Assembly: GCF_002261425.1 (NCBI RefSeq) | Contig: NZ_NEVJ01000002.1 | Span: forward strand, 682,001 to 746,000 | DNA length: 64,000 nt | Direction of reading: 5' to 3' | Origin: Bordetella genomosp. 9 | GTDB lineage: Bacteria; Pseudomonadota; Gammaproteobacteria; Burkholderiales; Burkholderiaceae_B | Part shown: piece after piece, positions 1-64,000 of the stretch | How the letters are laid out: each line of letters begins with the position of its first letter | How positions within the stretch are numbered: position 1 is the first letter of the stretch | The notes under the pieces: generated by a model | What the model was told of the DNA's origin: nothing | The model's database searches: none | What the model saw: the letters and a program-made list of their open reading frames with translations, nothing else | Program-made: the position numbers and the translations under genes

Positions 1-563
1 ACGTCGCCGATCCGCTGGCCGGTGAGGTAACAGAGGTCCATGACGCACTGCAACCAGGGCGCCGAGTGCTGGTAGATCGCCGCGTATTCCTGGTCGCTGA
101 TGAGCCGGTCGCGGGACCGTTGCTTGAACCGCTGCACGCTGACGGTGGGGTCGGCCTGCACCAGCTCTCGGTCCAGGGCCCAGCGGAAGACCAGCCGCAG
201 GACCGTCAGCATGCGATTGGCGATCGCCTGCCGGTCCTTGAAGCCGTCCATCATCTGGACGATGTCGCCGTGCCTGACCTGCTCGGGCCGGAAGTCGGCG
301 AAAACCTCCTTCAGCAACTGTGCACAGTGCTGGTACTGCTTGACGGTCGCCGGCGCGCGCCCGTCCGTGACTGCCGGCAGAGCCTTGTCAATGAGGGCTA
401 CCATGCCGTCCTTTGGGGCGGCCACCAGCCGGGCGTATTCCGTCAGGGCCTGGTGCAGGTCGCCGCCCAGGCGCTGCCATTTCCCTTGCTTAACGAGATA
501 GTAGGCGCCGTGCTTCTGGTAAACGCACGCGGGGAGGTGTCGGTCCTTGGTTCTTGTTCGCAT
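1..563 (-). CDS. int: Phage tyrosine integrase (partial, C-terminus beyond window)
   Basis: Translating the minus strand from an ATG at 563 gives an open frame to the window edge (187 codons). The N-terminus (about residues 5-30) resembles the arm-binding domain of phage integrases, with the pattern ACVYQKHGAYYLV. A core-binding helical domain follows, then the start of the catalytic domain with LTGQRIGDV, whose Arg is the first catalytic residue of the family. The second Arg, the His residues and the Tyr nucleophile lie outside the window. The start overlaps the end of the DUF4224 gene by 74 bases, an arrangement typical of prophage integrases. It would carry out integration and excision at the attachment site near 40,886. 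Confidence 0.9.
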   Translation of the reverse strand, partial: MRTRTKDRHLPACVYQKHGAYYLVKQGKWQRLGGDLHQALTEYARLVAAPKDGMVALIDKALPAVTDGRAPATVKQYQHCAQLLKEVFADFRPEQVRHGDIVQMMDGFKDRQAIANRMLTVLRLVFRWALDRELVQADPTVSVQRFKQRSRDRLISDQEYAAIYQHSAPWLQCVMDLCYLTGQRIGD

Positions 564-720
564 AGCCCAACGCGGCTTCCATGGCGGCCCGGAGCACGAC
601 AGGTGTGCCGTCCGGCCGGATCTTGAAGGGGATGCCCAGCTGCTTAAGGGCGTCACATTGTGCCCCTTTCCGCGAGCGGTGCGTCAATTCGGTGATTTCC
701 TCGGGGGTGAGCGTGATCAC
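490..720 (-). CDS. DUF4224 domain protein
   Basis: A 76-aa protein beginning MITLTPEEITELTHR and containing QCDALKQLGIPFKIRPDG, the signature of DUF4224. Members usually sit directly upstream of and overlap a phage integrase gene, as here. Its role is unknown; small size and position suggest an excisionase-like or integrase-accessory function, but that is inference. Confidence 0.8.
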   Translation of the reverse strand: MITLTPEEITELTHRSRKGAQCDALKQLGIPFKIRPDGTPVVLRAAMEAALGYANKNQGPTPPRVRLPEARRLLSR

Positions 721-1037
721 GGGTTTCCCCCTGGAACCTCCGGCCCGCCGGCCGCCACAGACCCGCGGTGGACCAGGCAGGATGATCCGGAGGTCGCCGG
801 CGGCGTCCCCTCGGGCTGGCCGGGTTCACCTCCTAGCGCAGCGGCAGCGCTCAGATCGGCAATGGCCTGCGCATATCCCGCCTGATAGCCATCCCACGAC
901 GATTGCACGTAGGGGTTGCTGTAGTCGCCCGCCGTATTCCGCGCTCGCACTGCGCCCTTGTCCCAGGCTTCGAACTTCTGGCGTAGGTCGGCTGGCGCCG
1001 CCTTCGCCGCTCTCCTGAGCAGGTCGTTAGCGTCCAT
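717..1037 (-). CDS. Phage hypothetical protein
   Basis: A 106-aa protein; the start chosen is the ATG at 1037 (MDANDLLRRAAK), because the upstream extension is low-complexity and overlaps the previous gene in another frame. The middle (ARNTAGDYSNPYVQSSWDGY) looks like folded protein and the C-terminus is Gly/Pro-rich. Its stop overlaps the next start by 4 bases, so it is translationally coupled to the DUF4224 gene. No family recognised. Confidence 0.6.
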   Translation of the reverse strand: MDANDLLRRAAKAAPADLRQKFEAWDKGAVRARNTAGDYSNPYVQSSWDGYQAGYAQAIADLSAAAALGGEPGQPEGTPPATSGSSCLVHRGSVAAGGPEVPGGNP

Positions 1038-1275
1038 CGCCGGGCTCCTTCGCCAGTTTCGCTGCGCGCCGAAGTTCCTTGATGAAGACCTCCAGCATGT
1101 AGACCGGCACGTTGATGCGGTTGTCGCCGTTGGAGATCCAGATCTCCGCCTGGTGGCCGTAGTGACCAATGCAGACTGCCGGGCCGTAGTGTTCGTCCAT
1201 GGTGGGGTCAGGCGGCATCGTGAGGGCGGCGGTGCAGGTTTCGCCCACGCTGAATTTAACGAGTCCCATGGTCAT
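1027..1275 (-). CDS. Phage hypothetical protein
   Basis: An 82-aa protein if started at the ATG at 1275 (MTMGLVKFSVGET); an ATG two codons downstream is also possible. It has a compact beta-rich look (AEIWISNGDNRINVPVYML) with a charged C-terminal helix (EVFIKELRRAAKLAKE). Overlaps the next leftward gene by 11 bases. No function recognised. Confidence 0.55.
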   Translation of the reverse strand: MTMGLVKFSVGETCTAALTMPPDPTMDEHYGPAVCIGHYGHQAEIWISNGDNRINVPVYMLEVFIKELRRAAKLAKEPGDGR

Positions 1276-1394
1276 CTCCCTGTTCTGCGGCACGCTGGGC
1301 GCGGGTGGACGGAAAAGGGGCGGCAGGAACATGTTTTCGCTTGGCAGATTTCTTATTCATAACCTACTCTGCTGGCTTTTGAGTGGAGGAAGGG

Positions 1395-2081
1395 ATGGAC
1401 ATCGCTTTCGAACCAACAAATTCATTTTGCTATCGCTTCGCGCGCTACAAGGCGCTGCCTGAAATACTGCAACAGCCTGAAGTTGCCTCAGGTGACCAAT
1501 TTAGACTCATCGAGTTTGTGCGCGCGGTTACGGACAAATACCTCACCGATGAACAACAGTCGGCGACCTTCGAGCGGCCTCGAGCCGGCGGGTCCGTGTC
1601 TGTCGGGAAGACGATCCGTTTCTATGTCCCATTCATTGCGAAAAATACAGGGCAGTTGATCAACCTGGGCGCCGGACTTTTCCGAATCCCTGGTGACGAG
1701 GAAGATGACCTCGAAGAGGCAGAACTTGAAGGTGAGGAACTAGCCGGTGAGACCGCCGAAGAAAGCACCTTGGCCGGAACGCTATATGCCTTCACATTCC
1801 CCATGCTGATGCGCGACGGCGCGCCATTCCCCATCAAGATAGGGCTCGCTTCAGGGGATGCCGAAAAGCGGGTCGCGGACCAGTGTCGAAAGTCGGCCGC
1901 GTTCGAGAATCCGCGCATATTGGGAACCTGGCCTGCAAAGCGGGTGCGGGCGTTGGAACTCGCAGTCCACAACACATTGAAGATCCGCGGCCGTTGGCGC
2001 GAGAATGTGCCAGGCCTTGAGTGGTTTGATACGACGATCGATGAGGTTGACTCGATCGTCAGATTCATCGAAGAGCGATAG
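1395..2081 (+). CDS. GIY-YIG-like (T5orf172-type) nuclease domain protein
   Basis: A 228-aa protein read against the surrounding leftward genes. ATG 1395 is preceded by GGAGGAAGGG, a strong ribosome-binding site. Residues about 100-126 are a very acidic linker (DEEDDLEEAELEGEEL). The C-terminal ~100 residues carry a degenerate GIY-YIG core: LYAFTF for GIY, KIGLAS for YIG, then an Arg in EKRV, a Glu in ALELAVH and a late EWF. These match the T5orf172 branch of the superfamily, found in phage and mobile-element nucleases. It ends 31 bases from the stop of the convergent C5 methyltransferase. It could be a homing-type endonuclease, a restriction partner or an anti-competitor factor. Domain call from motifs only. 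Confidence 0.6.
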   Translation: MDIAFEPTNSFCYRFARYKALPEILQQPEVASGDQFRLIEFVRAVTDKYLTDEQQSATFERPRAGGSVSVGKTIRFYVPFIAKNTGQLINLGAGLFRIPGDEEDDLEEAELEGEELAGETAEESTLAGTLYAFTFPMLMRDGAPFPIKIGLASGDAEKRVADQCRKSAAFENPRILGTWPAKRVRALELAVHNTLKIRGRWRENVPGLEWFDTTIDEVDSIVRFIEER

Positions 2082-2112
2082 CCCCACACGTGACTGAGAA
2101 GCGAGATCGTGG

Positions 2113-4026
2113 TCATGCGGCGATCTTCCGTGTTTTGGCTTCCTTAGGCGTCCAAGCGGCAAGATCGGGCACGTTCGCGCGTGCCAGCGCGGCGGCGAGC
2201 GGCGGGCAGACGCTGTTGCCGCACATGCGCACCTGGGCGTGCTTTGGAAGCCGGCGGCCGTTGATGGTCGGGGCGATGATGTAGTCGGCGGGGAAGCCCT
2301 GGGCTGCATACAGCTCGTGCGGCTCCAGCATCCGCATGCCGATGTCGGCGATGACATATTCCTCGCCTGCGACCGTCACCAGACCGATGCGGTCCTTGGT
2401 GGGGATGGTGTGCATCGGGTCGCGGCAGTCCTGATCCTGGCCGCCTTCGCTGTAGTACTTCACCAGGAAGGCGCGCACGTCGGCGACATGGCTGCCGCCG
2501 GCGGTCAGCGTAGGCATGGGCTGTTCTGTAGCGTGGCCGAACTGGTTGTTGTGCACCTTCGCCAGGTGCGAAGTCACAATGCAGGTGTCCGCCTTGGCGG
2601 TCACCGTCTGCGCCGGCTCTCCAGCATCGCGCGGCCGGCTCTGGCCGGCGCGGCCACCGCAGCCGACCAGTTGCGCGGCGACCAAGGCGTGATGGTCCAC
2701 CGTCGTGGCCGTATGGGCCGGGCCATCCAGCGGCGCGCCGGGCCCGTCGTAGTTGCCGCCATAGTGCTTGGCCAGGAAAGCCGATACCAAAGCATGCTTG
2801 ATGCCGCCGGCGACCACCGTGCCGAGCGGCTTGTCCAGGTACAGTGCCCGCGGTGCCTGTCCGGGGGCTTCGCCGTACCCCGCCTGCACAAGGGTCGGCG
2901 CGACCATGGCGAAGTGGCCGCCGCGGACCTCGGCGCATTGGGTGCGCAGCGGCGTGCCGGCGTCGAAGTTGCGCTGCGTCGAGCCGTTTGCATGCTCGGT
3001 CAGGAATGGGGCGATGATGCCCAGCGCGTGCGGAGCGCCGGCGGGATTCTCCTTGGGGCCTGCCGTAATGTTCGGCATCGGTTCGCCCAGGTCGGCACCG
3101 GTCGATCCGGTCCGGAACTTCGTGATGTGAGGCGCAACCACGTGCCGATGGTTCTCCGTCGTCAGGGCGCCAAACGGGCGATTCGTCGGCACAGGCTTCC
3201 CCGAATAGACCGGGCCGCCGGCGCCGACGATGAAGGGCTCCGCCGCGTCGATGACATAACGCCGGATGCCGCGCGCGATACGTTTCAGCGTCGCCTCGGC
3301 AAGCGGCCGCTGGCGCTCGAAGATGGACGGGCAGGGGATGGACCAGTCAATGCAGTCCGCCGCGGTCCGCCAGGGCTTGCTCAGGCCAGCCAGGACCTCG
3401 GGCGACGTCGGCGCGCCGTGCGTCGGCTCAGGCCAGACGATCGGCTGACCATCGCATCGCGCGATCAGAAACAGGCGCTTGCGGATGGTCGGCGCGCCGT
3501 AGTCGCAGGCGCGCAGCTCGCGGTGTTCGACGGCGTATCCCTTTTCCTGCAATTGGCGGATGAATGATCGGAACGTTTTGCCCTTTCGCGTCGGGCACGG
3601 CTGACCGTTATCAAGCAGCGGGCCCCAGGTGCGGAACTCCTCGACGTTCTCCAGCATGATGACGCGCGGCCGCACTAGGGCAGCCCAGCGCAGCACGATC
3701 CACGCCAAGCCACGTATGCGCTTGTCGCGGGGCTTGCCGCCCTTGGCCTTGCTGAAGTGCTTGCAGTCGGGGCTGAACCACGCCAGCCCAACGGGCCGTC
3801 CCTGGGTCGCCTCCAGCGGATCTACATCCCATACGGATTCGCAGTAGTGGCGCGTCTGCGGGTGGTTGATCTCGTGCATCGCCACGGCCTCGGGGTCGTG
3901 GTTGATCGCGATATCGACGCAGCGGCCAAGGGCCATTTCGATGCCGGTGGATGCTCCGCCGCCGCCGGCGAAGTTGTCCACGATAATCTCCGGGTGAACG
4001 TCCAGGACAAACTGGTCGCGGATCAT
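2113..4026 (-). CDS. DNA (cytosine-5) methyltransferase
   Basis: A 637-aa protein with C5-methyltransferase motifs: motif I (VDNFAGGGGAS, residues 16-26), the catalytic motif IV as SPDCKHFSKAKGG (Cys88) rather than the usual PCQ, motif VI ENV (126-128), and motif X near the C-terminus (GNSVCPPLA, about 602). It transfers a methyl group from AdoMet to C5 of cytosine in a target sequence that cannot be predicted. It is long for the family because the region between the motifs holds about eight degenerate repeats built on P-x-x-T-x-T-A (see findings). In a phage it may protect the genome from host restriction; the facing nuclease gene raises a restriction-modification alternative. Confidence 0.85.
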   Translation of the reverse strand: MIRDQFVLDVHPEIIVDNFAGGGGASTGIEMALGRCVDIAINHDPEAVAMHEINHPQTRHYCESVWDVDPLEATQGRPVGLAWFSPDCKHFSKAKGGKPRDKRIRGLAWIVLRWAALVRPRVIMLENVEEFRTWGPLLDNGQPCPTRKGKTFRSFIRQLQEKGYAVEHRELRACDYGAPTIRKRLFLIARCDGQPIVWPEPTHGAPTSPEVLAGLSKPWRTAADCIDWSIPCPSIFERQRPLAEATLKRIARGIRRYVIDAAEPFIVGAGGPVYSGKPVPTNRPFGALTTENHRHVVAPHITKFRTGSTGADLGEPMPNITAGPKENPAGAPHALGIIAPFLTEHANGSTQRNFDAGTPLRTQCAEVRGGHFAMVAPTLVQAGYGEAPGQAPRALYLDKPLGTVVAGGIKHALVSAFLAKHYGGNYDGPGAPLDGPAHTATTVDHHALVAAQLVGCGGRAGQSRPRDAGEPAQTVTAKADTCIVTSHLAKVHNNQFGHATEQPMPTLTAGGSHVADVRAFLVKYYSEGGQDQDCRDPMHTIPTKDRIGLVTVAGEEYVIADIGMRMLEPHELYAAQGFPADYIIAPTINGRRLPKHAQVRMCGNSVCPPLAAALARANVPDLAAWTPKEAKTRKIAA

Positions 4027-4145
4027 GATGCGGCTTCCTCCTGCCCCGGAAACGGCACATCGCGCCCGGGCTTCTGCCTGCGCTTCCTGCTGTTGCGACT
4101 CATCGCCGCGCCGCAGTACGATTCCCGATCAACAGGGAGCGCAAC

Positions 4146-4379
4146 ATGCTGGAAGGAACCTATCGGTCCGAGTCGGGGCGCGATATCGAATACCAGGTGG
4201 AATTCACGATCGAGGGCAGTAACATTGTCTGGAAGGGCCGCGCACGGCTTCACTGCACCGTCTGGACGGATATTCCGGGCGGCGTCGATAAGAGCTTCGA
4301 TCCCGGATTCGTTGCCGAGGAAGTGCATGCCTTGATGCATGCGGCCATTGAAGATCGGTTGCGCGGCGAGGCGGGGTAG
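4146..4379 (+). CDS. Hypothetical protein
   Basis: A 77-aa protein (MLEGTYRSESGRDIEY), read rightward in a mostly leftward region, with alternating beta-strand-like residues and an acidic C-terminal helix (FVAEEVHALMHAAIEDRL). No membrane segment or signal peptide. The start lies about 120 bases from the divergent methyltransferase start, so the gap between them may hold promoters for both. No family recognised. Confidence 0.6.
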   Translation: MLEGTYRSESGRDIEYQVEFTIEGSNIVWKGRARLHCTVWTDIPGGVDKSFDPGFVAEEVHALMHAAIEDRLRGEAG

Positions 4380-4442
4380 GGTGTTGCGGGGCATGGAGGG
4401 GGAGCGGTACGATCGGCGCCGGTTCAACCTTGGGAGAGGGGA

Positions 4443-4985
4443 ATGACCGCGTTCGAAACAGCCATCCAAGTCAGCGGCGCTGCGGCCAACTGGGCCTCCG
4501 CCATCGCCACCGGAGCGGCGTCGATCATCGCGCTCTGGCTTGGAACGGCGGACGCGAGACGTCGCGCAAATGAGAGCCGACTGATGGGCGATACGGTCCG
4601 CGCTTTGCTTGAGCTCGAATTGCATGCGGTGGCCGTGGCTGCAGAGAAATTGCCGGCCGCGCTCGCACGCATCCGGAGCGATCCGCCCGGAAGCCGGAAT
4701 GACGACGGGCACATCGCGTTTCTCCGCTTCACGGCCAGTCGATTGTTGACTCCTGCAGCGCAAGCGAATTTCGCTCAACTGATTCATCTTGGTGAGCGTG
4801 AGTCGAAATTGGTCGCCGCTATCGTCGGCGAGACGGTCAGACTCAAACGAACTCTGGAAGATTGGACCGAGCACTATGCAAACATGGACAGGCGCGAGCT
4901 GGTGATCGATAGCATCGAAGAAAGAGCGGTCGACATAGCTCAGGCCATCCGGCTGTTGCCGTGGGCCGCGAAGGAGACGGCTTAG
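4443..4985 (+). CDS. Hypothetical protein with N-terminal membrane helix
   Basis: A 180-aa protein. ATG 4443 is preceded by GGGAGAGGGG, a good ribosome-binding site. Residues about 12-37 form one hydrophobic segment (ANWASAIATGAASIIALWLG), followed by a long charged helical region. This suggests a single-pass protein with a cytoplasmic helical domain. Read rightward and convergent with the ASCH-like gene (stops 4,982/4,985 overlap). No family recognised; orientation suggests cargo (moron) status. Confidence 0.6.
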   Translation: MTAFETAIQVSGAAANWASAIATGAASIIALWLGTADARRRANESRLMGDTVRALLELELHAVAVAAEKLPAALARIRSDPPGSRNDDGHIAFLRFTASRLLTPAAQANFAQLIHLGERESKLVAAIVGETVRLKRTLEDWTEHYANMDRRELVIDSIEERAVDIAQAIRLLPWAAKETA

Positions 4986-5656
4986 CACCTTTTGACCCTC
5001 CCGAACTCCACCACCCACACCCAGGGATTGTCTTCCCAGGAGCCTGCCCCGTTGATATCCCGCCAGAGATTGCGGAAGTCATCTATCGAAGCGGAATGTG
5101 GAAAGCTGCACCCGCACGGCTCTGGCTCGCCGCAGCTAAGACAACCCCGGACCGGAATTCCCTCGGCGTGAGCGTCGGCTGGCGTTATTTGCTGCAACCG
5201 CTCCACGCGTACTCCGGTAATATCCAACGTGATGCGGCTTGCCCAGCGTGGCATGTGGATGCCAGGACGCAGCTTGCCAGGAGCAGTGATAGTGGGCGGC
5301 GTGTCGAATCCGATCCACGCCCCGGCGCGGGCGCCGTCGGCCTCAAACTGGGTCGGTGCCCATGGCGTGCTGTACCCGGCGTCAAGCGCTTTCTCGCCTA
5401 CGTCGCTAGGCGAAAGGCGGTCCAGGCTTGCGGCGAATCGGAACGCCTCACGCACCCACAGGCGGTCGCCGGGATAGCCGTATGGGCTGTTTCGATATTC
5501 CCCACGATTGATCTCGCCGGCCAGCTCACACGGTGCCAACGGGCAGCCGATATCGCGGTCCATCATCGACTTCACAACCCGGCGCGTCTGGGTCTTCGTG
5601 TCGGCCAGGATTGCCCGGATCATGGGAGCACTGAACAGAATGGGGCGGTCGCGCAT
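4982..5656 (-). CDS. ASCH-like phage protein
   Basis: A 224-aa protein starting MRDRPILFSAPMIRAIL with TKTQTRRVVK, the hallmark of a prophage family with a PUA/ASCH-like fold often labelled morphogenetic protein. Later conserved pieces are YGYPGDRLWVREAF, MPRWASRITL and FRNLWRDI, ending WVVEFGRVKRC. ASCH domains bind RNA or modified nucleotides; the function of this phage branch is not established. A CLSCGEPEPCGC cluster (about residues 181-192) could bind metal. Confidence 0.75.
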   Translation of the reverse strand: MRDRPILFSAPMIRAILADTKTQTRRVVKSMMDRDIGCPLAPCELAGEINRGEYRNSPYGYPGDRLWVREAFRFAASLDRLSPSDVGEKALDAGYSTPWAPTQFEADGARAGAWIGFDTPPTITAPGKLRPGIHMPRWASRITLDITGVRVERLQQITPADAHAEGIPVRGCLSCGEPEPCGCSFPHSASIDDFRNLWRDINGAGSWEDNPWVWVVEFGRVKRC

Positions 5657-5658
5657 GA

Positions 5659-6084
5659 CTATGCTGCCTCCTGCATTTTTTCGTCTTCTATTCGGTCCAG
5701 ACGCTTCATCGCAAGATATAGGTCAGTCACGCTCAACCGGCCGAGTAGGGAGTCCATGGAATTGATGGCAACGCGAATCGGCGCCGACTCGTGTTCGGAC
5801 AGCTTCAGTCCGGCCTCGACCTTGCGCAGCACTTGGTTCAGCGCCGAAGCCCCGCCCGCGATCAGCCTTGCCTCGTGCTGATGCCGAAAGTCGTTTTCGA
5901 GCGCCAAGCCCACAATGTTGAAGATTCGCGACAGGTTGTTGAACGCCTCGCTGTTGGGCTGGTTATCGAGGCACCACAGCGAGGTGTGCAGTAGCATGGA
6001 GAACTCGTCGCGGAGCGGCGCGCATACTGGGATGCGCTTAAGCATTGCCCTGTGTCGCCGGGCTTGGCGGTGGCGGTTGCTCAT
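5659..6084 (-). CDS. Phage hypothetical protein
   Basis: A 141-aa protein starting at ATG 6084 (MSNRHRQARRHRAMLKR), whose ATG overlaps the ParB-like stop (ATGA), so translation is coupled. Basic N-terminus followed by an all-helical body (FSMLLHTSLWCLDNQPNSEAF). Ends two bases before the ASCH-like start. Similar small helical proteins occur in Burkholderiales prophages but I know no function. Confidence 0.6.
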   Translation of the reverse strand: MSNRHRQARRHRAMLKRIPVCAPLRDEFSMLLHTSLWCLDNQPNSEAFNNLSRIFNIVGLALENDFRHQHEARLIAGGASALNQVLRKVEAGLKLSEHESAPIRVAINSMDSLLGRLSVTDLYLAMKRLDRIEDEKMQEAA

Positions 6085-6917
6085 GGTGCGTCCTGAGCGG
6101 TGGCGGCAAGGCGGGGCAGGGTGGGCTCTAGCCCCAGCACCCAACGAAGGGCATGCAACGCCTCACCAGTCGACCCTTCGATCGCTTGTGTGATTTCCTT
6201 CTTGGTGCGTGCCTTTGGCTTGTTGCTGTCGATGACCTTGGCCTGGCGTCGGGCCCGCTCGTGGGGCTTGACTCCTTCGCCAGCCGCGATCAGTTCGGCG
6301 ACTTTGGCGCGCTGTTCCTCGGGCGACATCCGCGCGAGTGCTTTGGCATGGGCCAGCCGGATCTTGCCGGCGTCGACGGCGTTCTGGACGGCGGCGCAGC
6401 ATTCGAGTAGCTGAAGCGATTCTCGGACGGTCTGTGGCTTGACGCCGAAAAGAATCGCGATGTCCTCTTCGGAACGCCCGAGGGAGAGTTGTTTTGCCAT
6501 CTTTTCCGCGCGAGAGATTGGTGTTTCCTGCTGTCGGATAGCGTTCTCGCTGGCTGTTGCAGCGGACAGCACAAGGGCGCGTTCCCGCAGGCTCAATTTG
6601 CGGACAAAGCCCGGGATCAGCCGCACCGCCTCTCCGCGCTCACGACGTCGGCGGTTCGCTTCACGGCAGTTCTTCACCCGCTGCCGGCCAGTCACGACCT
6701 CGATATCGCCAGTTTCCGGATTTTTGGTGACTTCTATCGGTACCAGGACGCCCTGATAATCGATATTGCGCACCATGTTTTCATCGAGCGGCAGATGCAC
6801 GCGCGAGTCGTACAGTGGATTGGCCTCGTCCGTGACAAGCACCAGCTCGTCAGGATCGAATGAGAGTAGGTTTCCTTTGCCCTTGGCGCCGTAGGCATCA
6901 ATGCTGTTCTTTGCCAT
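6081..6917 (-). CDS. ParB/Spo0J-family phage protein
   Basis: A 278-aa protein with the ParB N-terminal nuclease-like fold (residues ~20-120, including EVVTGRQRVKNCREANRRR, the equivalent of the CTP-binding GERR box), then a central helix-turn-helix (SRAEKMAKQLSLGRSEEDIAILFGV). The end (EGSTGEALHALRWVLGLEP) differs from chromosomal ParB. No ParA is seen nearby, so plasmid-style partition is unlikely; phage ParB-like proteins often act in DNA binding or gene regulation. It lies in the leftward early operon. Confidence 0.8.
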   Translation of the reverse strand: MAKNSIDAYGAKGKGNLLSFDPDELVLVTDEANPLYDSRVHLPLDENMVRNIDYQGVLVPIEVTKNPETGDIEVVTGRQRVKNCREANRRRRERGEAVRLIPGFVRKLSLRERALVLSAATASENAIRQQETPISRAEKMAKQLSLGRSEEDIAILFGVKPQTVRESLQLLECCAAVQNAVDAGKIRLAHAKALARMSPEEQRAKVAELIAAGEGVKPHERARRQAKVIDSNKPKARTKKEITQAIEGSTGEALHALRWVLGLEPTLPRLAATAQDAP

Positions 6918-6929
6918 GATTTCCTCTCG

Positions 6930-7463
6930 CTATTTATCGAGATAAGGGAGTGAATCACCGAAGTCGGTGTTGCTGGGGATGCTGCTGGCTATAGACTTGA
7001 CGGGAGGCTGGCATGCCGCTGCCCTTGCCCCATTCAGGCGAAGCGCGCTCGAAAGGGTAAGCGGGGTATGAGGGTGCGGAAGGCGCGGCGGAACAACTTG
7101 AAGGGGGGCTGCCGCAGGCGCAGACTGCCTTTGTGCCTGGCGGGCTTGGGCCGCATTGCGTCTGGCGTGAGCTTGCTTCCAACGGCCGTACGCGCCTGTC
7201 GGGGTCGTCGCCTTCCCGTTGACACCATGCCCGATGCAGGTCCAAGCCCTCCCCGTGTTTTCGAGCTCGACGGTGAATCCATCCGCGTGCGCGCGGGCGA
7301 GAGCAGTCTGAGCAAGTGCCTGGGGCCCGCCGTTCTCATTGACGTAGATGTTTCTCGCACGGTGCGCCGTGATGCCAATCGCCGCGGCAATTTCTGGGAA
7401 TGTCTGCCCCTCCTCACGGCGGCGCACGATTTCGGCGTTGCGGTCTGCCTTACGCGTGCTCAT
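6930..7463 (-). CDS. Phage hypothetical protein with HTH-like N-terminus
   Basis: A 177-aa protein from ATG 7463 (MSTRKADRNAEIVRR). Residues ~10-36 (REEGQTFPEIAAAIGITAHR) look like a helix-turn-helix of the sigma/resolvase type. A middle segment (ENTGRAWTCIGHGVNGKATT) is followed by an Ala/Gln/Pro-rich tail. The start overlaps the dNMP kinase stop by 4 bases. Likely DNA-binding; target unknown. Confidence 0.55.
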   Translation of the reverse strand: MSTRKADRNAEIVRRREEGQTFPEIAAAIGITAHRARNIYVNENGGPQALAQTALARAHADGFTVELENTGRAWTCIGHGVNGKATTPTGAYGRWKQAHARRNAAQARQAQRQSAPAAAPLQVVPPRLPHPHTPLTLSSALRLNGARAAACQPPVKSIASSIPSNTDFGDSLPYLDK

Positions 7464-8122
7464 AGTTGCGCCTGCGGAATCTCTGCGGTCGGGCGGCCAC
7501 GCGTGCACAAGTCATGAACTTCGCGCATGAGCGCCGCAATGTCGCCATCGTTATGTACGACATGGGCCGGCGATATCGCTTCAAGTTCGATCTCGCTGCG
7601 ATGATTACCTGGGATTTGGTCGGCGACAGCGCGCCGGACGCGCCACACCTCGCCCCGCATGTGCTTGATGAACGAAGCCTCGTTCGAAAAGCGGACGTCG
7701 GTGACGACTATCCGGCGTACGCCCCGCCGCATCAGTGAATCGATGGCGTCATGGGCCAGCAGAGTCCAGTATTCTTCGCCATCCAAGGCGCGCCGGTACT
7801 CAGTCGCCCACCACCGCATGATCTGGCGGGGAGACCGCGGCGCGGATATGCACACACCGGCGGATGCCATCAGGTGGATGAATCGCGCATCGTCGGACCG
7901 GCCGATGGCCAATGCATGTGTGAGCTGCTCTTTTGTGATCCGGTTGCTGAGATCGCGGGGGTCTACACCGAACGAACGCGAAATTTCAGCCCGCAATGCA
8001 TCGGCGAATGCAATCTTCGAAAAGCCGTAGGCGGCTGCCATGAGGTCGGCGCATGTGTCCTTGCCGGCGCCCGCGCGCCCGCATAGTCCAATCAGCCGAA
8101 AGCCATTGCGGGTTGAGGTCAT
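7460..8122 (-). CDS. Deoxynucleoside monophosphate kinase (phage type)
   Basis: A 220-aa protein with a P-loop GLCGRAGAGKD (residues 12-22) followed by the adenylate-kinase-like body typical of phage dNMP kinases (FSKIAFADALRAEI; RQIMRWWATEY; IVVTDVRFSNEA). It phosphorylates dNMPs to dNDPs for phage DNA synthesis and often accepts modified bases. It overlaps both neighbours by 4 bases in the leftward operon. The family assignment is good; exact substrate range cannot be read. Confidence 0.8.
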   Translation of the reverse strand: MTSTRNGFRLIGLCGRAGAGKDTCADLMAAAYGFSKIAFADALRAEISRSFGVDPRDLSNRITKEQLTHALAIGRSDDARFIHLMASAGVCISAPRSPRQIMRWWATEYRRALDGEEYWTLLAHDAIDSLMRRGVRRIVVTDVRFSNEASFIKHMRGEVWRVRRAVADQIPGNHRSEIELEAISPAHVVHNDGDIAALMREVHDLCTRGRPTAEIPQAQL

Positions 8123-9009
8123 TGGCCGAGCGTCCCGAAGAGCGGGGTGATACCCGTTTTTTCCGCGATCTGAGCCAGAACTTCGTCCACCGCATGGTCA
8201 ACCAGCCGGTCTGGGCGGACCAGGTCATACCAGAGCGCCAGGGTGCCGGAGGCTTGGCGATATCGGAGCTTCGCTTCAAGCGGATAAGCGTCGCCGCGCC
8301 AGAATGGAGCCAGGCCCAGGCGGAACCGCTCGAAGGCCTGCATGCGAGTCACTGTCGCATCGTCGTCCTTGTCGGTGTACTCCAGCTGTATGCCGCCTGA
8401 CTGCAGCCGAACATTGGACCGGATGCGCTTGTCCGATGACGCCTCAAACGCCAGCGCCATCTGCAACATTTCTCCCCCGGTTGGGAATCCGGCGCCGCCA
8501 TCGGTGTCCGAGCCAGCGAAGCAGTGGATGTTGTCCTCGATAAACGAGGCGAACTCGACCTGGGACATCTTCTCGCCGTTCTTTCCCATCCAGGTTTTCC
8601 ATTCGGGGCTGGCGGCGGGCGTGAACACTGCACGGAAGTCCTGCCACCCGGGGCTGGTGTCCGGGGCCCCGAACTCATGGTCATTGAATACGGCGGTGAC
8701 GATAAGCGGCGTAGCCGCGTTCGCGGCATCCACCTTGACGTAGATCTGGGTCTGCGGCTCCTTGTGCTGCAGGACGTACTGCACGAACGAGTCGACAGTC
8801 CGCAATTGAACCGTTCCCCGCTTACGTGGCGGCGTAGCTGCAAGTGCGGCTAGCGCGACGTCGGTTTCAAGGCGATAGCCGTGCGGGACCGCGAAAAGGC
8901 GGCCGAAGTCCGTCTCGGCGATTTCTTCGGGCCTTTGGGCCAGCCGCGCAGCAGTCTCGGCAATGTTGGGGTCGGCAATGGATGTCAATTCGCCGTTGGG
9001 GTTGGGCAT
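8119..9009 (-). CDS. DUF2303 family phage protein
   Basis: A 296-aa protein matching DUF2303: an N-terminal region ending FGRLFAVPHGY, then LRTVDSFVQYV, the conserved FNDHEFGAPDTSPGWQDFRA, and a C-terminal FWRGDAYPLEAKLRYR. Members are common in temperate phages of Proteobacteria, usually in the early operon near recombination or ParB-like genes. Biochemical function unknown. Stop overlaps the kinase start by 4 bases. Confidence 0.8.
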   Translation of the reverse strand: MPNPNGELTSIADPNIAETAARLAQRPEEIAETDFGRLFAVPHGYRLETDVALAALAATPPRKRGTVQLRTVDSFVQYVLQHKEPQTQIYVKVDAANAATPLIVTAVFNDHEFGAPDTSPGWQDFRAVFTPAASPEWKTWMGKNGEKMSQVEFASFIEDNIHCFAGSDTDGGAGFPTGGEMLQMALAFEASSDKRIRSNVRLQSGGIQLEYTDKDDDATVTRMQAFERFRLGLAPFWRGDAYPLEAKLRYRQASGTLALWYDLVRPDRLVDHAVDEVLAQIAEKTGITPLFGTLGQ

Positions 9010-9354
9010 TTACTGTCCTCCGATGGAGCGTAGGGTGGCGCTGCCGGCTTGCGGCAGCTGCTTGAGATCGAGGGCTTGCTGTCGCGGATCGCTCGGCGAT
9101 AGTCGGCCCTCGGGGGTGGGGTACATCAGGGTGGTGAGCGGTGCTTCTTCGGGCTCGACTGTCGTGATCTTGTCGAGGATCTCCAAGGCGCCCGAGCGGC
9201 TGACCTTCCTGATCGTCAGTTGCAGCGTCAGCTTTCCGGCTTTACCGGTAGCGTCCACTGCCTGCACGACTGAAGCGAGGCTGCTTTGCAGGTCGGCAAG
9301 GAGGCAGCCCGCGCGCAGGTGCCCCAGGGTTTCTTCGATGGTGGGCGAAGACAT
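9010..9354 (-). CDS. Phage hypothetical protein
   Basis: A 114-aa protein (MSSPTIEETLGHLRAG) directly abutting the DUF2303 start. Middle part is amphipathic beta (LTLQLTIRKVSRSGAL) with a conserved-looking PSDPRQQALDLK near the end. Proteins of this kind regularly precede DUF2303 genes in prophages, suggesting a joint role. No known function. Confidence 0.6.
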   Translation of the reverse strand: MSSPTIEETLGHLRAGCLLADLQSSLASVVQAVDATGKAGKLTLQLTIRKVSRSGALEILDKITTVEPEEAPLTTLMYPTPEGRLSPSDPRQQALDLKQLPQAGSATLRSIGGQ

Positions 9355-9378
9355 GGTGGTCCTTTTGAGAGAGGTAAA

Positions 9379-9585
9379 TCAGTCGCTGTCGCCGGCCTGG
9401 GCGCGCTTGACGTCAAAGCGTGGCCGAAGAATGGTCGGGCGACGTTGAAGGTCGGGGAGCACAGCGGCAGTGTTTTGGAGCGCGATGCGAAGCGCGGGGA
9501 ATCGAAGCGCCGCGTCCAGGTCGCCCGTGCATCGGGCGGCCCGCATGGCCTCTTGGAGCGCTTCGCGGGTGACCTGGGAGGACAT
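9379..9585 (-). CDS. Small phage hypothetical protein
   Basis: A 68-aa protein from ATG 9585 (MSSQVTREALQEAMRAARC). Helical N-terminal half, basic C-terminal half (LQRRPTILRPRFDVKRAQ). Lies between two small genes in the leftward operon. No family recognised. Confidence 0.5.
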   Translation of the reverse strand: MSSQVTREALQEAMRAARCTGDLDAALRFPALRIALQNTAAVLPDLQRRPTILRPRFDVKRAQAGDSD

Positions 9586-9587
9586 CG

Positions 9588-9860
9588 TTATCTCCGCGCG
9601 GAGAGAACTGCCGCGTCGAATACCGGTGCGATGACGGAATCGCCATCGGCATTCATTGAAAGGCACCCGTATTGGCCGGTGGAAGCGCGTCGCCAGAGCG
9701 TTGCGTGCGTTCCGCAGCTGCGCGCCATCATTGACTCCCGCTTCTGGTCGTAGGCACGGAACAATTTGGCGTCCCGGGCGCCGACGACTTGCCCCGCAAC
9801 GAAACTTGCGCCGACAAGTGCCGCGACGAGGAGCGCTAAACCGAGTTTGTGCGCACCCAT
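9588..9860 (-). CDS. Small exported or membrane-anchored phage protein
   Basis: A 90-aa protein from ATG 9860 (MGAHKLGLALLVAALVGASFVAG). Residues 5-23 are a hydrophobic segment that could be an uncleaved anchor or signal peptide. The remainder has two Cys (SCGTHATLW and QYGCLS), compatible with a disulphide in the periplasm. A possible superinfection or envelope factor, but that is a guess. Ends 2 bases before the next gene. Confidence 0.5.
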   Translation of the reverse strand: MGAHKLGLALLVAALVGASFVAGQVVGARDAKLFRAYDQKRESMMARSCGTHATLWRRASTGQYGCLSMNADGDSVIAPVFDAAVLSARR

Positions 9861-9862
9861 GG

Positions 9863-10123
9863 TCAGTTGCGCTCCTGACCCTGGCGGACCAACTCGTTGA
9901 AAGAGTGCGGAGCGCCTTGTGTGCTGGAGGGGTCCGCGATGACAAGGAGCTTCGCGTAATGCGAGCGCTGCTCGCGGCGGCCTTCCAAGTAGGACTCCAG
10001 GGCAACCCTGTATTCGCGGACCGTGAGCACGCCGAAATGGCTGGCCGCCCAGCGCTCGAAGTCCTCGTGCTCGGAACTTTGGTCTGGACGGGTGGTTGCT
10101 GCGTTGTCGGTTGCTGTTTTCAC
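9863..10123 (-). CDS. First gene of the leftward early operon, hypothetical
   Basis: An 86-aa protein. I choose GTG 10123 because it is preceded by GGAG at 7-base spacing, and because the -10 of the leftward promoter (10161-10166) puts the transcript start at about 10,155, on top of the alternative ATG 10156. Content is charged and helical (FERWAASHFGVLTVREYRVALESYLEGRRE). No family recognised. Confidence 0.55.
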   Translation of the reverse strand: MKTATDNAATTRPDQSSEHEDFERWAASHFGVLTVREYRVALESYLEGRREQRSHYAKLLVIADPSSTQGAPHSFNELVRQGQERN

Positions 10124-10160
10124 ACCGTATCTCCATGTGCTGTGGTCAGGCGACATGGAA

Positions 10161-10189
10161 ATAATACGGATGTATTTTTACCTGGTCAA
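10161..10189 (-). promoter_or_regulatory. Leftward early promoter (PL-like)
   Basis: Read on the minus strand: -35 TTGACC (10184-10189), a 17-base spacer, -10 TATTAT (10161-10166), a near-consensus sigma-70 promoter. The operator at 10163-10176 covers the -10 and the operator at 10188-10201 touches the -35, so repressor binding should block it. It would drive the operon from 10,123 down to int. Confidence 0.75.
10163..10176. promoter_or_regulatory. Repressor operator copy 1 (AATAC-GGAT-GTATT)
   Basis: A perfect 5+5 inverted repeat with a 4-base centre, overlapping the -10 of the leftward promoter. It shares both half-sites exactly with three other copies around the repressor gene. Confidence 0.75.
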
Positions 10190-10201
10190 TACAAAAGTAT
10201 T
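10188..10201. promoter_or_regulatory. Repressor operator copy 2 (AATAC-AAAA-GTATT)
   Basis: Same palindrome as copy 1, start-to-start 25 bases away. It overlaps the -35 of the leftward promoter by two bases. Confidence 0.75.
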
Positions 10202-10318
10202 TTTGGCGGGCGCAGGTCCGTTGCCCTATGCGGTCAGGTCTTTGTCCAGAACTCGGGATTTGTCCAAATAACGCGGTCGCTCAGCCTCCACCAGCGGCCG
10301 AACCGCTGGGGCGGGGCG

Positions 10319-10654
10319 TCATGCCCTTTTGGCGGCGGCTATTCGCGCCAGTTTCAGGCGCACGATAGCCGCAATCTCCTCTCGGTCATCCGTAGATAAC
10401 CCCGCGTAGTCCTCTGGCGTTATGTCCGCAGGAAATGGCCAGAATGGAGCCGTCTCCCCACGGCCCGTCTCTAGCCATTCTGGGCGTACACCCAGCACTG
10501 CGGCAATCCGTACCAGGTAGCGGGATCCTTCGTTCCGTCCCGCTTCTATATGTCCGATCGTGCCTTGTGACAGTCCGACGCGCTTAGCGAGGTCGCCTTG
10601 CGTCAAGCCTTTCGATTTGCGTGCCTCGCGGATTCGGTCGCCGATGGAGCTCAT
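10319..10654 (-). CDS. CI-like phage repressor (XRE helix-turn-helix, short form)
   Basis: A 111-aa protein from ATG 10654 (MSSIGDRIREARKSKG). Residues ~4-60 are an XRE/lambda-repressor HTH (LTQGDLAKRVGLSQGTIGHIEAGR). The C-terminal half (WPFPADITPEDYAGLSTDDREEIAAIVRLKL) lacks the S24 LexA-like peptidase domain, so RecA-stimulated self-cleavage is not possible; induction must use another route. It sits between two pairs of identical palindromes, its likely operators, and is divergent from the Cro-like gene. Upstream on its mRNA a small hairpin (CCCGA-TTG-TCGGG, 10657-10669) lies just before the start codon and no good ribosome-binding site is seen. Confidence 0.8.
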   Translation of the reverse strand: MSSIGDRIREARKSKGLTQGDLAKRVGLSQGTIGHIEAGRNEGSRYLVRIAAVLGVRPEWLETGRGETAPFWPFPADITPEDYAGLSTDDREEIAAIVRLKLARIAAAKRA

Positions 10655-10678
10655 GTCCCGATTGTCGGGGACAGAGCT

Positions 10679-10692
10679 AATACATCGGTATT
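10679..10692. promoter_or_regulatory. Repressor operator copy 3 (AATAC-ATCG-GTATT)
   Basis: Third copy of the palindrome, 25 bases upstream of the repressor start codon on its own leader side; suited to autoregulation of the repressor. Confidence 0.7.
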
Positions 10693-10702
10693 CAAGTTCC
10701 GG

Positions 10703-10732
10703 TTGCTGAGAAAAATACATAAGTATTAGAAT
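10703..10732 (+). promoter_or_regulatory. Rightward early promoter (PR-like)
   Basis: -35 TTGCTG (10703-10708), 18-base spacer, -10 TAGAAT (10727-10732). The predicted transcript start falls at about 10,739, on the Cro-like start codon itself, suggesting a leaderless mRNA. Operator copy 4 fills the spacer. Confidence 0.6.
10714..10727. promoter_or_regulatory. Repressor operator copy 4 (AATAC-ATAA-GTATT)
   Basis: Fourth copy of the palindrome, lying between the -35 and -10 of the rightward promoter, so binding should prevent RNA polymerase access. Confidence 0.75.
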
Positions 10733-10737
10733 GCGCC

Positions 10738-10950
10738 ATGGACACGAAAGACGTCGTCGCGGAACTGCGCAGCCTGGGTAAGTCCCAGGCTGCGATTGCA
10801 GCAGAGTGCCAACTCTCCCAGGGCGCCATCTCGCACATAGAGACAGGGCGAAGGAAGGAGGTGCGGGCGAGTACGCACGCGAAGTTGATGGCGGCCCTGC
10901 GTAAAGCCCGGCAGGCGCATGCCGCTGGACTTGCCGCAAATAAACCTTAG
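10738..10950 (+). CDS. Cro-like regulator
   Basis: A 70-aa protein (MDTKDVVAELRSLGKSQ) made almost entirely of one helix-turn-helix (SQAAIAAECQLSQGAISHIETG), followed by a basic tail. Size, position and divergence from the CI-like repressor identify it as the Cro-type regulator that would shut down repressor synthesis. The promoter -10 ends 5 bases before the ATG, so the mRNA is probably leaderless. Confidence 0.75.
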   Translation: MDTKDVVAELRSLGKSQAAIAAECQLSQGAISHIETGRRKEVRASTHAKLMAALRKARQAHAAGLAANKP

Positions 10951-11023
10951 CGGCCGCGGTTGTTCTGTTGCAGCGCATCGTAGCCGCGCTGCTCATCAGT
11001 AAATACGTTCGGAGACAGTGCAC

Positions 11024-11470
11024 ATGAACATCCTTGATGCGGCGTACGCAACGGTCCACGACTACCCCGGTGGAAGCGAGTCACTCGGGCCGCGGGTGAA
11101 CGTCTCTGCCGCGGTGCTACGCAACAAGGTCAACCCGAACAACGACACCCATCACCTTACGGTGGCCGAGGCGCAACGCATAGTCGGCGTCACAGGCGAT
11201 ATGCGAATGATTGAGGCTTGGGCCCGCGAGCATGGCCGCGTGGTGGTCAAGGTTCCAGGCGCAGACGAGTGCGTGTCGGACATGGATGTTTTGACCGAGG
11301 TCGTATCGATGAACGTGCAGGTAGGGCACTACATGCAGGCCATTCATGCGGCGCTTGCCGACGGAAAGGTCGACAAGGCGGAGATCGCCACGATCCGAGA
11401 GAAGGCGATGGAAACTCAAGCAGAGGTCGCGCGACTGGTCGCTTGTCTCGAAGGGATGGCAGAATCGTGA
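11024..11470 (+). CDS. CII-type phage regulatory protein
   Basis: A 148-aa protein matching the Phage_CP76/regulatory CII family: MNILDAAYATVHDYPGG, SLGPRVNVSAAVLRNKVNP and THHLTVAEAQRIVGVTGD. The N-terminal half is the DNA-binding part, the C-terminal half (MDVLTEVVSMNVQVGHYMQAI onward) is helical. ATG 11024 is used, with GGAGA 9 bases upstream; GTG 11018 is an alternative. It probably takes part in the lysis-lysogeny decision. Confidence 0.75.
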   Translation: MNILDAAYATVHDYPGGSESLGPRVNVSAAVLRNKVNPNNDTHHLTVAEAQRIVGVTGDMRMIEAWAREHGRVVVKVPGADECVSDMDVLTEVVSMNVQVGHYMQAIHAALADGKVDKAEIATIREKAMETQAEVARLVACLEGMAES

Positions 11471-11775
11471 GCGCTCCGCTGGTCAGTCCGAGAGAGCGAG
11501 TCGGAGGCAGGCCTCGCGGCACGCTCGGCCCCTTAGCACGCCAAATGCTCGATGCTATTGCTACTGATGGCAATACAGCGCTCGAGCTCGCACAGGCATT
11601 GCAGATCAGCGTTCGCGCGGTTCGGTACACCTGCTGCCGCCTGGAAGCCGCCGGCTTGCTGAGGGACGGCGGGCGAGTGCCCGTCGCAGGTGCTCGACGG
11701 CCCGCGATCCGCTATATGCGGCGCGACTCGCGTTTGCCGGGCATATCTTTGCCCGCCGGATTCTTCACCGCATGA
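11467..11775 (+). CDS. Small winged-helix protein
   Basis: A 102-aa protein; GTG 11467 overlaps the previous stop (GTGA), so translation is coupled. The middle (RQMLDAIATDGNTALELAQALQISVRAVRYTCCRLEAAGLL) reads as a winged helix-turn-helix of the MarR/ArsR sort. Probably a DNA-binding early phage protein; target unknown. Confidence 0.6.
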   Translation: MSAPLVSPRERVGGRPRGTLGPLARQMLDAIATDGNTALELAQALQISVRAVRYTCCRLEAAGLLRDGGRVPVAGARRPAIRYMRRDSRLPGISLPAGFFTA

Positions 11776-12167
11776 CGGCCGATCTTTTCGGCGCGCCTGC
11801 GCCACTTCGCCAGCCCGCCGGCAGGAAGCCGGCGACGACAGACGATAAGCGCTGGGTGCCCCCGATCAATCGAATGGTGCAATTGCCGGGTGGCCCAGCT
11901 TTCTATCACGTGGGCAGTCGGGCGCTCACGCGGGATGAGCTATACCGGCTGACGGATTTTCGCCGTGCTGAACGCGAACGTCCGGACGACGACATCATTG
12001 TCATTCTTGATTGCCATCACGAGCCAGCCAGGGTGTACCTGGTTGCGCTGCCAATAAATCATCCCTCTCGCCTCGGTGCAGACGGGCGCCCTGATCCTTT
12101 GCGTCAGCCATTCTGGAAGCACGGAGAAGTGTTGCACATCCGGCCTTCAGGTCGCGCACCTCCGTAG
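11772..12167 (+). CDS. Phage hypothetical protein
   Basis: A 131-aa protein starting at ATG 11772 that overlaps the previous stop (ATGA). Pieces such as RVYLVALPINHPSRLGADGRPD give no family match. Followed by a 311-base gap before the replication gene. Confidence 0.5.
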   Translation: MTADLFGAPAPLRQPAGRKPATTDDKRWVPPINRMVQLPGGPAFYHVGSRALTRDELYRLTDFRRAERERPDDDIIVILDCHHEPARVYLVALPINHPSRLGADGRPDPLRQPFWKHGEVLHIRPSGRAPP

Positions 12168-12478
12168 CTGTATTGGTAGGAAGGGGCGAAGAGGCTGAAT
12201 ACGCGGTTACCCCTTCCGAAATGGCTCCAAACCGGTCCCTGGGAGCAGCGTGGGTGCGAAAGGCTAGAGCGCGGGAGGGGCGTCTGTACGGACGTCGACA
12301 GTCTGGCCGACCACGGGGGCGTACACCGCTCGTGGGCCCTTCTGCATACGGTCGGCTCCGGCGCGGCAATGCAACAGGTCGAGCGCGATGGGTAGGGGGT
12401 GCTCCGCCCATCGCACCGATCTCACCAGCACAGCAATCGACATTGAACCAATGGTGTATCAGGGACACGGGGTATCTC
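12168..12478 (+). other. Intergenic stretch without a convincing gene
   Basis: 311 bases between two early genes. An open frame exists here but its translation is Arg/Gly-rich and lacks a good start, so I do not call it. No terminator or strong promoter was found; it may be an untranslated part of the early transcript or the phage replication origin, but I see no iterons. Confidence 0.4.
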
Positions 12479-12952
12479 ATGAACGTTCTAAAGCTCTTCT
12501 CAGATGAAAAATCCGCGCGGGCGAAGCAATCAGACCCGGCGCCGGCGCATTCGTTCGAGCAATTTTGGGCCGCATGGCCGCGCCGGACCGCGAAACGTGC
12601 GGCGCAGAAGGCCTGGGCGCGCATGACACCAGACGAGCAGGCGCAGGCCATGGAGGCGCTGCCGCAGCATGTCAGATACTGGCGCGTCACCGGAACCGAA
12701 TCGCAGTACATCCCGCACCCGGCCACTTGGCTTAACGGAGCACGTTGGGAAGATGAAATCGAGTTGCCCCAGAAGGCCGCGCCGGCACAACGAGAGTCGG
12801 GCCCTGGCTGGTGGACGTCGCACTCGCTCATGGAACGAAAGGGGCGCGATGTCGGGGTGGGGCCTGCCCGCGCGGGCGAAACGACCGACCAGTACCGTGC
12901 CCGAATTCAGCAGGCCATCGAGGAACAGGTGCGTTTTGGCAAGGTGGCGTGA
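12479..12952 (+). CDS. Phage replication protein (O/helicase-loader-like C-terminal domain)
   Basis: A 157-aa protein from ATG 12479 (MNVLKLFSDEKSARAKQ). The core FEQFWAAWPRRTAKRAAQKAWARM, followed by HPATWLNGARWEDE, is the domain shared by phage replication proteins and putative helicase loaders. The family normally carries this domain behind a larger HTH region, so this is a short form. It is followed directly by the Q-like gene (GTGATG). Confidence 0.65.
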   Translation: MNVLKLFSDEKSARAKQSDPAPAHSFEQFWAAWPRRTAKRAAQKAWARMTPDEQAQAMEALPQHVRYWRVTGTESQYIPHPATWLNGARWEDEIELPQKAAPAQRESGPGWWTSHSLMERKGRDVGVGPARAGETTDQYRARIQQAIEEQVRFGKVA

Positions 12953-13356
12953 TGCAGCGGATCGAGTGGGTGCACCGGCGATTCGAGCAGTGGGCGCTTT
13001 GGGCCCATGGAACCGGAGGAGCCTATGGTGCGGGCGCGATGTTTAACGCGAACCGCGTGGACCAGACAGATGACGTCCGCGCCGGCATGCGTAACACGGA
13101 TCCCGCGTTCAATGCTGAAGCCTTGGAGACGGATCGCGCTGTTGCACAACTGCCCGACGATTTGAAGCGGGCCGTAATCGGCGCGTACGTCTGGGAAGGC
13201 GGCATGCAGGTCGTCGCGGAAAAGCTAAAGTGCACGCGCGCGACGCTGCACCGGCGACTGTGCTGTGCGGACAGGCGTGTGGTCGAATGGATCGACGCCC
13301 GCCGGGCGAGGGAAGCGGAGCTTCGCAAGAGAGGGGTTTTTGCAACTTATACATGA
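12952..13356 (+). CDS. Q-like late antiterminator candidate
   Basis: A 134-aa protein from ATG 12952 (MQRIEWVHRRFEQWALWAHG). The N-terminal phrase and the C-terminal HTH (YVWEGGMQVVAEKLKCTRATLHRRL, ending with a basic helix) match a family placed at the antiterminator Q position in Burkholderiales and Pseudomonas phages. It is the last gene before a strong terminator (13387-13421) and the late operon. Antitermination is inferred from family position and from the many terminator-like hairpins downstream. Confidence 0.6.
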   Translation: MQRIEWVHRRFEQWALWAHGTGGAYGAGAMFNANRVDQTDDVRAGMRNTDPAFNAEALETDRAVAQLPDDLKRAVIGAYVWEGGMQVVAEKLKCTRATLHRRLCCADRRVVEWIDARRAREAELRKRGVFATYT

Positions 13357-13386
13357 CCCCCCATAATCCGCTACATTCCTGCGGAG

Positions 13387-13421
13387 CCCGCGACCTGAGA
13401 GAGATTCAGGCGCGGGTTTTT
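13387..13421 (+). terminator. Intrinsic terminator after the early operon
   Basis: Stem CCCGCG-A-CCTGA with loop GAGAGAT pairing TCAGG-CGCGGG, followed by five T. The stem is 11 bp with one bulged A. It separates early genes from the packaging genes, where an antiterminator would act. Confidence 0.8.
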
Positions 13422-13517
13422 CGTTTGGCAGTGCCCGTAGGCGCAATCGGCAGGGCTTCCCCATGAGCCCGAGTCCCCCGCTGTGGCCCGCAGTTGAATT
13501 GCGTCAGGGCTTCTAAC

Positions 13518-13955
13518 ATGCCAACTGCTCGTCCACGTCCTTGTCGACACCCGGGGTGTGGGGCATTGGTGCGCGGTGGTGGGCTTTGCCCTGTCCATGA
13601 TGCCGCGCGCCAGCGATTGCAACGCGAGCAGGACCAAGCACGGGGCAGTGCGGCCGCACGTGGATACACGTCCCGGTGGCGGAAGGCAAGCCAGACTTTC
13701 CTCAAGCAAAACCCACTTTGCGTGCACTGTGCCGCAGCAGGTCGAATCGAAGAGGCGCGGCTTACGGACCATGTCGTGCCGCATCGTCTGGGCCAGGCAC
13801 TGGACGCGGGCAATCAAGACCTCATCGCGGTGGCGCAGCGCCTCTTCTGGGACACGTCGAACTGGCAGGGCCTGTGCTGGTCTTGTCACTCGATCAAGAC
13901 GGCGCGGGAGGACGGCGGCTTCGGGCATCCGGCCCTGCGGCGTCATGGCTATTGA
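13518..13955 (+). CDS. HNH endonuclease (packaging-associated)
   Basis: A 145-aa protein from ATG 13518 (MPTARPRPCRHPGCG). Zinc-binding cysteines (CRHPGCG, CPVH) frame the N-terminus; an HNH core follows: CVHCAAAG, TDHVVPHRLG, CWSCHSIKTA. HNH proteins immediately upstream of terS (HK97 gp74 type) work with terminase in cos cleavage, and the position here fits that role. Confidence 0.8.
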   Translation: MPTARPRPCRHPGCGALVRGGGLCPVHDAARQRLQREQDQARGSAAARGYTSRWRKASQTFLKQNPLCVHCAAAGRIEEARLTDHVVPHRLGQALDAGNQDLIAVAQRLFWDTSNWQGLCWSCHSIKTAREDGGFGHPALRRHGY

Positions 13956-14144
13956 TGCCCAGGCGGGCGGGACACGGCGGTGCACGGACGGTAGGGGGGT
14001 TGAAAGTTCGCGAGTTCGCGACTGAGACCGTCTGCCCAGCTGCGAATTTATGGAGCGTAGTTTTAGGAGGGGGGGGGTCAAACGGTCCTCTCATCAGGAT
14101 TGGCGTAAGGCGTACCTCCTTAGGTGAACGCGATAGAGGCACAC

Positions 14145-14645
14145 ATGAACGGCAACCCTCCGAACCTGACGGTGATCCCGGGTGGCGGCGGAAAGGCGCC
14201 GGCAGCTGCGGTTTCGCAAGTGCAATCGCCGGACCGGCCGCCCGGCAACATGAGCGCGGAAGAGATCGAGGTCTGGAACTACATTTGCGCGCAGCTGCGA
14301 GAGGCGGGCATTGAGCACACCACGTTCGGGCTTGCCGCGGCGATCGTCTGCAAGCTGTACGTGGCTTGGCTGCGGGCTACCGCCAAGCTTGAGAATGTAA
14401 TGGCCGAAGGGGACGGCTCGTACATGGTGAAAACGCCCAACGGCTACGAGCAGCCTCACCAGGCCTTCTATGTGGCGCAGGGCCTGCGTAAAGAACTCCT
14501 GACCTATCTGCCCGAATGCTGTCTGACAATCCCATCCTTCGCGAACGTCCGAAGCAAGCTGGGCGGCGGCGGGCAGCTCGATCTGCCGTTCGGCTCCCTG
14601 GTGGGCCACGCGAACGCGGATCGAAAAAGCTACTCGCACGGATAA
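14145..14645 (+). CDS. terS: Terminase small subunit, P27 family
   Basis: A 166-aa protein from ATG 14145 (MNGNPPNLTVIPGGGGKAP), with GAGG 5 bases upstream; GTG 14124 is possible. The middle (MSAEEIEVWNYICAQLREAG, AAAIVCKLYVAWLRA) and the YMVKTPNGYEQPHQAFYVA motif are typical of P27-type small subunits that recognise the packaging site. Its 3' part overlaps the terL frame by 130 bases if terL starts at 14516. Confidence 0.75.
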   Translation: MNGNPPNLTVIPGGGGKAPAAAVSQVQSPDRPPGNMSAEEIEVWNYICAQLREAGIEHTTFGLAAAIVCKLYVAWLRATAKLENVMAEGDGSYMVKTPNGYEQPHQAFYVAQGLRKELLTYLPECCLTIPSFANVRSKLGGGGQLDLPFGSLVGHANADRKSYSHG

Positions 14646-16348
14646 CGCCGCTCGCCGCGGAGGTCTGGGACACGGATTACGGGCTTCCGGTCTTGCGCGG
14701 CGACATCCTGGTCGGCAGGCTGACGTACCTGGCTGTCGCGCGGCATTACCAGGACTTGCTGGACGGACCGGCGCGTGGGCTGGAATTCAGTCCCGGGCAC
14801 GCCTGGCATGTAATCGACTTCATTGAGCAGCACTTCGTCCACATTCGCGGACCGCTTGCCAGGAAACCGGTGTTGCTTGATCCGTGGCAGAAGTTCTGGA
14901 CCGCAGTGCTGTATGGCTGGCTGCGGGCCGAAACTGGCCTACGCCGGTTCCTGACTGGCTACGAGGAGGTCGCGCGTAAGAACGGCAAGAGCACGTGGAA
15001 GGCGCCGCAGGCCGTCTACATGTTCATGATGGACGGGGAAATAGGGGCCGAGGTTTACACCATCGCCACCACGCGGGACCAGGCCATGGCGATTTTCAAG
15101 CCGGCGCTGGATAACGTGAAACGGTGGGCGCGTGAGTCGCCAGGCATCGCCAAGAGCTTCAAGATTCACGACGGCAAGAACCAGGAGCAGATTTCCTTCG
15201 ATTCGTCGGAGCTTCGCCCGTTGCCAGCGAACGCGGACGCGCTGGACGGCAAGAATCCTCACGCGACGTTCGTCGACGAGCTGCATGCGCACAAAACGCC
15301 CGAGGTCTGGGAGGTCATGGAAAGCGCGCGCGGCTCGCGCACTCAGCCGATGCAGTCAGCGATAACGACCGCCGGCTTCATCCTGGATGGCGTGTGCATG
15401 GATGTGCGGCGGTACCTGATCAGCCTGCTCGAGGGAACGCGCCAGGACGATTCGTTCTTTGGCTACATCTACACGCTGGACGAAGGGGACGATCCTCTGG
15501 CCGAAAAGAATTGGCCGAAGGCGAATCCCGGGCTGGGCCGGTCCAAGACGTGGGAATACATGCGGGCCATGGCGAGGAAGGCGGCCGCGCTACCTAGCGC
15601 GATGGCCAATTTCAAGACCAAGGACCTGAACATCTGGTGCAACGACGCCGAGGGCTGGATTGACCTCGACGTCTGGGACAAGGGCGGCAAGAAATTCGAC
15701 CCGCTGGATCTGCGCGGAAGGCGGTGCTTCGGTGGAATGGACCTATCGGCAACGCGGGATCTTACCGCCTTCGCGCTGGTCTTTCCGCCGGACGGTGACG
15801 ATCCATACTGGTATGTGCTGGTCTGGACTTACTGCCCGAGGGCCAAGGTGGAAGAGCAGTCGAAGGACGATGCAACGCCGTATGAGGCCTGGGAGCAGAG
15901 CGGCCATCTGACGGTGACCGACGGCGATATCACCGACTACGAGCCCATGCGCAAGCAGATCCTGGCGGCATCCAATCTGTATGACCTGGTGGAGCTGGCG
16001 TATGACAAGTGGAACGCGACACACCTGGTCAATCAGCTCAGTGACGATGGGGTCCCGCTGGTGGAGGTGCCGCAGAACACAGCAGGCATGTACCCGGGGT
16101 CGAAAAGGCTTGAAGAGCTGGTCTACGGTAAGCGGATGAGACACGGCGCGAATCCGGTGCTCAGGTCGGCCGCCGCCAATGTGTCACTGCTGTTCGACAC
16201 CAACGGAAATTTCCGTCCGGACAAAAAGAAATCCAGTCCGCGCGGGCGTATCGACCCGGTGGTGGCGACCGTACTGGCGTTGAGCCGGGCCGCAGTTTAT
16301 GTGCAGGAGGACTTGTCGGGCTTCTTCGGAAACCCGATTGTCGTCTGA
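14516..16348 (+). CDS. terL: Terminase large subunit (HK97/Terminase_1 type)
   Basis: Up to 610 aa. The family-like part begins near residue 37 (KKLLARITPLAAEVWDTDYG). ATPase: adenine-side PWQKFW, Walker A variant EEVARKNGKST, Walker B-like TFVDELHAH (Asp-Glu). Nuclease domain: MDLSATRDLTAFALVF (first Asp), AYDKWN, and a late RIDPVVATVLAL. The protein cuts and translocates DNA into the prohead. ATG 14516 gives an unusually large overlap with terS and an Arg-rich start, so the true start may be later on a rare codon; no ATG or GTG is seen in frame before about residue 37. Confidence 0.85.
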   Translation: MLSDNPILRERPKQAGRRRAARSAVRLPGGPRERGSKKLLARITPLAAEVWDTDYGLPVLRGDILVGRLTYLAVARHYQDLLDGPARGLEFSPGHAWHVIDFIEQHFVHIRGPLARKPVLLDPWQKFWTAVLYGWLRAETGLRRFLTGYEEVARKNGKSTWKAPQAVYMFMMDGEIGAEVYTIATTRDQAMAIFKPALDNVKRWARESPGIAKSFKIHDGKNQEQISFDSSELRPLPANADALDGKNPHATFVDELHAHKTPEVWEVMESARGSRTQPMQSAITTAGFILDGVCMDVRRYLISLLEGTRQDDSFFGYIYTLDEGDDPLAEKNWPKANPGLGRSKTWEYMRAMARKAAALPSAMANFKTKDLNIWCNDAEGWIDLDVWDKGGKKFDPLDLRGRRCFGGMDLSATRDLTAFALVFPPDGDDPYWYVLVWTYCPRAKVEEQSKDDATPYEAWEQSGHLTVTDGDITDYEPMRKQILAASNLYDLVELAYDKWNATHLVNQLSDDGVPLVEVPQNTAGMYPGSKRLEELVYGKRMRHGANPVLRSAAANVSLLFDTNGNFRPDKKKSSPRGRIDPVVATVLALSRAAVYVQEDLSGFFGNPIVV

Positions 16349-16376
16349 CCGTCAACCTATCAATGAGGCGGACCGA

Positions 16377-16550
16377 ATGAAGGTTGCCATTCTGGTGCTG
16401 GTCATGCTTCTGGTCGTGGCCATTGCCATGCTTTGCGCCGGCGTGTTCTTGCTGGCTGGGCTCGGGTGGTGCCTTGTCACTGGTGCTCTCGTGGCCTTCG
16501 TTATCGCGAGCTTTCTATTCCGCAGCGTGCGGAGGGCCATAAATGCCTGA
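16377..16550 (+). CDS. Small two-helix membrane protein
   Basis: A 57-aa protein from ATG 16377 (MKVAILVLVMLLVVAIAML) with two hydrophobic segments (about 3-25 and 29-47) and a basic end (FRSVRRAIN). Stop overlaps the portal start by 8 bases. Small membrane proteins at this place are common in HK97-like phages; function unknown. Confidence 0.6.
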   Translation: MKVAILVLVMLLVVAIAMLCAGVFLLAGLGWCLVTGALVAFVIASFLFRSVRRAINA

Positions 16551-17889
16551 ACGTGGATTCATGCAGGTCCTGGCCGGCGGCCTTGCCGCTTCGGCCAAGA
16601 CGGCGGGACAGCCGTCGCTGAAGTCCAGCGTGGGCGCTTGGCTGGGCAAGCGCTTGGGCCTGACCAGCACCGACTTCTGGTCTGCCTGGGTGGGTGCCTC
16701 CAACAGCGGAAAGCCTGTGACTGCGCAGACTGCGCTGACGGTGTCCGCCGTCTGGAGTTGCGTGCACCTGATCGCCGAGACGCTGGCGACCCTGCCGTTG
16801 GATTTTTACCGGCGGACCAGTGGCGCGCCGGTGGAGGCGCCGGAACACCCGCTCCATGATCTGCTGAGGTTCCAGCCGAATGCTGATATGACCGCGGTGC
16901 AGTTCTGGGAGATGCTGGTCGCGTGCCTTCTGCTCTGGGGCAATTCGTTTGTCGAGATCGTGCGGCTCGGTGTGCGCGTGACGGCCCTGAACCCGCTGCT
17001 GCCGTGGCGCATGCAGGTGCGGCGCCTCACCGACGGCTCATTGGAGTACACGTACTCGGATCTGGATGGCAAGCAGCGCAAGATCGCCGAAGCGGACATG
17101 TGGCACATCGCCGCCTTCAGTCTGGACGGCGTCCTGGGAATGTCCACAATCCGATACGGGGCCAATGTCTTTGGCGCTGCCATGGCGGCTGACGAGGCGA
17201 GCGCGAAGGTCTTCGCAAACGGGCTGAACGTCGGTGGCGTGCTTTCGACGGAGCAGATCCTCACCAGGAAGCAGCGGGACGAGTATCGCGAGGACATGGA
17301 GGCGCGGTTCTCGGGCGCGTTGAACGCCGGAAAGACCTTGGTGCTCGAAGCCGGAATGAAGTATCAGCAGGTGCCGATGAATCCTGAGGACGCACAGTTG
17401 TTGGCCACGCGGGGCTTCAATGTCGAAGAGGTCTGCAGGTGGTTCCGTGTATTTCCGTGGATGGTCGGGCATACCGAGAAGAGTACTAGCTGGGGCACTG
17501 GGATCGAGCAGCAGCTGATCGCGTTCCTGACGTTCACACTGCGACCCTGGCTGACGCGGATCGAACAGTCAATCCGGAAGTCGCTTCTGCCCAGTGGTCA
17601 ACGTTCCGTCTTCTACGCCAAGTTCTCGGTCGAAGGGCTGTTGCGCGCCGACAGCGCTGCGCGCGCGTCCTTCTATTCCGTCATGACCCAAAACGGCATC
17701 TACTCGCGCGACGATTGCCGGGAGAAGGAAAACATGCCGCGGCGCGGCGGCAATGCCGACGTGCTGACGGTGCAGTCCAATCTCCTGCCCATCGATCAAT
17801 TGGGCAAGGCCAGCAGCAGCGACCAGCAAGCCAGAGCAGCGCTTACGGCATGGCTGAACGACGACGGGAACACGGGAGCAACCCAATGA
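16543..17889 (+). CDS. Portal protein (HK97 family)
   Basis: A 448-aa protein. Conserved blocks: TVSAVWSCVHLIAETLATLPL near the N-terminus, LLLWGNSFVEIVR, DMWHIAAFSLDG, and the late NLLPIDQLGKA. It forms the dodecameric ring at the head vertex through which DNA enters. Stop overlaps the protease start (ATGA), so the two are coupled. The C-terminal SSSDQQARAALTAWLN tail is hydrophilic. Confidence 0.9.
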   Translation: MPERGFMQVLAGGLAASAKTAGQPSLKSSVGAWLGKRLGLTSTDFWSAWVGASNSGKPVTAQTALTVSAVWSCVHLIAETLATLPLDFYRRTSGAPVEAPEHPLHDLLRFQPNADMTAVQFWEMLVACLLLWGNSFVEIVRLGVRVTALNPLLPWRMQVRRLTDGSLEYTYSDLDGKQRKIAEADMWHIAAFSLDGVLGMSTIRYGANVFGAAMAADEASAKVFANGLNVGGVLSTEQILTRKQRDEYREDMEARFSGALNAGKTLVLEAGMKYQQVPMNPEDAQLLATRGFNVEEVCRWFRVFPWMVGHTEKSTSWGTGIEQQLIAFLTFTLRPWLTRIEQSIRKSLLPSGQRSVFYAKFSVEGLLRADSAARASFYSVMTQNGIYSRDDCREKENMPRRGGNADVLTVQSNLLPIDQLGKASSSDQQARAALTAWLNDDGNTGATQ

Positions 17890-18575
17890 ACCACAAAGCC
17901 GCATCCCTAAAGATCAGGGATTTCGATCTGCACGTAAAGGCCGTCTCCGATGACGGCCTTTTTTCTGGCTACGGGTCCGTATTCGGGGTGGTCGATAGCT
18001 ACAACGAAGTCGTGGCGCCCGGTGCGTTCGCCGAAAGCCTGGCGGAGATTAAAGATCGTGGGCGGCCTGTGCCGGTGCTGTGGCAGCACCGCAGCGGCGA
18101 GCCCATCGGCGTCTACGACGGATTGTCCGAGGATGGACATGGCCTGAAGGTCGATGGGCGGCTGTTGACGGGGCAGGTGGCCCGGGCGACGGAGGCCCAC
18201 GCGCTCATGAAGGCGAACGCCGTCTCCGGCCTATCGATTGGCTACTACGTCCGCGAGGACAGCTACGACGAGAAGACGCGCGTTCGAACGCTCAAGCGGC
18301 TGGACCTGGTGGAGGTCAGCCTGGTGACGTTCCCGGCGAACGATGCGGCGCGGGTGGACGCGATCAAGTCGAAGCTCGCGCATGGCAGCTTGCCCACCAT
18401 TCCCGAATTCGAACAGATCCTGCGCGAGGCAGGGTTTTCGAAGAGTCAGGCCGCGGTGATCGCCAATCGCGGGCTGAAACATCTGCTCGACCGGTGTGAG
18501 TCCGGGGGCGAGGCGAATGACAACATGGCCGGCCTGGTTAAGCAAATCGGCAGGCTCAATCTCCCTACTTTTTAA
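17886..18575 (+). CDS. Prohead protease (HK97 U35 family)
   Basis: A 229-aa protein: FSGYGSVFGVVDSYNEVVAPGAF, the catalytic His in VLWQHRSGEPIG (His68) and the catalytic Ser in SGLSIGY (Ser117), then LVEVSLVTFPAN. It cleaves the capsid delta domain during maturation. Residues ~158-229 extend beyond the protease core and end with a helix that may act as a scaffold. A perfect terminator-like hairpin covers codons 18-27. Confidence 0.9.
   Translation: MNHKAASLKIRDFDLHVKAVSDDGLFSGYGSVFGVVDSYNEVVAPGAFAESLAEIKDRGRPVPVLWQHRSGEPIGVYDGLSEDGHGLKVDGRLLTGQVARATEAHALMKANAVSGLSIGYYVREDSYDEKTRVRTLKRLDLVEVSLVTFPANDAARVDAIKSKLAHGSLPTIPEFEQILREAGFSKSQAAVIANRGLKHLLDRCESGGEANDNMAGLVKQIGRLNLPTF
17937..17964 (+). 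terminator. Intragenic terminator-like hairpin in the protease gene
   Basis: AAGGCCGTC (17937-17945), six-base loop TCCGAT, GACGGCCTT (17952-17960), then further T to 17964, giving a 9-bp perfect stem with a six-T run overlapping its 3' end. A second dyad, ATCCCT-N7-AGGGAT, lies just upstream at about 17,903-17,921. Within coding sequence, so it would need translating ribosomes or antitermination to be passed. Confidence 0.65.
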
Positions 18576-18585
18576 AGGAATCGCA

Positions 18586-19848
18586 ATGGGTCGCTATAGC
18601 AACCTGGCACAACGTGGCGAACTGGGGCGCAAGAGCGCCGACAACGCCGGCCGTCTGGACGACCAGATCGAACTCAAGGCCATCGTCAAGGCGCTGAACG
18701 AGCGCGACGAGGAAATCAAGCTCTTCTGCGGCAAGGCCTCGGAAGAAATCAAAGCCCACGGGAAGGTGCTCGATGACACCAAGACGGTGATCGAGCAGCT
18801 TTCCAAGGGCGGTGTCGAACTCACCGAGCGCTTGGTCCAAGTCGAACAGAAGTTGGCGCGTCGAGCGGCTGCCAACGACGAATCGGTCAAGTCGATCGGT
18901 GAACAGTTTACCGACAGCGACGACTTTACGGCCTTGGCCGGCAAGGGCCGTGGCATCGCCCGCATGAACATCAAGGCGGTCACCAGCATTACCAGTGCGA
19001 CGACCGGCACGGGCGGTGTCGGTGCGGCGATTCAGCCGACGCGCGTGCCTGGGGTGATCAGCGGCCCGGACCGTCCTTTCACAATCCGCGACCTGATCAT
19101 GCCGGGCCGAACCAGCTCGAACTCGGTGGAGTTCGTGCAGGAGTCCGGTTACCAGAACATGGCCGCGCCGGTGGCGGAGGGCGGCGCCAAGCCGCAGTCG
19201 GACCTGTCGTTCGAACTGAAGACGACGACGGTCAAGACGCTGGCGCACTGGTTCCTGGCATCCAAGCAGGTGCTGGCGGATATTCCGTTGTTGCAAAGCT
19301 ACATCAACGGCCGGGCCATCTATGGACTGAAGTACGTCGAGGAAAATCAAATTCTGGCGGGCGACGGCACGGGCCAGAACCTGCTCGGACTGATTCCGCA
19401 GGCCACGGCGTTCGACGATGCGCTGCGCCAAGCCGGTGACACCAAGATCGATACCATCCGGCGTGCGATCCTCCAGGTTCGTATCGCTGAATACCGCGCC
19501 AGCGGCATCGTACTGAATCCGGTGGACTGGGCAGACATCGAGCTGCAGAAGGACGAGCAGGGCCGGTACATCTGGGTCAACGTGGTCGAAGGGGGCGTGC
19601 CGCGCCTGTGGAAGTTGCCCGTGGTCGATACGACCGCGGTCGCGGAGGGCGAGTTCCTGGTCGGCGCCTTCGATATCGCCGCCCAGGTCTTCGACCGGGA
19701 AGACGCTGCGGTTGAAGTGTCGACGGAAGACAGCGACAACTTCCGCAAGAACATGGTGACGATCCGGGCCGAGGAGCGTTTGGCGCTGGCGGTCTATCGT
19801 CCGGAGTCTTTTGTGCACGGCGATTTCGCCGCGCCGTCCGGCGGCTGA
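18586..19848 (+). CDS. Major capsid protein (HK97 fold)
   Basis: A 420-aa protein from ATG 18586, preceded by AAAGGAA. Residues ~20-105 are a charged coiled-coil delta domain (RDEEIKLFCGKASEEIKAHGK) expected to be removed by the protease. The capsid fold follows: GVISGPDRPFTIRDLI, FVQESGYQNMAAPVAEGGAKP, LAHWFLASKQVL, GDGTGQNLLGLIPQA, and the late RAEERLALAVYRPESFV. It forms the head shell. Confidence 0.9.
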   Translation: MGRYSNLAQRGELGRKSADNAGRLDDQIELKAIVKALNERDEEIKLFCGKASEEIKAHGKVLDDTKTVIEQLSKGGVELTERLVQVEQKLARRAAANDESVKSIGEQFTDSDDFTALAGKGRGIARMNIKAVTSITSATTGTGGVGAAIQPTRVPGVISGPDRPFTIRDLIMPGRTSSNSVEFVQESGYQNMAAPVAEGGAKPQSDLSFELKTTTVKTLAHWFLASKQVLADIPLLQSYINGRAIYGLKYVEENQILAGDGTGQNLLGLIPQATAFDDALRQAGDTKIDTIRRAILQVRIAEYRASGIVLNPVDWADIELQKDEQGRYIWVNVVEGGVPRLWKLPVVDTTAVAEGEFLVGAFDIAAQVFDREDAAVEVSTEDSDNFRKNMVTIRAEERLALAVYRPESFVHGDFAAPSGG

Positions 19849-19876
19849 TACCGCGCCCCTTGTGAACCGAAGAGGC

Positions 19877-19896
19877 GGGGCCGGGCAACCGGCCCC
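19877..19896 (+). promoter_or_regulatory. Strong GNRA-tetraloop hairpin after the capsid gene
   Basis: GGGGCCGG-GCAA-CCGGCCCC, a perfect 8-bp GC stem capped by a GCAA tetraloop, two bases before the ATG of the next gene. No T-run follows, so it is not an intrinsic terminator; it could block ribosome loading on the next gene or protect the capsid mRNA end. Confidence 0.65.
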
Positions 19897-19898
19897 GA

Positions 19899-20414
19899 AT
19901 GCAGATGGGAATACAAGATAAAGTTGTTGTCGCCACCGTCAAGGGTTTCAACAATGGTGACGAATACGTCGGCCGAGGCCAAGTGATCTCCGTGTCCGAG
20001 GGCCGCGCACGCGAGCTGGAGGCCAACGGCCTGATTACCCGTGACGCGGCTGTGGTAAGGCTGGCGCAGGGCGACAACAAGCCGGTGCATCGGGCATCTC
20101 GAAGGGCCTCCAGTGCGGCAATCAAACGAGCGTCGACGCCATTCAATAAGAGGGCCGCTGATGCGGAACACAACCCTTCGGAAAAATCGCCCAACAAGCA
20201 GGCTCAAGCGGCTCAATCTCCGCTAACAACAGACCCGGCTGATAAGGGCGGTCCTGGCGGCTCCGTCGGGCCAAATGCTGCTTTAGCTGACAACGGAGCT
20301 TCTGCAGCTGCGGGCGGGCAAGAGGCGGCTGGCGTGTCCAGCGGCGCGAACGGGTCCGCCCCCAATCTGGCGTCGGACGCTGGCGCCGGTGGGTTCGAAA
20401 GCAAGGTTGGCTGA
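19899..20414 (+). CDS. Phage hypothetical protein (head-region)
   Basis: A 171-aa protein. Residues 1-55 look folded (DKVVVATVKGFNNGDEYVGRGQVISVSEGRARELEANGLI). The rest is a disordered Ala/Gly/Ser/Pro-rich tail. ATG 19899 abuts a strong hairpin; ATG 19905 is an alternative. Proteins of this sort follow the capsid in many HK97-like prophages and may decorate the head; role unproven. Confidence 0.55.
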   Translation: MQMGIQDKVVVATVKGFNNGDEYVGRGQVISVSEGRARELEANGLITRDAAVVRLAQGDNKPVHRASRRASSAAIKRASTPFNKRAADAEHNPSEKSPNKQAQAAQSPLTTDPADKGGPGGSVGPNAALADNGASAAAGGQEAAGVSSGANGSAPNLASDAGAGGFESKVG

Positions 20415-20416
20415 AC

Positions 20417-20758
20417 ATGGCGCTCGTGACGACGCAACAAGCGCTTGCGCATCTGCGGGCTGATAGCTCGGAAGATATCTCGATCTATCTCGCCGCGGCT
20501 GAGGAGGCCGCGATCGCCTTTCTCAATCGCCAAGTGTACGAGTCCTCAGAGGCGCTTGAAGCCGCTGTGCTGGCCGGCACGGCAGGCGATGACCCCATCG
20601 TGGTAACAGGAGCAGTAAAAGCGGCCATTCTCTTGATCCTTGGACATTTGTACCGGAACAGGGAGGACGTCCTGGCCGAACAGAGCGCAACGGCAATTGA
20701 ACTGCCTATGGGGTCTCGTGCGCTTCTTCAGCCTTTCCGAATCTGGGTAGGGGTGTAA
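20417..20758 (+). CDS. Head-tail connector protein (gp6-like)
   Basis: A 113-aa protein (MALVTTQQALAHLRADSSED) whose helical start and AAILLILGHLYRNREDVL are the marks of the phage gp6/DNA-packaging connector family. It forms a ring under the portal. Followed at once by the head closure gene. Confidence 0.8.
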   Translation: MALVTTQQALAHLRADSSEDISIYLAAAEEAAIAFLNRQVYESSEALEAAVLAGTAGDDPIVVTGAVKAAILLILGHLYRNREDVLAEQSATAIELPMGSRALLQPFRIWVGV

Positions 20759-20759
20759 C

Positions 20760-21095
20760 GTGGGACTCGCCGCAGGAAGCCTTAATCGGCGTCTGCGCTT
20801 GCAGCGACCGGAACAGCAAGAGAACGCAGCGAATGAGCCAGATCCCTTGTGGGTCGATGTAGGCTCTGTCTGGGCGTCGATCAAGCACACGTCTGGCTTG
20901 AAGACGATCATGGCTGGCGAGAACACGCTCATTGCGAGGGTCAGCATCCGGGTGCGCTACCGGAGGGACATCATCATGGGTATGCGCGCAATACACGGAG
21001 ACGACGTTTACGTCGTCGAAGCGACGCTTCCAGATGTGGACCGCCGGGAGTACCTTGACTTGGTTTGCCGGCTCCTGTCGCCCCAGGAGGTGTAG
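20760..21095 (+). CDS. Head closure / head-tail adaptor protein
   Basis: A 111-aa protein starting with GTG 20760 (MGLAAGSLNRRLRLQRP). The pattern LNRRLRLQ, DVGSVWASI, IRVRYR, GMRAIHGDDVYVV matches the SPP1 gp16-like head closure family, which seals the connector after packaging. Confidence 0.8.
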   Translation: MGLAAGSLNRRLRLQRPEQQENAANEPDPLWVDVGSVWASIKHTSGLKTIMAGENTLIARVSIRVRYRRDIIMGMRAIHGDDVYVVEATLPDVDRREYLDLVCRLLSPQEV

Positions 21096-21097
21096 GC

Positions 21098-21592
21098 ATG
21101 AAGAACGGACGCAGATATGCACCGAACAGCGTATCGTTTGCCTTCGAAGGAGACATCGTTTCACAGGTCGGTGAATTCTTTGAGCGTATCAAGAGCGAGG
21201 CTGTACGGCCCGCTGCGCACGCAATGGCACTGGTGCTGTACGACGAAATGCGTGCGCGTGTGCCCGTTCAGATGGGCACGTTGCAGGCCGCCATATACCG
21301 CTGGTTCGACGAAGCCGATTCCGGCCGAGATCGCAAGACCTACATTGTCGGCGTGAACAAGCGCAAGGCGCCTCACTGGTGGGTGGTCGAACATGGATAC
21401 TGGCGACGCCATGCGGTCGTCAAGCTGCCGTCCGGTGAGTGGGTGACCATCAATAGCCGACCGCTCAAGGTGCCGGTGTTCGTGCCAGGCCAGCCGTATC
21501 TGCGGGTGTCGGTTGATGCCAAGCTTACCGCCGCGGTTGAGGCTGGACGCCGACGCCTGGCGGAGAAGATTCAGGAAATCCAGAATGCTTGA
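21098..21592 (+). CDS. HK97 gp10-like tail completion protein
   Basis: A 164-aa protein from ATG 21098. Its core (YDEMRARVPVQMGTLQAAIY, HWWVVEHGYWRRH, VFVPGQPYLR) matches the gp10-type structural family at the head-tail joint. Its stop overlaps the next start by 8 bases. Confidence 0.75.
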   Translation: MKNGRRYAPNSVSFAFEGDIVSQVGEFFERIKSEAVRPAAHAMALVLYDEMRARVPVQMGTLQAAIYRWFDEADSGRDRKTYIVGVNKRKAPHWWVVEHGYWRRHAVVKLPSGEWVTINSRPLKVPVFVPGQPYLRVSVDAKLTAAVEAGRRRLAEKIQEIQNA

Positions 21593-21938
21593 ATCCATCA
21601 TGGTTGAGGTGGTGGGGCCGCTGGTGAGCCAGCGCGTGTTCCCGGATACCGCTCCTGCCAATACTCCGTTGCCCTTCGTGATCTACCAGAAAGTCGGTGG
21701 TGTCGAGCCGGTGTTCATCGACGGCATGCTGCCGGACAAGGAAAACGCCCGCGTGCAGGTCGTTGTGTGGGCGCGCAAGCGCAGCGAAGCCTCGATCCTC
21801 ATGCGTGGCATTAAGGCTGCGCTGTGCGGCCCGCCTACGCTTGCCGTTCCAGCCGGGGCGGATATCGCGCGAAATGACGAGACGCCGGGCTTTCGGGGTG
21901 CGCAGCAAGATTTCAGCATTTGGTATACGGCCCTATGA
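21585..21938 (+). CDS. DUF3168-type tail completion (terminator) protein
   Basis: A 117-aa protein from ATG 21585 (MLESIMVEVVGPLVSQRVF), with LPFVIYQKVGGVEP and ENARVQVVVWARKRSEA typical of gp11/DUF3168-like tail completion proteins. Overlaps both neighbours (8 bases upstream, 4 downstream). Confidence 0.75.
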   Translation: MLESIMVEVVGPLVSQRVFPDTAPANTPLPFVIYQKVGGVEPVFIDGMLPDKENARVQVVVWARKRSEASILMRGIKAALCGPPTLAVPAGADIARNDETPGFRGAQQDFSIWYTAL

Positions 21939-22375
21939 CCGCTCCTGCAACTCTGGTCCATACGACCGTGCATATGTCGGCCACGGTGCCCTCCGTCTTC
22001 ACGCTGGAGGCCTACGAGGCGCTCGCGTTCACGCAGGTGCACGGCGTCCGCGCCATCGGCTCTCTGACGCGGCAGTATCAGACCGCCATTTTTACGCCAC
22101 TCGCTGGTGGCGTCCCCCGGCAGCGTCGCGTGGCGCGCGCGCCGCAGTCGCTGCAACTGGACCTGTACCGTATCGATGACGAGGGTCAGGCGATGCTGCG
22201 CGCCGCTATCGATCGGGACGCGCCTTACTCGTTCCGCATCACGTTACCCGGCCTGGGCGCCCACTATTTCACGGCCCGCGCGTCCAGTCGTGCGCTTGGC
22301 ATGGGGTCAGTCACCGACACGGCCGCCACCTCCATCACACTCGAAATCGAGAGCGAAATCCTCGAACCCCTCTGA
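21935..22375 (+). CDS. Phage tail protein, unassigned
   Basis: A 146-aa protein from ATG 21935 (MTAPATLVHTTVHMSATVP). Beta-rich, with FRITLPGLGAHYFTARASSRALG and a late SITLEIESEI. It lies between tail completion and tail tube genes, followed by a terminator-like hairpin. Likely a structural tail component, exact role unknown. Confidence 0.55.
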   Translation: MTAPATLVHTTVHMSATVPSVFTLEAYEALAFTQVHGVRAIGSLTRQYQTAIFTPLAGGVPRQRRVARAPQSLQLDLYRIDDEGQAMLRAAIDRDAPYSFRITLPGLGAHYFTARASSRALGMGSVTDTAATSITLEIESEILEPL

Positions 22376-22425
22376 ATCGCCTGCGCAACCAGGCGCGCTG
22401 CCCTCCTTGGGGCACAACCATCCAA

Positions 22426-22447
22426 CCCACCACCGGTGGGATTTTTT
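22426..22447 (+). terminator. Terminator-like hairpin upstream of the tail tube gene
   Basis: CCCACC (22426-22431), loop ACC, GGTGGG (22435-22440), then A and seven T. It precedes the tail tube ribosome-binding site and would stop or attenuate transcription from upstream unless antiterminated. Confidence 0.7.
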
Positions 22448-22471
22448 TCGTCCCTTGATTGGAGCAATCCC

Positions 22472-23128
22472 ATGTCTGTATCTCTTCCCAATGGCGTCAT
22501 CCTGGCGCTCGCCACCGCCTACGGCGCGGTAAAGAACATTACCGCGCTGACGAATGCTGCGCCCGCAGTAGCCACCAGTGCCGCGCACGGCCTCAGCGAT
22601 GGCGCCCTCATCGAAGTAAAGTCCGGCTGGCAGAAGCTGAATGACCGCGTCTTCCGCATCGACGACTCGACCACAGGTGCCTTCTCGCTCGAAGGGACTG
22701 ACACGACCTCGCAGACGATCTACCCCGGCGGTACCGGTGTGGGCTCGCTGCGGGAAGTCACCGCGTGGACGCAAATTTCCCAGGTGACGGACACGTCGAC
22801 ATCGGGCGGCGACATGCAATTCGCCACGTTCAGCTTCCTGGAGAACGACTTCGAGTCGCAGATCCCGACGCAGGCCAGCGCGCAGTCGTTCACGCTGACC
22901 ATAGCGGACGACCCTACGCTGGCCGGCTACAAAGCATTGCAAGCCGCCGCCGAGAAGCGTGACGTGCGAGCGCTGCGAATCACTTTTCCCAATGGCTCGG
23001 TGATTCTCTACAACGGTTATGTGTCGTTCAACGAGACGCCCACCATGACCAAAGGGCAAGTGATGGCCGTGCAGGCGACGTTCTCCTTGCTCTCGCGGCC
23101 CGTTCGCTACGCCGCGCCGCAAGCCTAA
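22472..23128 (+). CDS. Major tail tube protein
   Basis: A 218-aa protein from ATG 22472 with GGAG 8 bases upstream. N-terminal domain (MSVSLPNGVILALATAYGAV) and the central TQISQVTDTSTSGGDMQF and LENDFESQIPTQASAQSF blocks belong to the lambda-type tube protein of Burkholderiales siphophages. It polymerises around the tape measure to form the tail tube. Confidence 0.8.
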   Translation: MSVSLPNGVILALATAYGAVKNITALTNAAPAVATSAAHGLSDGALIEVKSGWQKLNDRVFRIDDSTTGAFSLEGTDTTSQTIYPGGTGVGSLREVTAWTQISQVTDTSTSGGDMQFATFSFLENDFESQIPTQASAQSFTLTIADDPTLAGYKALQAAAEKRDVRALRITFPNGSVILYNGYVSFNETPTMTKGQVMAVQATFSLLSRPVRYAAPQA

Positions 23129-23144
23129 ACACGCGCCCACCTCG

Positions 23145-23173
23145 GCCGCGCCGCCCTCATTGGCGCGGCCGCC
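23145..23173 (+). promoter_or_regulatory. GC-rich mRNA hairpin between tail tube and chaperone genes
   Basis: CGGCCGCGCC, nine-base loop, GGCGCGGCCG: a perfect 10-bp stem without a T-run. It may protect the abundant tail tube mRNA from 3' decay or separate expression levels. Confidence 0.5.
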
Positions 23174-23211
23174 CCAGTCAAGACCTCACGCCCTACCCAA
23201 AGGACAATCTC

Positions 23212-23535
23212 ATGGCCGGCAAGATCAAATTCACGCTCACTCCGCAGCCTACTTTCAAGCACAAGGTGCCGATGCCCATTCCGGGCGCAGGCTTCGCTGA
23301 AGTCGAAATCACGTTCAAGCATCGCAGCAAGGCGGAGTTCAAGGAGTTCATGGAGCGCGCAAAGGAGCAGGACGACGATGTGGCTCTGGTGATGGACGTC
23401 GCCAGCGGCTGGGAGCTGCAGGAGCCCTTCGATCAAGAGCACGTCGGCAAGCTGGTGGACAGCTACGTCGGTGCCGCCCGGGCGATCTTCACGGCCTACG
23501 TGGACGAGCTGATCAAGGCCCGAGTGGGAAACTGA
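23212..23535 (+). CDS. Tail assembly chaperone, zero-frame product (gpG-like)
   Basis: A 107-aa protein (MAGKIKFTLTPQPTFKHKV) with the TAC family body (GFAEVEITFKHRSKAEFKEFM). Such proteins coat the tape measure during tail assembly. Its last codons GTG GGA AAC TGA contain the heptamer G-GGA-AAC, a canonical -1 slippery site; a fraction of ribosomes should continue in the -1 frame into the next reading frame. Confidence 0.85.
   Translation: MAGKIKFTLTPQPTFKHKVPMPIPGAGFAEVEITFKHRSKAEFKEFMERAKEQDDDVALVMDVASGWELQEPFDQEHVGKLVDSYVGAARAIFTAYVDELIKARVGN
23526..23532 (+). other. Programmed -1 ribosomal frameshift site (GGGAAAC)
   Basis: X-XXY-YYZ heptamer positioned with zero-frame codons GGA and AAC immediately before the stop TGA at 23533-23535. 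After slipping, reading resumes with CTG at 23532 and stays open to 23843. Lambda G/GT uses the closely related GGGAAAG. Confidence 0.85.
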
Positions 23536-23843
23536 TCGCCCTGGGCGCAGCGCTCTACGCCAAAGGCCCTGACCCCAATGAGCTGGCGGCCTTCGGCTTG
23601 ACGCTAGACGACGTGGCCGGACCTCCCGTTGAGGTTTGGCCAGGTCACGAGGAAGCGCTCTCCTTGTTCCTGTCCATACGCACACAGTGGCGTGTGGGCA
23701 TGGCCGGCGCCACGGGGCTGGATTACGGCGTGCTTTTCCACAAGATGGATCGCATGGGGCTCTCGCCCGAGCGTTACGAGGAGCTGGAGGAAGAGGTCCG
23801 GATCATGGAAAACGCGGCCCTCGACGAAATGTCCAAGAAGTAG
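23532..23843 (+). CDS. -1 frame extension of the tail chaperone (gpT-like, DUF1799-type)
   Basis: Open in the -1 frame from the slippery site; fused to the upstream frame it would give a protein of about 210 aa. The sequence directly after the shift (LIALGAALYAKGPDPNELAAFGL, then DDVAGPPVEVWP) is the conserved TAC extension, and no good ribosome-binding site serves a separate start. The extension binds tail tube protein in the lambda model. Confidence 0.8.
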   Translation: MIALGAALYAKGPDPNELAAFGLTLDDVAGPPVEVWPGHEEALSLFLSIRTQWRVGMAGATGLDYGVLFHKMDRMGLSPERYEELEEEVRIMENAALDEMSKK

Positions 23844-23865
23844 CCCGCCCTGCCGGGCGTTTTTT
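23843..23865 (+). terminator. Terminator-like hairpin before the tape measure gene
   Basis: GCCCG (23843-23847), loop CCCTGC, CGGGC (23854-23858), followed by G and a six-T run to 23865. It lies 14 bases before the tape measure start codon. Confidence 0.65.
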
Positions 23866-23878
23866 ACTGGAATCTGTT

Positions 23879-26800
23879 ATGTCTGAAGTCATCGCGGAAG
23901 GCGTCGTCGCCGTCACGGGCGACGCATCTGGTCTCAGCGCCACCATGGCCGAGGTGACGCAGCAGACAGGCAAGGCAAAGCGGTCGATCGAGGATCTCGG
24001 CCGCGGTGCGTCGCAGAGTCTGACAAAGGCGGCCAGCGATGGCGACCAAGCCTCCCGAAAGATGGAGCGCTCGACTCAGAGCCTCATCAGCCAGATCGAA
24101 CGCCAGATTGCCGTGACCCAGGCCGGCGCCAAGGGTACGGCGGAGTATTTCCAGGCCATCGCAAAGCAGCGCGGCGTGGATCCGAACCAGTTGAAGCCGT
24201 ACCTGGATCAATTGAATTCGGTGACCGCGGCGCAGGGCCAGGCCGGCATGTCGGCGAAGGCGCTGTTGGCGGCCACGCGGGGATTGCCGGCTCAGTTCAC
24301 TGATATAGCGGTATCCCTCCAAGGCGGGCAGCGTCCTCTAACGGTGTTGCTGCAGCAGGGCGGACAGCTGAAGGATCTGTTCGGGGGCATAGCGCCCACG
24401 GCACGCGCCCTGACCGGATATATCGCCGGCATGGTCAATCCGCTCACCCTGGTCGCCGGTGCTGCGGTCGCGCTGGCCGTTGCCTATTCTCAAGGCGCCA
24501 GTGAGGCGGAGCAGTTCAATCGGACCTTCATCCAGACGGGTGCGCTGGCCGGCAAAACGACTGGCGACCTGCAGCAGATGGCGCGCCGCATTGCCGATGT
24601 GGTCGGCACGCAGGGCCAGGCTGCCGCCGTCCTGGATCTGTTCGCGCGTAGCACCAAGGTGGGTGCCGAGAACATGGAGCAGTTCGCCCAGGCGGCGATC
24701 CGCTGGGAGAAGGTCACTGGCACCGCCGCGGAGGACACCGTCAAGGCGTTCCTCGATCTGGGCAAAGACCCACTCGACGCAGTGCTCAAGCTCAACGAGG
24801 GCATGAACTTCCTGACGGCCAGCACCTACGAGCAGATCCGCTCGCTGGAGCGCCAGGGGCAGAGTGCCCAGGCCGCGGCCGTGGCGCAGAAGGCATACGC
24901 CGACGCGCTGAATGACCGCGCGCCAAAGCTCGAGCAGAACCTCGGTGTGCTGGAGCGCGCCTGGGACCGCGTGAAGAATGTGGCGAAGGGTGCCTGGGAC
25001 GCGATGCTCGATATCGGCCGTCCGGCATCGCTGGAGGACCGCATTTCCGCGCAGGCGGGTGTCGTGCAGAACCTCGGCGACAAGCTGTTGGCGCAGTCGT
25101 CACGAGGCCGCCCTACCGGGCAACTTGCGGCGCAGCTCGCCGCAGCTCAAGCGGAACAGGATCGCCTGGAGCGTCAGTATTACGCCGAGGCATCGGCGGC
25201 AGCCGCTGGCAAGTCTCAGCAGGAGGAACTGGCCCGCGCGACGTTCCGTGCCAGCTACCTGGACAGCGACAGCCGCAACTCGCCTTCGCAGCAGCGCGTG
25301 AAGGCGATCCAGCAGGAGCAGCAGGCATTCCAGAAGGCCATTGAGGGCCTGCGCGAGGGAACGCAGGAGTACCAGCAGGTCTACGAGGCCCACCGAACGG
25401 CGCTCGATGCGATCAACAAGAAATTCGAGGACAAGGGCACCGGGCCGACCGTAGCCGACACCGAGGCCGCGCGGCTGAACGCACGCATCGGTGAGGAAAA
25501 GGCGCTGTCCACCGAACTGGCGGAGCGCGGCCTGCAAACGAGCAAGTTGAACGAGTTCGAGCGCCGTGCCGCTGAGATTGGTGAGCTTCTGCAGGGCAAC
25601 CTCAAGGGGCGAGTCCGTGCCAGCCTGGAGCACACGCAGGCGCTCGCCGCCGAGGCCGGCGCGCTGGTCCGTGCGAACACCGAAACCAAGGCGTTCCTTG
25701 AGTCGCGCGAAAAGTACCTCGATGGCGTGCGCGACGGCATCGCGAAGATCACGCAGGAAGCCCAGGCCACGGAGGACCAGGTTGCCACCTACGGTCTGAG
25801 CAAGGCTGCGCTGGAGCAACTGACCATCGCGCGCCTTGAAGAGCGCAAAGCGGCCCTGCAGGGCTTCGACGGGGCACAGGAAGAGATCGACCTGATCAAC
25901 CAGGAGATCGATGCGCGGGAGCGCTTGGTGACGGCTGTGCGTGCCAAGGACGTGAAGGACGCACAGAAGAAAGCCAACGCCGATTTCGTACGGGATTGGG
26001 AAAAGACGGTCGACCAGTATGGTGACGTGTTCCGTCAGGGCTTCGCCGGCATGCTGAACAACGGTAAGGAAGGCTGGAAGGCGTTCACGACGTCGCTCGT
26101 GACGACTTTCAAGACCACGGTTGCCGATGTCATATACAAGATGTTCCTGCAGCCGATCGTGGTCAACATTGCCGCCAGCGTGTTGGGCCTGACTGGAACA
26201 AATGCATTGGCTTCAGGAGCCAGCGCACTTAGTTCGCTTGCTGGGTCCGGATCGTCGGGCGCTGCCGGCCTGGCCGGCGTCGGCCTGAACGCAACCAATG
26301 CATTCGGGCTGGTGCGCAACGCATACGGCGCACTGACCGGCGGCCTGACTGCATCGCTGGCTTCGGGCATCTCTTCGATTGGCAGCGCCATTGGCTCAAC
26401 GGCCGCGCAGCAGTTCGCGCTCGGTATGACGGGACAGGGCGCGACGTTGGCCGCCGGCGTGGCGGGCCCTACCACGGCCGGCAGCACTGCTGCCGGGCTC
26501 GGTTCTAGCTTTGCCGGCGCCATCCCAGTTGTTGGCTGGATCGCCGCTGGCATGTTGGCCAGCCGGTCGCTCTATAAGCAGGGCTGGGATGCCGATAACG
26601 GGACGCTATCGGACTTCGGCAAATACAACCCAGTTACCGGCCCTTCAGTGTGGACGGACAAGATCCTGCGAAGCGCCGGCCTGGGTGGGGAGTTGGCGTC
26701 CATGCTATCCGGATCGTCGACCGTCGCCCGCCTATTCGGCATGGGCCCGGTGAAGTATGGCGACACCTCGCTGGTTGGAGACTTCGGCTCCCTTGGTTTC

Positions 26801-29452
26801 AGCGGCTACACCAGCACGCCATGGAAGCAGAAGGGCGGTCTGTTTCGCAGCAACAAGAGCGGCACGCAGATCGGTACGCTCGACGATTCGTTCATTGACC
26901 AGGTGAGCACCGCTTTCGACCAGATGAAGGCGAACGCGGCCGCCATGGCGCAAGTCGTAGGCGTGTCTGCTAAGTCGCTGGACACCTACAGCGAGCAGAT
27001 CCGCGTGACGCTCGGCGAAGACGAAGAGGCGAACCAGAAACTCATCGAGGACGCTATCTCGTCGGTGGGCGAGAACCTGGTCCGCTCACTGGTCCCCAAC
27101 ATTGCCGATTTCGCAAAGGAGGGCGAGACGGCCTCAGCAACGCTGGCGCGCCTGGGCACGAACCTGACGGCGGTCAACCAATCGCTGAAATTGCTGGACC
27201 TGAAGCTGTTCGACGTGTCGGTCACGGGGGCGGCGACGGCCACCAAGCTGGCGGACGCATTCGGCGGCATCGATGCGATGACCCAGGCCACGCAGCAGTA
27301 TTACCAGCAATATTACTCGGAGGCGGAGCGGGCCAAGTTGAGCCTCGCCTCCATGAACGACCAGCTCAAGGGGCTGAACATCGTCCTGCCCAACACCATG
27401 GAAGAATTCCGCGCCATGGTGTCCGCCCTGGACCTCACTTCAGACGCTGGCCAGGCCGCTTACGCCGCGCTCTTGACCGTGGCGCCTGAGTTTGCCGCGG
27501 TGGTGGAAGCGACGGCGCGGCAGGGGCAGGAGATGGCTGCGCGCATCCTGGCCGCCTATACGGGCCGCGGCGGGGTCGTGCCTGCCATGGACGCTGCTGC
27601 GCTCAGCGCGCTTGTGCTGGCGGACACGCTCCAGCAGACATCCGTTGTTTCCGGGCAAATCTCGCGGTTGTTCCTCGACCTGGATGCCGGTCTGCTGGAC
27701 TTCCAAGGCTCCACTGCAAATCTGGATGGATCGCTTTCTGGTGCGCAGCAAGCAAGCGCCGATCTCGGTGATCAGATTGCCCTGCTGCAACAAGGCCTTG
27801 GTGGGACCATCATCGACTTCAAGTCGATGGGCGACGCACTGGCGGATGTCGACGCCGATGTGTTTGTGGCTACGCTCAACGCCGCATTCCAGCAGCTGGC
27901 TGACCGCATGAAGTCGCTGTTCGACTCCATTGGCAATGAGCGGATGGCCGTGCGGCAGTCGGCGCGTGACATCCTGGACCCGGCGCCTATGTCGCCTGCA
28001 GCAATTCGGCAGGCCATCGCTGGGATCAGCACGTCGCTGCCCAGCAACGCGGGACTCGTTCAGGCGACTGCAGCGCTGAACTGGGCCGGGGCCCAATCGG
28101 CCGGGGCGGTTGGCCAGCGCAATGTCGCGGAACAGGCATACGTCTCGACGGAAAGGGTGTACGAGGCCAACTATGCCGCGCTGAATGCCGCGCAGAAGAC
28201 GAAGGATGATGCCCTCGCCCGCTTGCAAAAGCTGAATTGGGACATATATGCGCCCAAGACGGTAGGCTACAAAAAGGACAACTGGGAAGAGCTAGATCAG
28301 GCCCGCTCTATTGCTCAAGCGCAGCTTCCTGCTGCTCAGCAAGCTTACGACAACGCGATCGCAGCATTTATATCAGCGCAGAACACCTTCGCCAGCGGTC
28401 CCCAGGCCGTCGATGTGGGGCGGTTGCGCGACCAGTACGCGCAATCGGTCAGCGCCGCGGCCAGCGCGCAGGCAGCCGCTACGGAGGCCGCTCGCAATGC
28501 CAGGAACGAGCAGCTCGCCTACACCGACTCGCTCCAGCAGTTTGCGCTGAATGCGACGAAGTCGGTGGCGACGCTCAGCGACTTGCGGAATCAGACGGTC
28601 AAGTACTACGAGGCGCAGAAGGCGCTGGCGTCCGCTTTGTCTGAGGGTGCGGCCGCGCTTCGCAAAACGGTGAAGGATTACCGCGTCAGCCAGCTTGATC
28701 CTGAAGACCAGTTCGCGGTCATGCAGAGCGACTTCGCTCAGCTGTACGCCAAGGCAGCCGGCTCGGACGGCGATGCGCTAACCGGCTATGCGGACCAGTT
28801 GAACAGCATGCTCCAACCGCTGCTGGCCGCCGCCGGCGATGCCTTCTCGTCGGATACGCAGTACCAGGCATTCATCGCAACGACCCTGGCGCGCGCAGAA
28901 GCAATCGCGAAGCGAATGGACGCGGTGGCGCCGAAGGGGTACGAGCAAGAAAGCCTGGGGCTCCTGGGCCAGATCGACGCCACACTGGCTGCGCTGCAAA
29001 GCTCAGCCCTCAGTGGCGACCAGATCCTCACGAACGCGATCAACGCGGCGCGTGACGCCACGGTGAACGGGCTTCGTCAGGTAGTGAATGCGCTGATCGG
29101 CGCTCCGGTGGCGGCGTTTGCCACCGGTGGCGATCATGACGGCGGATTGCGACTCGTCGGTGAAAACGGCCCTGAGCTGGAGGTCACCGGGCCGTCGCGC
29201 ATCTTCAATGCGCAGCAGACGCAGAGCATCCTCGCCGGTGGCTCCGATCAGGCGCAGCTGCTGGCGGCGCTGCGAGCGCTGTTGCAGGAGCAGCAGTCGC
29301 TGCGCGATGAGGTCCAGGGGCTGCGCGTCGAGGCTCGCGCCATGGCCAGCAACACGGCGAAAACCACGCGGCAGCTGGAGCGATTCGAAATGGAGGGCAT
29401 GCCGGTACGCACCGACGCAGATGAGCCGCTTCACGTGGAGGTCCAAGCATGA
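23879..29452 (+). CDS. Tail tape measure protein
   Basis: A 1,857-aa protein from ATG 23879 (MSEVIAEGVVAVTGDASGL). Region ~110-190 has the phage tail-length domain (QFTDIAVSLQGGQRPLTVLLQQGGQL, then a hydrophobic NPLTLVAGAAVALAVAYS). Long coiled-coil stretches follow, then an Ala/Gly/Ser-rich hydrophobic centre (~750-900). A C-terminal VGENGPELEVTGPSRIFNAQQT motif is typical of tape measures. At about 1.5 angstrom per residue it predicts a long tail of roughly 280 nm. Overlaps the next gene by 4 bases. Confidence 0.9.
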   Translation: MSEVIAEGVVAVTGDASGLSATMAEVTQQTGKAKRSIEDLGRGASQSLTKAASDGDQASRKMERSTQSLISQIERQIAVTQAGAKGTAEYFQAIAKQRGVDPNQLKPYLDQLNSVTAAQGQAGMSAKALLAATRGLPAQFTDIAVSLQGGQRPLTVLLQQGGQLKDLFGGIAPTARALTGYIAGMVNPLTLVAGAAVALAVAYSQGASEAEQFNRTFIQTGALAGKTTGDLQQMARRIADVVGTQGQAAAVLDLFARSTKVGAENMEQFAQAAIRWEKVTGTAAEDTVKAFLDLGKDPLDAVLKLNEGMNFLTASTYEQIRSLERQGQSAQAAAVAQKAYADALNDRAPKLEQNLGVLERAWDRVKNVAKGAWDAMLDIGRPASLEDRISAQAGVVQNLGDKLLAQSSRGRPTGQLAAQLAAAQAEQDRLERQYYAEASAAAAGKSQQEELARATFRASYLDSDSRNSPSQQRVKAIQQEQQAFQKAIEGLREGTQEYQQVYEAHRTALDAINKKFEDKGTGPTVADTEAARLNARIGEEKALSTELAERGLQTSKLNEFERRAAEIGELLQGNLKGRVRASLEHTQALAAEAGALVRANTETKAFLESREKYLDGVRDGIAKITQEAQATEDQVATYGLSKAALEQLTIARLEERKAALQGFDGAQEEIDLINQEIDARERLVTAVRAKDVKDAQKKANADFVRDWEKTVDQYGDVFRQGFAGMLNNGKEGWKAFTTSLVTTFKTTVADVIYKMFLQPIVVNIAASVLGLTGTNALASGASALSSLAGSGSSGAAGLAGVGLNATNAFGLVRNAYGALTGGLTASLASGISSIGSAIGSTAAQQFALGMTGQGATLAAGVAGPTTAGSTAAGLGSSFAGAIPVVGWIAAGMLASRSLYKQGWDADNGTLSDFGKYNPVTGPSVWTDKILRSAGLGGELASMLSGSSTVARLFGMGPVKYGDTSLVGDFGSLGFSGYTSTPWKQKGGLFRSNKSGTQIGTLDDSFIDQVSTAFDQMKANAAAMAQVVGVSAKSLDTYSEQIRVTLGEDEEANQKLIEDAISSVGENLVRSLVPNIADFAKEGETASATLARLGTNLTAVNQSLKLLDLKLFDVSVTGAATATKLADAFGGIDAMTQATQQYYQQYYSEAERAKLSLASMNDQLKGLNIVLPNTMEEFRAMVSALDLTSDAGQAAYAALLTVAPEFAAVVEATARQGQEMAARILAAYTGRGGVVPAMDAAALSALVLADTLQQTSVVSGQISRLFLDLDAGLLDFQGSTANLDGSLSGAQQASADLGDQIALLQQGLGGTIIDFKSMGDALADVDADVFVATLNAAFQQLADRMKSLFDSIGNERMAVRQSARDILDPAPMSPAAIRQAIAGISTSLPSNAGLVQATAALNWAGAQSAGAVGQRNVAEQAYVSTERVYEANYAALNAAQKTKDDALARLQKLNWDIYAPKTVGYKKDNWEELDQARSIAQAQLPAAQQAYDNAIAAFISAQNTFASGPQAVDVGRLRDQYAQSVSAAASAQAAATEAARNARNEQLAYTDSLQQFALNATKSVATLSDLRNQTVKYYEAQKALASALSEGAAALRKTVKDYRVSQLDPEDQFAVMQSDFAQLYAKAAGSDGDALTGYADQLNSMLQPLLAAAGDAFSSDTQYQAFIATTLARAEAIAKRMDAVAPKGYEQESLGLLGQIDATLAALQSSALSGDQILTNAINAARDATVNGLRQVVNALIGAPVAAFATGGDHDGGLRLVGENGPELEVTGPSRIFNAQQTQSILAGGSDQAQLLAALRALLQEQQSLRDEVQGLRVEARAMASNTAKTTRQLERFEMEGMPVRTDADEPLHVEVQA

Positions 29453-30339
29453 AAGTGATCAAGCCCGTAGCTATTGGGCCGGCGCAACTGGTAAGTTCGA
29501 ATGTGGCCGAGGACGACTATCCGACCTACAACGCTGCAACCAACTACCCCGTGGGCGCGAATGTCGTCTATCAATCGAATATCTACCAGTCGGTGCAGAC
29601 GCCCAACACTGGCCACACCCCGGGCACGGACCCGCTCTATTGGGCTCTTTCAGGCCCCACGAACAAATGGGCCATGTTTGACGACCAGGTGAGCACGCAG
29701 ACCGTGCGCGACAGTCCCCTGACGGTGGTGGTCAAGCCCGGGCTTGTGAACAGCCTGGCCTTGCTAGGGATGGAAGGATCGAAGGTCGAGGTAACGGGGC
29801 GCGATGGGCTCAATGGGCCGGTGATCTACACCACCGAGCGACGGCTGGAGGCGTCCATCGTCACCAACTGGTACGAGTACTTCTTCGAACCGTTCGCGCC
29901 ATTGTCCGAAGTGGTGTTGACGGACTTGCCGGCTTACGGGAGCCTGCACTTAGCGGTGTCGATCATTGCGCTAAACGCTCAAGTGGCGTGCGGCGCGCTC
30001 ATTCCTGGCACTGCGTACCTCATCGGTGACGGCGAGTATGGAGGAAGCGCCGGCATCATCGACTACAGTCGGAAGGACACGTCCGAAACCGGCAAGACGA
30101 CATTTCGCAAGCGCAATTTCTCCCGCCGAATGTCGCAACGACTGTGGGTCGACGCGGCTCGGTTCAACGCCGTGTATCGCCTGCTGTCAGGGCTTCGCGC
30201 GACGCCCTGCGTATGGATTGGCGCCGAATCGGAAGAGCTTGGTCCGCTGACGATTTTTGGCTTCTACCGTGATTTCAGCATCGATATCGCCTATCCCTTG
30301 GTCAACTTCTGCAACCTTGAGATCGAAGGACTCACATAA
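29449..30339 (+). CDS. Tail tip / baseplate-associated protein with a carbohydrate-binding-like segment
   Basis: A 296-aa protein whose residues ~22-70 (YPTYNAATNYPVGANVVYQ, NTGHTPGTDPLYWAL) resemble the chitin/carbohydrate-binding insert found in phage tail proteins. The rest (RNFSRRMSQRLWVDAARFNAVYRLL, IFGFYRDFSIDI) matches a tail protein found after the tape measure in Burkholderiales prophages. Likely in the tail tip. Confidence 0.65.
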   Translation: MKVIKPVAIGPAQLVSSNVAEDDYPTYNAATNYPVGANVVYQSNIYQSVQTPNTGHTPGTDPLYWALSGPTNKWAMFDDQVSTQTVRDSPLTVVVKPGLVNSLALLGMEGSKVEVTGRDGLNGPVIYTTERRLEASIVTNWYEYFFEPFAPLSEVVLTDLPAYGSLHLAVSIIALNAQVACGALIPGTAYLIGDGEYGGSAGIIDYSRKDTSETGKTTFRKRNFSRRMSQRLWVDAARFNAVYRLLSGLRATPCVWIGAESEELGPLTIFGFYRDFSIDIAYPLVNFCNLEIEGLT

Positions 30340-31499
30340 TGCCGATAACCCCATTGCCCGATCCGCCCAGCCGGAGCGATCCCGCGAACTTCCCCGAGCG
30401 CGCGGACGCGTTTATGGCCGCGCTGCCTCTGTTCGCACAACAAGCGAACACGCTCCAGCAACAGGTCAATCAGAAGGAGCAGGATGTCGCGAATAGCGCG
30501 ACCGCGGCCGCGACGAGCGCGGAGCAGGCCGCCGGCAGCGCCTCAAGCGCCTCTCAGTCCGCAACGGGCGCCGCGCAGGCGCGCACCGATGCTCAGACGG
30601 CAGCCGGTGCGGCCGCTGGGAGCGCAGCCCAGGCGCAGGAATACTTCGAACAGATGCAGGTGGAGGGCGGACTGCCGGTATTCGCGGCCGCGAACCTGCC
30701 CACTTCGAACATTGGCTCCATATATGTGTCGGACGCTGGTCCGATGGAGTGGGATACCGCTGCGGCGCGGTATCTGCCGGTGTTTCGATTCGCCGAGTGC
30801 AGACTGGTGCTCGGCGCCGCTCCAAAATCCGTCAAGTTGGTCCGATACGGTGGCTCGCGCATCACCGTCAACGGAAAAGGCTATGTCATTCCGGCGGCGG
30901 GCATCGAAGCACAGTTCTCGCAGGCGGCGGCCGGGCTGATCTATTTCGTCTATCTCCGCGTAACCAATGGAGTACTCAACCTTCTCGCACTTCAGACCGC
31001 GCACGTCACAAACGCGGATGGCAGCGAGGTGGCGAGCGGGAACCCTGATTTTCTGCTGGTCGGAATGTTCCGAGTCAATGGGGCAGATCAGCTGCTGGAC
31101 AGCACGACAGAGCGCGGGGTTGCGAGCTGGTTCAACCGCCGCAAGCAGATCGTCACGTCGACGATAAGCAACGCGTCCACTGCATCCTTAACTGGTGTGA
31201 GTGCCACCGCGCGGAATGTGCTGGCGTGGAAAGGGGAGTCCGTCGATGTGAGCCTGTGGGGCAATGGGACCAACACGCAAGCGCTGATGCCATCCTACGC
31301 GGTGATCACCGACCAGGGCGCGGCGCAGACCATCGAATCCACGGCGCAGCCCTCGGTCGCGAACCAGTTCCAGGCCTTCGCGCAGTCATTCGCCATTCCG
31401 GCGAATCAGGACGGGTTTTTCCAGCCCGGCGCTAGCATCCGCGTGGGCGGCGGAACCGGCACTTTCCAACTTCATCTTAGGGCGGAGGTCCTCATATGA
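30339..31499 (+). CDS. Tail fibre-like protein
   Basis: A 386-aa protein. N-terminus (PITPLPDPPSRSDPANFPERADAF) is a common start of tail fibre or tip-attachment proteins. Residues ~45-100 are an Ala/Gln/Ser coiled coil. The C-terminal ~180 residues are beta-rich (FLLVGMFRVNGADQLLD) and end in a repeat-free domain that could bind receptor. Host range determinant by position; not proven. Confidence 0.65.
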   Translation: MPITPLPDPPSRSDPANFPERADAFMAALPLFAQQANTLQQQVNQKEQDVANSATAAATSAEQAAGSASSASQSATGAAQARTDAQTAAGAAAGSAAQAQEYFEQMQVEGGLPVFAAANLPTSNIGSIYVSDAGPMEWDTAAARYLPVFRFAECRLVLGAAPKSVKLVRYGGSRITVNGKGYVIPAAGIEAQFSQAAAGLIYFVYLRVTNGVLNLLALQTAHVTNADGSEVASGNPDFLLVGMFRVNGADQLLDSTTERGVASWFNRRKQIVTSTISNASTASLTGVSATARNVLAWKGESVDVSLWGNGTNTQALMPSYAVITDQGAAQTIESTAQPSVANQFQAFAQSFAIPANQDGFFQPGASIRVGGGTGTFQLHLRAEVLI

Positions 31500-31912
31500 C
31501 CCAACAGAAGAGAATCGGCCCGACATTCGGGTTCGAGTTGGAGGCCGCAGGGCTGCTAGGCCTTCCGTTCCTATGGATGTCCGATGGAACAATCACTTTC
31601 GTTGGGGATCTGTCGGCAGCACAAAGAGATGCTGTTGTGGCTGTATATGCCTCCCACGATCCCGCGAAGGTGTTCGTGCCGCAAGAGGTCACACGCTACC
31701 AAGGCGAGGTGGTGATGCGCCGGCGCGGCTGGTGGGATGACGCTGATGCATTGTTCGCACTGCTTCCCGATGATGACGAACGGAAGATCGCCTGGCTTCG
31801 GGCGCCCACATGGCGGCGCGACAGTCCGTCATTGCGATACGCTGCCGAACAGATGGGGATTCCGGCGGACTTGCTCGATGACGCATTCGTGGAGGCGTCC
31901 CTGGTGCAGTAG
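31496..31912 (+). CDS. Tail-region hypothetical protein
   Basis: A 138-aa protein (MTQQKRIGPTFGFELEAAGL) overlapping the fibre gene by 4 bases. Acidic and helical in the second half (DALFALLPDDDERKIAWLRAP). Position directly after the fibre gene suggests a fibre assembly or fibre-tip role; no family match. Confidence 0.55.
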   Translation: MTQQKRIGPTFGFELEAAGLLGLPFLWMSDGTITFVGDLSAAQRDAVVAVYASHDPAKVFVPQEVTRYQGEVVMRRRGWWDDADALFALLPDDDERKIAWLRAPTWRRDSPSLRYAAEQMGIPADLLDDAFVEASLVQ

Positions 31913-31935
31913 CGCCTCTAGATTCATGTCACCCC

Positions 31936-31959
31936 AACCCGCTCCGGCGGGTTTTTTTT
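31936..31959 (+). terminator. Terminator-like hairpin before the lysis cassette
   Basis: AACCCGC (31936-31942), loop TCCG, GCGGGTT (31947-31953), with a T-run to 31959. It stands directly upstream of the endolysin ribosome-binding site GGAG. Confidence 0.75.
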
Positions 31960-31973
31960 CGCCTGGAGAACGC

Positions 31974-32504
31974 ATGACCAAGGAAGAATTCGCCGCCGCG
32001 GCTCTCTTATCGGACGCCCAGGCCGACCGATGGTATGTCCCGGTGCTGAACGCAATGGACGAGTTCAGCATTGATACGCCAACGCGCGTCGCCGCCTATC
32101 TCGCCCAGGTCGGGCATGAGAGCGGGGGCTTCATCCACACGAAAGAATTGTGGGGCCCCACCCCAGCCCAACAGAGGTACGAAGGCCGCCTCGACCTAGG
32201 GAACACGCAGCCTGGCGACGGCAAGAAGTACATGGGCCGCGGCCTCATTCAGATCACCGGCCGGTCCAACTATGCCAAGGTGGCCCGGGGACTCGGGGTC
32301 GACGTGTTGGGCAATCCGCAACTGTTGGAGCAGACGGACCTTGCGGCACGATCTGCGGCCTGGTGGTGGCAGGCTCATGGTTGCAATGGCCTTGCCGCAT
32401 CAGGCGACTTCGAAGCGCTCACGAGGCGCATTAATGGCGGGTTGAACGGCTACGTGGACCGCATGCGGCGATGGAAAGTTGCGCGCGGCGTGTTGGGGGC
32501 GTGA
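31974..32504 (+). CDS. Endolysin, glycoside hydrolase family 19
   Basis: A 176-aa protein from ATG 31974. GH19 motifs: VAAYLAQVGHESGGF with the catalytic Glu in HES, KKYMGRGLIQITGRSNY, RRINGGLNGYVDRM. It cleaves the glycan strands of peptidoglycan at lysis. No signal peptide, so it needs a holin for release. Confidence 0.85.
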   Translation: MTKEEFAAAALLSDAQADRWYVPVLNAMDEFSIDTPTRVAAYLAQVGHESGGFIHTKELWGPTPAQQRYEGRLDLGNTQPGDGKKYMGRGLIQITGRSNYAKVARGLGVDVLGNPQLLEQTDLAARSAAWWWQAHGCNGLAASGDFEALTRRINGGLNGYVDRMRRWKVARGVLGA

Positions 32505-32992
32505 TGGAATCCGCAATCATGATGATCGCGACAGTCGCGGCTGATGCCTCCGCGGCGGCGGTATCCGGCGACGCGCTGTCTATCCCGCAGATCGCGGCAT
32601 ATGTCGTCGCCGCTCTGATCGGCGGCGGCGCGGCGTGGAAGGTGTTGCCCATCCTGCTCGCGCGCTTGGCGGTGTCTCTCGCGGGCGCCAAGTCCGAGAA
32701 GGACGCGATCGAGCGGCTCGAGGGCCAGTTGGAGGCCGCAAACAAAGAAGCCGACGAAGCGCGCAAAGCGGCCAACGACGCCTACAGGGAGCGAAACGAC
32801 ATCCTACGGGAGCTGGGCAACGTCAACGCACAGCTGGCGGGGTTAACCGAGCGTTCCAAGCTACAGGCGGACACGATTGACCGTCAGAACCAGTTGATCG
32901 ACAAGCAGAACCAGCGGATCGATGACCTGACAACGCAGATCCGGCAATTGCAGCAGCAACTCCAGGAGGCCATCCATGGCAAAGCTCTTTAA
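32504..32992 (+). CDS. Membrane-anchored coiled-coil protein (lysis cassette)
   Basis: A 162-aa protein from ATG 32504. Residues ~24-52 form one membrane segment (IPQIAAYVVAALIGGG to LLARLAVSLAG), followed by a long coiled coil (EKDAIERLEGQLEAANKEADEA). Not a classical holin. Its place after the endolysin suggests a lysis accessory or holin-like role. Confidence 0.55.
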   Translation: MESAIMMIATVAADASAAAVSGDALSIPQIAAYVVAALIGGGAAWKVLPILLARLAVSLAGAKSEKDAIERLEGQLEAANKEADEARKAANDAYRERNDILRELGNVNAQLAGLTERSKLQADTIDRQNQLIDKQNQRIDDLTTQIRQLQQQLQEAIHGKAL

Positions 32993-33458
32993 ATGGTGTG
33001 CCTGCCGGCATCCGCGCTTGGCACATTGGTGCCGCGTCGCTTATGCAGTGGCGCTCGTAGGCGCGATCTTCATAAGCGGCGCGGCGACTGGGTCGCTGTT
33101 CGCCTGGTCGAGGGCGCAGGACGTCATAACGGCACAGCGAGAGGACTATCAGGCGTCATTGGACCTGCTCACCGGGAGGGTGGTTACTGCGGCCACGGCC
33201 AGCAAAGATGCCGCAAGCAAAGCTGCGGCCGCCGCCGAAACGGCAAAGACCGCGACCCAGACTGCGCAGCAAGCGGCCGCTACGGCCAAGACGGCGGCGC
33301 GGGCGGCCGGCGAGGCCGGCACCGCTGCATCGGCCGCTTCGACGAAAGCTGGCCGCGCGGCATCGGTCGCGCAGGATGCCGCAGGAACACTGGATCGCGC
33401 ATTGAACCAGCTCCCGCCGCCTCCGGCCGATGTTCCAGACTGGTTGAATACGCCATGA
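32976..33458 (+). CDS. Second membrane-anchored Ala-rich coiled-coil protein
   Basis: A 160-aa protein (MAKLFKWCACRHPRLAHWCR) with one membrane segment (~22-45, VAYAVALVGAIFISGAATGS) and a long Ala/Thr/Lys-rich helix, ending in PPPPADVPDWLNTP. Four Cys near the N-terminus are unusual. Overlaps the preceding gene by 17 bases and the spanin gene by 4. Function unknown; could be a holin. Confidence 0.5.
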   Translation: MAKLFKWCACRHPRLAHWCRVAYAVALVGAIFISGAATGSLFAWSRAQDVITAQREDYQASLDLLTGRVVTAATASKDAASKAAAAAETAKTATQTAQQAAATAKTAARAAGEAGTAASAASTKAGRAASVAQDAAGTLDRALNQLPPPPADVPDWLNTP

Positions 33459-33877
33459 GCATCCTCGACACGATCAAGATTGCAACGGCCGGTACGTCTG
33501 GAATATGGGCGGCGGCTGGCGGAGCTGCGCTGGTGGGTGGCCTTGTCGTTGGTGGGTGGTGGCTGCACCACTCTGGCTACGAGTCGGGTAAGGCCGCCTG
33601 TGAGGCCGCGCATACGCTAGCGGACCTTCAGCAGTTCAAGGTCGAAACGGGACGGCTGTCGGATATCTCGACGCAGTTGGCCGTGCAAATAGACTCCCTG
33701 GCCAGCGCGACACCAACAGTTATCAAGGAATACCATGAAACCGTGGTTAAAGCACCTCTGCCTGCTGGCTGTGTCATTGACCCTGGCCGGCTGCGCAGCA
33801 TCCAAGACGCAATCGCCAAGGCCGCCGTTTCCGGTCAACGTGGCTCAGCCGTGTCCCCCGGTTCCGGCATTCGATAG
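33455..33877 (+). CDS. Rz-like inner-membrane spanin subunit
   Basis: A 140-aa protein from ATG 33455 (MSILDTIKIATAGTSGIWAA) with an N-terminal membrane anchor (~16-38) and a periplasmic helix (FKVETGRLSDISTQLAVQIDSL). The region VIKEYHETVVKAPLPAGCVI is typical of i-spanins. It spans the periplasm with the Rz1 lipoprotein, whose gene is nested in another frame of this gene. Confidence 0.75.
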   Translation: MSILDTIKIATAGTSGIWAAAGGAALVGGLVVGGWWLHHSGYESGKAACEAAHTLADLQQFKVETGRLSDISTQLAVQIDSLASATPTVIKEYHETVVKAPLPAGCVIDPGRLRSIQDAIAKAAVSGQRGSAVSPGSGIR

Positions 33878-33995
33878 CCAGCACTGGGATGCCCTGGCAA
33901 CGGCATACATGGAGTTGGTTTTCATGTACGGGCAATGCTCAGCGAAGCATGATGCGGCTGTAACGGCGTACGAAGACAAAAAAGCCGCCCCATAG
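33735..33995 (+). CDS. Rz1-like outer-membrane spanin lipoprotein
   Basis: An 86-aa protein in the +1 frame inside the Rz gene and extending 118 bases past it. Signal peptide with lipobox LAGC (Cys20) and a Pro-rich mature start (RPPFPVNVAQPCPPVPAF). With Rz it fuses inner and outer membranes in the last step of lysis. Confidence 0.8.
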   Translation: MKPWLKHLCLLAVSLTLAGCAASKTQSPRPPFPVNVAQPCPPVPAFDSQHWDALATAYMELVFMYGQCSAKHDAAVTAYEDKKAAP

Positions 33996-34002
33996 GGCGG
34001 CT
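33978..34002 (-). terminator. Intrinsic terminator for the leftward lipoprotein gene
   Basis: On the minus strand AGCCGCCC-TATG-GGGCGGCT followed by six T. An 8-bp perfect stem, 72 bases downstream of the stop at 34,074. It also closes the late operon region from the other side, although without a T-run in that direction. Confidence 0.75.
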
Positions 34003-34073
34003 GTGGTGGCCGGTGCTGATCTCCGGCACAGTGGCGGCTGGTATTACATCCACTCCGCAGAAGCACGACGCAG

Positions 34074-34469
34074 CTATCTCAGCGTTCCACCGAGCTTCAC
34101 GCAATCGATGGTGACGCCTTCGTCTAGGCGGTAGCTGTCTCCGGTGGCCACCGGCCGGGCCCAGGCCAATGCGCCGACGCGGTGCCCGCTCTTCACGTTC
34201 GCCACCACATCGGCGCCCGATCGGCGCGCCTCATCGGCGGCCACCTGCAGAACTTCGGTCGTTCCCCCGTACCAGCGCTTCGAACCGATCAGTTTGCCGA
34301 TCGGCGTCGCCTTGACGTCCGTGGGCAGAGGGGTGGGCAGGAAGCACACAGGGCCACTGTATGGAGGCATCTGGACACTCTCCTTGGTTCGCTTCGTACT
34401 GCTGCGCGCGGCACAGCCGGCGAGCATTGTTGCGATAAGCAAGGCGGTTAGTGCAATGCGATAGGACAC
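34074..34469 (-). CDS. Lipoprotein, hypothetical (phage cargo)
   Basis: A 131-aa protein starting with GTG 34469, preceded by GGGAGA. Signal peptide with lipobox LAGC (Cys19). The mature part includes VCFLPTPLPTDVKATPIGKLIGSKRWYGG and DEARRSGADVVANVKSGHRVG, like small envelope lipoproteins of the YbjP/DUF4156 sort that handle an unknown ligand. Expressed against the late operon, so a probable lysogenic conversion gene. Confidence 0.65.
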   Translation of the reverse strand: MSYRIALTALLIATMLAGCAARSSTKRTKESVQMPPYSGPVCFLPTPLPTDVKATPIGKLIGSKRWYGGTTEVLQVAADEARRSGADVVANVKSGHRVGALAWARPVATGDSYRLDEGVTIDCVKLGGTLR

Positions 34470-34768
34470 GTCGTCTCCCGCTTTGAATATTGGGCGGGAT
34501 GCATTGTATTGCTAAACGTATCCACGTCGGGGCTGCCCTACCGATGCCGGAGTGCGGCGACTGCACCCGGCGGAGGTCAGCCCCTGTGCCTAACGGCCCA
34601 GCGCGCGGGCATTTGAGTCCGTGGCGGCTCGAATTCTTGAAGAAAGAGGGGCGCCCAACGGTCGTGCGGCAACACGACCGGCAAGCGCCAACATGCAGAG
34701 CAAGCTGCAAGCCAGCCGAGGCCCCCCACTCACGCGTGAGCGGGCCGAGGTTAACAGATTGGTTTGCA
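34470..34768. other. Intergenic region between lipoprotein and Dam-type methylase genes
   Basis: 299 bases between divergent genes. A TACAAT that could be a -10 for the leftward gene lies at 34503-34508 (minus strand). The frame of the methylase is open upstream to 34490 but that part is not family-like. Nothing else recognised. Confidence 0.4.
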
Positions 34769-35560
34769 ATGACCCAACCCATCATCCCTTGGATCGGAGG
34801 CAAGCGGCGCTTGGCCGATCGCATCCTCCCGTATTTCCCGGAGCACAGTTGCTACGTCGAACCATTTGCTGGCGGTGCGGCGCTTCTATTTGCTCGCGGC
34901 CTGCCTGCCGAGGTGGAAGTGCTGAACGACATCAACGGCGAGCTCGTCAATCTCTACCGGGTTGTGCAGCATCACTTGGAGGAATTCGTGCGCCAGTTCA
35001 AGTGGGCGCTTTCGTCTCGTCAGGTATTCAAATGGCAGAAGGAGACCCGTCCAGAGACCTTGACCGATATTCAGCGTGCAGCCCGCTTCTACTACCTGCA
35101 GCAGAACGCCTTCGGTGCACGCGTGGAGAGCCAGAGTTTCGGGACTGCAACCACGAGCCCACCGGGACTTAATCTGCTGCGACTTGAAGAGAGTCTGTCC
35201 GCGGCCCATCTGCGGCTCGCGAGCGTCTATATCGAGAACTTGCCATGGTGCGAGTGTGTCGAACGCTACGACCGACCGCACACGCTGTTCTACATGGACC
35301 CTCCGTACTGGAAAACAGAGGGATATGGTGTTGACTTCCCCTTCGAGGAATACGAGCGGATGGCGGCGCTACTTCCTCGATTGAAAGGCAGGGCCGTCAT
35401 CAGCCTAAACGACCATCCTGATATCCGTTCGGTCTTTCGCGATTTTCCAATTGAACGGACCGATCTGCGTTACACGGTTGGCGGAGGTGCCGGCGTGGAG
35501 CGTGGCGAACTCCTCATATTCAGCTGGGATATTGCCTCAGAGCCGGCAAGCCTGCTGTAA
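34769..35560 (+). CDS. DNA N6-adenine methyltransferase (Dam, D12 class)
   Basis: A 263-aa protein from ATG 34769 (MTQPIIPWIGGKRRLADRIL). Motif X-like PWIGGKR, motif I FVEPFAGGAALLFAR-type (VEPFAGGAALLF), catalytic DPPY in FYMDPPYW, and the target-recognition region between. It methylates adenine N6 in a short site, perhaps GATC. Phage copies serve anti-restriction or regulation. Its stop codon directly abuts the hicB stop on the other strand. Confidence 0.85.
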   Translation: MTQPIIPWIGGKRRLADRILPYFPEHSCYVEPFAGGAALLFARGLPAEVEVLNDINGELVNLYRVVQHHLEEFVRQFKWALSSRQVFKWQKETRPETLTDIQRAARFYYLQQNAFGARVESQSFGTATTSPPGLNLLRLEESLSAAHLRLASVYIENLPWCECVERYDRPHTLFYMDPPYWKTEGYGVDFPFEEYERMAALLPRLKGRAVISLNDHPDIRSVFRDFPIERTDLRYTVGGGAGVERGELLIFSWDIASEPASLL

Positions 35561-35977
35561 CTAGGATACCGACAGCTCAAGCTCTTTGCCCATTGTGGCC
35601 AGCGCTTGCGCAATCGTGTCGATCTTCGTGGCGTGCTCCAGGTTTACGATGCGGTTCACTTCCTGGGGCCGGGTACCCATGCGGCGCGCGAGTTCGGCCG
35701 GCGTGACGTGCTGGGCCAGCATTTCGTTGAGCAACAGAACCTTGGCCGAAACGCTGGCCGGTAGCGCCACCAGCACCTCACCGTCCCGAGCCTTGGATGG
35801 CGGAGGTACGGGGCGGCGGTCCTCGAAGTAGAAATCCATGGCTACCAGCAAAGCATCGGCGGCCATTTCGCGTGCTTCTTCCACCGTCTCGCCCGCTGAA
35901 TTGGCTTCCGGTATATCCCGGAACGTAACGAGGTAGCCAACCGTGTCCGGCTCAATCTTGGCTGGATAGCGCAACAT
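35561..35977 (-). CDS. hicB: HicB-family antitoxin
   Basis: A 138-aa protein: N-terminal partial RNase H-like HicB domain (MLRYPAKIEPDTVGYLVTFRD, SAGETVEEAREMAADALLVAM) and a C-terminal XRE-type HTH (HVTPAELARRMGTRPQEVNRIVNLEH). It binds and neutralises HicA and represses the operon through its HTH. It lies 61 bases downstream of hicA. Confidence 0.85.
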   Translation of the reverse strand: MLRYPAKIEPDTVGYLVTFRDIPEANSAGETVEEAREMAADALLVAMDFYFEDRRPVPPPSKARDGEVLVALPASVSAKVLLLNEMLAQHVTPAELARRMGTRPQEVNRIVNLEHATKIDTIAQALATMGKELELSVS

Positions 35978-36038
35978 AATTCTCTCCCTGCATGGGGTGT
36001 GGTGATCGGCGAGCAGGAAGCCCCTTGCGGGGCCTCCC

Positions 36039-36218
36039 TTACTTCTTCAATCCAAGCTGCTTAAGGATCGTTCGCCTCAGCCCTTCGCCTATTTCTTGGC
36101 TACCGTGCCGAGGCAGGGTGGTTTGCTTGCCCTGGAAGTAGACTTTCGTGTGACTTGTGCCTTCTTTGAAAGTCGCCCCCTGGTCCGCGAGCCACCGTCT
36201 GAACTCGCTCTGCTTCAC
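36039..36218 (-). CDS. hicA: HicA-family mRNA interferase toxin
   Basis: A 59-aa protein starting with GTG 36218, preceded by GGGAGG. Core: SEFRRWLADQGATFKEGTSHTKVYFQGKQTTLPRHGSQEIGEGL, a double-stranded RNA-binding-like fold with the catalytic His in GTSHTKVY. It cleaves mRNA when HicB is degraded. As phage cargo it may stabilise the prophage or act in phage defence. Confidence 0.85.
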   Translation of the reverse strand: MKQSEFRRWLADQGATFKEGTSHTKVYFQGKQTTLPRHGSQEIGEGLRRTILKQLGLKK

Positions 36219-36249
36219 CGCACCTCCCTTATCCGTTGAACATGGGAGA

Positions 36250-36278
36250 AGTATAAACAAAAATGTTTATAAGAGCAA
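36250..36278 (-). promoter_or_regulatory. hicAB promoter with embedded palindromic operator
   Basis: Minus strand: -35 TTGCTC (36273-36278), 17-base spacer, -10 TATACT (36250-36255). The palindrome TATAAACA-AAAA-TGTTTATA (36252-36271, perfect 8-bp arms) fills the spacer and overlaps the -10, the expected place for HicB autorepression. Confidence 0.75.
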
Positions 36279-36287
36279 GAGGAATGT

Positions 36288-37277
36288 TCAGGGTCGCCTT
36301 CTGACGCGTTCGCCCGTCACCTTGCGCGCCGGCTTGTCCTCTCGCACGCCCTGGAAGGAAGCCTGCCGCAGGATGCCGCCGTCTGTGATCGTCGTGTATG
36401 CCACCTCCACGACAAGCTCAGGCCGGACCCAGTGCATGGTCGGCTTTGAATTGCCGCCCCAGCGGTCCGACAGCACGGGCTTTTCGATAAACGGCATTTC
36501 CTCGGTAGCCAGGGGCGTCAGGCGCTTCATCAGCATGTCGAGGGTGCTTCCGCTGAACCCAGTGCCTACGCGGCCCGAATAGCGCAGCCTGTCGCCTTCT
36601 CGCAAGCCGACGAGCAGGGCGCCGAAGGCGTTTCGCGATCCGCCTGGGTTGGTCCATCCGCCCACGACGAATTCCTGCCTGGGCCGGCATTTGAGCTTGA
36701 TCCATGTGTCCGTGCGCCCCGCGCGGTAGGGCGCGTTCAGACGCTTGCCGATCAGGCCTTCTAGCTTCCGCTCGCAGGCCTGCGCGAGCAGCAACAGGGC
36801 ATGGTCCCTGGAGTCCACCTCGGCGACCGTGCTGCGCATGATGGCGGCGTTCTCAGGCACCCCCGCCAGGACCGCCTGGAGTGCCTTTGTGCGCTCCACG
36901 AAGGGAAACTCCCGCAGGTCCTTCCCGTTCCAGTACGGGATATCGAATGCCACGTACTGCACCTGCTTGGCGACGCTCTTGTCCATGGCGTTCTGCAGGC
37001 GCTGGAAGCTGCTCACGCCGTGCTCGTCCATCACCACGATCTCGCCGTCGAGCCAGCCGGTACCGGCGATTTTCAGCGCCTCGATGCGCCGCACCAGGTC
37101 GGCGAGCTTCGGCGTCCAGTCCTTCGCCTCGCGGCTGAAGAACCGTACGCCGGACTCATCGATGCGACATAGCATGCGGTAGCCGTCGAACTTCAGCTCG
37201 TAGGCGTAGCCGCTCGGCGGCGGCCCGTCCACGAGCACGGCCAGCGGCGGCTTGATGAAGTCCGGCGGCTCTGGCAT
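36288..37277 (-). CDS. Stand-alone ATP-dependent DNA ligase, LigD ligase-domain type
   Basis: A 329-aa protein with the adenylation motif ELKFDGYR (Lys29 nucleophile), LDGEIVVMD, YVAFDIPYWNGKDLR, EGLIGKRLNAPYRAGRTDTWIKLKC, and an OB-fold domain ending PELVVEVAYTTITDGGILRQASF. LigD of non-homologous end joining normally also has polymerase and phosphoesterase domains; neither is here, and no Ku gene is seen. It seals DNA nicks or breaks. Probably phage cargo. Confidence 0.85.
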   Translation of the reverse strand: MPEPPDFIKPPLAVLVDGPPPSGYAYELKFDGYRMLCRIDESGVRFFSREAKDWTPKLADLVRRIEALKIAGTGWLDGEIVVMDEHGVSSFQRLQNAMDKSVAKQVQYVAFDIPYWNGKDLREFPFVERTKALQAVLAGVPENAAIMRSTVAEVDSRDHALLLLAQACERKLEGLIGKRLNAPYRAGRTDTWIKLKCRPRQEFVVGGWTNPGGSRNAFGALLVGLREGDRLRYSGRVGTGFSGSTLDMLMKRLTPLATEEMPFIEKPVLSDRWGGNSKPTMHWVRPELVVEVAYTTITDGGILRQASFQGVREDKPARKVTGERVRRRP

Positions 37278-37280
37278 GGC

Positions 37281-37459
37281 CTACTTCTTCAGGATCGCGC
37301 GGACCTTGTCCACGGAATTGCTGCCGGCGTCCTTCACGGCCTGGCGCAGCTCGTCAGGCGTGCACCCGAACTCCTTGCTCCAGTACCGTAGCTCCCAGTC
37401 TTCATCCAGTGCGATGCGGGCGCGGTCGCGCGGGCCTCGGTCTTCAGGTCATCAGCCAT
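37281..37459 (-). pseudogene. DUF3606 protein gene, frameshifted
   Basis: The start ATG 37459 with AAGGAG gives MADDLKTE, the usual beginning of DUF3606 proteins. The conserved remainder (RDRARIALDEDWELRYWSKEFG, then TPDELRQAVKDAG) is in another frame ending at TAG 37281. The interval of 179 bases is one base short of a 59-codon frame, so one base has been lost near codons 7-10. Family members are about 60 aa. A real mutation or a sequencing error are both possible. Confidence 0.7.
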
Positions 37460-37541
37460 TGTGTGCTCCTTAGGGTGAGATTCACCGTAGAGCAAGGGAC
37501 ATGCCGCCCCGGCCGCAACGGGAGCAGGAGCGGGCGGGACA

Positions 37542-37790
37542 ATGGATCTGATCACCGAAGTTCTTACAGGCTACAGATTTGTTTTATGCGTGGATGTTGT
37601 ATCGCCGTCGGGGCAGTACGGATGGACTGTAGAGGTGCGGCCGGACTGTCAGCGCCCATACGTCGCCCGAGCATCTGACCAGCTATTCCCTTCTGCCACA
37701 GCGGCAGCGCGCGCCGGCGTGTTCGAACTGAAGGAAGTGATCGCCGCCCATATCGCCGGCGCGCCGCCTATTTCGAAATCTGATCAGTAG
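37542..37790 (+). CDS. Hypothetical protein
   Basis: An 82-aa protein (MDLITEVLTGYRFVLCVDVV) with a beta-rich first half (YGWTVEVRPDCQRPYVARASDQLF) and helical second half (SATAAARAGVFELKEVIAAHIAG). It reads as a small folded protein; its orientation differs from its neighbours. No family recognised. Confidence 0.5.
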   Translation: MDLITEVLTGYRFVLCVDVVSPSGQYGWTVEVRPDCQRPYVARASDQLFPSATAAARAGVFELKEVIAAHIAGAPPISKSDQ

Positions 37791-37815
37791 AGACGCGCCC
37801 GCTTGCGTCGTTCCG

Positions 37816-38121
37816 CTACGCCCAGGTGATCCACCAGCCCTGATAGAAGCGGCGGCCGTCGATCTCTTCATAGCCGCGGACCATCATGCCGCGGTCAGAA
37901 CCGAACGTCAGGAGCTGGGGCTCAAGGAGATCCGGAATACGGGCCGGGCGCGACGCCCCGAACTGCTCGAAGGACGCCACGGTCAGGATTGGCACCGCGC
38001 GCTTAAGGCCTTCGTGGTGGACGGTCTGCATGCGCACCGTACCTTTTATGGGCATGTCGAAGTCCTTGACCTGCAAGGGCTCGCCCATCCGGTGCGTTCG
38101 AATAATGTTGCACGTGAGCAT
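37816..38121 (-). CDS. Conserved hypothetical protein under a LexA-type box
   Basis: A 101-aa protein (MLTCNIIRTHRMGEPLQVKDFDMPIKG). Beta-rich with LTVASFEQFGASRPARIPDLLEPQLLTFG and RRFYQGWWITWA. Homolog-like small proteins occur near SRAP or DNA-repair genes in Burkholderiales prophages as I recall, but no function is known. A perfect CTGT-N8-ACAG box ends 20 bases upstream of its start codon, so SOS induction is predicted. Confidence 0.6.
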   Translation of the reverse strand: MLTCNIIRTHRMGEPLQVKDFDMPIKGTVRMQTVHHEGLKRAVPILTVASFEQFGASRPARIPDLLEPQLLTFGSDRGMMVRGYEEIDGRRFYQGWWITWA

Positions 38122-38140
38122 GGTAGAGCATATCGATGTG

Positions 38141-38156
38141 CTGTATGGATAAACAG
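38141..38156 (-). promoter_or_regulatory. LexA (SOS) box CTGT-N8-ACAG
   Basis: CTGT-ATGGATAA-ACAG, an exact match to the proteobacterial SOS consensus, with the flanking TA on one side as in strong boxes. On the minus strand TATACT directly precedes it and could be the -10. It lies upstream of the gene starting at 38,121. Confidence 0.7.
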
Positions 38157-38165
38157 TATATCGCT

Positions 38166-38381
38166 CTATCCAAGTCCGAATGCAGCCCTGATTTCGTCCC
38201 CTGCGGAACCATCCTCATCCGTATACCGGTCGCCAATCGAGGCACAGTGGCCAACGATGGTCCGGGTGTACTCCAGGAGCTCTGGCGTCATTTCGCCGTC
38301 CGGCGGCAGGACGCCCACGGCGATGGCGACGGTGTGTAGGTCATCCTTGCTCAGCGATCCCGCTTTGCGGCCCATGGTCAT
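38166..38381 (-). CDS. Small hypothetical protein
   Basis: A 71-aa acidic protein (MTMGRKAGSLSKDDLHTVAIAVG) whose start overlaps the SRAP stop (ATGA). Last gene of the leftward cargo operon. No family recognised; the sequence LPPDGEMTPELLEYTRTIVGHC is compact and helical. Confidence 0.5.
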   Translation of the reverse strand: MTMGRKAGSLSKDDLHTVAIAVGVLPPDGEMTPELLEYTRTIVGHCASIGDRYTDEDGSAGDEIRAAFGLG

Positions 38382-39064
38382 TCCTCGTCGGTGGCGACTG
38401 CCGTCTTGACGACCGGTTCGGCCACCAGCTGGTCAGCCGGATAGGGATTCAGGAAATCCATGGTATTCGCAGCGCTGGCCGTCAGCCAGTCGCCGTACGC
38501 ACCATCCGGCAGGATCACGACCATGCGCTTCTCATCGCCTGGCCGGTGGTAATCCTTGAATAGGGGATGGTGATCGGCGTTGATGGTCAGCATCGTGTAG
38601 CTCTCGATCCATTCGCCTGTCGGGGAGCGCCACTTATCCCACAGGCCGGCGATGCCGAGCGGCGCGCCGTCGGCCCTGGTGAACCTGGTCGCGACGGCCC
38701 TGCCGCTGCGCCAGTCCGGCTCAAACACGGCATCGGCCGGGATGATGCAGTGCTGGGCACGACGCCAGGCATTGCCGAACGTGAACGACTTGGCGGCGCT
38801 CTCGGATCTAGCGTTGAAGGTGGACAGCTTCTGCGCCTTGTCGGCGTTGTCCGGTCGCGTCATGGCCGAAATAAGCCCCCAGCGCCCAACCACCGCCTCA
38901 CGCTCCGGCACGGCCTCGTCGCCCGACTCCCATTCAGCCGGCCGGCGCACGAACACGCCCGGGTACTTCGGCCACATGTCCGACTTTGGAATCGGGATGC
39001 CGCGAGCGCGGAAGTAACGCTCCATCTGCTCGGCTTTCTTCAGGGCGGTGTAGTGGGAGCACAT
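38378..39064 (-). CDS. SRAP family protein (HMCES/YedK-like)
   Basis: A 228-aa protein with the catalytic Cys2 in MCSHY (MCGRY in E. coli), the active-site NARSE in TFNARSESAAKSF, RAQHCIIPADAVFEP, and a late His region (DYHRPGDEKRMVVIL). SRAP proteins form a covalent thiazolidine link to abasic sites in single-stranded DNA and shield them. Phage-borne copies could protect phage DNA during replication. Starts on the base after the stop of the upstream membrane-protein gene. Confidence 0.85.
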   Translation of the reverse strand: MCSHYTALKKAEQMERYFRARGIPIPKSDMWPKYPGVFVRRPAEWESGDEAVPEREAVVGRWGLISAMTRPDNADKAQKLSTFNARSESAAKSFTFGNAWRRAQHCIIPADAVFEPDWRSGRAVATRFTRADGAPLGIAGLWDKWRSPTGEWIESYTMLTINADHHPLFKDYHRPGDEKRMVVILPDGAYGDWLTASAANTMDFLNPYPADQLVAEPVVKTAVATDEE

Positions 39065-39637
39065 CTAAACGGCGTCGCCGCTATAACCGGCAAGGTGCTT
39101 GTCATGACGGTTGATGGGGCGTGTCTCGGCATCAACCCGCATCTTTGCTAAGTACGTCCGCCGAACTCGCTCGGCCGCTTGGGCTTCAGAAAGCGCGTCT
39201 CTGCTCCGCTCTATCGACAGGAGAGCAAAGCAAGACTGCACAAGTCCCCCAACCCAGAATCCAATGGATCCCAGTATCAGGTAGGCTAGCCAGCCACCTG
39301 TATATGCTTGCCCTGCTGGCAGCTTGACGAACTCGTTTGCAAGGAGCGTTCCAACGCCAACGACCGCATTGAGTGCAATGGAGACGACGATTTGAATCTT
39401 GTAGCGGTGGGTTCTTCTTTGGACCGTGGTTCGCTGCTCGCTGCGAAGATCGTCAAGTTTTTCTAAGGATCCCATCCGACTGTAAGCCGTGGCCCACAGC
39501 ACAGTGAGAAGCGTCCCAGCGGCGCCTAAAGCCGTAGACGGCACCGCTCCCGACGCCAAGTCGCATACGACCGCGGGGAGCCATTTATTTAGCCCCAAAC
39601 CTGCGACCAAAGCAATGAGTACGCCGAGCAGTCTCAT
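39065..39637 (-). CDS. Four-helix membrane protein of unknown function
   Basis: A 190-aa protein with four predicted membrane segments (about 3-20, 34-53, 82-105 and 113-141), a charged loop (SLEKLDDLRSEQRTTVQRRTHRYK) between pairs and a charged cytoplasmic tail. It lies 3 bases after the 344-aa gene and directly before the SRAP gene, so the three are one operon. Two-gene sets of a small four-helix membrane protein and a soluble partner occur in phage-defence systems such as Kiwa; I cannot show homology. Confidence 0.65.
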   Translation of the reverse strand: MRLLGVLIALVAGLGLNKWLPAVVCDLASGAVPSTALGAAGTLLTVLWATAYSRMGSLEKLDDLRSEQRTTVQRRTHRYKIQIVVSIALNAVVGVGTLLANEFVKLPAGQAYTGGWLAYLILGSIGFWVGGLVQSCFALLSIERSRDALSEAQAAERVRRTYLAKMRVDAETRPINRHDKHLAGYSGDAV

Positions 39638-39640
39638 GCA

Positions 39641-40675
39641 TTAAACGTCGACGTTGATTTGGCCACTATGAATGAGTGACTCGAGCCATTTCGCCATTTC
39701 TTCATATGCTTCAGTTTGAACAAGTTGCCCATCGAAGCTCCCAATCGACTTACGATCGTGGATATAGAAATCCTCGTTGCGCAGTGTGCCGACGCCCTTG
39801 AGGTTAGCCCTGAATCGGACGCCGTCGGCGCCTTGTAGAGCGCCCATCAGCGATTTCATTACCTTGTCGTTGGTGGTTCCGGCTGGCGCGCGACCTCGCA
39901 CGGTGACTTCTATCTTAACGCCGATGTCTGGAACTTCTTCAAGTTCTTCGCCGGTGATCGGTTTGTAGGACGTGCCGCCCAGGAGTCCCTTCATCGCTTC
40001 CCAGCCCCTGCCGACCGCCTGCAGCGCCTTGGAGCTAGTGTCCTCAGTACCGTCCGGCAGCTCAATGGCTGAGACCATTTGAGTCTCTAGCTTCATGCTT
40101 TTGATGGGCGCTTGGCGCAATTTCGCTTTGATCGATTCGCTGATCTCATCCGTAAGGAAAACCGCTTGCTTATCGTCTATCTGTCTGGCTTCTCTAAGCA
40201 ACCACTGGAGGTGATCCTGTAGGTGTCTTGCCCGGAGCGACATCGACTGGATGACAACGACGTGGTTATCCCTGACTGCGAAGTGCAGCAGGGTGTCCAA
40301 AAAATGCTTGCCATCTGGCGGCGCGTGCTTCGCGACGTCGAGCTCTGCCAGGTGTTCCCCCGGTTTCATATCTCGCTTCACTGCATCAATCACTAAGTGG
40401 TGATCCCCTGGCGTGAAAAGCACGAGAACGCCAAACTGGAATCCGCGAAAATCTCTAGGTGAATTTAATAGCCTGACGAAACGTTGAACCACCGTCGGCA
40501 TGTTGTCGGAGCCCAATCCGACGTCGTTGACCTCCTCATGACGCTGCGTTACATCGAGCTTAGCCAGGGCCGCTTTCAGCATGTCCTGAAGCGTCAGGGG
40601 AGTCGGATTTAGGAACGTTGCTTTTTTGTAATGCAGCTCTTTCTGCACCAGCTTCCGTCGCGAAATATTTGGCAT
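39641..40675 (-). CDS. Unknown 344-aa cytoplasmic protein, first gene of the cargo operon
   Basis: No signal or membrane segment. N-terminal part (MPNISRRKLVQKELHYKKATF) is basic. The middle is alpha/beta (FGVLVLFTPGDHHLVIDAVKRD, DNHVVVIQSMSLRARHLQDHL). The C-terminal part (VKIEVTVRGRAPAGTTNDKVMKSLMG) is followed by FYIHDRKSIG. No nuclease, ATPase or NAD-consuming motif stands out. AT-content is higher than in the flanking chromosome, consistent with recent acquisition. Candidate effector or sensor of an undescribed module with the membrane protein. Confidence 0.6.
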   Translation of the reverse strand: MPNISRRKLVQKELHYKKATFLNPTPLTLQDMLKAALAKLDVTQRHEEVNDVGLGSDNMPTVVQRFVRLLNSPRDFRGFQFGVLVLFTPGDHHLVIDAVKRDMKPGEHLAELDVAKHAPPDGKHFLDTLLHFAVRDNHVVVIQSMSLRARHLQDHLQWLLREARQIDDKQAVFLTDEISESIKAKLRQAPIKSMKLETQMVSAIELPDGTEDTSSKALQAVGRGWEAMKGLLGGTSYKPITGEELEEVPDIGVKIEVTVRGRAPAGTTNDKVMKSLMGALQGADGVRFRANLKGVGTLRNEDFYIHDRKSIGSFDGQLVQTEAYEEMAKWLESLIHSGQINVDV

Positions 40676-40887
40676 CGGTGTCTCGGTAGAAAATTCCGCG
40701 ACACCTTACCAGATGTAAATACAACGAAATAGTGGGACGGATGACGCGTGTCTAAAACTGGTACGCCCATTTAGCATAATCAGGGGGTTAGCGCTGCCAT
40801 TACCTGACATAGCATTGGACAGTCCGATGGAAATGTCTCAATGTTTTCAATACCTTAACCGATGTTTAAAATCTTCTGACCGAGTAC
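40676..40887. other. Prophage right terminal region and probable attR
   Basis: An AT-rich non-coding stretch typical of phage ends, finishing at about 40,880, where pilin coding sequence begins (CTGACCGAGTACGTGATCG). The attachment core should be shared with the sequence left of int, outside this window. Confidence 0.6.
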
Positions 40888-41106
40888 GTGATCGTCGTCG
40901 CGCTGGTCGCGGTGGCGGCCATCGCGGTGTATCAACTGTTCGGCCAGGTCGTACGTTCGCAGACCGCCGCCATGGCGCGCGAGCTCGCCGGCGAAAGCGG
41001 CGCCGAACAATCCCGCGCGGCGCAGACGGCGGCGGGCAAGGCGGCCGCGCAGGCCAAGGCGAAATCATTGAAGTCGTTCACCGGCAATGCCGGCGCGGCG
41101 CAATGA
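40888..41106 (+). pseudogene. Flp/TadE-like pilin gene truncated at its 5' end by the prophage
   Basis: The reading frame that ends at TGA 41106 encodes LTEYVIVVALVAVAAIAVYQ and a polar tail (ELAGESGAEQSRAAQTAAGKAAAQ). This is the body of a Tad-locus pilin-like protein beginning at the conserved Thr-Glu-Tyr after the prepilin peptidase site (normally G-x-x-x-x-E-Y). The Gly, leader peptide and start codon are missing; a TAA lies 4 codons upstream of the Leu codon. GTG 40888 could start an unprocessed remnant. The 5' part is expected at attL outside the window. The stop overlaps the next start by 4 bases. Confidence 0.75.
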
Positions 41107-42539
41107 ACATGCGGCGGCACTCGTGCGGCCAGGCCTTGCCGCTGGCCCTGGGGCTGGCGGGCTTGGGCGCATTGTCCCTGGTCGTGCTCTACAACCTGGG
41201 GCAGACCGTCGCGGCGCGCGCCCGGCTCACGCACGCGGCGGACGCCGCGGCCTACAGCGGGGCGCTGGTGCAGGCGCGCGCCTTGAACATGATCGCCTAC
41301 ATCAACCGGGCGCAGGTCGCGCATCAGGTCGCGATGGCGCATCTCGTGACGCTGGCGACATGGACGCGCTTCGGGCACGCGGAAGGACAACGCGTGCTGC
41401 GCGGCAATCCACCCGCCGCCGTGATCGGGATGCTGTTCGGTCCCGCGCATGGCCAGGCCTACGCCAGCGCCGCCGTCGCGGCGAATGCCGGCGGCCTGGA
41501 GGCACAATTCGGCCGCGCCTATGAACGCCACGATGCGACCGTGCATCGCGTATTGGCCGCGGCGATGCGTGAGACGCTGGCGCGCTTGCCGGACACGCGC
41601 ATGCAGGCCATGCGTGCGGTGGTGCGGGCCAACTATCCGGAATTCCAGGCGCCCGTGTACGACGCGATCGCCTCGTCCGCGAACGGGTCGGACGGGGCGC
41701 GGGATCGCCTCGGCCTGCAGGTGCGAGCCGATGATTGGCCCGGTTTCGTGCGGCGATATGCGGGCCAGGATCGCGGCGCGCTTCGCGCCACGGTGCTGGA
41801 GGCGAGCGGGCGCTACGGTTTCCTGGGACCTCGCAACCGCGACGCGCGCAACAGCTGGCCGGTGAGCTTTCGTTGTCCGACGTGGCGGCATGAACTGCGG
41901 CGACGCGGCGGTACGCGCCTGGGCGGCGATGGGCGGTGGCGGTCCATCGATACGCAGTCTTTTCACAAGGTGCGCTCCAACAAGTACATCGGCTGCTATT
42001 ACAGGGAGTACGCCATGGGCTGGGGCAAGGCCAATGCGCGCGGCGCCGGCGGTCGCGCGGCGGGAGATGGCGGGCCGGATGCACCGGACGTGCCGGAGGA
42101 TTTTTCACGGCAGGACTTCTGGCGATGGGTGCGTCAGCATACGTCCTGGGACATCGTCAATGGCGTGTCGAATCCGCTCGCCTATGCCTATGCCATGCGC
42201 GATGCCAAGCGCTGGTCGGGCGCCGGGTTGCCGCCGTATGCCGAGGTCCCGCTGAGCCGGTCGGGGAAGGGCACGCGTTTCGTCCTGGCGCTGCGGCAGC
42301 CGGCGCCTTTACTGGCGACGACCGATGCGGGCAGCACGGTGGCGTCACCGACGGGACGCCTGGCGTATGCCGGCCTGACGCGCGAAGACGACGTCACCGT
42401 CCTGAGCGCGGCCGAAACCTATTTCGCGCGACCGCACGCACGCCGCGATGGCGCCGATGAACTGGCGACGCTGTTCCGGCCGTACTGGCAGGCGCGACTA
42501 ACCGGGACTGCGCAACAGGCGGGACGACATGGCGAATAA
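41103..42539 (+). CDS. TadG/TadE-like Flp pilus assembly protein
   Basis: A 478-aa protein from ATG 41103. N-terminal SCGQALPLALGLAGLGALSLVVL is a prepilin-like hydrophobic segment. THAADAAAYSGALVQARALNMIAYINRAQVAHQVAMAHLVTLATW is typical of large Tad-locus minor-pilin-like proteins. The remainder is periplasmic or extracellular with few Cys. It probably takes part in pilus assembly or cell-envelope anchoring. Confidence 0.7.
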   Translation: MNMRRHSCGQALPLALGLAGLGALSLVVLYNLGQTVAARARLTHAADAAAYSGALVQARALNMIAYINRAQVAHQVAMAHLVTLATWTRFGHAEGQRVLRGNPPAAVIGMLFGPAHGQAYASAAVAANAGGLEAQFGRAYERHDATVHRVLAAAMRETLARLPDTRMQAMRAVVRANYPEFQAPVYDAIASSANGSDGARDRLGLQVRADDWPGFVRRYAGQDRGALRATVLEASGRYGFLGPRNRDARNSWPVSFRCPTWRHELRRRGGTRLGGDGRWRSIDTQSFHKVRSNKYIGCYYREYAMGWGKANARGAGGRAAGDGGPDAPDVPEDFSRQDFWRWVRQHTSWDIVNGVSNPLAYAYAMRDAKRWSGAGLPPYAEVPLSRSGKGTRFVLALRQPAPLLATTDAGSTVASPTGRLAYAGLTREDDVTVLSAAETYFARPHARRDGADELATLFRPYWQARLTGTAQQAGRHGE

Positions 42540-43158
42540 GGTGCAGAAGGGCCAGGCGTTGGTGGAAGCGCTCGTCGGCGCGGCGCTGCTGGGCCTGCTG
42601 GCAACGGCCGTCGTCAGCGTCGCGCGCTTCCAGTGGCAAGGCTTGCGGGCGTCCCACGCCGCGCGTGCGCAGGCGTTCCGTTACGCCGCCGGCGATCGTG
42701 CAGGCCACGAGTTCGCCCACGTGCGGGTGACGCGCGCCGCGCACGCCGCGGATTTCGCCGGACCCGGCGGTCCACGGGCCGCCGCCTTGCGGCGCGAACT
42801 TCAGGTGGAAGACCAGGGTATGGTGCGCGCGCACGCCGCGGTGGACGTGTACCCGCATCGCCATCACGGTGCGGGGTTGGTCCTGCGTCGTCACGTCGCG
42901 ATACTCGCCGACGCGGGGCATGCGACCGGCGATGACGCGGCCCAGCGGCGCATCGCGGCGTCTCATGCGGCCTGGGCGACGGCCGCCGGGTTCAGCCACG
43001 CGCCGGCGCGGCAGGCGCAGGCAGTGTTGAAGCGCATCGATGCCGGATGGCGCCGCCCGCCGCCGGATCTGGACTGGCTCGCGCCTTGGTCGGACGTGGT
43101 GCCCGCGGATCGACTGGATCGAACCAGGGCTGGCGGTTCGGCGAGCAGGCGTCCATGA
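42529..43158 (+). CDS. TadE-like pseudopilin
   Basis: A 209-aa protein (MANKVQKGQALVEALVGAALLGLLA) with a prepilin-type site (KGQALVE) followed by a membrane helix. The rest is an Ala/His/Arg-rich globular domain. Overlaps the previous gene by 11 bases. Processed by a TadV/CpaA-type peptidase that is not in this window. Confidence 0.65.
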   Translation: MANKVQKGQALVEALVGAALLGLLATAVVSVARFQWQGLRASHAARAQAFRYAAGDRAGHEFAHVRVTRAAHAADFAGPGGPRAAALRRELQVEDQGMVRAHAAVDVYPHRHHGAGLVLRRHVAILADAGHATGDDAAQRRIAASHAAWATAAGFSHAPARQAQAVLKRIDAGWRRPPPDLDWLAPWSDVVPADRLDRTRAGGSASRRP

Positions 43159-43943
43159 TGCCCCGCCTGCCGCCCGATCGTCCGCCTTTGCTGCCGCGAT
43201 CCGCGATCGTGGGCCTGTTGGCCGGCGCGGGCGTGCTGCCGTGGCCGTATTCCCCGCACACCGCGCATGCCGCGCCTGCCACGCATGCCATGCATGCCAT
43301 GGCCGGCGCCGCCCGATGGCAGGCCGCGCACCTGCCGATGGCGCCGCCGGCGCTGCCGCCGGGCAGCCGCTTCATCCCCCTCGTCGATGGGATGTCCATC
43401 CAGGGACTGTCCCTGTCCGCCTATGTCTTCGAGGCGCCCATGCCGCCCGCCGATCTGGCCGCATGGCTGACCGCCAGGCAACCGGCATTGCGGGACCTGT
43501 GGATCATGCCGGATGCCGTTGTCCTGGCCGGTATCGCCGACGGCCTGCATTGGGTCGCCCGCATGTCCGATGCCGGCGCGGGTCGCACGCGCGGCACGAT
43601 TTCCGCGCTGCCGACGGAGCGGCATGTCGCATCGCCTGATCCGTCGGGCCGCGGCGATCCGGTCCAGGCCGTTCCCTGGCAATTGCCAGGTGGCCGTTTG
43701 CTGTTCGAACTGCGGTCGCGGGACGATGACGCCATGGTCGTCCAGCAGGTGTGGACCCATGGCAGCGCACCGCTGCCTTTGGGGGAAAAGCTCGCGCGCG
43801 AGCTCGCGCGAGAAGGGTGGACGGCGGCGGGCGGCGACGCGGCACGGCAACGATGGACGCGCGGCCGCGTCACGCTGCTCGTCACCATAGTTCCCCTGGA
43901 CCCGGGCAGCGGTGTCAATGCCGTCGTCCGCATCGGAGCATAA
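43155..43943 (+). CDS. Tad-locus exported protein, unassigned
   Basis: A 262-aa protein starting ATG 43155 (or 43158). N-terminal basic stretch and hydrophobic helix (SAIVGLLAGAGVLPWPY) act as signal. A short His/Ala/Met-rich repeat follows (TAHAAPATHAMHAMAG). Middle domain FIPLVDGMSIQGLSLSAYVFEAPMPP may be folded. Located between TadE-like and CpaB genes, so likely pilus assembly; no family recognised. Confidence 0.5.
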   Translation: MMPRLPPDRPPLLPRSAIVGLLAGAGVLPWPYSPHTAHAAPATHAMHAMAGAARWQAAHLPMAPPALPPGSRFIPLVDGMSIQGLSLSAYVFEAPMPPADLAAWLTARQPALRDLWIMPDAVVLAGIADGLHWVARMSDAGAGRTRGTISALPTERHVASPDPSGRGDPVQAVPWQLPGGRLLFELRSRDDDAMVVQQVWTHGSAPLPLGEKLARELAREGWTAAGGDAARQRWTRGRVTLLVTIVPLDPGSGVNAVVRIGA

Positions 43944-43949
43944 GGCAAC

Positions 43950-44879
43950 ATGCTGGACCGGATTCCTCAGCGCTGGTTGATGGCGGCCGTCACGATCGCG
44001 GCGGGCCTGCTCGCGGCCTGGGCCGCACGGCAACACATACAAGGCCGCATCGAACAGATCGAGGCCGACGCCAAGGTGGCCACCGTTCCCCGCCTGGTGG
44101 CGGCCTATGACCTGACGCCAGGCACCCGCTTGGAAGAAGCCTACGTGGCCGTGCGCGATATTCCCACTGCATGGGCGCCCAGCGATGCGCTCGCGCCGGA
44201 GGATTTCGCTTCATATACCTACAGCGTGCTGGCGCATCCGCTGCGGCGGGGCGATCCGGTCCAGCGCTCGCATCTGGCGCCGCGCAAGGCCGCGCCCCTG
44301 TCGTCGCGCGTGTCGTCGGGCCGTCGCGCCATCACGATTCCAGTGGACGACATCAACTCCTTGTCCGGCATGTTGCAGGCCGGCGACCTGCTGGATCTTT
44401 ACGTGTCCTTCGAACATGGCCGCCGGCAGATCACGGCGCCCCTGCTGCAGGGCGTGCTGGTGCTGGCGACGGGCCGGGCCGGCGACGATGACGAAGCGAT
44501 GGCCGGCGCGTTCTCCACCATCACGCTGGACGCCGGTCCCGAAGACGCGGTCAAGCTGGTCGCCGCCCGGCAGGCCGGGCGCATCACCGCCATTCTGCGT
44601 CACCACCGGGACGCGGACACCAACGCCACGGCGGCGCGTGGCGATCTGGCGGCCCTGCTCGGCATGGACGACGCCGACGATGCGCGCCCGCGCCCGGTCC
44701 CCGTACTGTATGGCGACCGCCCGGACGGCAATGCGAGCAAACCGTCCGACGACGAAATCGGCGGCGCGTCCGGCTCCGCATGGTTCGATGCCGACGTTCC
44801 CGCCGAGGTCGTCAGTGCGGGCCGCACCCGTCCGGCGCCTTCCCACATTTCCCGCGGCGCCAGGAATCAAGGACGGTAG
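43950..44879 (+). CDS. cpaB: Flp pilus assembly protein CpaB (RcpC)
   Basis: A 309-aa protein with an N-terminal membrane anchor, then an SAF domain (VVAAYDLTPGTRLEEAYVAVRDIP in the region 49-72) and the CpaB core (GRRAITIPVDDINSLSGMLQAGDLLDL). It is a periplasmic component that works with the secretin. It is followed at once by the secretin gene. Confidence 0.85.
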   Translation: MLDRIPQRWLMAAVTIAAGLLAAWAARQHIQGRIEQIEADAKVATVPRLVAAYDLTPGTRLEEAYVAVRDIPTAWAPSDALAPEDFASYTYSVLAHPLRRGDPVQRSHLAPRKAAPLSSRVSSGRRAITIPVDDINSLSGMLQAGDLLDLYVSFEHGRRQITAPLLQGVLVLATGRAGDDDEAMAGAFSTITLDAGPEDAVKLVAARQAGRITAILRHHRDADTNATAARGDLAALLGMDDADDARPRPVPVLYGDRPDGNASKPSDDEIGGASGSAWFDADVPAEVVSAGRTRPAPSHISRGARNQGR

Positions 44880-44884
44880 TGATC

Positions 44885-46324
44885 GTGGAAATGTACAGAC
44901 GTCATCGTCGTGGCGCGGGTGTTCCGATACGCCGGCCGGCCGCGCTGCATTGCATGCTGACGCTATTGCTGATCGCTTCCCTGTGGGCATCGGCACGCGC
45001 GTCCACCGTGCTGGATATGCAGGTTGGAGAAACGCGCGTGCTGGCCCATCCCGGCGTCAGCCGGGTCGCGGTGGGACACGGCGAAATACTGCAAGCGGTT
45101 CCGGCCGACACGGCGGAGGTCATCGTATTCGCACGCGCGGAAGGCGAGTCCTCGCTGCACATCTGGGCCGGCAGGAAGCGCAGCGCCTACACCGTGCGTG
45201 TCGCGCCCGCGCGATCGCGCAGCATGCGCGCCGAAGTCGATGCGCTGCTGGCCCGCATTCCGGGCGCGCGTGGCGAAGCGATAGGCGACCAGATCGTGAT
45301 CGAAGGCCATGACCTGTCCGATGCGGATCATGCGCGTATCGCGGCCCTGGCGGAACGCTATCCCCAGGTGATCGACTTCACCGGCAAGGTCGGCTGGGAC
45401 CGCATGGTCCTGCTCGACGTCAAGGTGGTGGAACTGCCGCGCTCGCGCCTGACCGAACTCGGTGTGCGGTGGGACGGCACGACGCAGGGCGGCCTGATGG
45501 CGGGATGGGCGCTGGACGCGGCGGCGTCCAGCCGGTTGGGCGAACGCCCGGGGGTATCGCCCCTGCCGGCCGCCTTGCGCGCCGCGCCCGGCGCCGGCTA
45601 TGCCGGCATGAACATGCTGCTTTCCTCGCGCCTGAACCTGTTGGCGGAAAGCGGCGAAGCCATCGTGCTGGCCCAACCGCAATTGCTTGCGCGCAGCGGT
45701 TCCACCGCCGAATTCCTGGCGGGCGGCGAGGTGCCCTATGCAACGGTGGACAAGGATGGGAATGCATCCACGCTGTTCAAGCCTTATGGGGTGTCCCTGC
45801 GCATCACGCCCACCATCGCATCCAGCGGTACGGTGCGTTCCCGTATCGAAGTGGAAGCCAGCGCGGTGGATGCTTCCGTGACCGCCACGGGCGGGCCGGC
45901 GCTGAAGACGCGGCGAGCCTCCACCGAGTTCAACGTCCGATCAGGCCGTACGCTGGTGATCGGCGGCTTTCTTTCGCGCGAACGGCATACCCAGGAAAGC
46001 GGCCTGCCCGGTCTGCGCAATATCCCCTTGCTGGGATGGCTGTTCGGGGCGCGTCGCGAACAGTTCAAGGAAACGGAGCTGGCCATCTTCGTCACGCCCG
46101 TGGTGGTGACCGAGGACCATGGCGCCATGCGCCACGCCACGGCGCAGGCCGGCGAGCGCCTGCGCAATGCATTTCCCGAACCGCCACGGATGCTGATGGC
46201 GGAGCCGGCGGGCGCCCCCGCCGTGTCCGGCGACGGCGGCTGGGATCCTTACCGCGGTCCCGGCTCGCAATGGGCGGAGCCGCACCCGCGCAAGGGCGCC
46301 AACCAATATGACTTCAAGGATTGA
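44885..46324 (+). CDS. cpaC: Type II/IV secretin CpaC (RcpA) of the Tad pilus
   Basis: A 479-aa protein; GTG 44885 chosen for its 7-base spacing to AAGGACGG, with ATG 44891 as alternative. Signal peptide, N-domain (LDMQVGETRVLAHPGVSRVAVG), BON-like part (DADHARIAALAERYPQVIDF), and the secretin core ending GLPGLRNIPLLGWLFGAR and ELAIFVTPVVV. It forms the outer-membrane channel for the Flp pilus. Confidence 0.85.
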   Translation: MEMYRRHRRGAGVPIRRPAALHCMLTLLLIASLWASARASTVLDMQVGETRVLAHPGVSRVAVGHGEILQAVPADTAEVIVFARAEGESSLHIWAGRKRSAYTVRVAPARSRSMRAEVDALLARIPGARGEAIGDQIVIEGHDLSDADHARIAALAERYPQVIDFTGKVGWDRMVLLDVKVVELPRSRLTELGVRWDGTTQGGLMAGWALDAAASSRLGERPGVSPLPAALRAAPGAGYAGMNMLLSSRLNLLAESGEAIVLAQPQLLARSGSTAEFLAGGEVPYATVDKDGNASTLFKPYGVSLRITPTIASSGTVRSRIEVEASAVDASVTATGGPALKTRRASTEFNVRSGRTLVIGGFLSRERHTQESGLPGLRNIPLLGWLFGARREQFKETELAIFVTPVVVTEDHGAMRHATAQAGERLRNAFPEPPRMLMAEPAGAPAVSGDGGWDPYRGPGSQWAEPHPRKGANQYDFKD

Positions 46325-46327
46325 ATC

Positions 46328-48043
46328 GTGCTGGAAATCGAACTGCAATTCGAGGATGGCACGCACCGGATCGTGCGTGTGCAGCCTCCCGTCGTGCTGG
46401 GGCGGGCGCCTCACTGCGGGATACGCATACGGCATTGGCGCGTGGGCCGCGAACATGCGCGCTTCGTCGTCTCCGGACAGGACGTGGTGATCGAGGATGC
46501 CGGTACGCTGTCGGGCACCCTGGTCAACGGCAAGCGCATCGCCCGGTACGGACCCTTGACGTCGAATGACGAGGTGCTGGTCGGCCCTTGCCTGATGAAA
46601 GTGCGCCGCGAACCGTTCCTGCCCATCACGGCGCGCGCGCTACCGGCAGCGGCGGACGTCATGCCTCTGTCCGAATCCACCTTGCGCGACGTCGCCGCCG
46701 ACCGGCACGCCTATGGCCTGGAGGCGGACGCGAGGGACATTGGCGAGATGAGCGACATGAGCGACATGAGCGACATGAACCCCGCCGTCGACCTGCTTCC
46801 GCATCGGCAGCGCTTGCAGTCCGCATTGCTCGACGCGCTGGATCTGCGGCGCCGCGACGTCGCGAAGATGAGCGATAGCCTGTTGCGTAGTGAAGCCGCC
46901 GAAAGGCTGTTGGCCCTCGTTCGCGAGGACACCCAGATTCCCGCCGGTGTCGACCCGGACGCGCTGATGCGCGAGGTCCTGGACGAAGCGCTGGGGTTCG
47001 GTCCGCTGTCGCCTTTGCTGGAGGATCCCGGCGTCACGGAAATCATGGTCAACCGCCATGACCAAATCTACGTGGAGCGTGATGGCCGCCTGGTCCGCCA
47101 CGCGGCGGCATTCAGCAGCGAACAGGCCGTATTGCGGGTGTTGGAGCGCATCGTGGCGCCGATAGGGCGGCGCATCGACGAAAGCTCGCCCATGGTGGAT
47201 GCCCGTCTTGCCGACGGGTCCCGCGTGAATGCGGTGGTCGCGCCCGTGGCGCTGAAGGGCGCCACGCTGACCATACGCAAGTTTCCGCAGCGGGCGCTCG
47301 GCATGCCAGACCTGGTGCGCCGCGGTTCCCTGGACACGGCCATGGCGGACTTCCTGGCGCGTTGCGTCGCCGAGCGCGTCAACATCGTTGTGTCCGGCGG
47401 CACCGGATCCGGCAAGACCACGCTGCTGAACATCCTGTCCAATGCCATCCCGGGCGGCGAACGCATCATCACCATCGAGGACGCCGCGGAGCTCCGCCTG
47501 CGCCACGCGCACGTTGTCGCCCTGGAGGCCAGGCCCGCCAATATGGAGGGCCGCGGCCACATCACCATACGCGACCTGGTCCGCAATGCCCTGCGCATGC
47601 GGCCCGACCGCATCGTCGTGGGCGAATGCCGCGGCGCGGAGGCCTTCGACATGCTGGCGGCCATGAACACCGGCCATGAAGGTTCGCTGACCACGCTGCA
47701 CGCCAACAGCCCGCGCGATGCGCTGGGCCGCCTGGAGACGATGATCCTGATGGCGGGCATGGACCTGCCGCTGGCGGCGGTGCGCGAACACATCGCGTCC
47801 AGCATTCACTTGATCGTGCAGCAGGCCCGTATGCCCGACGGCCGGCGCCTGGTGACGGCGATCGTCGAAGTGACGGGCATGGAGGCCGGCCGTATCCAGA
47901 CCCAGCCGCTGTTCATGCACGAAGGCGGCGGGGCGCGGGGCGGATTCGCCGGTTGCGGCACCATGCCCACCTTCGCCGACGCATGGCGCGACGCCGGCCG
48001 GCCGCTCGATCCCATGTTGTTCACGGGGACGGTCGCGCCATGA
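46328..48043 (+). CDS. cpaF: FHA-CpaF fusion: Tad pilus assembly ATPase with N-terminal FHA domain
   Basis: A 571-aa protein. Residues ~1-95 form an FHA domain (LGRAPHCGIRIRHWRVGREHARF, LVNGKR); the usual Ser of the phosphothreonine pocket is Gly40. A linker follows with MSDMSDMSDM (141-150). The CpaF ATPase runs from ~155: DPGVTEIMVN, Walker A GGTGSGKT (357-364), Walker B-region RIVVGECRGAEAFDMLAAMNTGHEGSLTTLHAN. It powers pilus extension. FHA fused to CpaF is unusual; it may bring in phospho-signal control or replace TadZ targeting. Confidence 0.85.
   Translation: MLEIELQFEDGTHRIVRVQPPVVLGRAPHCGIRIRHWRVGREHARFVVSGQDVVIEDAGTLSGTLVNGKRIARYGPLTSNDEVLVGPCLMKVRREPFLPITARALPAAADVMPLSESTLRDVAADRHAYGLEADARDIGEMSDMSDMSDMNPAVDLLPHRQRLQSALLDALDLRRRDVAKMSDSLLRSEAAERLLALVREDTQIPAGVDPDALMREVLDEALGFGPLSPLLEDPGVTEIMVNRHDQIYVERDGRLVRHAAAFSSEQAVLRVLERIVAPIGRRIDESSPMVDARLADGSRVNAVVAPVALKGATLTIRKFPQRALGMPDLVRRGSLDTAMADFLARCVAERVNIVVSGGTGSGKTTLLNILSNAIPGGERIITIEDAAELRLRHAHVVALEARPANMEGRGHITIRDLVRNALRMRPDRIVVGECRGAEAFDMLAAMNTGHEGSLTTLHANSPRDALGRLETMILMAGMDLPLAAVREHIASSIHLIVQQARMPDGRRLVTAIVEVTGMEAGRIQTQPLFMHEGGGARGGFAGCGTMPTFADAWRDAGRPLDPMLFTGTVAP
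46748..46777 (+). repeat. 9-bp tandem repeat ATGAGCGAC in the FHA-CpaF linker
   Basis: Three perfect units (46748-46774) plus a partial ATG, encoding Met-Ser-Asp repeats. Units are in frame, so gain or loss would change linker length without a frameshift. Confidence 0.8.
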
Positions 48044-48885
48044 TATGGCTGGCGGCGCTGGCCGCGACCTGCTGTGCGGCGGTGGCCTGCTGGGGTGCCT
48101 ACGGCTGGTTCGCCGTGGCGTGGTCGCGATATCGGCAGGTTTATACCGATGACGCCGGCGCGCGCTTGGACGAAGTCTTTCTTTTCGTGGATCCGCGCCA
48201 GCTGTGGGCCGCCAACCTGGCCTGCTGTTTCGCCGTCGCGCTGGCGGCCTACGCGGCGAGCGGCAGCGGCGCGATCGCGCTGGCGGCGGGGCTGGCGCCG
48301 ATCCGGGCGCCCCAGATCCTGATCGGATTCCTGAGGCTGCGCCGCCAGCGCCGCTTCGACGCGCAACTGCCCGACATGCTCCTGGCCCTGGCTTCCAGCC
48401 TGCGCGCCGGTACCAGCCTGGCGGGCGCCTTGCGCCAGCTCGTGGAGCATTGCGAGCCCCCGCTGTCGCAGGAGTTCGGGCTGCTCCTGCGGGAACAGCG
48501 CCTGGGCGTTTCCTTCGACCAGGCCCTGCGGAACCTGCGTGCCCGCATGCCGGGGGAGGCGACCGGCCTGGTCGTGGCGGCCCTGCGCATCGCCGCGCAG
48601 ACCGGCGGCAACCTGGCCGAGGCGCTGGACCGGATCGCCGCCGTCCTGTCCGCGCGCCTGCAACTGCAGGAACGCATCCGCACCCTGACGGCGCAAGGCC
48701 GGCTGCAGGCCTGGATCGTCGGTGCGCTGACGCCTTGCCTGGCGATCGTCCTGACCCTGCTGGATCCCGCCTCGATGTCGCTGCTGTGGCATACCCAGGC
48801 CGGGTGGGGCGCCCTCGGCGTCATCGTCATGCTGGAGGCGGCCGGCATCATGTGGATACGGCGCATCGTCAACATCGATGTGTGA
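48040..48885 (+). CDS. tadB: Flp pilus inner-membrane protein TadB
   Basis: A 281-aa protein from ATG 48040, overlapping the ATPase stop (ATGA). N-terminal membrane helices, then the type II secretion F domain (DAQLPDMLLALASSLRAGTSLAGALRQLVEH), and two C-terminal helices. It forms the membrane platform with TadC. Confidence 0.85.
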   Translation: MIWLAALAATCCAAVACWGAYGWFAVAWSRYRQVYTDDAGARLDEVFLFVDPRQLWAANLACCFAVALAAYAASGSGAIALAAGLAPIRAPQILIGFLRLRRQRRFDAQLPDMLLALASSLRAGTSLAGALRQLVEHCEPPLSQEFGLLLREQRLGVSFDQALRNLRARMPGEATGLVVAALRIAAQTGGNLAEALDRIAAVLSARLQLQERIRTLTAQGRLQAWIVGALTPCLAIVLTLLDPASMSLLWHTQAGWGALGVIVMLEAAGIMWIRRIVNIDV

Positions 48886-48901
48886 ACAGGGCGGCAAGGC
48901 A

Positions 48902-49777
48902 ATGCATATCCTGGCAATGGTGATGGCCGCGTTGTTCGCGGCGGGGGCATTTTTCCTGCTGCGCCCGCTCATCCGGCCCGCCGGGCGGACGCATCCCGTG
49001 GCCGGACACCTGCCGCCGGCCTGGCGGGCCGCCTGGCCCTGCCTGGACGCCATGGCGCCTGTCGTCGCCCCGTTATTGTCCTGGCGGCGCCGCAAGCGCC
49101 TGGCGGCGCAGTTGCTGCGCGCCGGGATGCCAGCCGCCCTGGCCGCCGGTCACGTGGTGGCCGCGCAGTGGCTGTGCGCGGCCGCGAGCGCGGCGGCGGC
49201 CATGGCCCTGCTGCTCGCGGTGGCCGATGCCGATCGTCTCCTGTTCCCCGCCATGTTGTGTGGCGCTGGCCTGGCCGGCGCGGCGATGCCGTGCCTGTGG
49301 CTGCGCGCGGAGATCGCGCGGCGTCGCGTGCGCATGGCGCGCGAACTGCCGTTCCTGATGGACATGACCACGCTATGCGTGGAATCGGGCCTGAATCTGC
49401 AGGGCGCGCTGGCGCAGGCGGCGGAGCAGGGGCCCGACGGACCGCTGCGCGACGAGCTGTTGCGCGCCCTGGCCGATATGCGGGCGGGGCTGCCCCGCAT
49501 GCAGGCGCTGTACGCGTGGTCGGATCGGGTCGATCTGCCGGGCGTCCGCGCGCTGACAGCCGCGCTGGCCCAGGCCGACGCGTCGGGCATGAGCCTGGGC
49601 CCCATCCTGCGGGCGCAGTCCGAACGTCGCCGCGCGGAGCGCTTCCACCGGGCGGAAAAGCTCGCCATGCAGGCGCCCGTCAAGATGCTGTTCCCCTTGG
49701 TCTGCTGCATTTTTCCGTGCACGTTCGTCGTTCTGGCCTTTCCGATCGCGGTGCAATTCTGGCAGGTGCTGCAATGA
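48902..49777 (+). CDS. tadC: Flp pilus inner-membrane protein TadC
   Basis: A 291-aa protein from ATG 48902 (MHILAMVMAALFAAGAFFLL); ATG 48878 inside the previous gene is possible. T2SS F domain (ARELPFLMDMTTLCVESGLNLQGALAQAAEQ), then KLAMQAPVKMLFPLVCCIFPCTFVVLAFPI as C-terminal helices. Partner of TadB. Its stop overlaps the DUF192 start. Confidence 0.85.
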   Translation: MHILAMVMAALFAAGAFFLLRPLIRPAGRTHPVAGHLPPAWRAAWPCLDAMAPVVAPLLSWRRRKRLAAQLLRAGMPAALAAGHVVAAQWLCAAASAAAAMALLLAVADADRLLFPAMLCGAGLAGAAMPCLWLRAEIARRRVRMARELPFLMDMTTLCVESGLNLQGALAQAAEQGPDGPLRDELLRALADMRAGLPRMQALYAWSDRVDLPGVRALTAALAQADASGMSLGPILRAQSERRRAERFHRAEKLAMQAPVKMLFPLVCCIFPCTFVVLAFPIAVQFWQVLQ

Positions 49778-50814
49778 AAGGCGCCCAGGGCGCGCCGGCC
49801 GGGGCGCAGGTCTGCCGCCTGCGGATACTGAGGGTGAAAAAATGGGGAGGCCGCCTGCGCGGCTTGCTGTGCCGGCGCCGGCCGCGCCCCGGCGTAGGCC
49901 TGTGGCTGTCGCCCTGCCGCGCGGTCCATACCTTCGGGATGACGTACGCGCTGGACGTCGTCTTCCTGGACCGGCACGGCCGCGTGGCGGCCGTCGTCCC
50001 GGCGCTGCGGCCCTGGCGGGTAGCGCTATGCCTGCGTGCCGTGTCCGTCGTCGAGCTGGAAGCCGGCGCCGTCGATTTCGAACACGGTGGTATAGGCCGG
50101 ATAGAAGCTGCTATACAGGACGCCGAACGCCGCAATGCTGACGGGAACCTGCACCGTATTGACCAGGGTCTGCGAGACGTCCAGGGAAATCAGGGTGCTG
50201 GCGCAGAAATCGATGCCCAGGAATACCGCCGCCCAGGTCAATCCATAGACCAGGAACGCCCACTTGTTGCGCCAGCACGCGACACCGGAAAAGAACAGCG
50301 CCTGCGACAGCCTGACGTTGTGCCAGGCCACCAGCACCGGGGCATGCCAGAACAGGGCGCCGATGATCAGGTACAGGGTGCCGAAGACCAGCAATGCGGT
50401 ATGCAGCGTCTCGAAGAAAGGCACGTAGTCGTTGGTGACCGACGCCGCCCGGATGCCGTCCGCGAGCTCATTGGAGAACGGCACGAAGGCGATCAGCCCG
50501 GCCAGCATGCACAGGCCGGCGTACATGCCGCCCAGGATAAGCAGCTTTTTCAGGACGCCGGGCTTTTGCAAGGGCTTGAGCCACATGGACGGCAGCATGG
50601 TGCGGTCGGCGTCGATGTGTTTGCACGCCGACAGCGTCATCAACGTGACGCAGGGCATCAATGCGGTGCAGAAGAGCGGGCCGATGGGCACCGTGAACAT
50701 CGCGAACAGCAACAGGAGGCTGACGACGAGCGACCAGGTGAACAACGCCAGTGGCTGACGCATGAACAGCCGGAACCCCTCTCGCGCCCATTGCCATCCG
50801 GCGGTTGCTGGTAA
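49774..50814 (+). CDS. DUF192 family protein with lost stop, reading through antisense of the next gene
   Basis: From ATG 49774 (ATGA with tadC), residues ~15-90 are a DUF192 domain: RLRGLLCRRRPRPGVGLWL, CRAVHTFGMTYALDVVFLD, LRPWRVALCLRAVSVVELEAG. The family normally stops shortly after that. Here the frame stays open for a further 740 bases to 50814, wholly antisense to the BPSS1780-type gene, giving a low-complexity Gln/Arg/Asp/Gly tail. The C-terminal end has probably been lost or joined by a deletion. DUF192 genes are often next to Tad loci; role unknown. Confidence 0.55.
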   Translation: MKGAQGAPAGAQVCRLRILRVKKWGGRLRGLLCRRRPRPGVGLWLSPCRAVHTFGMTYALDVVFLDRHGRVAAVVPALRPWRVALCLRAVSVVELEAGAVDFEHGGIGRIEAAIQDAERRNADGNLHRIDQGLRDVQGNQGAGAEIDAQEYRRPGQSIDQERPLVAPARDTGKEQRLRQPDVVPGHQHRGMPEQGADDQVQGAEDQQCGMQRLEERHVVVGDRRRPDAVRELIGERHEGDQPGQHAQAGVHAAQDKQLFQDAGLLQGLEPHGRQHGAVGVDVFARRQRHQRDAGHQCGAEERADGHREHREQQQEADDERPGEQRQWLTHEQPEPLSRPLPSGGCW

Positions 50815-50829
50815 GGATGCTGCTTGCAT
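50026..50829 (-). CDS. BPSS1780-family inner membrane protein
   Basis: A 267-aa protein with about six hydrophobic segments and the start ATAGWQWAREGFRLFMRQPLALF; LTWAAVFLGIDFCASTL near the end. This family is a membrane protein of Burkholderiales without known function. Its last ~40 bases overlap the DUF192 domain coding sequence on the other strand. Confidence 0.8.
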   Translation of the reverse strand: MQAASLPATAGWQWAREGFRLFMRQPLALFTWSLVVSLLLLFAMFTVPIGPLFCTALMPCVTLMTLSACKHIDADRTMLPSMWLKPLQKPGVLKKLLILGGMYAGLCMLAGLIAFVPFSNELADGIRAASVTNDYVPFFETLHTALLVFGTLYLIIGALFWHAPVLVAWHNVRLSQALFFSGVACWRNKWAFLVYGLTWAAVFLGIDFCASTLISLDVSQTLVNTVQVPVSIAAFGVLYSSFYPAYTTVFEIDGAGFQLDDGHGTQA

Positions 50830-50890
50830 TTTCCTCTTTGCTTATGCTGCCAAGCACATAGTCATGCTTGAATTATGGAGCCAGCCTGCG

Positions 50891-51859
50891 TCAGGGCAAG
50901 GTCGGCGGTGTTTCGCGGTGGCGCGCGAGCAACACTCGCTCGAAATGCCGCGGGTCGTGCGGTTTCAACGTCTGCGCTGGCCGCGGCAGATAGAAGTCGT
51001 AAAGGCGGGACAGCCAGAAGCGCAGCGCCGCGCCGCGCAGCATGGCTGGCCATGCCTGCCGCTCCTGTTCCGTGAACGGCCTTTCACGCGCATAGGCGCC
51101 CAGCCAGCTCTGCGCGAGTTCCGGCACGATCTGCCCGGTTTCGCGGACGATGCACCAATCGTTGATGCTGACCGCCACGTCGAACAGCCAGGTGTCGCAG
51201 CCGGCAAAGTAGAAGTCGATGAAACCGCCCATCAGCGGGGTTTCGAACGTGCCGGCGAACAGCACGTTATCCCGGAACAGGTCGCAATGGGCGGGCCCGC
51301 CGGGCAGGCTGGTCCACAAGGGGCTCGCCGCCGCGGCGATCTGTTCGTCCAGGCTTTGCCGCAGCAGTTCATCCTGGGGCGGGTCCAGGAAAGGCCTGAC
51401 CTTGGGCGCGGTCTCGCGCCACCAGGGAAGCCCGCGCAGGTTCGGCTGGCGCAGCGGCAGGTCGCGCGCCGCGAGGTGCGCCAGGGCCAGCGTGCGGCCT
51501 GTCAGCGCGCAATGCAGCGGCCCGGGCGCCGGTTCGTAGCCGCCCGGCAGGCGCGTCACGATGGCGCAAGGCTTGCCATGCATGTCGACCAGGCGGGCGC
51601 CATCCCGGCTCGTCTGCGGCTGCGGCACCGGAACCCCGCGATCGGCCAGCTGGTGCATCAGCTCGATATAGAAGGGCAGCTGTTCCCGGGTGAGCACCTC
51701 GAACACCGTCAGCACGTATTCGCCGGCGGTCGTCGTCAGGAAATAGTTGGTATTTTCGATCCCGGCCGTAATGCCCTGCAGGGAAACCAGTTCCCCCAGC
51801 TCGAATTGCGTCAGCAGGCGGCGGGCGTCGTCGTCGGAGACGGAGGTAAATACGGCCAT
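50891..51859 (-). CDS. thrB: Homoserine kinase (choline-kinase-like type)
   Basis: A 322-aa protein (MAVFTSVSDDDARRLLTQFELG) with GIENTNYFLTT, the kinase HCDLFRDNVLF (catalytic Asp), and FIDFYFAGCDTWLFDVA. It phosphorylates homoserine on the way to threonine. This is the ThrB type of beta- and gammaproteobacteria related to aminoglycoside kinases, not the GHMP type. Confidence 0.85.
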   Translation of the reverse strand: MAVFTSVSDDDARRLLTQFELGELVSLQGITAGIENTNYFLTTTAGEYVLTVFEVLTREQLPFYIELMHQLADRGVPVPQPQTSRDGARLVDMHGKPCAIVTRLPGGYEPAPGPLHCALTGRTLALAHLAARDLPLRQPNLRGLPWWRETAPKVRPFLDPPQDELLRQSLDEQIAAAASPLWTSLPGGPAHCDLFRDNVLFAGTFETPLMGGFIDFYFAGCDTWLFDVAVSINDWCIVRETGQIVPELAQSWLGAYARERPFTEQERQAWPAMLRGAALRFWLSRLYDFYLPRPAQTLKPHDPRHFERVLLARHRETPPTLP

Positions 51860-51956
51860 GTAGGGATACGGCGAAGGTTGTCGGAGATCGGCGGCCGCGC
51901 CAGGCGGCGGCGCAATTTTAGACCACCCGGCGCCGATCCCCCTCGCGCCGGCTAAA

Positions 51957-52991
51957 ATGGCCGCATCTTTCCGTCAGGTTCCGTCCGTGCTTGCTTCCGA
52001 TTGGCGGCTTTGCGTCGCGCCCATGATCGATGTCACCGATCGCCATTGCCGCTATTTTCATCGGCTGCTGGCGCCGCGCGCACGCCTGTATACCGAGATG
52101 ATCACCACGGGCGCCTTGCTCCATGGCGATGTCGCCCGGCACCTGGACCACGACACCGCCGAACACCCCGTCGCCCTGCAACTGGGCGGTAGCGAGCCGG
52201 ACGCCCTGGCCCACGCCGCCCGGCTTGGGCAGCGTTGGGGCTATGACGAAATCAACCTGAATTGCGGCTGTCCCTCCGAACGGGTCCAGCGGGGCGCATT
52301 CGGCGCATGCCTGATGGCCGAGCCGGATCTGGTCGCCGACTGCGTCAAGGCCATGCAGGATGCCGTCGACGTCCCGGTGACCGTCAAGCACAGGCTGGGC
52401 TTGGATTACGACGACTCGTATGCCTTCGTCCGCGATTTCGTGGGCAAGCTTTACGACGCCGGTTGCCGGGTTTTCATCGTGCACGCCCGCAATGCGGTGC
52501 TGAAAGGCCTTTCGCCGAAAGACAATCGCGAAATCCCGCCCTTGCGCTACGACGCCGCCGCCCAGTTGAAACGCGATTTTCCCGATTGCGTGGTGGTTTT
52601 GAATGGCGGCCTGGCCGATGCCGAGACGGCCGCGCAGGCGTCCGCCGGCTTCGATGGCGTCATGCTGGGCCGCGCGGCCTGGCATACGCCGCGGGTGCTG
52701 TCGGAGCTTTCCATGCGGTTCTGGCCAGGCATCCGCTTGCCGGGCGACGCGCAGGTCGTCGACGCCATGACGCGCTACGCCACGCAGGCCGTGGCGCGCG
52801 GCGTTCCCTTGCGTGTGCTGGTGCGGCCGCTGCTGGGCCTGGTGAACGGCCAGGCCGGCGCCCGCCGCTGGCGCCGCATGCTGTCGGACGCCGCCGCCCT
52901 GAAGTCGGACGATCCGGCGCTGATCTACGAAGCCTGGCGCAGTGTGGCCCGCCCCGCGGCGCAGCGCGCCGAAACGGTGGAACTGGGCTAG
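51957..52991 (+). CDS. dusA: tRNA-dihydrouridine(20/20a) synthase DusA
   Basis: A 344-aa protein. FMN-barrel motifs: RLCVAPMIDVTDRHCRYFHRL, YTEMITTGALLHGD, INLNCGCPSERVQ (catalytic Cys in GCPS), VTVKHRLGLD, VHARNA, LNGGLADAE. It reduces U20/U20a of tRNA D-loops. The TAAAAT at 51951-51956 reads like a -10 just before ATG 51957, so translation may really start at GTG 51987 (VLASDWRLC). Confidence 0.9.
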   Translation: MAASFRQVPSVLASDWRLCVAPMIDVTDRHCRYFHRLLAPRARLYTEMITTGALLHGDVARHLDHDTAEHPVALQLGGSEPDALAHAARLGQRWGYDEINLNCGCPSERVQRGAFGACLMAEPDLVADCVKAMQDAVDVPVTVKHRLGLDYDDSYAFVRDFVGKLYDAGCRVFIVHARNAVLKGLSPKDNREIPPLRYDAAAQLKRDFPDCVVVLNGGLADAETAAQASAGFDGVMLGRAAWHTPRVLSELSMRFWPGIRLPGDAQVVDAMTRYATQAVARGVPLRVLVRPLLGLVNGQAGARRWRRMLSDAAALKSDDPALIYEAWRSVARPAAQRAETVELG

Positions 52992-52994
52992 CCG

Positions 52995-53474
52995 TCACAT
53001 TTCCTTGGACGCCGCGCCTTCTTCGTCCATGGGCCAGTCGCGAATGTAGGCCTTGAGCATGTTGTTCTCGAAGCGCTGCGCGTTGACGATGGCCTGCGCC
53101 ATATCGTAGAAGGAGATCACGCCCATCAGCATATTGCCGTCCATGACGGGGATATAGCGGGCGTGCTTTTCCAGCATCAGGCGTTGCACTTCGTCCGCGC
53201 TGGTGTTGGGCGTCACGCTGACCGGCGCGTCGTCCATGATGGCGCGGATCGTGGTGCTGCCCAGCGTGCCGCCGTTGCGGTTCAGGTGCTGGATGATTTC
53301 GCGGAACGTCAACATGCCGGCCAACATGCCGGATTCCATGATGACGAGCGAGCCGATGTCCTGCAGGCTCATGGTTTCCACGGCCTTGCTGACAGGGGTG
53401 TCGGGCGAGGCCGTATACAGGGTGTCGCCCTTGACGCGAAGAATTTCGCTGACTTTCAACATGATGTCCTCCAT
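52995..53474 (-). CDS. CBS domain pair protein
   Basis: A 159-aa protein with two CBS domains (about 17-70: VSKAVETMSLQDIGSLVIM; 85-140: VTPNTSADEVQRLMLEKHARYIPVM). Such proteins bind adenosine nucleotides as energy sensors. The start MEDIMLKVSEILRVKG is preceded by sequence shared with the yihY end 16 bases upstream, so both may be one transcript. Confidence 0.85.
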   Translation of the reverse strand: MEDIMLKVSEILRVKGDTLYTASPDTPVSKAVETMSLQDIGSLVIMESGMLAGMLTFREIIQHLNRNGGTLGSTTIRAIMDDAPVSVTPNTSADEVQRLMLEKHARYIPVMDGNMLMGVISFYDMAQAIVNAQRFENNMLKAYIRDWPMDEEGAASKEM

Positions 53475-53490
53475 GGGCTGACGCCCAGGC

Positions 53491-54801
53491 TTATTTTTTG
53501 ACGGCCTCGATCTTCACGACGTCCGCCGAGCCATTGCCCGTATTTTGCGCCTCCTGCATCAGATCTTCCAGCGTCGGCGCGGCATTCGTCGTAAGAATGG
53601 CGCGGGCGGTGCGCAGGATCTCCGGCGATTCGCGCAGCCGGGGCTGTTGGCGATCGAGCAGAAAACGGTCGAAAAGCGGCGCGAGCGACGCGCGGCGGGG
53701 ATCGCAGGCCAGGATCCAGCGCTGCTCCTGGGTGCGTACCGCCATCCCCAGGTCGGCCAGCGCTTCCAGCACGGAGTTCAGTTCGTCATGATGCAGATGC
53801 AAATCGACGGCGAGGCGGCTGGCGCTGCGGCCCGGCGGGTTGCTGCCCATATTGCGATAAAGGCAGCGCAATACCTCGACCGCGTCGACGAAGGTGGCGC
53901 CCGGCTCGCGGTTGATGTCCCAGCGCCCCACGCGGATCATGGGCAGGCTGGCGGCGACGGTGGCGCCGAACAGCACGGCCAGCCAGGAGAGGTAGATCCA
54001 CAGCAGGAAAATCGGCAGGGTGGCGAAGGTGCCGTAGATGACCGTATAGGTGGGAAACCGCGTCAAATAGTAGGCGAAGGCCGACTTCATCAGTTCGAGC
54101 ACGATGGCGGTGCCGAAGCCGCCGGCCAGCGCGTCGGTCCACAGCACGCGCCGGTTGGGCACCACGACGAACAGCGCGGCGAAGCCCAGGCCGGTCAGCG
54201 CCAGCGGCAGGAACGATACCGCCAGCCCGACGATGTCCGGCACGTCCCTGACCAGGCCCAGCGACTCCCGCGCCAGAAAGGACGTGCCCCACAGGCTGGC
54301 GCCCGCCACCACCGGGCCCAGCGTCAGCACCGCCCAGTACATCAGGGCGCGCTGCGACAGCGGGCGCTGCCGGGTCACGTGCCAGATATCGTTGAAGGTC
54401 TTGTCGATCGTCATGATCAACAGGATCGACGTGACCAGCAGCAGCCCGCCGCCTATGGCCGTCAGGCGGCTGGCCTGGCGGGCGAACTGGTTCAGGTAAT
54501 TCATGATGTTGTCGGACACCGCCGGCGGCATCAGGCTGTGCGTCAGGAAGTCTTCCAGCGCGATCCGGAATTCCTGGAACACGGGAAACGCCGTGAACAG
54601 CGACAACACCACCGCCAGCATCGGGACGATGGCCAGGACGGTGGTAAAGGTAAGGCTGGACGCGACCTGGAGCAGCTGTTCCTCACCCGCGCGCTGCGAA
54701 GCGAAACGTAGCACCTTCGCCACCCGGCTTACCCACGAAGCTCGGTGGTTCGGAGACTCCAGCCCCGCTTCCGCGGCGGCCGTTTCGACGGGCGGTTTCA
54801 T
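53491..54801 (-). CDS. YihY/BrkB-family inner membrane protein
   Basis: A 436-aa protein with six membrane segments in residues ~30-310, including SLTFTTVLAIVPMLAVVLSLF, IYGTFATLPIFLLWIYLSWLAVLFGA, typical of YihY (formerly ribonuclease BN). C-terminal ~120 residues form a cytoplasmic winged-helix-like domain. Function of the family not settled. Divergent from the DUF2069 gene by 17 bases. Confidence 0.85.
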   Translation of the reverse strand: MKPPVETAAAEAGLESPNHRASWVSRVAKVLRFASQRAGEEQLLQVASSLTFTTVLAIVPMLAVVLSLFTAFPVFQEFRIALEDFLTHSLMPPAVSDNIMNYLNQFARQASRLTAIGGGLLLVTSILLIMTIDKTFNDIWHVTRQRPLSQRALMYWAVLTLGPVVAGASLWGTSFLARESLGLVRDVPDIVGLAVSFLPLALTGLGFAALFVVVPNRRVLWTDALAGGFGTAIVLELMKSAFAYYLTRFPTYTVIYGTFATLPIFLLWIYLSWLAVLFGATVAASLPMIRVGRWDINREPGATFVDAVEVLRCLYRNMGSNPPGRSASRLAVDLHLHHDELNSVLEALADLGMAVRTQEQRWILACDPRRASLAPLFDRFLLDRQQPRLRESPEILRTARAILTTNAAPTLEDLMQEAQNTGNGSADVVKIEAVKK

Positions 54802-54818
54802 GCGGCGATAATAGCAGT

Positions 54819-55199
54819 ATGGAAATCGAACTCAACCGTAACCTCCGGCTTGCCTGCGTTCTTGCCCTGGTCGCGCTGGCGCTGCTGTGCGTCGTGTGGG
54901 AAACCGTGGCGGCGCCGGTGCGTCCGGGCGGCTCCTGGCTGGTCCTGAAAGCCGTGCCCCTGTTGCTGCCCTTGCGCGGTGTCGCCCGGGGCAACGTGTA
55001 TACCTATCAGTGGGCCTCCATGCTGATACTGTTGTACGTCATGGAAGGCGCGGTGCGGGTGATGTCCGACACCACCACGCTCTCGGCCATGCTGGCTGGC
55101 GCGGAACTTGCACTGTCGCTGGCATTCTTCATCTGCGCCGTCCTGTATGTGCGGCCCGCCAAGCAGGCGGCCCGCCGGCGTGGATCCCCGGCCTCCTGA
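54819..55199 (+). CDS. DUF2069 membrane protein
   Basis: A 126-aa protein with four membrane segments and the DUF2069 signatures (VRPGGSWLVLKAVPLLLPLRGV, YTYQWASMLILLYVMEG). Function unknown. Shares a very short divergent promoter region with yihY; GATAAT at about 54,806-54,811 could be a -10. Confidence 0.8.
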   Translation: MEIELNRNLRLACVLALVALALLCVVWETVAAPVRPGGSWLVLKAVPLLLPLRGVARGNVYTYQWASMLILLYVMEGAVRVMSDTTTLSAMLAGAELALSLAFFICAVLYVRPAKQAARRRGSPAS

Positions 55200-55299
55200 T
55201 CCGTGCGGGCTGCCCCGGCAGCCTGTCTCAGTAGGCGATGCTGCGTCGCACAATAGTGGCGCGTATTCCGTGATCGTATCCCTGGCAGGGTAGAAACCT

Positions 55300-56820
55300 A
55301 TGTCCGACGTCTCCGAATTGCCCGTGCTCGCGCCCCTGGCCATGACGCTGGAGGAGTTGCCGATGAGCAACTCCTTCGCCGCGCTGCCGGCGGCTTTTTA
55401 CACACGGCTGAAACCACAGGGCCTGAATGCGCCCCGGCTGGTCCACGCCAATGAGGACGCGGCCGCCCTGATCGGTTTGGCGCCGGAAGCCCTGCGCACC
55501 CAGGCTTTCCTGGATGTGTTCTCGGGACGGACGCCGCTCCCGGGCGGGGATACGCTGGCGGCAGTCTACAGCGGCCACCAGTTCGGCGTCTGGGCGGGGC
55601 AGTTGGGCGACGGCCGCGCCCATCTGCTGGGCGAGGTCGATGGGCCGCATGGCCCGTGGGAACTACAGCTGAAAGGCGCCGGCATGACGCCGTATTCCCG
55701 CATGGGCGACGGCCGCGCCGTCCTGCATTCGTCGGTGCGCGAATACCTGGCCGGCGAGGCCATGCATGGCCTGGGCATACCGACCACCCGCGCCCTGGCG
55801 CTGGTCGCCTCCGACGATCCGGTCTATCGGGAAACCGTGGAAACGGCGGCCATCGTGACCCGCATGTCGCCCAGTTTCGTACGCTTCGGCTCCTTCGAGC
55901 ATTGGGCGTCGCGCCGCCAGCCCGAGATGCTGCAGGTCCTGGCCGATTACGTGATCGACCGCTTCTACCCCGAATGCCGGCGGCCGGTGGCAGGCGAAAG
56001 CGCGGCCGCCAATGCGCCGCTGGTACGCCTGCTGGACGCCGTCATGGTGCGCACCGCCAGGTTGATGGCGCAATGGCAATGCGTAGGCTTCGCCCACGGC
56101 GTCATGAACACCGACAACATGTCCATCCTGGGGCTGACCCTGGATTACGGTCCTTATGGCTTCATGGACGGGTTCCGCCTGGATCACGTCTGCAATCATT
56201 CGGACTCGGAAGGGCGGTACGCCTGGAATCGCCAGCCTTCCGTGGGGCTGTGGAATCTTTATCGCCTGGCGGGCAGCTTCAATAGCGTGGTGCAGGACGC
56301 GGATGCCTTGAAGGCGGTGCTGGACCGCTACGAAGCCGTATTCAGCCGCGCGTTCCACGACGGCATGGCGGCCAAGCTCGGCCTGGACCGCTGGCTTCCC
56401 GAAGACGAGCCGCTGCTGGATGACCTGCTGCGGCTGATGCATGAACAGCGCGCCGACTTCACGCTGGCGTTCCGCCGCCTTTCCACGGCGGTGCGCGGCG
56501 ATGCCCAGCCGTTCAAGGACTTGTTCATCGATCGCGAGGCCGCAGGCGAATGGCTGCAGCGCCTGCTGCGGCGACACGACAGCGCGCCTCGCGAGGCGAC
56601 CCTGCGCGCCGAGGCCATGGACCGCGTGAATCCCCTGTACGTGCTGCGCAACCATCTGGCGGAACTCGCCATACGCGCGGCCGCGCAGGGCGACGCCAGC
56701 GTCATCGACGAATTGATGCAGGTGCTGCGCGACCCGTATACCGAGCGGCCGGAATTCGCCCGGTATGCGGGACTGCCGCCGGATTGGGCAAACGACCTGG
56801 AAGTCAGCTGCTCATCCTGA
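55300..56820 (+). CDS. selO: Protein adenylyltransferase SelO (YdiU, UPF0061)
   Basis: A 506-aa protein. SelO motifs: YSGHQFGVWAGQLGDGRA, LQLKGAGMTPYSRMGDGRAVLHSSVREYL, HGVMNTDNMSILGLTLDYGPYGFMD (metal and catalytic Asp-Asn region), and the conserved end LEVSCSS with the terminal Cys. It transfers AMP to protein Ser/Thr/Tyr and takes part in oxidative stress response. A second Met (MSNSFAALPAAFY, residue ~22) could be the start. Confidence 0.9.
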   Translation: MSDVSELPVLAPLAMTLEELPMSNSFAALPAAFYTRLKPQGLNAPRLVHANEDAAALIGLAPEALRTQAFLDVFSGRTPLPGGDTLAAVYSGHQFGVWAGQLGDGRAHLLGEVDGPHGPWELQLKGAGMTPYSRMGDGRAVLHSSVREYLAGEAMHGLGIPTTRALALVASDDPVYRETVETAAIVTRMSPSFVRFGSFEHWASRRQPEMLQVLADYVIDRFYPECRRPVAGESAAANAPLVRLLDAVMVRTARLMAQWQCVGFAHGVMNTDNMSILGLTLDYGPYGFMDGFRLDHVCNHSDSEGRYAWNRQPSVGLWNLYRLAGSFNSVVQDADALKAVLDRYEAVFSRAFHDGMAAKLGLDRWLPEDEPLLDDLLRLMHEQRADFTLAFRRLSTAVRGDAQPFKDLFIDREAAGEWLQRLLRRHDSAPREATLRAEAMDRVNPLYVLRNHLAELAIRAAAQGDASVIDELMQVLRDPYTERPEFARYAGLPPDWANDLEVSCSS

Positions 56821-57089
56821 ACGCGGCTTCTACGCGACGAAAGTTGCTAAAACTGCGTTCTTTGCGATAAGGAGTGTATCGATTGTTGCAATGTGTGGAA
56901 GTTTGGGGCATCCTCGTGAATGAGGAGGAGTCGCAACTATGAGAGACGAATTCTTATAGTTGCGGTCTTTGGGCGCCGCTTTCGCATTGTTACCAATGTT
57001 AGAATTGCGCCGCTGCCCAGGCGGCATTCTGCTATTCAAGCGGCTGGGCCCTGTGGACCTGTCCACAGGCCGATTTCCGGGGATATATC
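56821..57089 (+). promoter_or_regulatory. Intergenic region with several dyads upstream of the response regulator
   Basis: Contains TCCTC-N6-GAGGA at 56,911-56,926, CGCAACTAT (56932-56940) with ATAGTTGCG (56956-56964), and CCTGTGGAC-CT-GTCCACAGG (57050-57069). None has a T-run. They may be operators or mRNA structures for the regulator gene starting at 57,090. Confidence 0.5.
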
Positions 57090-57812
57090 GTGCAAACGCA
57101 AGCAGCAGACGGCGTGTTGTGTATCGGTCTGTTAGAGGATGATGCGGACTTTCGGGAAGAGCTGAAGCTGGGGCTGGGCGGATACGGCTTTCGCGTGAAC
57201 TTCGCCTGCGCCAGCGCGGCGGATTTCTATCGCCATATGGAAAGCCAGCCCTGCGACGTCGTCATCCTCGACGCCAATGTGCAGGGTGCGGAAGATGGCT
57301 TCTCGGTCGCGACGCGCCTGCGCGCGCTGCACGCCGTCGGCATTGTGATGCTGACCGGGCGTGGCGCGCTGGAAGATCGCGTGCGCGGTCTGGAAGGCGG
57401 GGCGGATATCTACATCACCAAGCCGGTCGACCTGCTGGAACTGAGTTCCGTCATTCGCAGCCTGGCGCGCCGCATGCGCTTGTCGCGCAGCGCCGCGCCG
57501 CAGCCGGTGGCGGAACGCGGCAACCAGAACTGGAGCCTGCAGGACGGCGGCTGGATCCTGGTGTCGCCCGATGGCGGTAGCCTGCACCTGAGCGCCCAGG
57601 AACGCGTTTTCCTGAATGCGTTGATCGAAGCCAGCGGCAACGTCGTGAGCCGTCAGGCATTGTCGGAGCTGTTCAGCCCGTCGAACCCCAGCGAATTCGA
57701 ACTGCGCCGCATCGATGTGCTGGTCAGCCGCCTGCGCGCCAAGGCGCAGTCCAGCGGCATGAAGCTGCCGGTGCTGTCCGTGCGCGGGCAGGGCTACGTG
57801 TTCGCGGCCTGA
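57090..57812 (+). CDS. Response regulator, OmpR-like winged helix
   Basis: A 240-aa protein starting with GTG. Receiver domain: LEDDADF acidic pair, phospho-acceptor Asp in VVILDANV, Thr/Ser region VMLTGRG, Lys in YITKPVD. C-terminal winged helix (HLSAQERVFLNALIEASGNVVSRQALSEL, SVRGQGYVF). It faces a histidine kinase gene 25 bases away on the other strand. Confidence 0.85.
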   Translation: MQTQAADGVLCIGLLEDDADFREELKLGLGGYGFRVNFACASAADFYRHMESQPCDVVILDANVQGAEDGFSVATRLRALHAVGIVMLTGRGALEDRVRGLEGGADIYITKPVDLLELSSVIRSLARRMRLSRSAAPQPVAERGNQNWSLQDGGWILVSPDGGSLHLSAQERVFLNALIEASGNVVSRQALSELFSPSNPSEFELRRIDVLVSRLRAKAQSSGMKLPVLSVRGQGYVFAA

Positions 57813-57837
57813 TCGGCCTGATCGGGTTTATCGACCG

Positions 57838-59172
57838 CTAGCGCACTTTGCTGATGGGCAGCGCGATCGTGAAGCGCGCGCCCTTGCCCGGCTCGCTTTC
57901 GACCGTCAACGTGCCGCCCTGGCGTTCGCAGATCTTGCGTACCAGGAACAGGCCCAGGCCCAGGCCCTTGGTTTCGCGATGGGCGGCGCGGCGGAAATGC
58001 GGGTCGAAAATCCGCGCCTGATCTTCCTTTTCGATGCCCGGCCCGCGGTCGGCGACCGTGATCCAGGCGGTACGGTCGCCTGGGCTGGTCACCGTTCCCA
58101 CCTGGATCACGATAGGCTGGTCGGCTGGCGAGTACTTCACCGCGTTGTGGATGAGGTTGCGCAGCACGACGCCCGTGAGCGGGCCGTCGCACCAGGCAGG
58201 CGCCGGCGTGGGCGCTTCCAGCTGGAGGCGGTGCGCGACGTCGTTCTGGATCGAGGCCACCACGTCGGCGGCCAGCCGGGCCAGATCCACGACTTCGTGG
58301 CGCGGCGCGACAGCTTCATCGTAGGCGCTTTCCTGCACCAGCAACTGGTCCATCAGTTCGCTGATCCGGGCCACCGCGCGCCCGATGCGCTGCAGGCGGC
58401 TGTCGATCTGTTCGTCGCTGCCTTCCAGGACCATTTCCAGGGATTGCACGGCGGCGCTGATGGTCGCCACGGGCGAACGCATTTCGTGCGACAGCAGCGC
58501 GTTCATCTGGCGCTGGCGCTCCAGTACCTCGTTCAGCATGGACAGCCGCGCTTCGATTTCCCGCTGGCCGGCCGCCAGCGATGCCGGCGTGGCTTTCGCT
58601 TCAACCCGCGTGGCGGCCGGGGGCCGGCCCAGCGCCGATCCCGCGTCGCTGGTCCTGCGTCGGGTCGGCGTGGCGGCAGCCGCCAGCACGACCAGCAGCG
58701 CGATACCGCCGCACGCGGCCGCGAGCACGGCGAACGCCGGCGGGATGGCCGTCGGGCTCACCTGCGCGTAGAAGGCCACGGCATCGATGGCGAAGCCGAC
58801 GCCGAGCGCGGCGATCGCCGCCACCCATGCGCATATCTTGAAGATCACGGACCAGAGGCGAAGACCGCGCCGGCGCAGCGCGTGTCCCGCCATCCACAGG
58901 ACGGCGCTCGCGCCCAGGCCCAGGCAGGCCGCCGACGCGCCGGCCTGCGCGGACTGGGGCACCCAGGCGGCCAGCAGCCCCCACAGCAAGGCGACTCGCG
59001 CGGCTTGCGACGCCAGCAGCAACAGCGTGGCGATGAGCGGGAATCCGGTGCGGCGCCTGGCGGCGATCAGCATGATGGCGACCAGGACGGCGGCAGCCAG
59101 GCCGGCCAGGCTGGCTCGGTGCGAGTTCAAGAGCGCGCCGGCGACGGCCGGATACCAGGAATCAGGGTTCAT
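57838..59172 (-). CDS. Membrane sensor histidine kinase
   Basis: A 444-aa protein from ATG 59172 (MNPDSWYPAVAGALLNSHR). About six membrane segments in residues 15-180, then the H-box LLSHEMRSPVATISAAV (phospho-His), N-box LRNLIHNAVKYSP, DRGPGIE, and LGLGLFLVRKICE. With the facing regulator it probably forms one two-component system. No large periplasmic domain, so it likely senses a membrane signal. Confidence 0.85.
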   Translation of the reverse strand: MNPDSWYPAVAGALLNSHRASLAGLAAAVLVAIMLIAARRRTGFPLIATLLLLASQAARVALLWGLLAAWVPQSAQAGASAACLGLGASAVLWMAGHALRRRGLRLWSVIFKICAWVAAIAALGVGFAIDAVAFYAQVSPTAIPPAFAVLAAACGGIALLVVLAAAATPTRRRTSDAGSALGRPPAATRVEAKATPASLAAGQREIEARLSMLNEVLERQRQMNALLSHEMRSPVATISAAVQSLEMVLEGSDEQIDSRLQRIGRAVARISELMDQLLVQESAYDEAVAPRHEVVDLARLAADVVASIQNDVAHRLQLEAPTPAPAWCDGPLTGVVLRNLIHNAVKYSPADQPIVIQVGTVTSPGDRTAWITVADRGPGIEKEDQARIFDPHFRRAAHRETKGLGLGLFLVRKICERQGGTLTVESEPGKGARFTIALPISKVR

Positions 59173-59403
59173 GCAGACTTCGAATAGGCCGGTGCGGTGA
59201 GCGTTGAGCGGCGCGAAGGGTTCGCGCGGCACCTGGCGTTAGTTTGCGCGGAAGTATAGCGGCATGCTCGCCGAAGAACGCCGCGCCTTCGATGCGGCGA
59301 TGCGTCAATGCATCACCACAGCCATGCGGCCATGCGCGGCCGCGCGCAGGCGCCGATGCGCCGATGCGCCAACGCGGCCGCGACCGCGGCACGGACGGCG
59401 TCC
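59173..59403. other. Gap between kinase and LapD-like genes
   Basis: 231 bases, GC-rich, with a short imperfect repeat GCGCCGATGC near 59,351-59,375 and a GCGGCCGCG palindrome. A minus-strand promoter for the kinase is expected near 59,200, but none is clear. No terminator seen for the LapD-like gene. Confidence 0.35.
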
Positions 59404-61341
59404 TCAGGCGGCCAGGCTTTCGATGGGATGGGCGACCACGGCGATGCCCTGGCGCGCCAGGAACGCGGCGGTCTCCTCGTCCGCGCGGCCATCCGCGTAG
59501 ACCTCAACCCCCAGGCCTTTGGCCGTTTCGCGAACCGACGTCGCCAGGTGCCGGCTGCCGGGACTGCGCGCCATGGCGTCGACGAAGGATGCACCCAGCT
59601 TGACGTAGGCAACGGGCAATTCGTGCAGGCGCGTCATGACGTTGAAGTCGTCCGAAAGGTGGCTGACCCCGATGCGCGCCCCGACGTCGCAGACCACCGC
59701 GCACAGCGTGCGCACATGGTCGAAGTTTTCCAGCAGTCCGCGGGCTTCCACTTCCAGCACCAGGCGGCCGGCCTGCGCCGGGCGGTCCCTGAGCATCTGC
59801 CCGAGCCGCGACAGAAAGTTGGACTGGCCCAGCGACGGCAGGGCCAGCGCGATCGACAGCGTGCCGCCATGCGACACCAGCCAGTCCAGCGCGAGCCGGA
59901 TGGCCTGGATATCGCATTCGGGCGACAGTCCCAGCCGCACCGCCGCCGGCATGAATATGTGCGCGGGCAGGGGCCCCTGGGCGTCGGCATCGTGCAGCAT
60001 CAACGTGCCTTCGTGGCGCAGTGTCGCGCCGTCCGCGCCCAGCAGCGCCTGCGACGCCAGCGAAAAGCGATGCTGTTCCAGCGCCATCACCAGCGTATCG
60101 CGCCACTGCAGTTCGCCGGCGGCTTCCGCCAGGCCGGGCGATTCCGCCCTGACCGGCGAGTCGGTATCGGCGCTCTCCGCGCGCATCAGCGCATGGTCGA
60201 GCAGGGCCAGCAATTCGCTGGCGCGGTCGCCGCGCGAGTAGGGCGCCGTCGCCAGTGCCCAGCGGCACCACTGGTTTTCGCCCAGGGACACGCGCAGCGC
60301 GCGCAGCTCGTGCCGCAGCTGATCGGCCAGCGGCCCCGCCTGGGACGCCGTCACGCCCTGCAGCAGCAAGGCGAAGTCGGAGCCGTTCAGGCGTGCCAGC
60401 AGGTAAGGCGGTACGTGGTGGCGGCCCAGCTTCTGGTCCAGCCTGAGTCCGACCGAACGCAGCCACTGGTCGGTGATGTCGCGCGGCATGTGGCGGTTGA
60501 TCGCGGCGAGGTCGCGCTGGCGGAACATCAGCACGTAGCCGGATTCGGCGTTCGGCGCCTGCGTGCCGCCGGTCAGGGCGCGGCGCAGTTCGTTGAAAAA
60601 ATACTTGCGATTGGGCAGCCGGGTGACGGGATCCAGGTTCAATTCCAGCTGCAGGGATTCGATGCGCGCATGGGCTTCCTCGGCCGTCATGCGCAGCCTT
60701 TCGCGCGCCTCGGCCAGGGCGTCGGCCACGTCGGCGACTTCGCGCCAGGGCGGCAGGGCGACCGGCGGGGCGGGGTCGCCGTGGGCCAGGGCCCGCACCT
60801 GCGCGCTGATCCCCTGCAGCACCCGTTTCTGCAGCCAGCGCACCATGCCCCGGGCATAGACCAGCCAGCACAGCCCGGCGAACGCCACCAGCAGCGCCAG
60901 GCCGACCGAATGCCGCCATAGTGCCCGCAGTGCCTCGGTATCGTCGGCCACGACGGTGACCGTGCCGGGCACGCCGGCCGTGGTCTTGAACGGCCGGGAC
61001 GCCGCGGGTGGCCGGGGGGCGATCAGGGAGGCGAACCAGTCGGGCGCCGCGCTCGGCGGGTCCTGCTTGACGTACTCGAAGGCCAGGCCGCCGTGCACTT
61101 CGATGCGCCGATAGGCGCCGCTGGCGAAAATGTCCCGCGCCACCGCGCGCCAGGTGGTCTCGTCGGCGGCGGGATCGCGGCCGAACACCGCGGCCAGCGT
61201 GGCGGCGGCCATCTCGCCGCGGGCGCGCAGCTCGTCGCCGAGATATCGGCGGGCCGCATCGATGTTCAGCATCTGCGAGCCGATGAGCAGCAACGCCGTG
61301 ACCGCGGCGACGCTGACGAGCAATTGTCGCAATAGGGACAT
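59404..61341 (-). CDS. LapD-like c-di-GMP receptor (degenerate GGDEF-EAL)
   Basis: A 645-aa protein from ATG 61341 (MSLLRQLLVSVAAVTAL), the start that matches LapD; longer starts at 61,359 or 61,380 exist. Order: membrane helix, periplasmic LapD/MoxY domain (~25-135), second helix (~150-170), HAMP (~180-225), GGDEF domain with LNGSDFALLL instead of GGDEF, EAL domain with SQALLG instead of EALLR. Both domains look inactive, as in LapD, a receptor that binds c-di-GMP and controls the LapG protease. No LapG is seen nearby. Confidence 0.8.
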   Translation of the reverse strand: MSLLRQLLVSVAAVTALLLIGSQMLNIDAARRYLGDELRARGEMAAATLAAVFGRDPAADETTWRAVARDIFASGAYRRIEVHGGLAFEYVKQDPPSAAPDWFASLIAPRPPAASRPFKTTAGVPGTVTVVADDTEALRALWRHSVGLALLVAFAGLCWLVYARGMVRWLQKRVLQGISAQVRALAHGDPAPPVALPPWREVADVADALAEARERLRMTAEEAHARIESLQLELNLDPVTRLPNRKYFFNELRRALTGGTQAPNAESGYVLMFRQRDLAAINRHMPRDITDQWLRSVGLRLDQKLGRHHVPPYLLARLNGSDFALLLQGVTASQAGPLADQLRHELRALRVSLGENQWCRWALATAPYSRGDRASELLALLDHALMRAESADTDSPVRAESPGLAEAAGELQWRDTLVMALEQHRFSLASQALLGADGATLRHEGTLMLHDADAQGPLPAHIFMPAAVRLGLSPECDIQAIRLALDWLVSHGGTLSIALALPSLGQSNFLSRLGQMLRDRPAQAGRLVLEVEARGLLENFDHVRTLCAVVCDVGARIGVSHLSDDFNVMTRLHELPVAYVKLGASFVDAMARSPGSRHLATSVRETAKGLGVEVYADGRADEETAAFLARQGIAVVAHPIESLAA

Positions 61342-61479
61342 AGGTAGGGCTGCGCGTTCCATCGTTGGGGGCAGGCGCATGCCGGCCGCCGTACCGCCTT
61401 GCCGGGATAGGCGCGCATAGTGTAGGGTGTTTTGGCGGATCGCAGGCCGTACGGCTGCGACGGGGCGGCGATACGGCGC

Positions 61480-62763
61480 CTATTGGGCGAGTTCTTCGCG
61501 CTCGCGGCCGTATACCTCGACCCGGTTGCGGCTGCCGCTCTTGGCCCGGTACAGCGCCATGTCGGCGCGCATCAACAGCGTGTCGAGCGACACGCCGGGC
61601 TCGTGCATCGCCAGGCCGAGCGAGATCGTCATGCTCAACGGGCCGCCTTCCAGCAGGCCGATCTTCATCCCCGCGACGGCCTGGCGCAGGCGTTCGGCCG
61701 CCACGAGGGCGGCGGGCAGATCGGTATGCGGCATCAGCACGGCGAATTCCTCGCCGCCGAAGCGGCCGATGATGTCGCTGTCGCGCAGGGTATTGGTGAT
61801 GGTGTCCGTGACGCGGCGGATCGCCTGGTCGCCGACGTGGTGGCCGTAGCGGTCGTTGATCGATTTGAAGTGATCGATGTCGATCAGCAGCGCCGCCAGC
61901 GGGTGTGGATAGCGTCGGCATTGCAGGATCTGCGCCTCGGCGGTTTCCATGAACGCACGGCGGTTTTTCAGACCGGTCAGGGGGTCCGTGTTGGCCAGCC
62001 AGACCAACTGGCGGGTGCGATGCGCGACCGCCGATTCCAGCCGCGCGTTGGCCTGCGCCATGCGCTGGTTGAAATGGCGCGCATGCCGGTTCAGGACGAG
62101 CAGCCAGATCGCCAGTATCCCGCTGCAGATCAGCAGTCCCACGAACGACCACTGCAGACGCCTGAAGCCGTCGGCCACCGCCGTATTGTGCTGGTTGCTG
62201 TCGCCGCGCTGCGCCTGGTATACAGCTCCGCCCAGGCGGTCGACCAGCAGGCGGGCTTCGTCCGCATGATCGGCCAGGTCCTGCGCCGCGCCGCGGATGC
62301 GGTTGGGGTCGCCGGTATCGGCCGCGTCGCGCCAGGTCCGCAGCCGGTCGTCCAGCATCTGCACGTCGACGCGCGCCGCGGGCAGCGAGCGCACCAGGGC
62401 GACGCCGGGGGCGCTTTCCGCGGTGCCGGGATTGACGAAGGTGGCCAGCGCCTGCAGGTCCTGTACGAATTCCCTGGCGTCGCCGCCGGCCACGGTTTTT
62501 TGGGCGTCGGCGATGAGCCGGTTCATCTGCGACACCAGACGGTAGCTGTACAGGCCGCTATCGGCGCCGCCCGGTTGCGATACCACCCGCGATTGGGTGA
62601 ACAGCGTGGCTCCGGTCACCAGGGCCAGCAGCGCCATGGCGACCAGCAGGGTGACGAGCGCGATCGCCAGCCCGCGCCGCCGGGGACTCGGGGGCACGGC
62701 GTGCCAGGTCTCGTCCTGTGGCAGGGCGGGCTCCTTGGCGGTCGCGGGTTGCGGGGGTGTCAT
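61480..62763 (-). CDS. Diguanylate cyclase with membrane sensor domain
   Basis: A 427-aa protein with helices at ~31-52 and ~205-226 around a periplasmic helical sensor region (TGATLFTQSRVVSQ, LADHADEARLLVDRLGG). Then a GGDEF domain with the active GRFGGEEFAVL and an I-site RDSD five residues upstream, so c-di-GMP should inhibit it. It makes c-di-GMP from GTP. Same strand as the LapD-like gene, 138 bases upstream, a likely functional pair. Confidence 0.85.
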   Translation of the reverse strand: MTPPQPATAKEPALPQDETWHAVPPSPRRRGLAIALVTLLVAMALLALVTGATLFTQSRVVSQPGGADSGLYSYRLVSQMNRLIADAQKTVAGGDAREFVQDLQALATFVNPGTAESAPGVALVRSLPAARVDVQMLDDRLRTWRDAADTGDPNRIRGAAQDLADHADEARLLVDRLGGAVYQAQRGDSNQHNTAVADGFRRLQWSFVGLLICSGILAIWLLVLNRHARHFNQRMAQANARLESAVAHRTRQLVWLANTDPLTGLKNRRAFMETAEAQILQCRRYPHPLAALLIDIDHFKSINDRYGHHVGDQAIRRVTDTITNTLRDSDIIGRFGGEEFAVLMPHTDLPAALVAAERLRQAVAGMKIGLLEGGPLSMTISLGLAMHEPGVSLDTLLMRADMALYRAKSGSRNRVEVYGREREELAQ

Positions 62764-63262
62764 GGGTGCGCTGGACGATGCAAGGCGTCAGGGCCGCGTC
62801 GGGCGGGCGGGTTGGCCAACCGGGCGACCGGGCATGGCCGGGCTGCGGGTGGTCTCGAACTGCGCGGTCAAACGTTCGTACATGCTGTCCTTCTCCTGCC
62901 TGGATGGTGAGCGCAGCGCAACGTACAACCCGGAGGCCGGCGCGAGCTGCCGTCCGGCCTGCGTTACGCATGCGAAAAGACATGGATGCGGGACGTTAGA
63001 GGGCTCAATCAAGGCCGCCTGATACAAAAAGCATCCGGGATTTTCAGCGGGTTAACATTTTGGGGTCCGGGCGGGCATGCATCAACAACGAATAATCGCG
63101 ATGAGTTGCCGAAGATCGAGGTTTTATTGCCGTCCGTCTCTTTGTGTGCGGCGTTTATCGCTGTTTAACGGCGGCTTGCACCGGAATGGGCGGTGCCGCG
63201 CGCGGGTGTCATAATCCCAACCATTCCGCGTCCGTCCTGGGCGCCTCGCATCCAGAACAACC
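62764..63262. other. Intergenic region before aroC
   Basis: 499 bases. A short leftward frame with a strong ribosome-binding site is listed separately. GCACCG-GAATGGG-CGGTGC (63178-63196) is a 6-bp hairpin. CATAAT at 63210-63215 could be the aroC -10, but the -35 is not convincing. Otherwise nothing recognised. Confidence 0.4.
62788..62883 (-). CDS. Short leader-like ORF upstream of the diguanylate cyclase gene
   Basis: A 31-aa frame (MYERLTAQFETTRSPAMPG, Pro-rich end) with AGGAG at good spacing, while the cyclase start itself has a weak site. It ends 24 bases before the cyclase start. It might be a regulatory leader peptide or a small protein; low certainty. Confidence 0.3.
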   Translation of the reverse strand: MYERLTAQFETTRSPAMPGRPVGQPARPTRP

Positions 63263-64000
63263 ATGTCCGGCAATACCTTAGGAAAGCTTTTCACCGTTAC
63301 CAACTTCGGCGAGTCCCATGGGCCGGCCATCGGCTGCGTGGTGGACGGCTGCCCCCCTGGCATGCCCCTGTCCGTCGAGGACATCCAGGCGGAACTGGAC
63401 CGTCGCCGCCCGGGAACCTCGCGGCACGTGACGCAACGCCAGGAGCCCGATCAGGTCGAGATTCTATCCGGGGTCTTCGAAGGCGCGACCACCGGCACCC
63501 CCATCGGCCTGCTGATCCGCAATACGGACGCGCGCAGCAAGGACTACGCGAACCTGGTCGATACCTTCCGCCCCGGCCATGCCGACTACAGCTACTTCCA
63601 CAAATACGGCGTACGCGATCCGCGCGGCGGCGGACGTTCCTCCGCGCGGCTGACGGCGCCGACCGTCGCCGCCGGCGCGATTGCCAAGAAATGGCTGGCG
63701 GCCACGCATGGCGTGCGCATCCGTGGCTACATGAGCCAGCTGGGGCCCATTTCCATCCCCTTCGAAAGCTGGGACGCGGTGCCCGACAATCCCTTTTTCG
63801 CGCCGAACGCCGGCATCGTGCCCCAGCTCGAAGCCTACATGGACGAGCTGCGCCGCGACGGCGATTCGGTCGGCGCGCGGGTCGAAGTGGTCGCCCAGAA
63901 CGCCCCGGCGGGGTGGGGCGAACCCCTCTACGACCGGCTGGACGCGGACATCGCGCACGCCATGATGGGCTTGAACGCGGTGAAGGCGGTTTCCATCGGC
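63263..64000 (+). CDS. aroC: Chorismate synthase (partial, C-terminus beyond window)
   Basis: Starts at ATG 63263 ([24 protein letters not shown], the chorismate synthase signature), with [31 protein letters not shown], and [22 protein letters not shown]. It converts EPSP to chorismate with reduced FMN. 246 of about 350 residues are in the window. Confidence 0.95.

What the first reader, a model, noticed from the sequence alone, without database searches (positions are those of the whole stretch)
40676..41106. Prophage integrated into a Tad-locus pilin gene, removing its leader and cleavage site
Pilin coding sequence begins abruptly at LTEYVIVVALVA, the part just after the prepilin cleavage Gly. 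Upstream the frame is AT-rich and closed by TAA. The integrase at the left edge and the phage gene order support an attachment site here. This is the first pilin-like gene of the local Tad cluster, so lysogeny would stop its processing and separate the operon from its promoter. Excision could switch the pilus back on (phage-controlled switch). That last step is inference.
Basis: partly seen in the sequence, partly recalled or inferred. Interest (0 to 1): 0.75.

Follow-up and report, generated by a model that had tools for sequence, protein, structure and literature searches.

The report
Prophage splitting the Tad pilin gene
A virus sitting in this bacterium's chromosome has cut the gene for its surface-pilus subunit in two, at the place where a known Bordetella phage inserts, and the same cut recurs in related bacteria, made by viruses that have little more in common with this one than the insertion enzyme.

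Summary
Window 40,877-40,887 (TGACCGAGTAC) is the right attachment site (attR) of a prophage inserted in a Tad-cluster pilin gene. Of 28 readable related loci, 26 read unbroken across this site; the two split ones carry a related integrase. The missing left half lies outside the window, but the closest integrase relatives (86-91% identical) carry a pilin leader beside the integrase, as do 13 of 15 genomes with a close integrase. In 12 of those 15 the pilin is cut at the same codon; judged by alignment start, 0 of 140 listed integrase-negative genomes are. The phage end has the arm layout of phage PHB09, whose insertion in a Bordetella bronchiseptica pilin gene is published (PMC7010805). So this is a new member of a known kind. 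What seems new is breadth: one integrase/attP module, on phages sharing little else with this one, hits the pilin across a bacterial family. The 'phage-controlled switch' is not shown; PHB09 induction always lysed its host.

The parts
3..563 (-). tyrosine integrase, N-terminal 189 of about 324 residues; the rest and attL lie left of the window
   Evidence: phrog_1 integrase E 3.7e-18; 90% identical over 189 residues to the L033 integrase, next to L033 in the tree
564..40876 (.). prophage body: HTH regulator (10319-11059 -), terminase large subunit (14516-16348 +), portal (16543-17889 +), tape measure (23636-29452 +), methyltransferases, ligase, phrog_3482 gene (39641-40675 -)
40749..40758 (+). 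integrase arm-type site TGTCTAAAAC, 127 bases before the core codon
   Evidence: same offset (+-1) in relatives and in PHB09 attP
40778..40790 (+). IHF-like site AATCAGGGGGTTA, offset -98 (IHF consensus recalled)
   Evidence: offset -98/-99 in 12 of 12 attR with enough sequence, window included, and in PHB09; the arm + IHF-like pair occurs once in 127,880 window positions, both strands
40815..40821 (+). second arm-like site TTGGACA, offset -61
   Evidence: TTAGACA or TTTTAGAC at -61/-63 in most relatives
40845..40857 (+). second IHF-like site TTTCAATACCTTA, offset -31, one mismatch
40877..40887 (+). attR core TGACCGAGTAC
   Evidence: equals the first 11 of 14 bases of the published PHB09 site TGACCGAGTACATC; attL and attR of one genome share 13 bases here in G041, 10 in G005, and 10 of 11 in G004
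40876..41106 (+). 3' part of the Tad-cluster pilin gene, 76 codons plus stop, without leader
41103..49777 (+). downstream Tad cluster: TadE/G-like (41103-42539), N_methyl-type pseudopilin (42529-43158), RcpC/CpaB (43950-44879), secretin (44780-46324), TadA-like ATPase with FHA (46328-48043), two T2SSF (47953-48885, 48878-49777)
   Evidence: TadE/G and N_methyl below their Pfam cut-offs, TadA below its NCBIfam cut-off

Best explanation
40,676-41,106 is the right attachment site (attR) of a temperate, siphovirus-like prophage. A PHB09-type tyrosine integrase recombined the phage attP with an attB lying in the coding sequence of the pilin that opens a Tad cluster, at the codons of MTEY. The pilin is split: its leader, prepilin cleavage Gly and first mature residues stay at the far (integrase) end, and its remaining 76 codons stay here without a start signal. 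Shown: the split, the conserved arm / IHF-like / core layout, the recurrence with this integrase clade, and a single close pilin gene in each relative searched. Inferred: that the window's own attL holds the pilin leader; that no mature pilin is made in the lysogen; that the cluster is cut off from its own promoter; that Tad pili are lost while the prophage stays (negative lysogenic conversion); and that excision would rejoin the gene but normally goes with lytic growth.
For: 26 of 28 related loci unbroken; the 2 split ones carry an integrase 64% and 66% identical to L033's, while 5 unsplit genomes tested have only distant recombinases. IMG/VR integrase relatives at 65-91% identity: 8 of 15 carry a pilin leader ending GQGMTEY 65-98 bases from the integrase stop, 1 is an attP-like form, 6 hold no sequence past the integrase. 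Family survey: 18 of 268 genomes have the integrase at E<=1e-60, 15 at 55-72% and 3 at 42-44% identity. Pilin cut at the same codon in 12 of the 15 and 0 of the 3. Pilin leader beside the integrase in 13 of the 15. Of 150 listed pilin matches (of 228 genomes), the 6 that begin at query residue 3 or later are all integrase-positive; 0 of 140 integrase-negative ones do so (Fisher p 1.5e-8, ignoring kinship). 7 genomes have integrase and cut pilin 37-56 kb apart on one contig. None of 12 cut pilins nor the window has Gly at the cleavage position; 6 of 6 intact ones do. PHB09 insertion in a pilin gene was shown by PCR and sequencing (PMC7010805, passages).
Against: The window's own attL cannot be read (window edge; no genome held). 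3 of the 15 close-integrase genomes have an intact pilin: G011 has no pilin fragment beside its integrase, and G117 and G233 have pilin fragments at attL plus a slightly different intact copy on another contig, probably mixed strains. G114 has a cut pilin but an unclear attL (L130). The pilin does not pass Pfam's Flp_Fap cut-off (15.4 of 32.2 bits at best). Loss of pili was not measured here.
Confidence: 0.95

Rival explanations
1. Phage-controlled switch (active lysogeny): the prophage excises without lysis under some condition, rejoins the pilin gene and turns the Tad pilus on, as reported for a S. aureus Sa3 phage in hlb.
For: Attachment architecture conserved; downstream Tad genes recognisable and long; 18 of 18 pilin matches have no internal stop, so the split genes have not visibly decayed. 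Precedent: PMC6597384 (abstract and section headings).
Against: For PHB09, induction always led to lysis and the authors saw little chance of reversion (PMC7010805, passages; repeated in the review PMC9955262, passages). Lack of decay fits recent insertion equally well. No excised form of this strain seen.
Confidence: 0.12
2. The site is chosen because losing the pilus helps the prophage: the Tad pilus is a receptor for competing phages, or surface attachment is costly for the lysogen, so splitting the pilin blocks superinfection or changes lifestyle.
For: The same codon is hit in 12 surveyed genomes and in the window; seven of those prophages share little with the window's beyond the integrase, one of them (G193) more. 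Tad pili serve phage adsorption in Caulobacter (PMC11067988, start of abstract in a search listing).
Against: No data on receptors of these phages. A conserved, single-copy DNA target is sufficient reason for the site.
Confidence: 0.2
3. Neutral landing pad: the integrase keeps this site because the codons for the prepilin motif are conserved, single-copy DNA in these bacteria; pilus loss is a tolerated side effect.
For: Core falls on the conserved MTEY codons; pilin matched in 228 of 268 genomes, one match each in the rows shown; only about 5% of pilin-bearing genomes (12 of 228) are known to be split.
Against: Many phage integrases use tRNA genes or gene ends so that the gene is restored (recalled); here the start is not restored in any of 13 attR examined, window included.
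Confidence: 0.6
4. The pilin start is a decayed or assembly-joined fragment unrelated to site-specific integration.
For: The window alone lacks attL.
Against: Fixed-spacing arm / IHF-like / core layout and recurrence at the same codon with a matching integrase.
Confidence: 0.02

Closest known systems
Bordetella phage vB_BbrS_PHB09 (MN103401; Chen et al. 2020, PMC7010805; abstract and passages read)
   Same: Temperate siphovirus; related integrase (63.6% to the L033 integrase, itself 90% to the window's); [quoted passage not shown] the window core equals the first 11 of 14 bases of TGACCGAGTACATC; arm at -127, IHF-like site at -98 and a second arm at -63 (window -61).
   Different: Other strain and other phage; the main text has no whole-word Tad, Flp, prepilin or Achromobacter and treats one phage.
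S. aureus Sa3int phages in hlb (PMC6597384, abstract and section headings)
   Same: Prophage splits a host gene (negative conversion); excision can rejoin it.
   Different: There active excision was reported; here it is not shown, and PHB09 lyses its host on induction.
Listeria comK prophage / active lysogeny (recalled; listing of titles and abstract starts only)
   Same: Insertion in the coding part of a host gene.
   Different: Regulated, non-lytic excision is the defining step and is untested here.

Membership tests
PHB09-type pilin-integrating temperate phages | Tyrosine integrase of the PHB09 clade | tested here: met
   Window integrase lies in a 31-row group (support 100/100) with PHB09 (L174); nearest rows L033 and L032
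PHB09-type pilin-integrating temperate phages | Insertion in the pilin gene at TGACCGAGTAC(ATC) | tested here: met
   Window 40,877-40,887 TGACCGAGTAC, then GTG instead of ATC
PHB09-type pilin-integrating temperate phages | attP arm layout | tested here: met
   Arm at -127 and IHF-like site at -98 as in PHB09; second arm at -61 (PHB09: -63)
PHB09-type pilin-integrating temperate phages | Direct repeat of the core at both ends with pilin 5' part at the integrase end | not testable with these tools
   attL lies left of the window and no genome is held; present in relatives
Tad (Flp) pilin | Prepilin motif G|x4EY with basic leader, followed by a hydrophobic segment (motif recalled) | tested here: met
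   e.g. R.RQLG|QGMTEYIVVVALVAVAAIAVY in relatives; the window holds only the 3' part
Tad (Flp) pilin | Gene stands first in a Tad cluster | tested here: met
   Window downstream genes; upstream in the one genome looked at (L005): MFS efflux gene, IS110 transposase, rpoD-like sigma factor, no Tad gene among the three ORFs scanned
Tad (Flp) pilin | Match to Pfam PF04964 Flp_Fap above its cut-off | tested here: not met
   15.4 bits against 32.2 for L020; none listed for L005 or the window fragment; so called a Tad-cluster pilin, not a Pfam Flp_Fap member
Active lysogeny / phage regulatory switch | Insertion disrupts a host gene | tested here: met
Active lysogeny / phage regulatory switch | Regulated excision without lysis that restores the gene | not testable with these tools
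   No reads or cultures; the PHB09 report speaks against it

The most novel reading that the evidence does not exclude
One integrase/attP module has spread among phages with little else in common across a bacterial family because splitting the only close Tad pilin gene benefits the prophage (blocking pilus-dependent rival phages or surface commitment), and rare non-lytic excision keeps the split gene usable, making the Tad pilus a phage-held trait.
Probability: 0.2. Interest if true: 0.75.

Novelty: new member of a known kind. Interest (0 to 1): 0.5.

Why it matters
It turns one published case (PHB09 in B. bronchiseptica) into a recurrent pattern: about 5% of the pilin-bearing genomes sampled in the family, one per species (12 of 228), have their one detected Tad-cluster pilin gene split by prophages of one integrase clade, although the seven prophages compared mostly differ widely from the window's. 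It predicts Tad-negative lysogens in Achromobacter-like bacteria, warns that genomes read as having a defective pilin may just be lysogens, and makes testable whether phages gain from removing a host pilus.

Tried and rejected
Own genome search: none held. The phrog_3482 end gene gave no confirmed IMG/VR relative. A near-identity DNA search of the first 25 kb of the window matched only methylase stretches in 7 phage records; 25,001-40,876 was not searched that way. The pilin gives no match in the phage collection. One search looked for the integrase stop from the wrong place for L032-L047; its rows for those loci are void and were redone. For L048-L105 (58 loci, integrases 27-47% identical) one search found no Gxxx[TSA]EY-type motif after the integrase, but several have under 100 bases there. 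A promoter reading from the phage end into the Tad genes: one weak site (40,844-40,872), 1 found against 0.5 +- 0.7 in shuffles, and it overlaps the IHF-like site: not accepted. Restored leader from phage DNA: rejected, no Gly at the cleavage position in 13 of 13 (12 genomes plus window). Second pilin copy as rescue: one match per genome in the rows shown at E<=1e-10, with at most 21 candidates scored per genome. Wider spread: 1 of 399 genomes of the order, at 43% identity (a sample); genus of G002, 0 of 6 (no positive control). (genus of G003, 5 of 43 at E<=1e-40) is contained in the family survey. L150 was missed by the pattern and read; L129 and L134 were missed and read. L134 was too short for the tree. 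The IHF consensus and prepilin numbering are recalled.

Full report
Observation. The pilin frame LTEYVIVVALVAVAAIAVYQLFGQVV opens at 40,876 and runs to 41,106; upstream the frame reads TAA AAT CTT before CTG. The 200 bases before it have 44% G+C against 69% in the pilin part. The integrase is on the minus strand at the left edge (563 down to 3) and is cut by the window edge after 189 of about 324 residues. Between them lie phage genes: HTH regulator, terminase, portal, tape measure, DNA methyltransferases, ligase, SRAP. To the right lies a Tad cluster: TadE/G-like, RcpC, secretin, TadA-like ATPase, two T2SSF. The TadE/G match is borderline (22.0 bits against a cut-off of 22.3) and the TadA model is below its cut-off (341 against 373).

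What the site looks like without the phage. The adjacent Tad protein found 31 loci in Achromobacter and Bordetella genomes. In 28 the pilin could be read; 26 read unbroken across the site, typically R.RQLGQGMTEYIVVVALVA (one of them, L030, is frameshifted farther downstream), and 2 (L004, Achromobacter marplatensis B2; L026, A. ruhlandii LMG 1866) break at the same codon as the window. Seven of these genomes were searched with the integrase of L033: only those two have a close one (64% and 66%), the other five only distant recombinases. In both, the pilin leader stands beside the integrase.

The missing half. Relatives answer it. Of 15 IMG/VR integrases at 65-91% identity, 8 have a pilin leader ending GQGMTEY on the opposite strand 65-98 bases beyond the integrase stop, among them the three closest to the window's (L032, L033, L034); L043 has instead a phage sequence ending DSLTEY, read here as an attP; 5 records stop at the integrase stop and 1 inside it. 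Some of these records may be the same strains as genomes below (L046 and L108 have identical integrases).

Survey. In 268 genomes of the family that holds G003 (the genome of L005, A. kerstersii), 18 have the integrase at E<=1e-60: 15 at 55-72% identity and 3 at 42-44%. The pilin was found once in each of the 18. It is cut at the core in 12 of the 15 (G004, G005, G041, G104, G106, G108, G114, G129, G175, G178, G183, G193) and in 0 of the 3 distant ones. The three exceptions: G011, whose integrase has no pilin fragment beside it, and G117 and G233, which have a pilin fragment beside the integrase plus a slightly different intact copy on another contig, most simply two strains in one assembly. 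A pilin leader adjoins the integrase in 13 of 15 (L107, L108, L117, L124-L129, L131-L134); L130 is unclear and L118 negative. In seven genomes integrase and cut pilin share a contig, 37-56 kb apart. Family-wide, 228 of 268 genomes have the pilin at E<=1e-10, one match each in the rows shown; 150 matches are listed with coordinates (counted by hand from the listing; 78 are not listed). Judged by where the alignment begins, six begin at query residue 3 or later, all integrase-positive; 2 begin at residue 2 and 142 at residue 1; none of the 140 integrase-negative ones is cut. Fisher p is 1.5e-8, without correction for kinship.

Attachment site. With the core codon as 0, the window has TGTCTAAAAC at -127, an IHF-like AATCAGGGGGTTA at -98, TTGGACA at -61 and TTTCAATACCTTA at -31. 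The IHF-like site at -98/-99 is present in 12 of 12 attR with enough sequence, window included; the -127/-128 arm in 11 of 12 by the pattern used, the twelfth (G129) having a variant; G178 is cut too short. None of 6 intact control loci matched any of these patterns. An IHF-like site between -75 and -15 (at most one mismatch; all at -31) was in 7 of 11 attR, against a mean of 0.8 and a maximum of 4 in 300 shuffles. The arm + IHF-like pair occurs once in 127,880 window positions on both strands. PHB09's record, which begins at the core, has the same arm at -127, an IHF-like site at -98 and TTTTAGAC at -63. Within one genome attL and attR share TGACGGAATACAT (13 bases) in G041, TGACGGAATA (10) in G005, and 10 of 11 bases in G004; the window's core is TGACCGAGTAC.

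One module, many phages. A tree of 51 integrases (the distant group thinned to every fourth row) puts the 23 rows labelled as pilin-site, the window and L130 among them, on one side of a branch with support 100/100, together with seven of unknown site and one not at the pilin, L118. Of 20 window prophage ORFs with any match in seven fetched prophages, only the integrase matches all seven; G041, G104 and G129 share just one further ORF with the window, G108 three, G175 four, G106 five and G193 eleven (the seven were compared with the window, not with each other). So the integrase/attP module has moved between phages that otherwise differ.

Consequence. None of 13 attR (12 genomes plus window) supplies a Gly at the cleavage position, while 6 of 6 intact ones have it. 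With no second close pilin gene seen in relatives, loss of Tad pili in the lysogen is likely but inferred. In L005 the ORFs scanned upstream of the pilin are an MFS efflux gene, an IS110 transposase and an rpoD-like sigma factor, so the pilin seems to open the cluster and the prophage separates the rest from that upstream region. Whether the phage end transcribes the Tad genes is unknown (one search gives no significant promoter).

Known work. Chen et al. 2020 (PMC7010805; abstract and passages) showed that PHB09 integrates in a pilin gene of B. bronchiseptica at TGACCGAGTACATC in all 13 natural lysogens and in 40 laboratory-picked ones (the latter 'data not shown'), with reduced virulence in mice; they could not knock out the pilin gene to prove the cause; induction always lysed the cells. 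The main text has no occurrence of Tad, Flp, prepilin or Achromobacter as whole words. Searches for prophage + flp pilin + attB (1 paper), for three of prophage, tad locus, Achromobacter, integration site (24 papers, 20 listed), and for prophage + integration site + pilin gene + lysogen (5 papers; PHB09 and its review PMC9955262 among them) showed no family-wide account in the listings; that is no proof that none exists. Reversible switching is reported for a Sa3 phage in hlb (PMC6597384, abstract and headings), not here.

Verdict. A real attR in a Tad-cluster pilin gene: a new member of the PHB09 kind, with a wider pattern around it. The switch remains a hypothesis, with evidence from PHB09 against it.

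Noticed in passing
L118 (G011), bases after the integrase stop: An integrase of the pilin clade (59% identical) sits at another place whose sequence has a core-like ATGACTGATAC, while the pilin of that genome is intact: a possible secondary or shifted attachment site.
   Followed up: partly
L126/L145 (G233) and L131/L147 (G117): Assemblies holding both a pilin fragment beside the integrase and a slightly different intact pilin on another contig, probably mixed strains.
   Followed up: partly
L130 (G114): The host side of this attL looks unlike a pilin leader except for RQAM before the core; a transposon may have inserted nearby (impression from the translation only).
   Followed up: no
PMC12482185 (passages): Vibrio harveyi prophages phi354 and phiGAN1709 are said to encode an Flp pilin; this might be a host pilin fragment at a prophage border.
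   Followed up: no
window 2113-4026 and 34490-35560: The prophage carries a large C5 cytosine methyltransferase and a D12-class N6-adenine methyltransferase, as well as an ATP-dependent DNA ligase (36288-37277), an SRAP protein (38378-39064) and a protein with a ParB HTH domain (6081-6917).
   Followed up: no
MN103401.1 77-1208 (L174): PHB09's annotated integrase starts later than its relatives do; the tblastn match (record 86-1051) runs on into the neighbouring hypothetical ORF.
   Followed up: no
L030, pilin gene: Pilin of this Achromobacter xylosoxidans assembly reads intact across the attB site but appears frameshifted near its 3' end.
   Followed up: no
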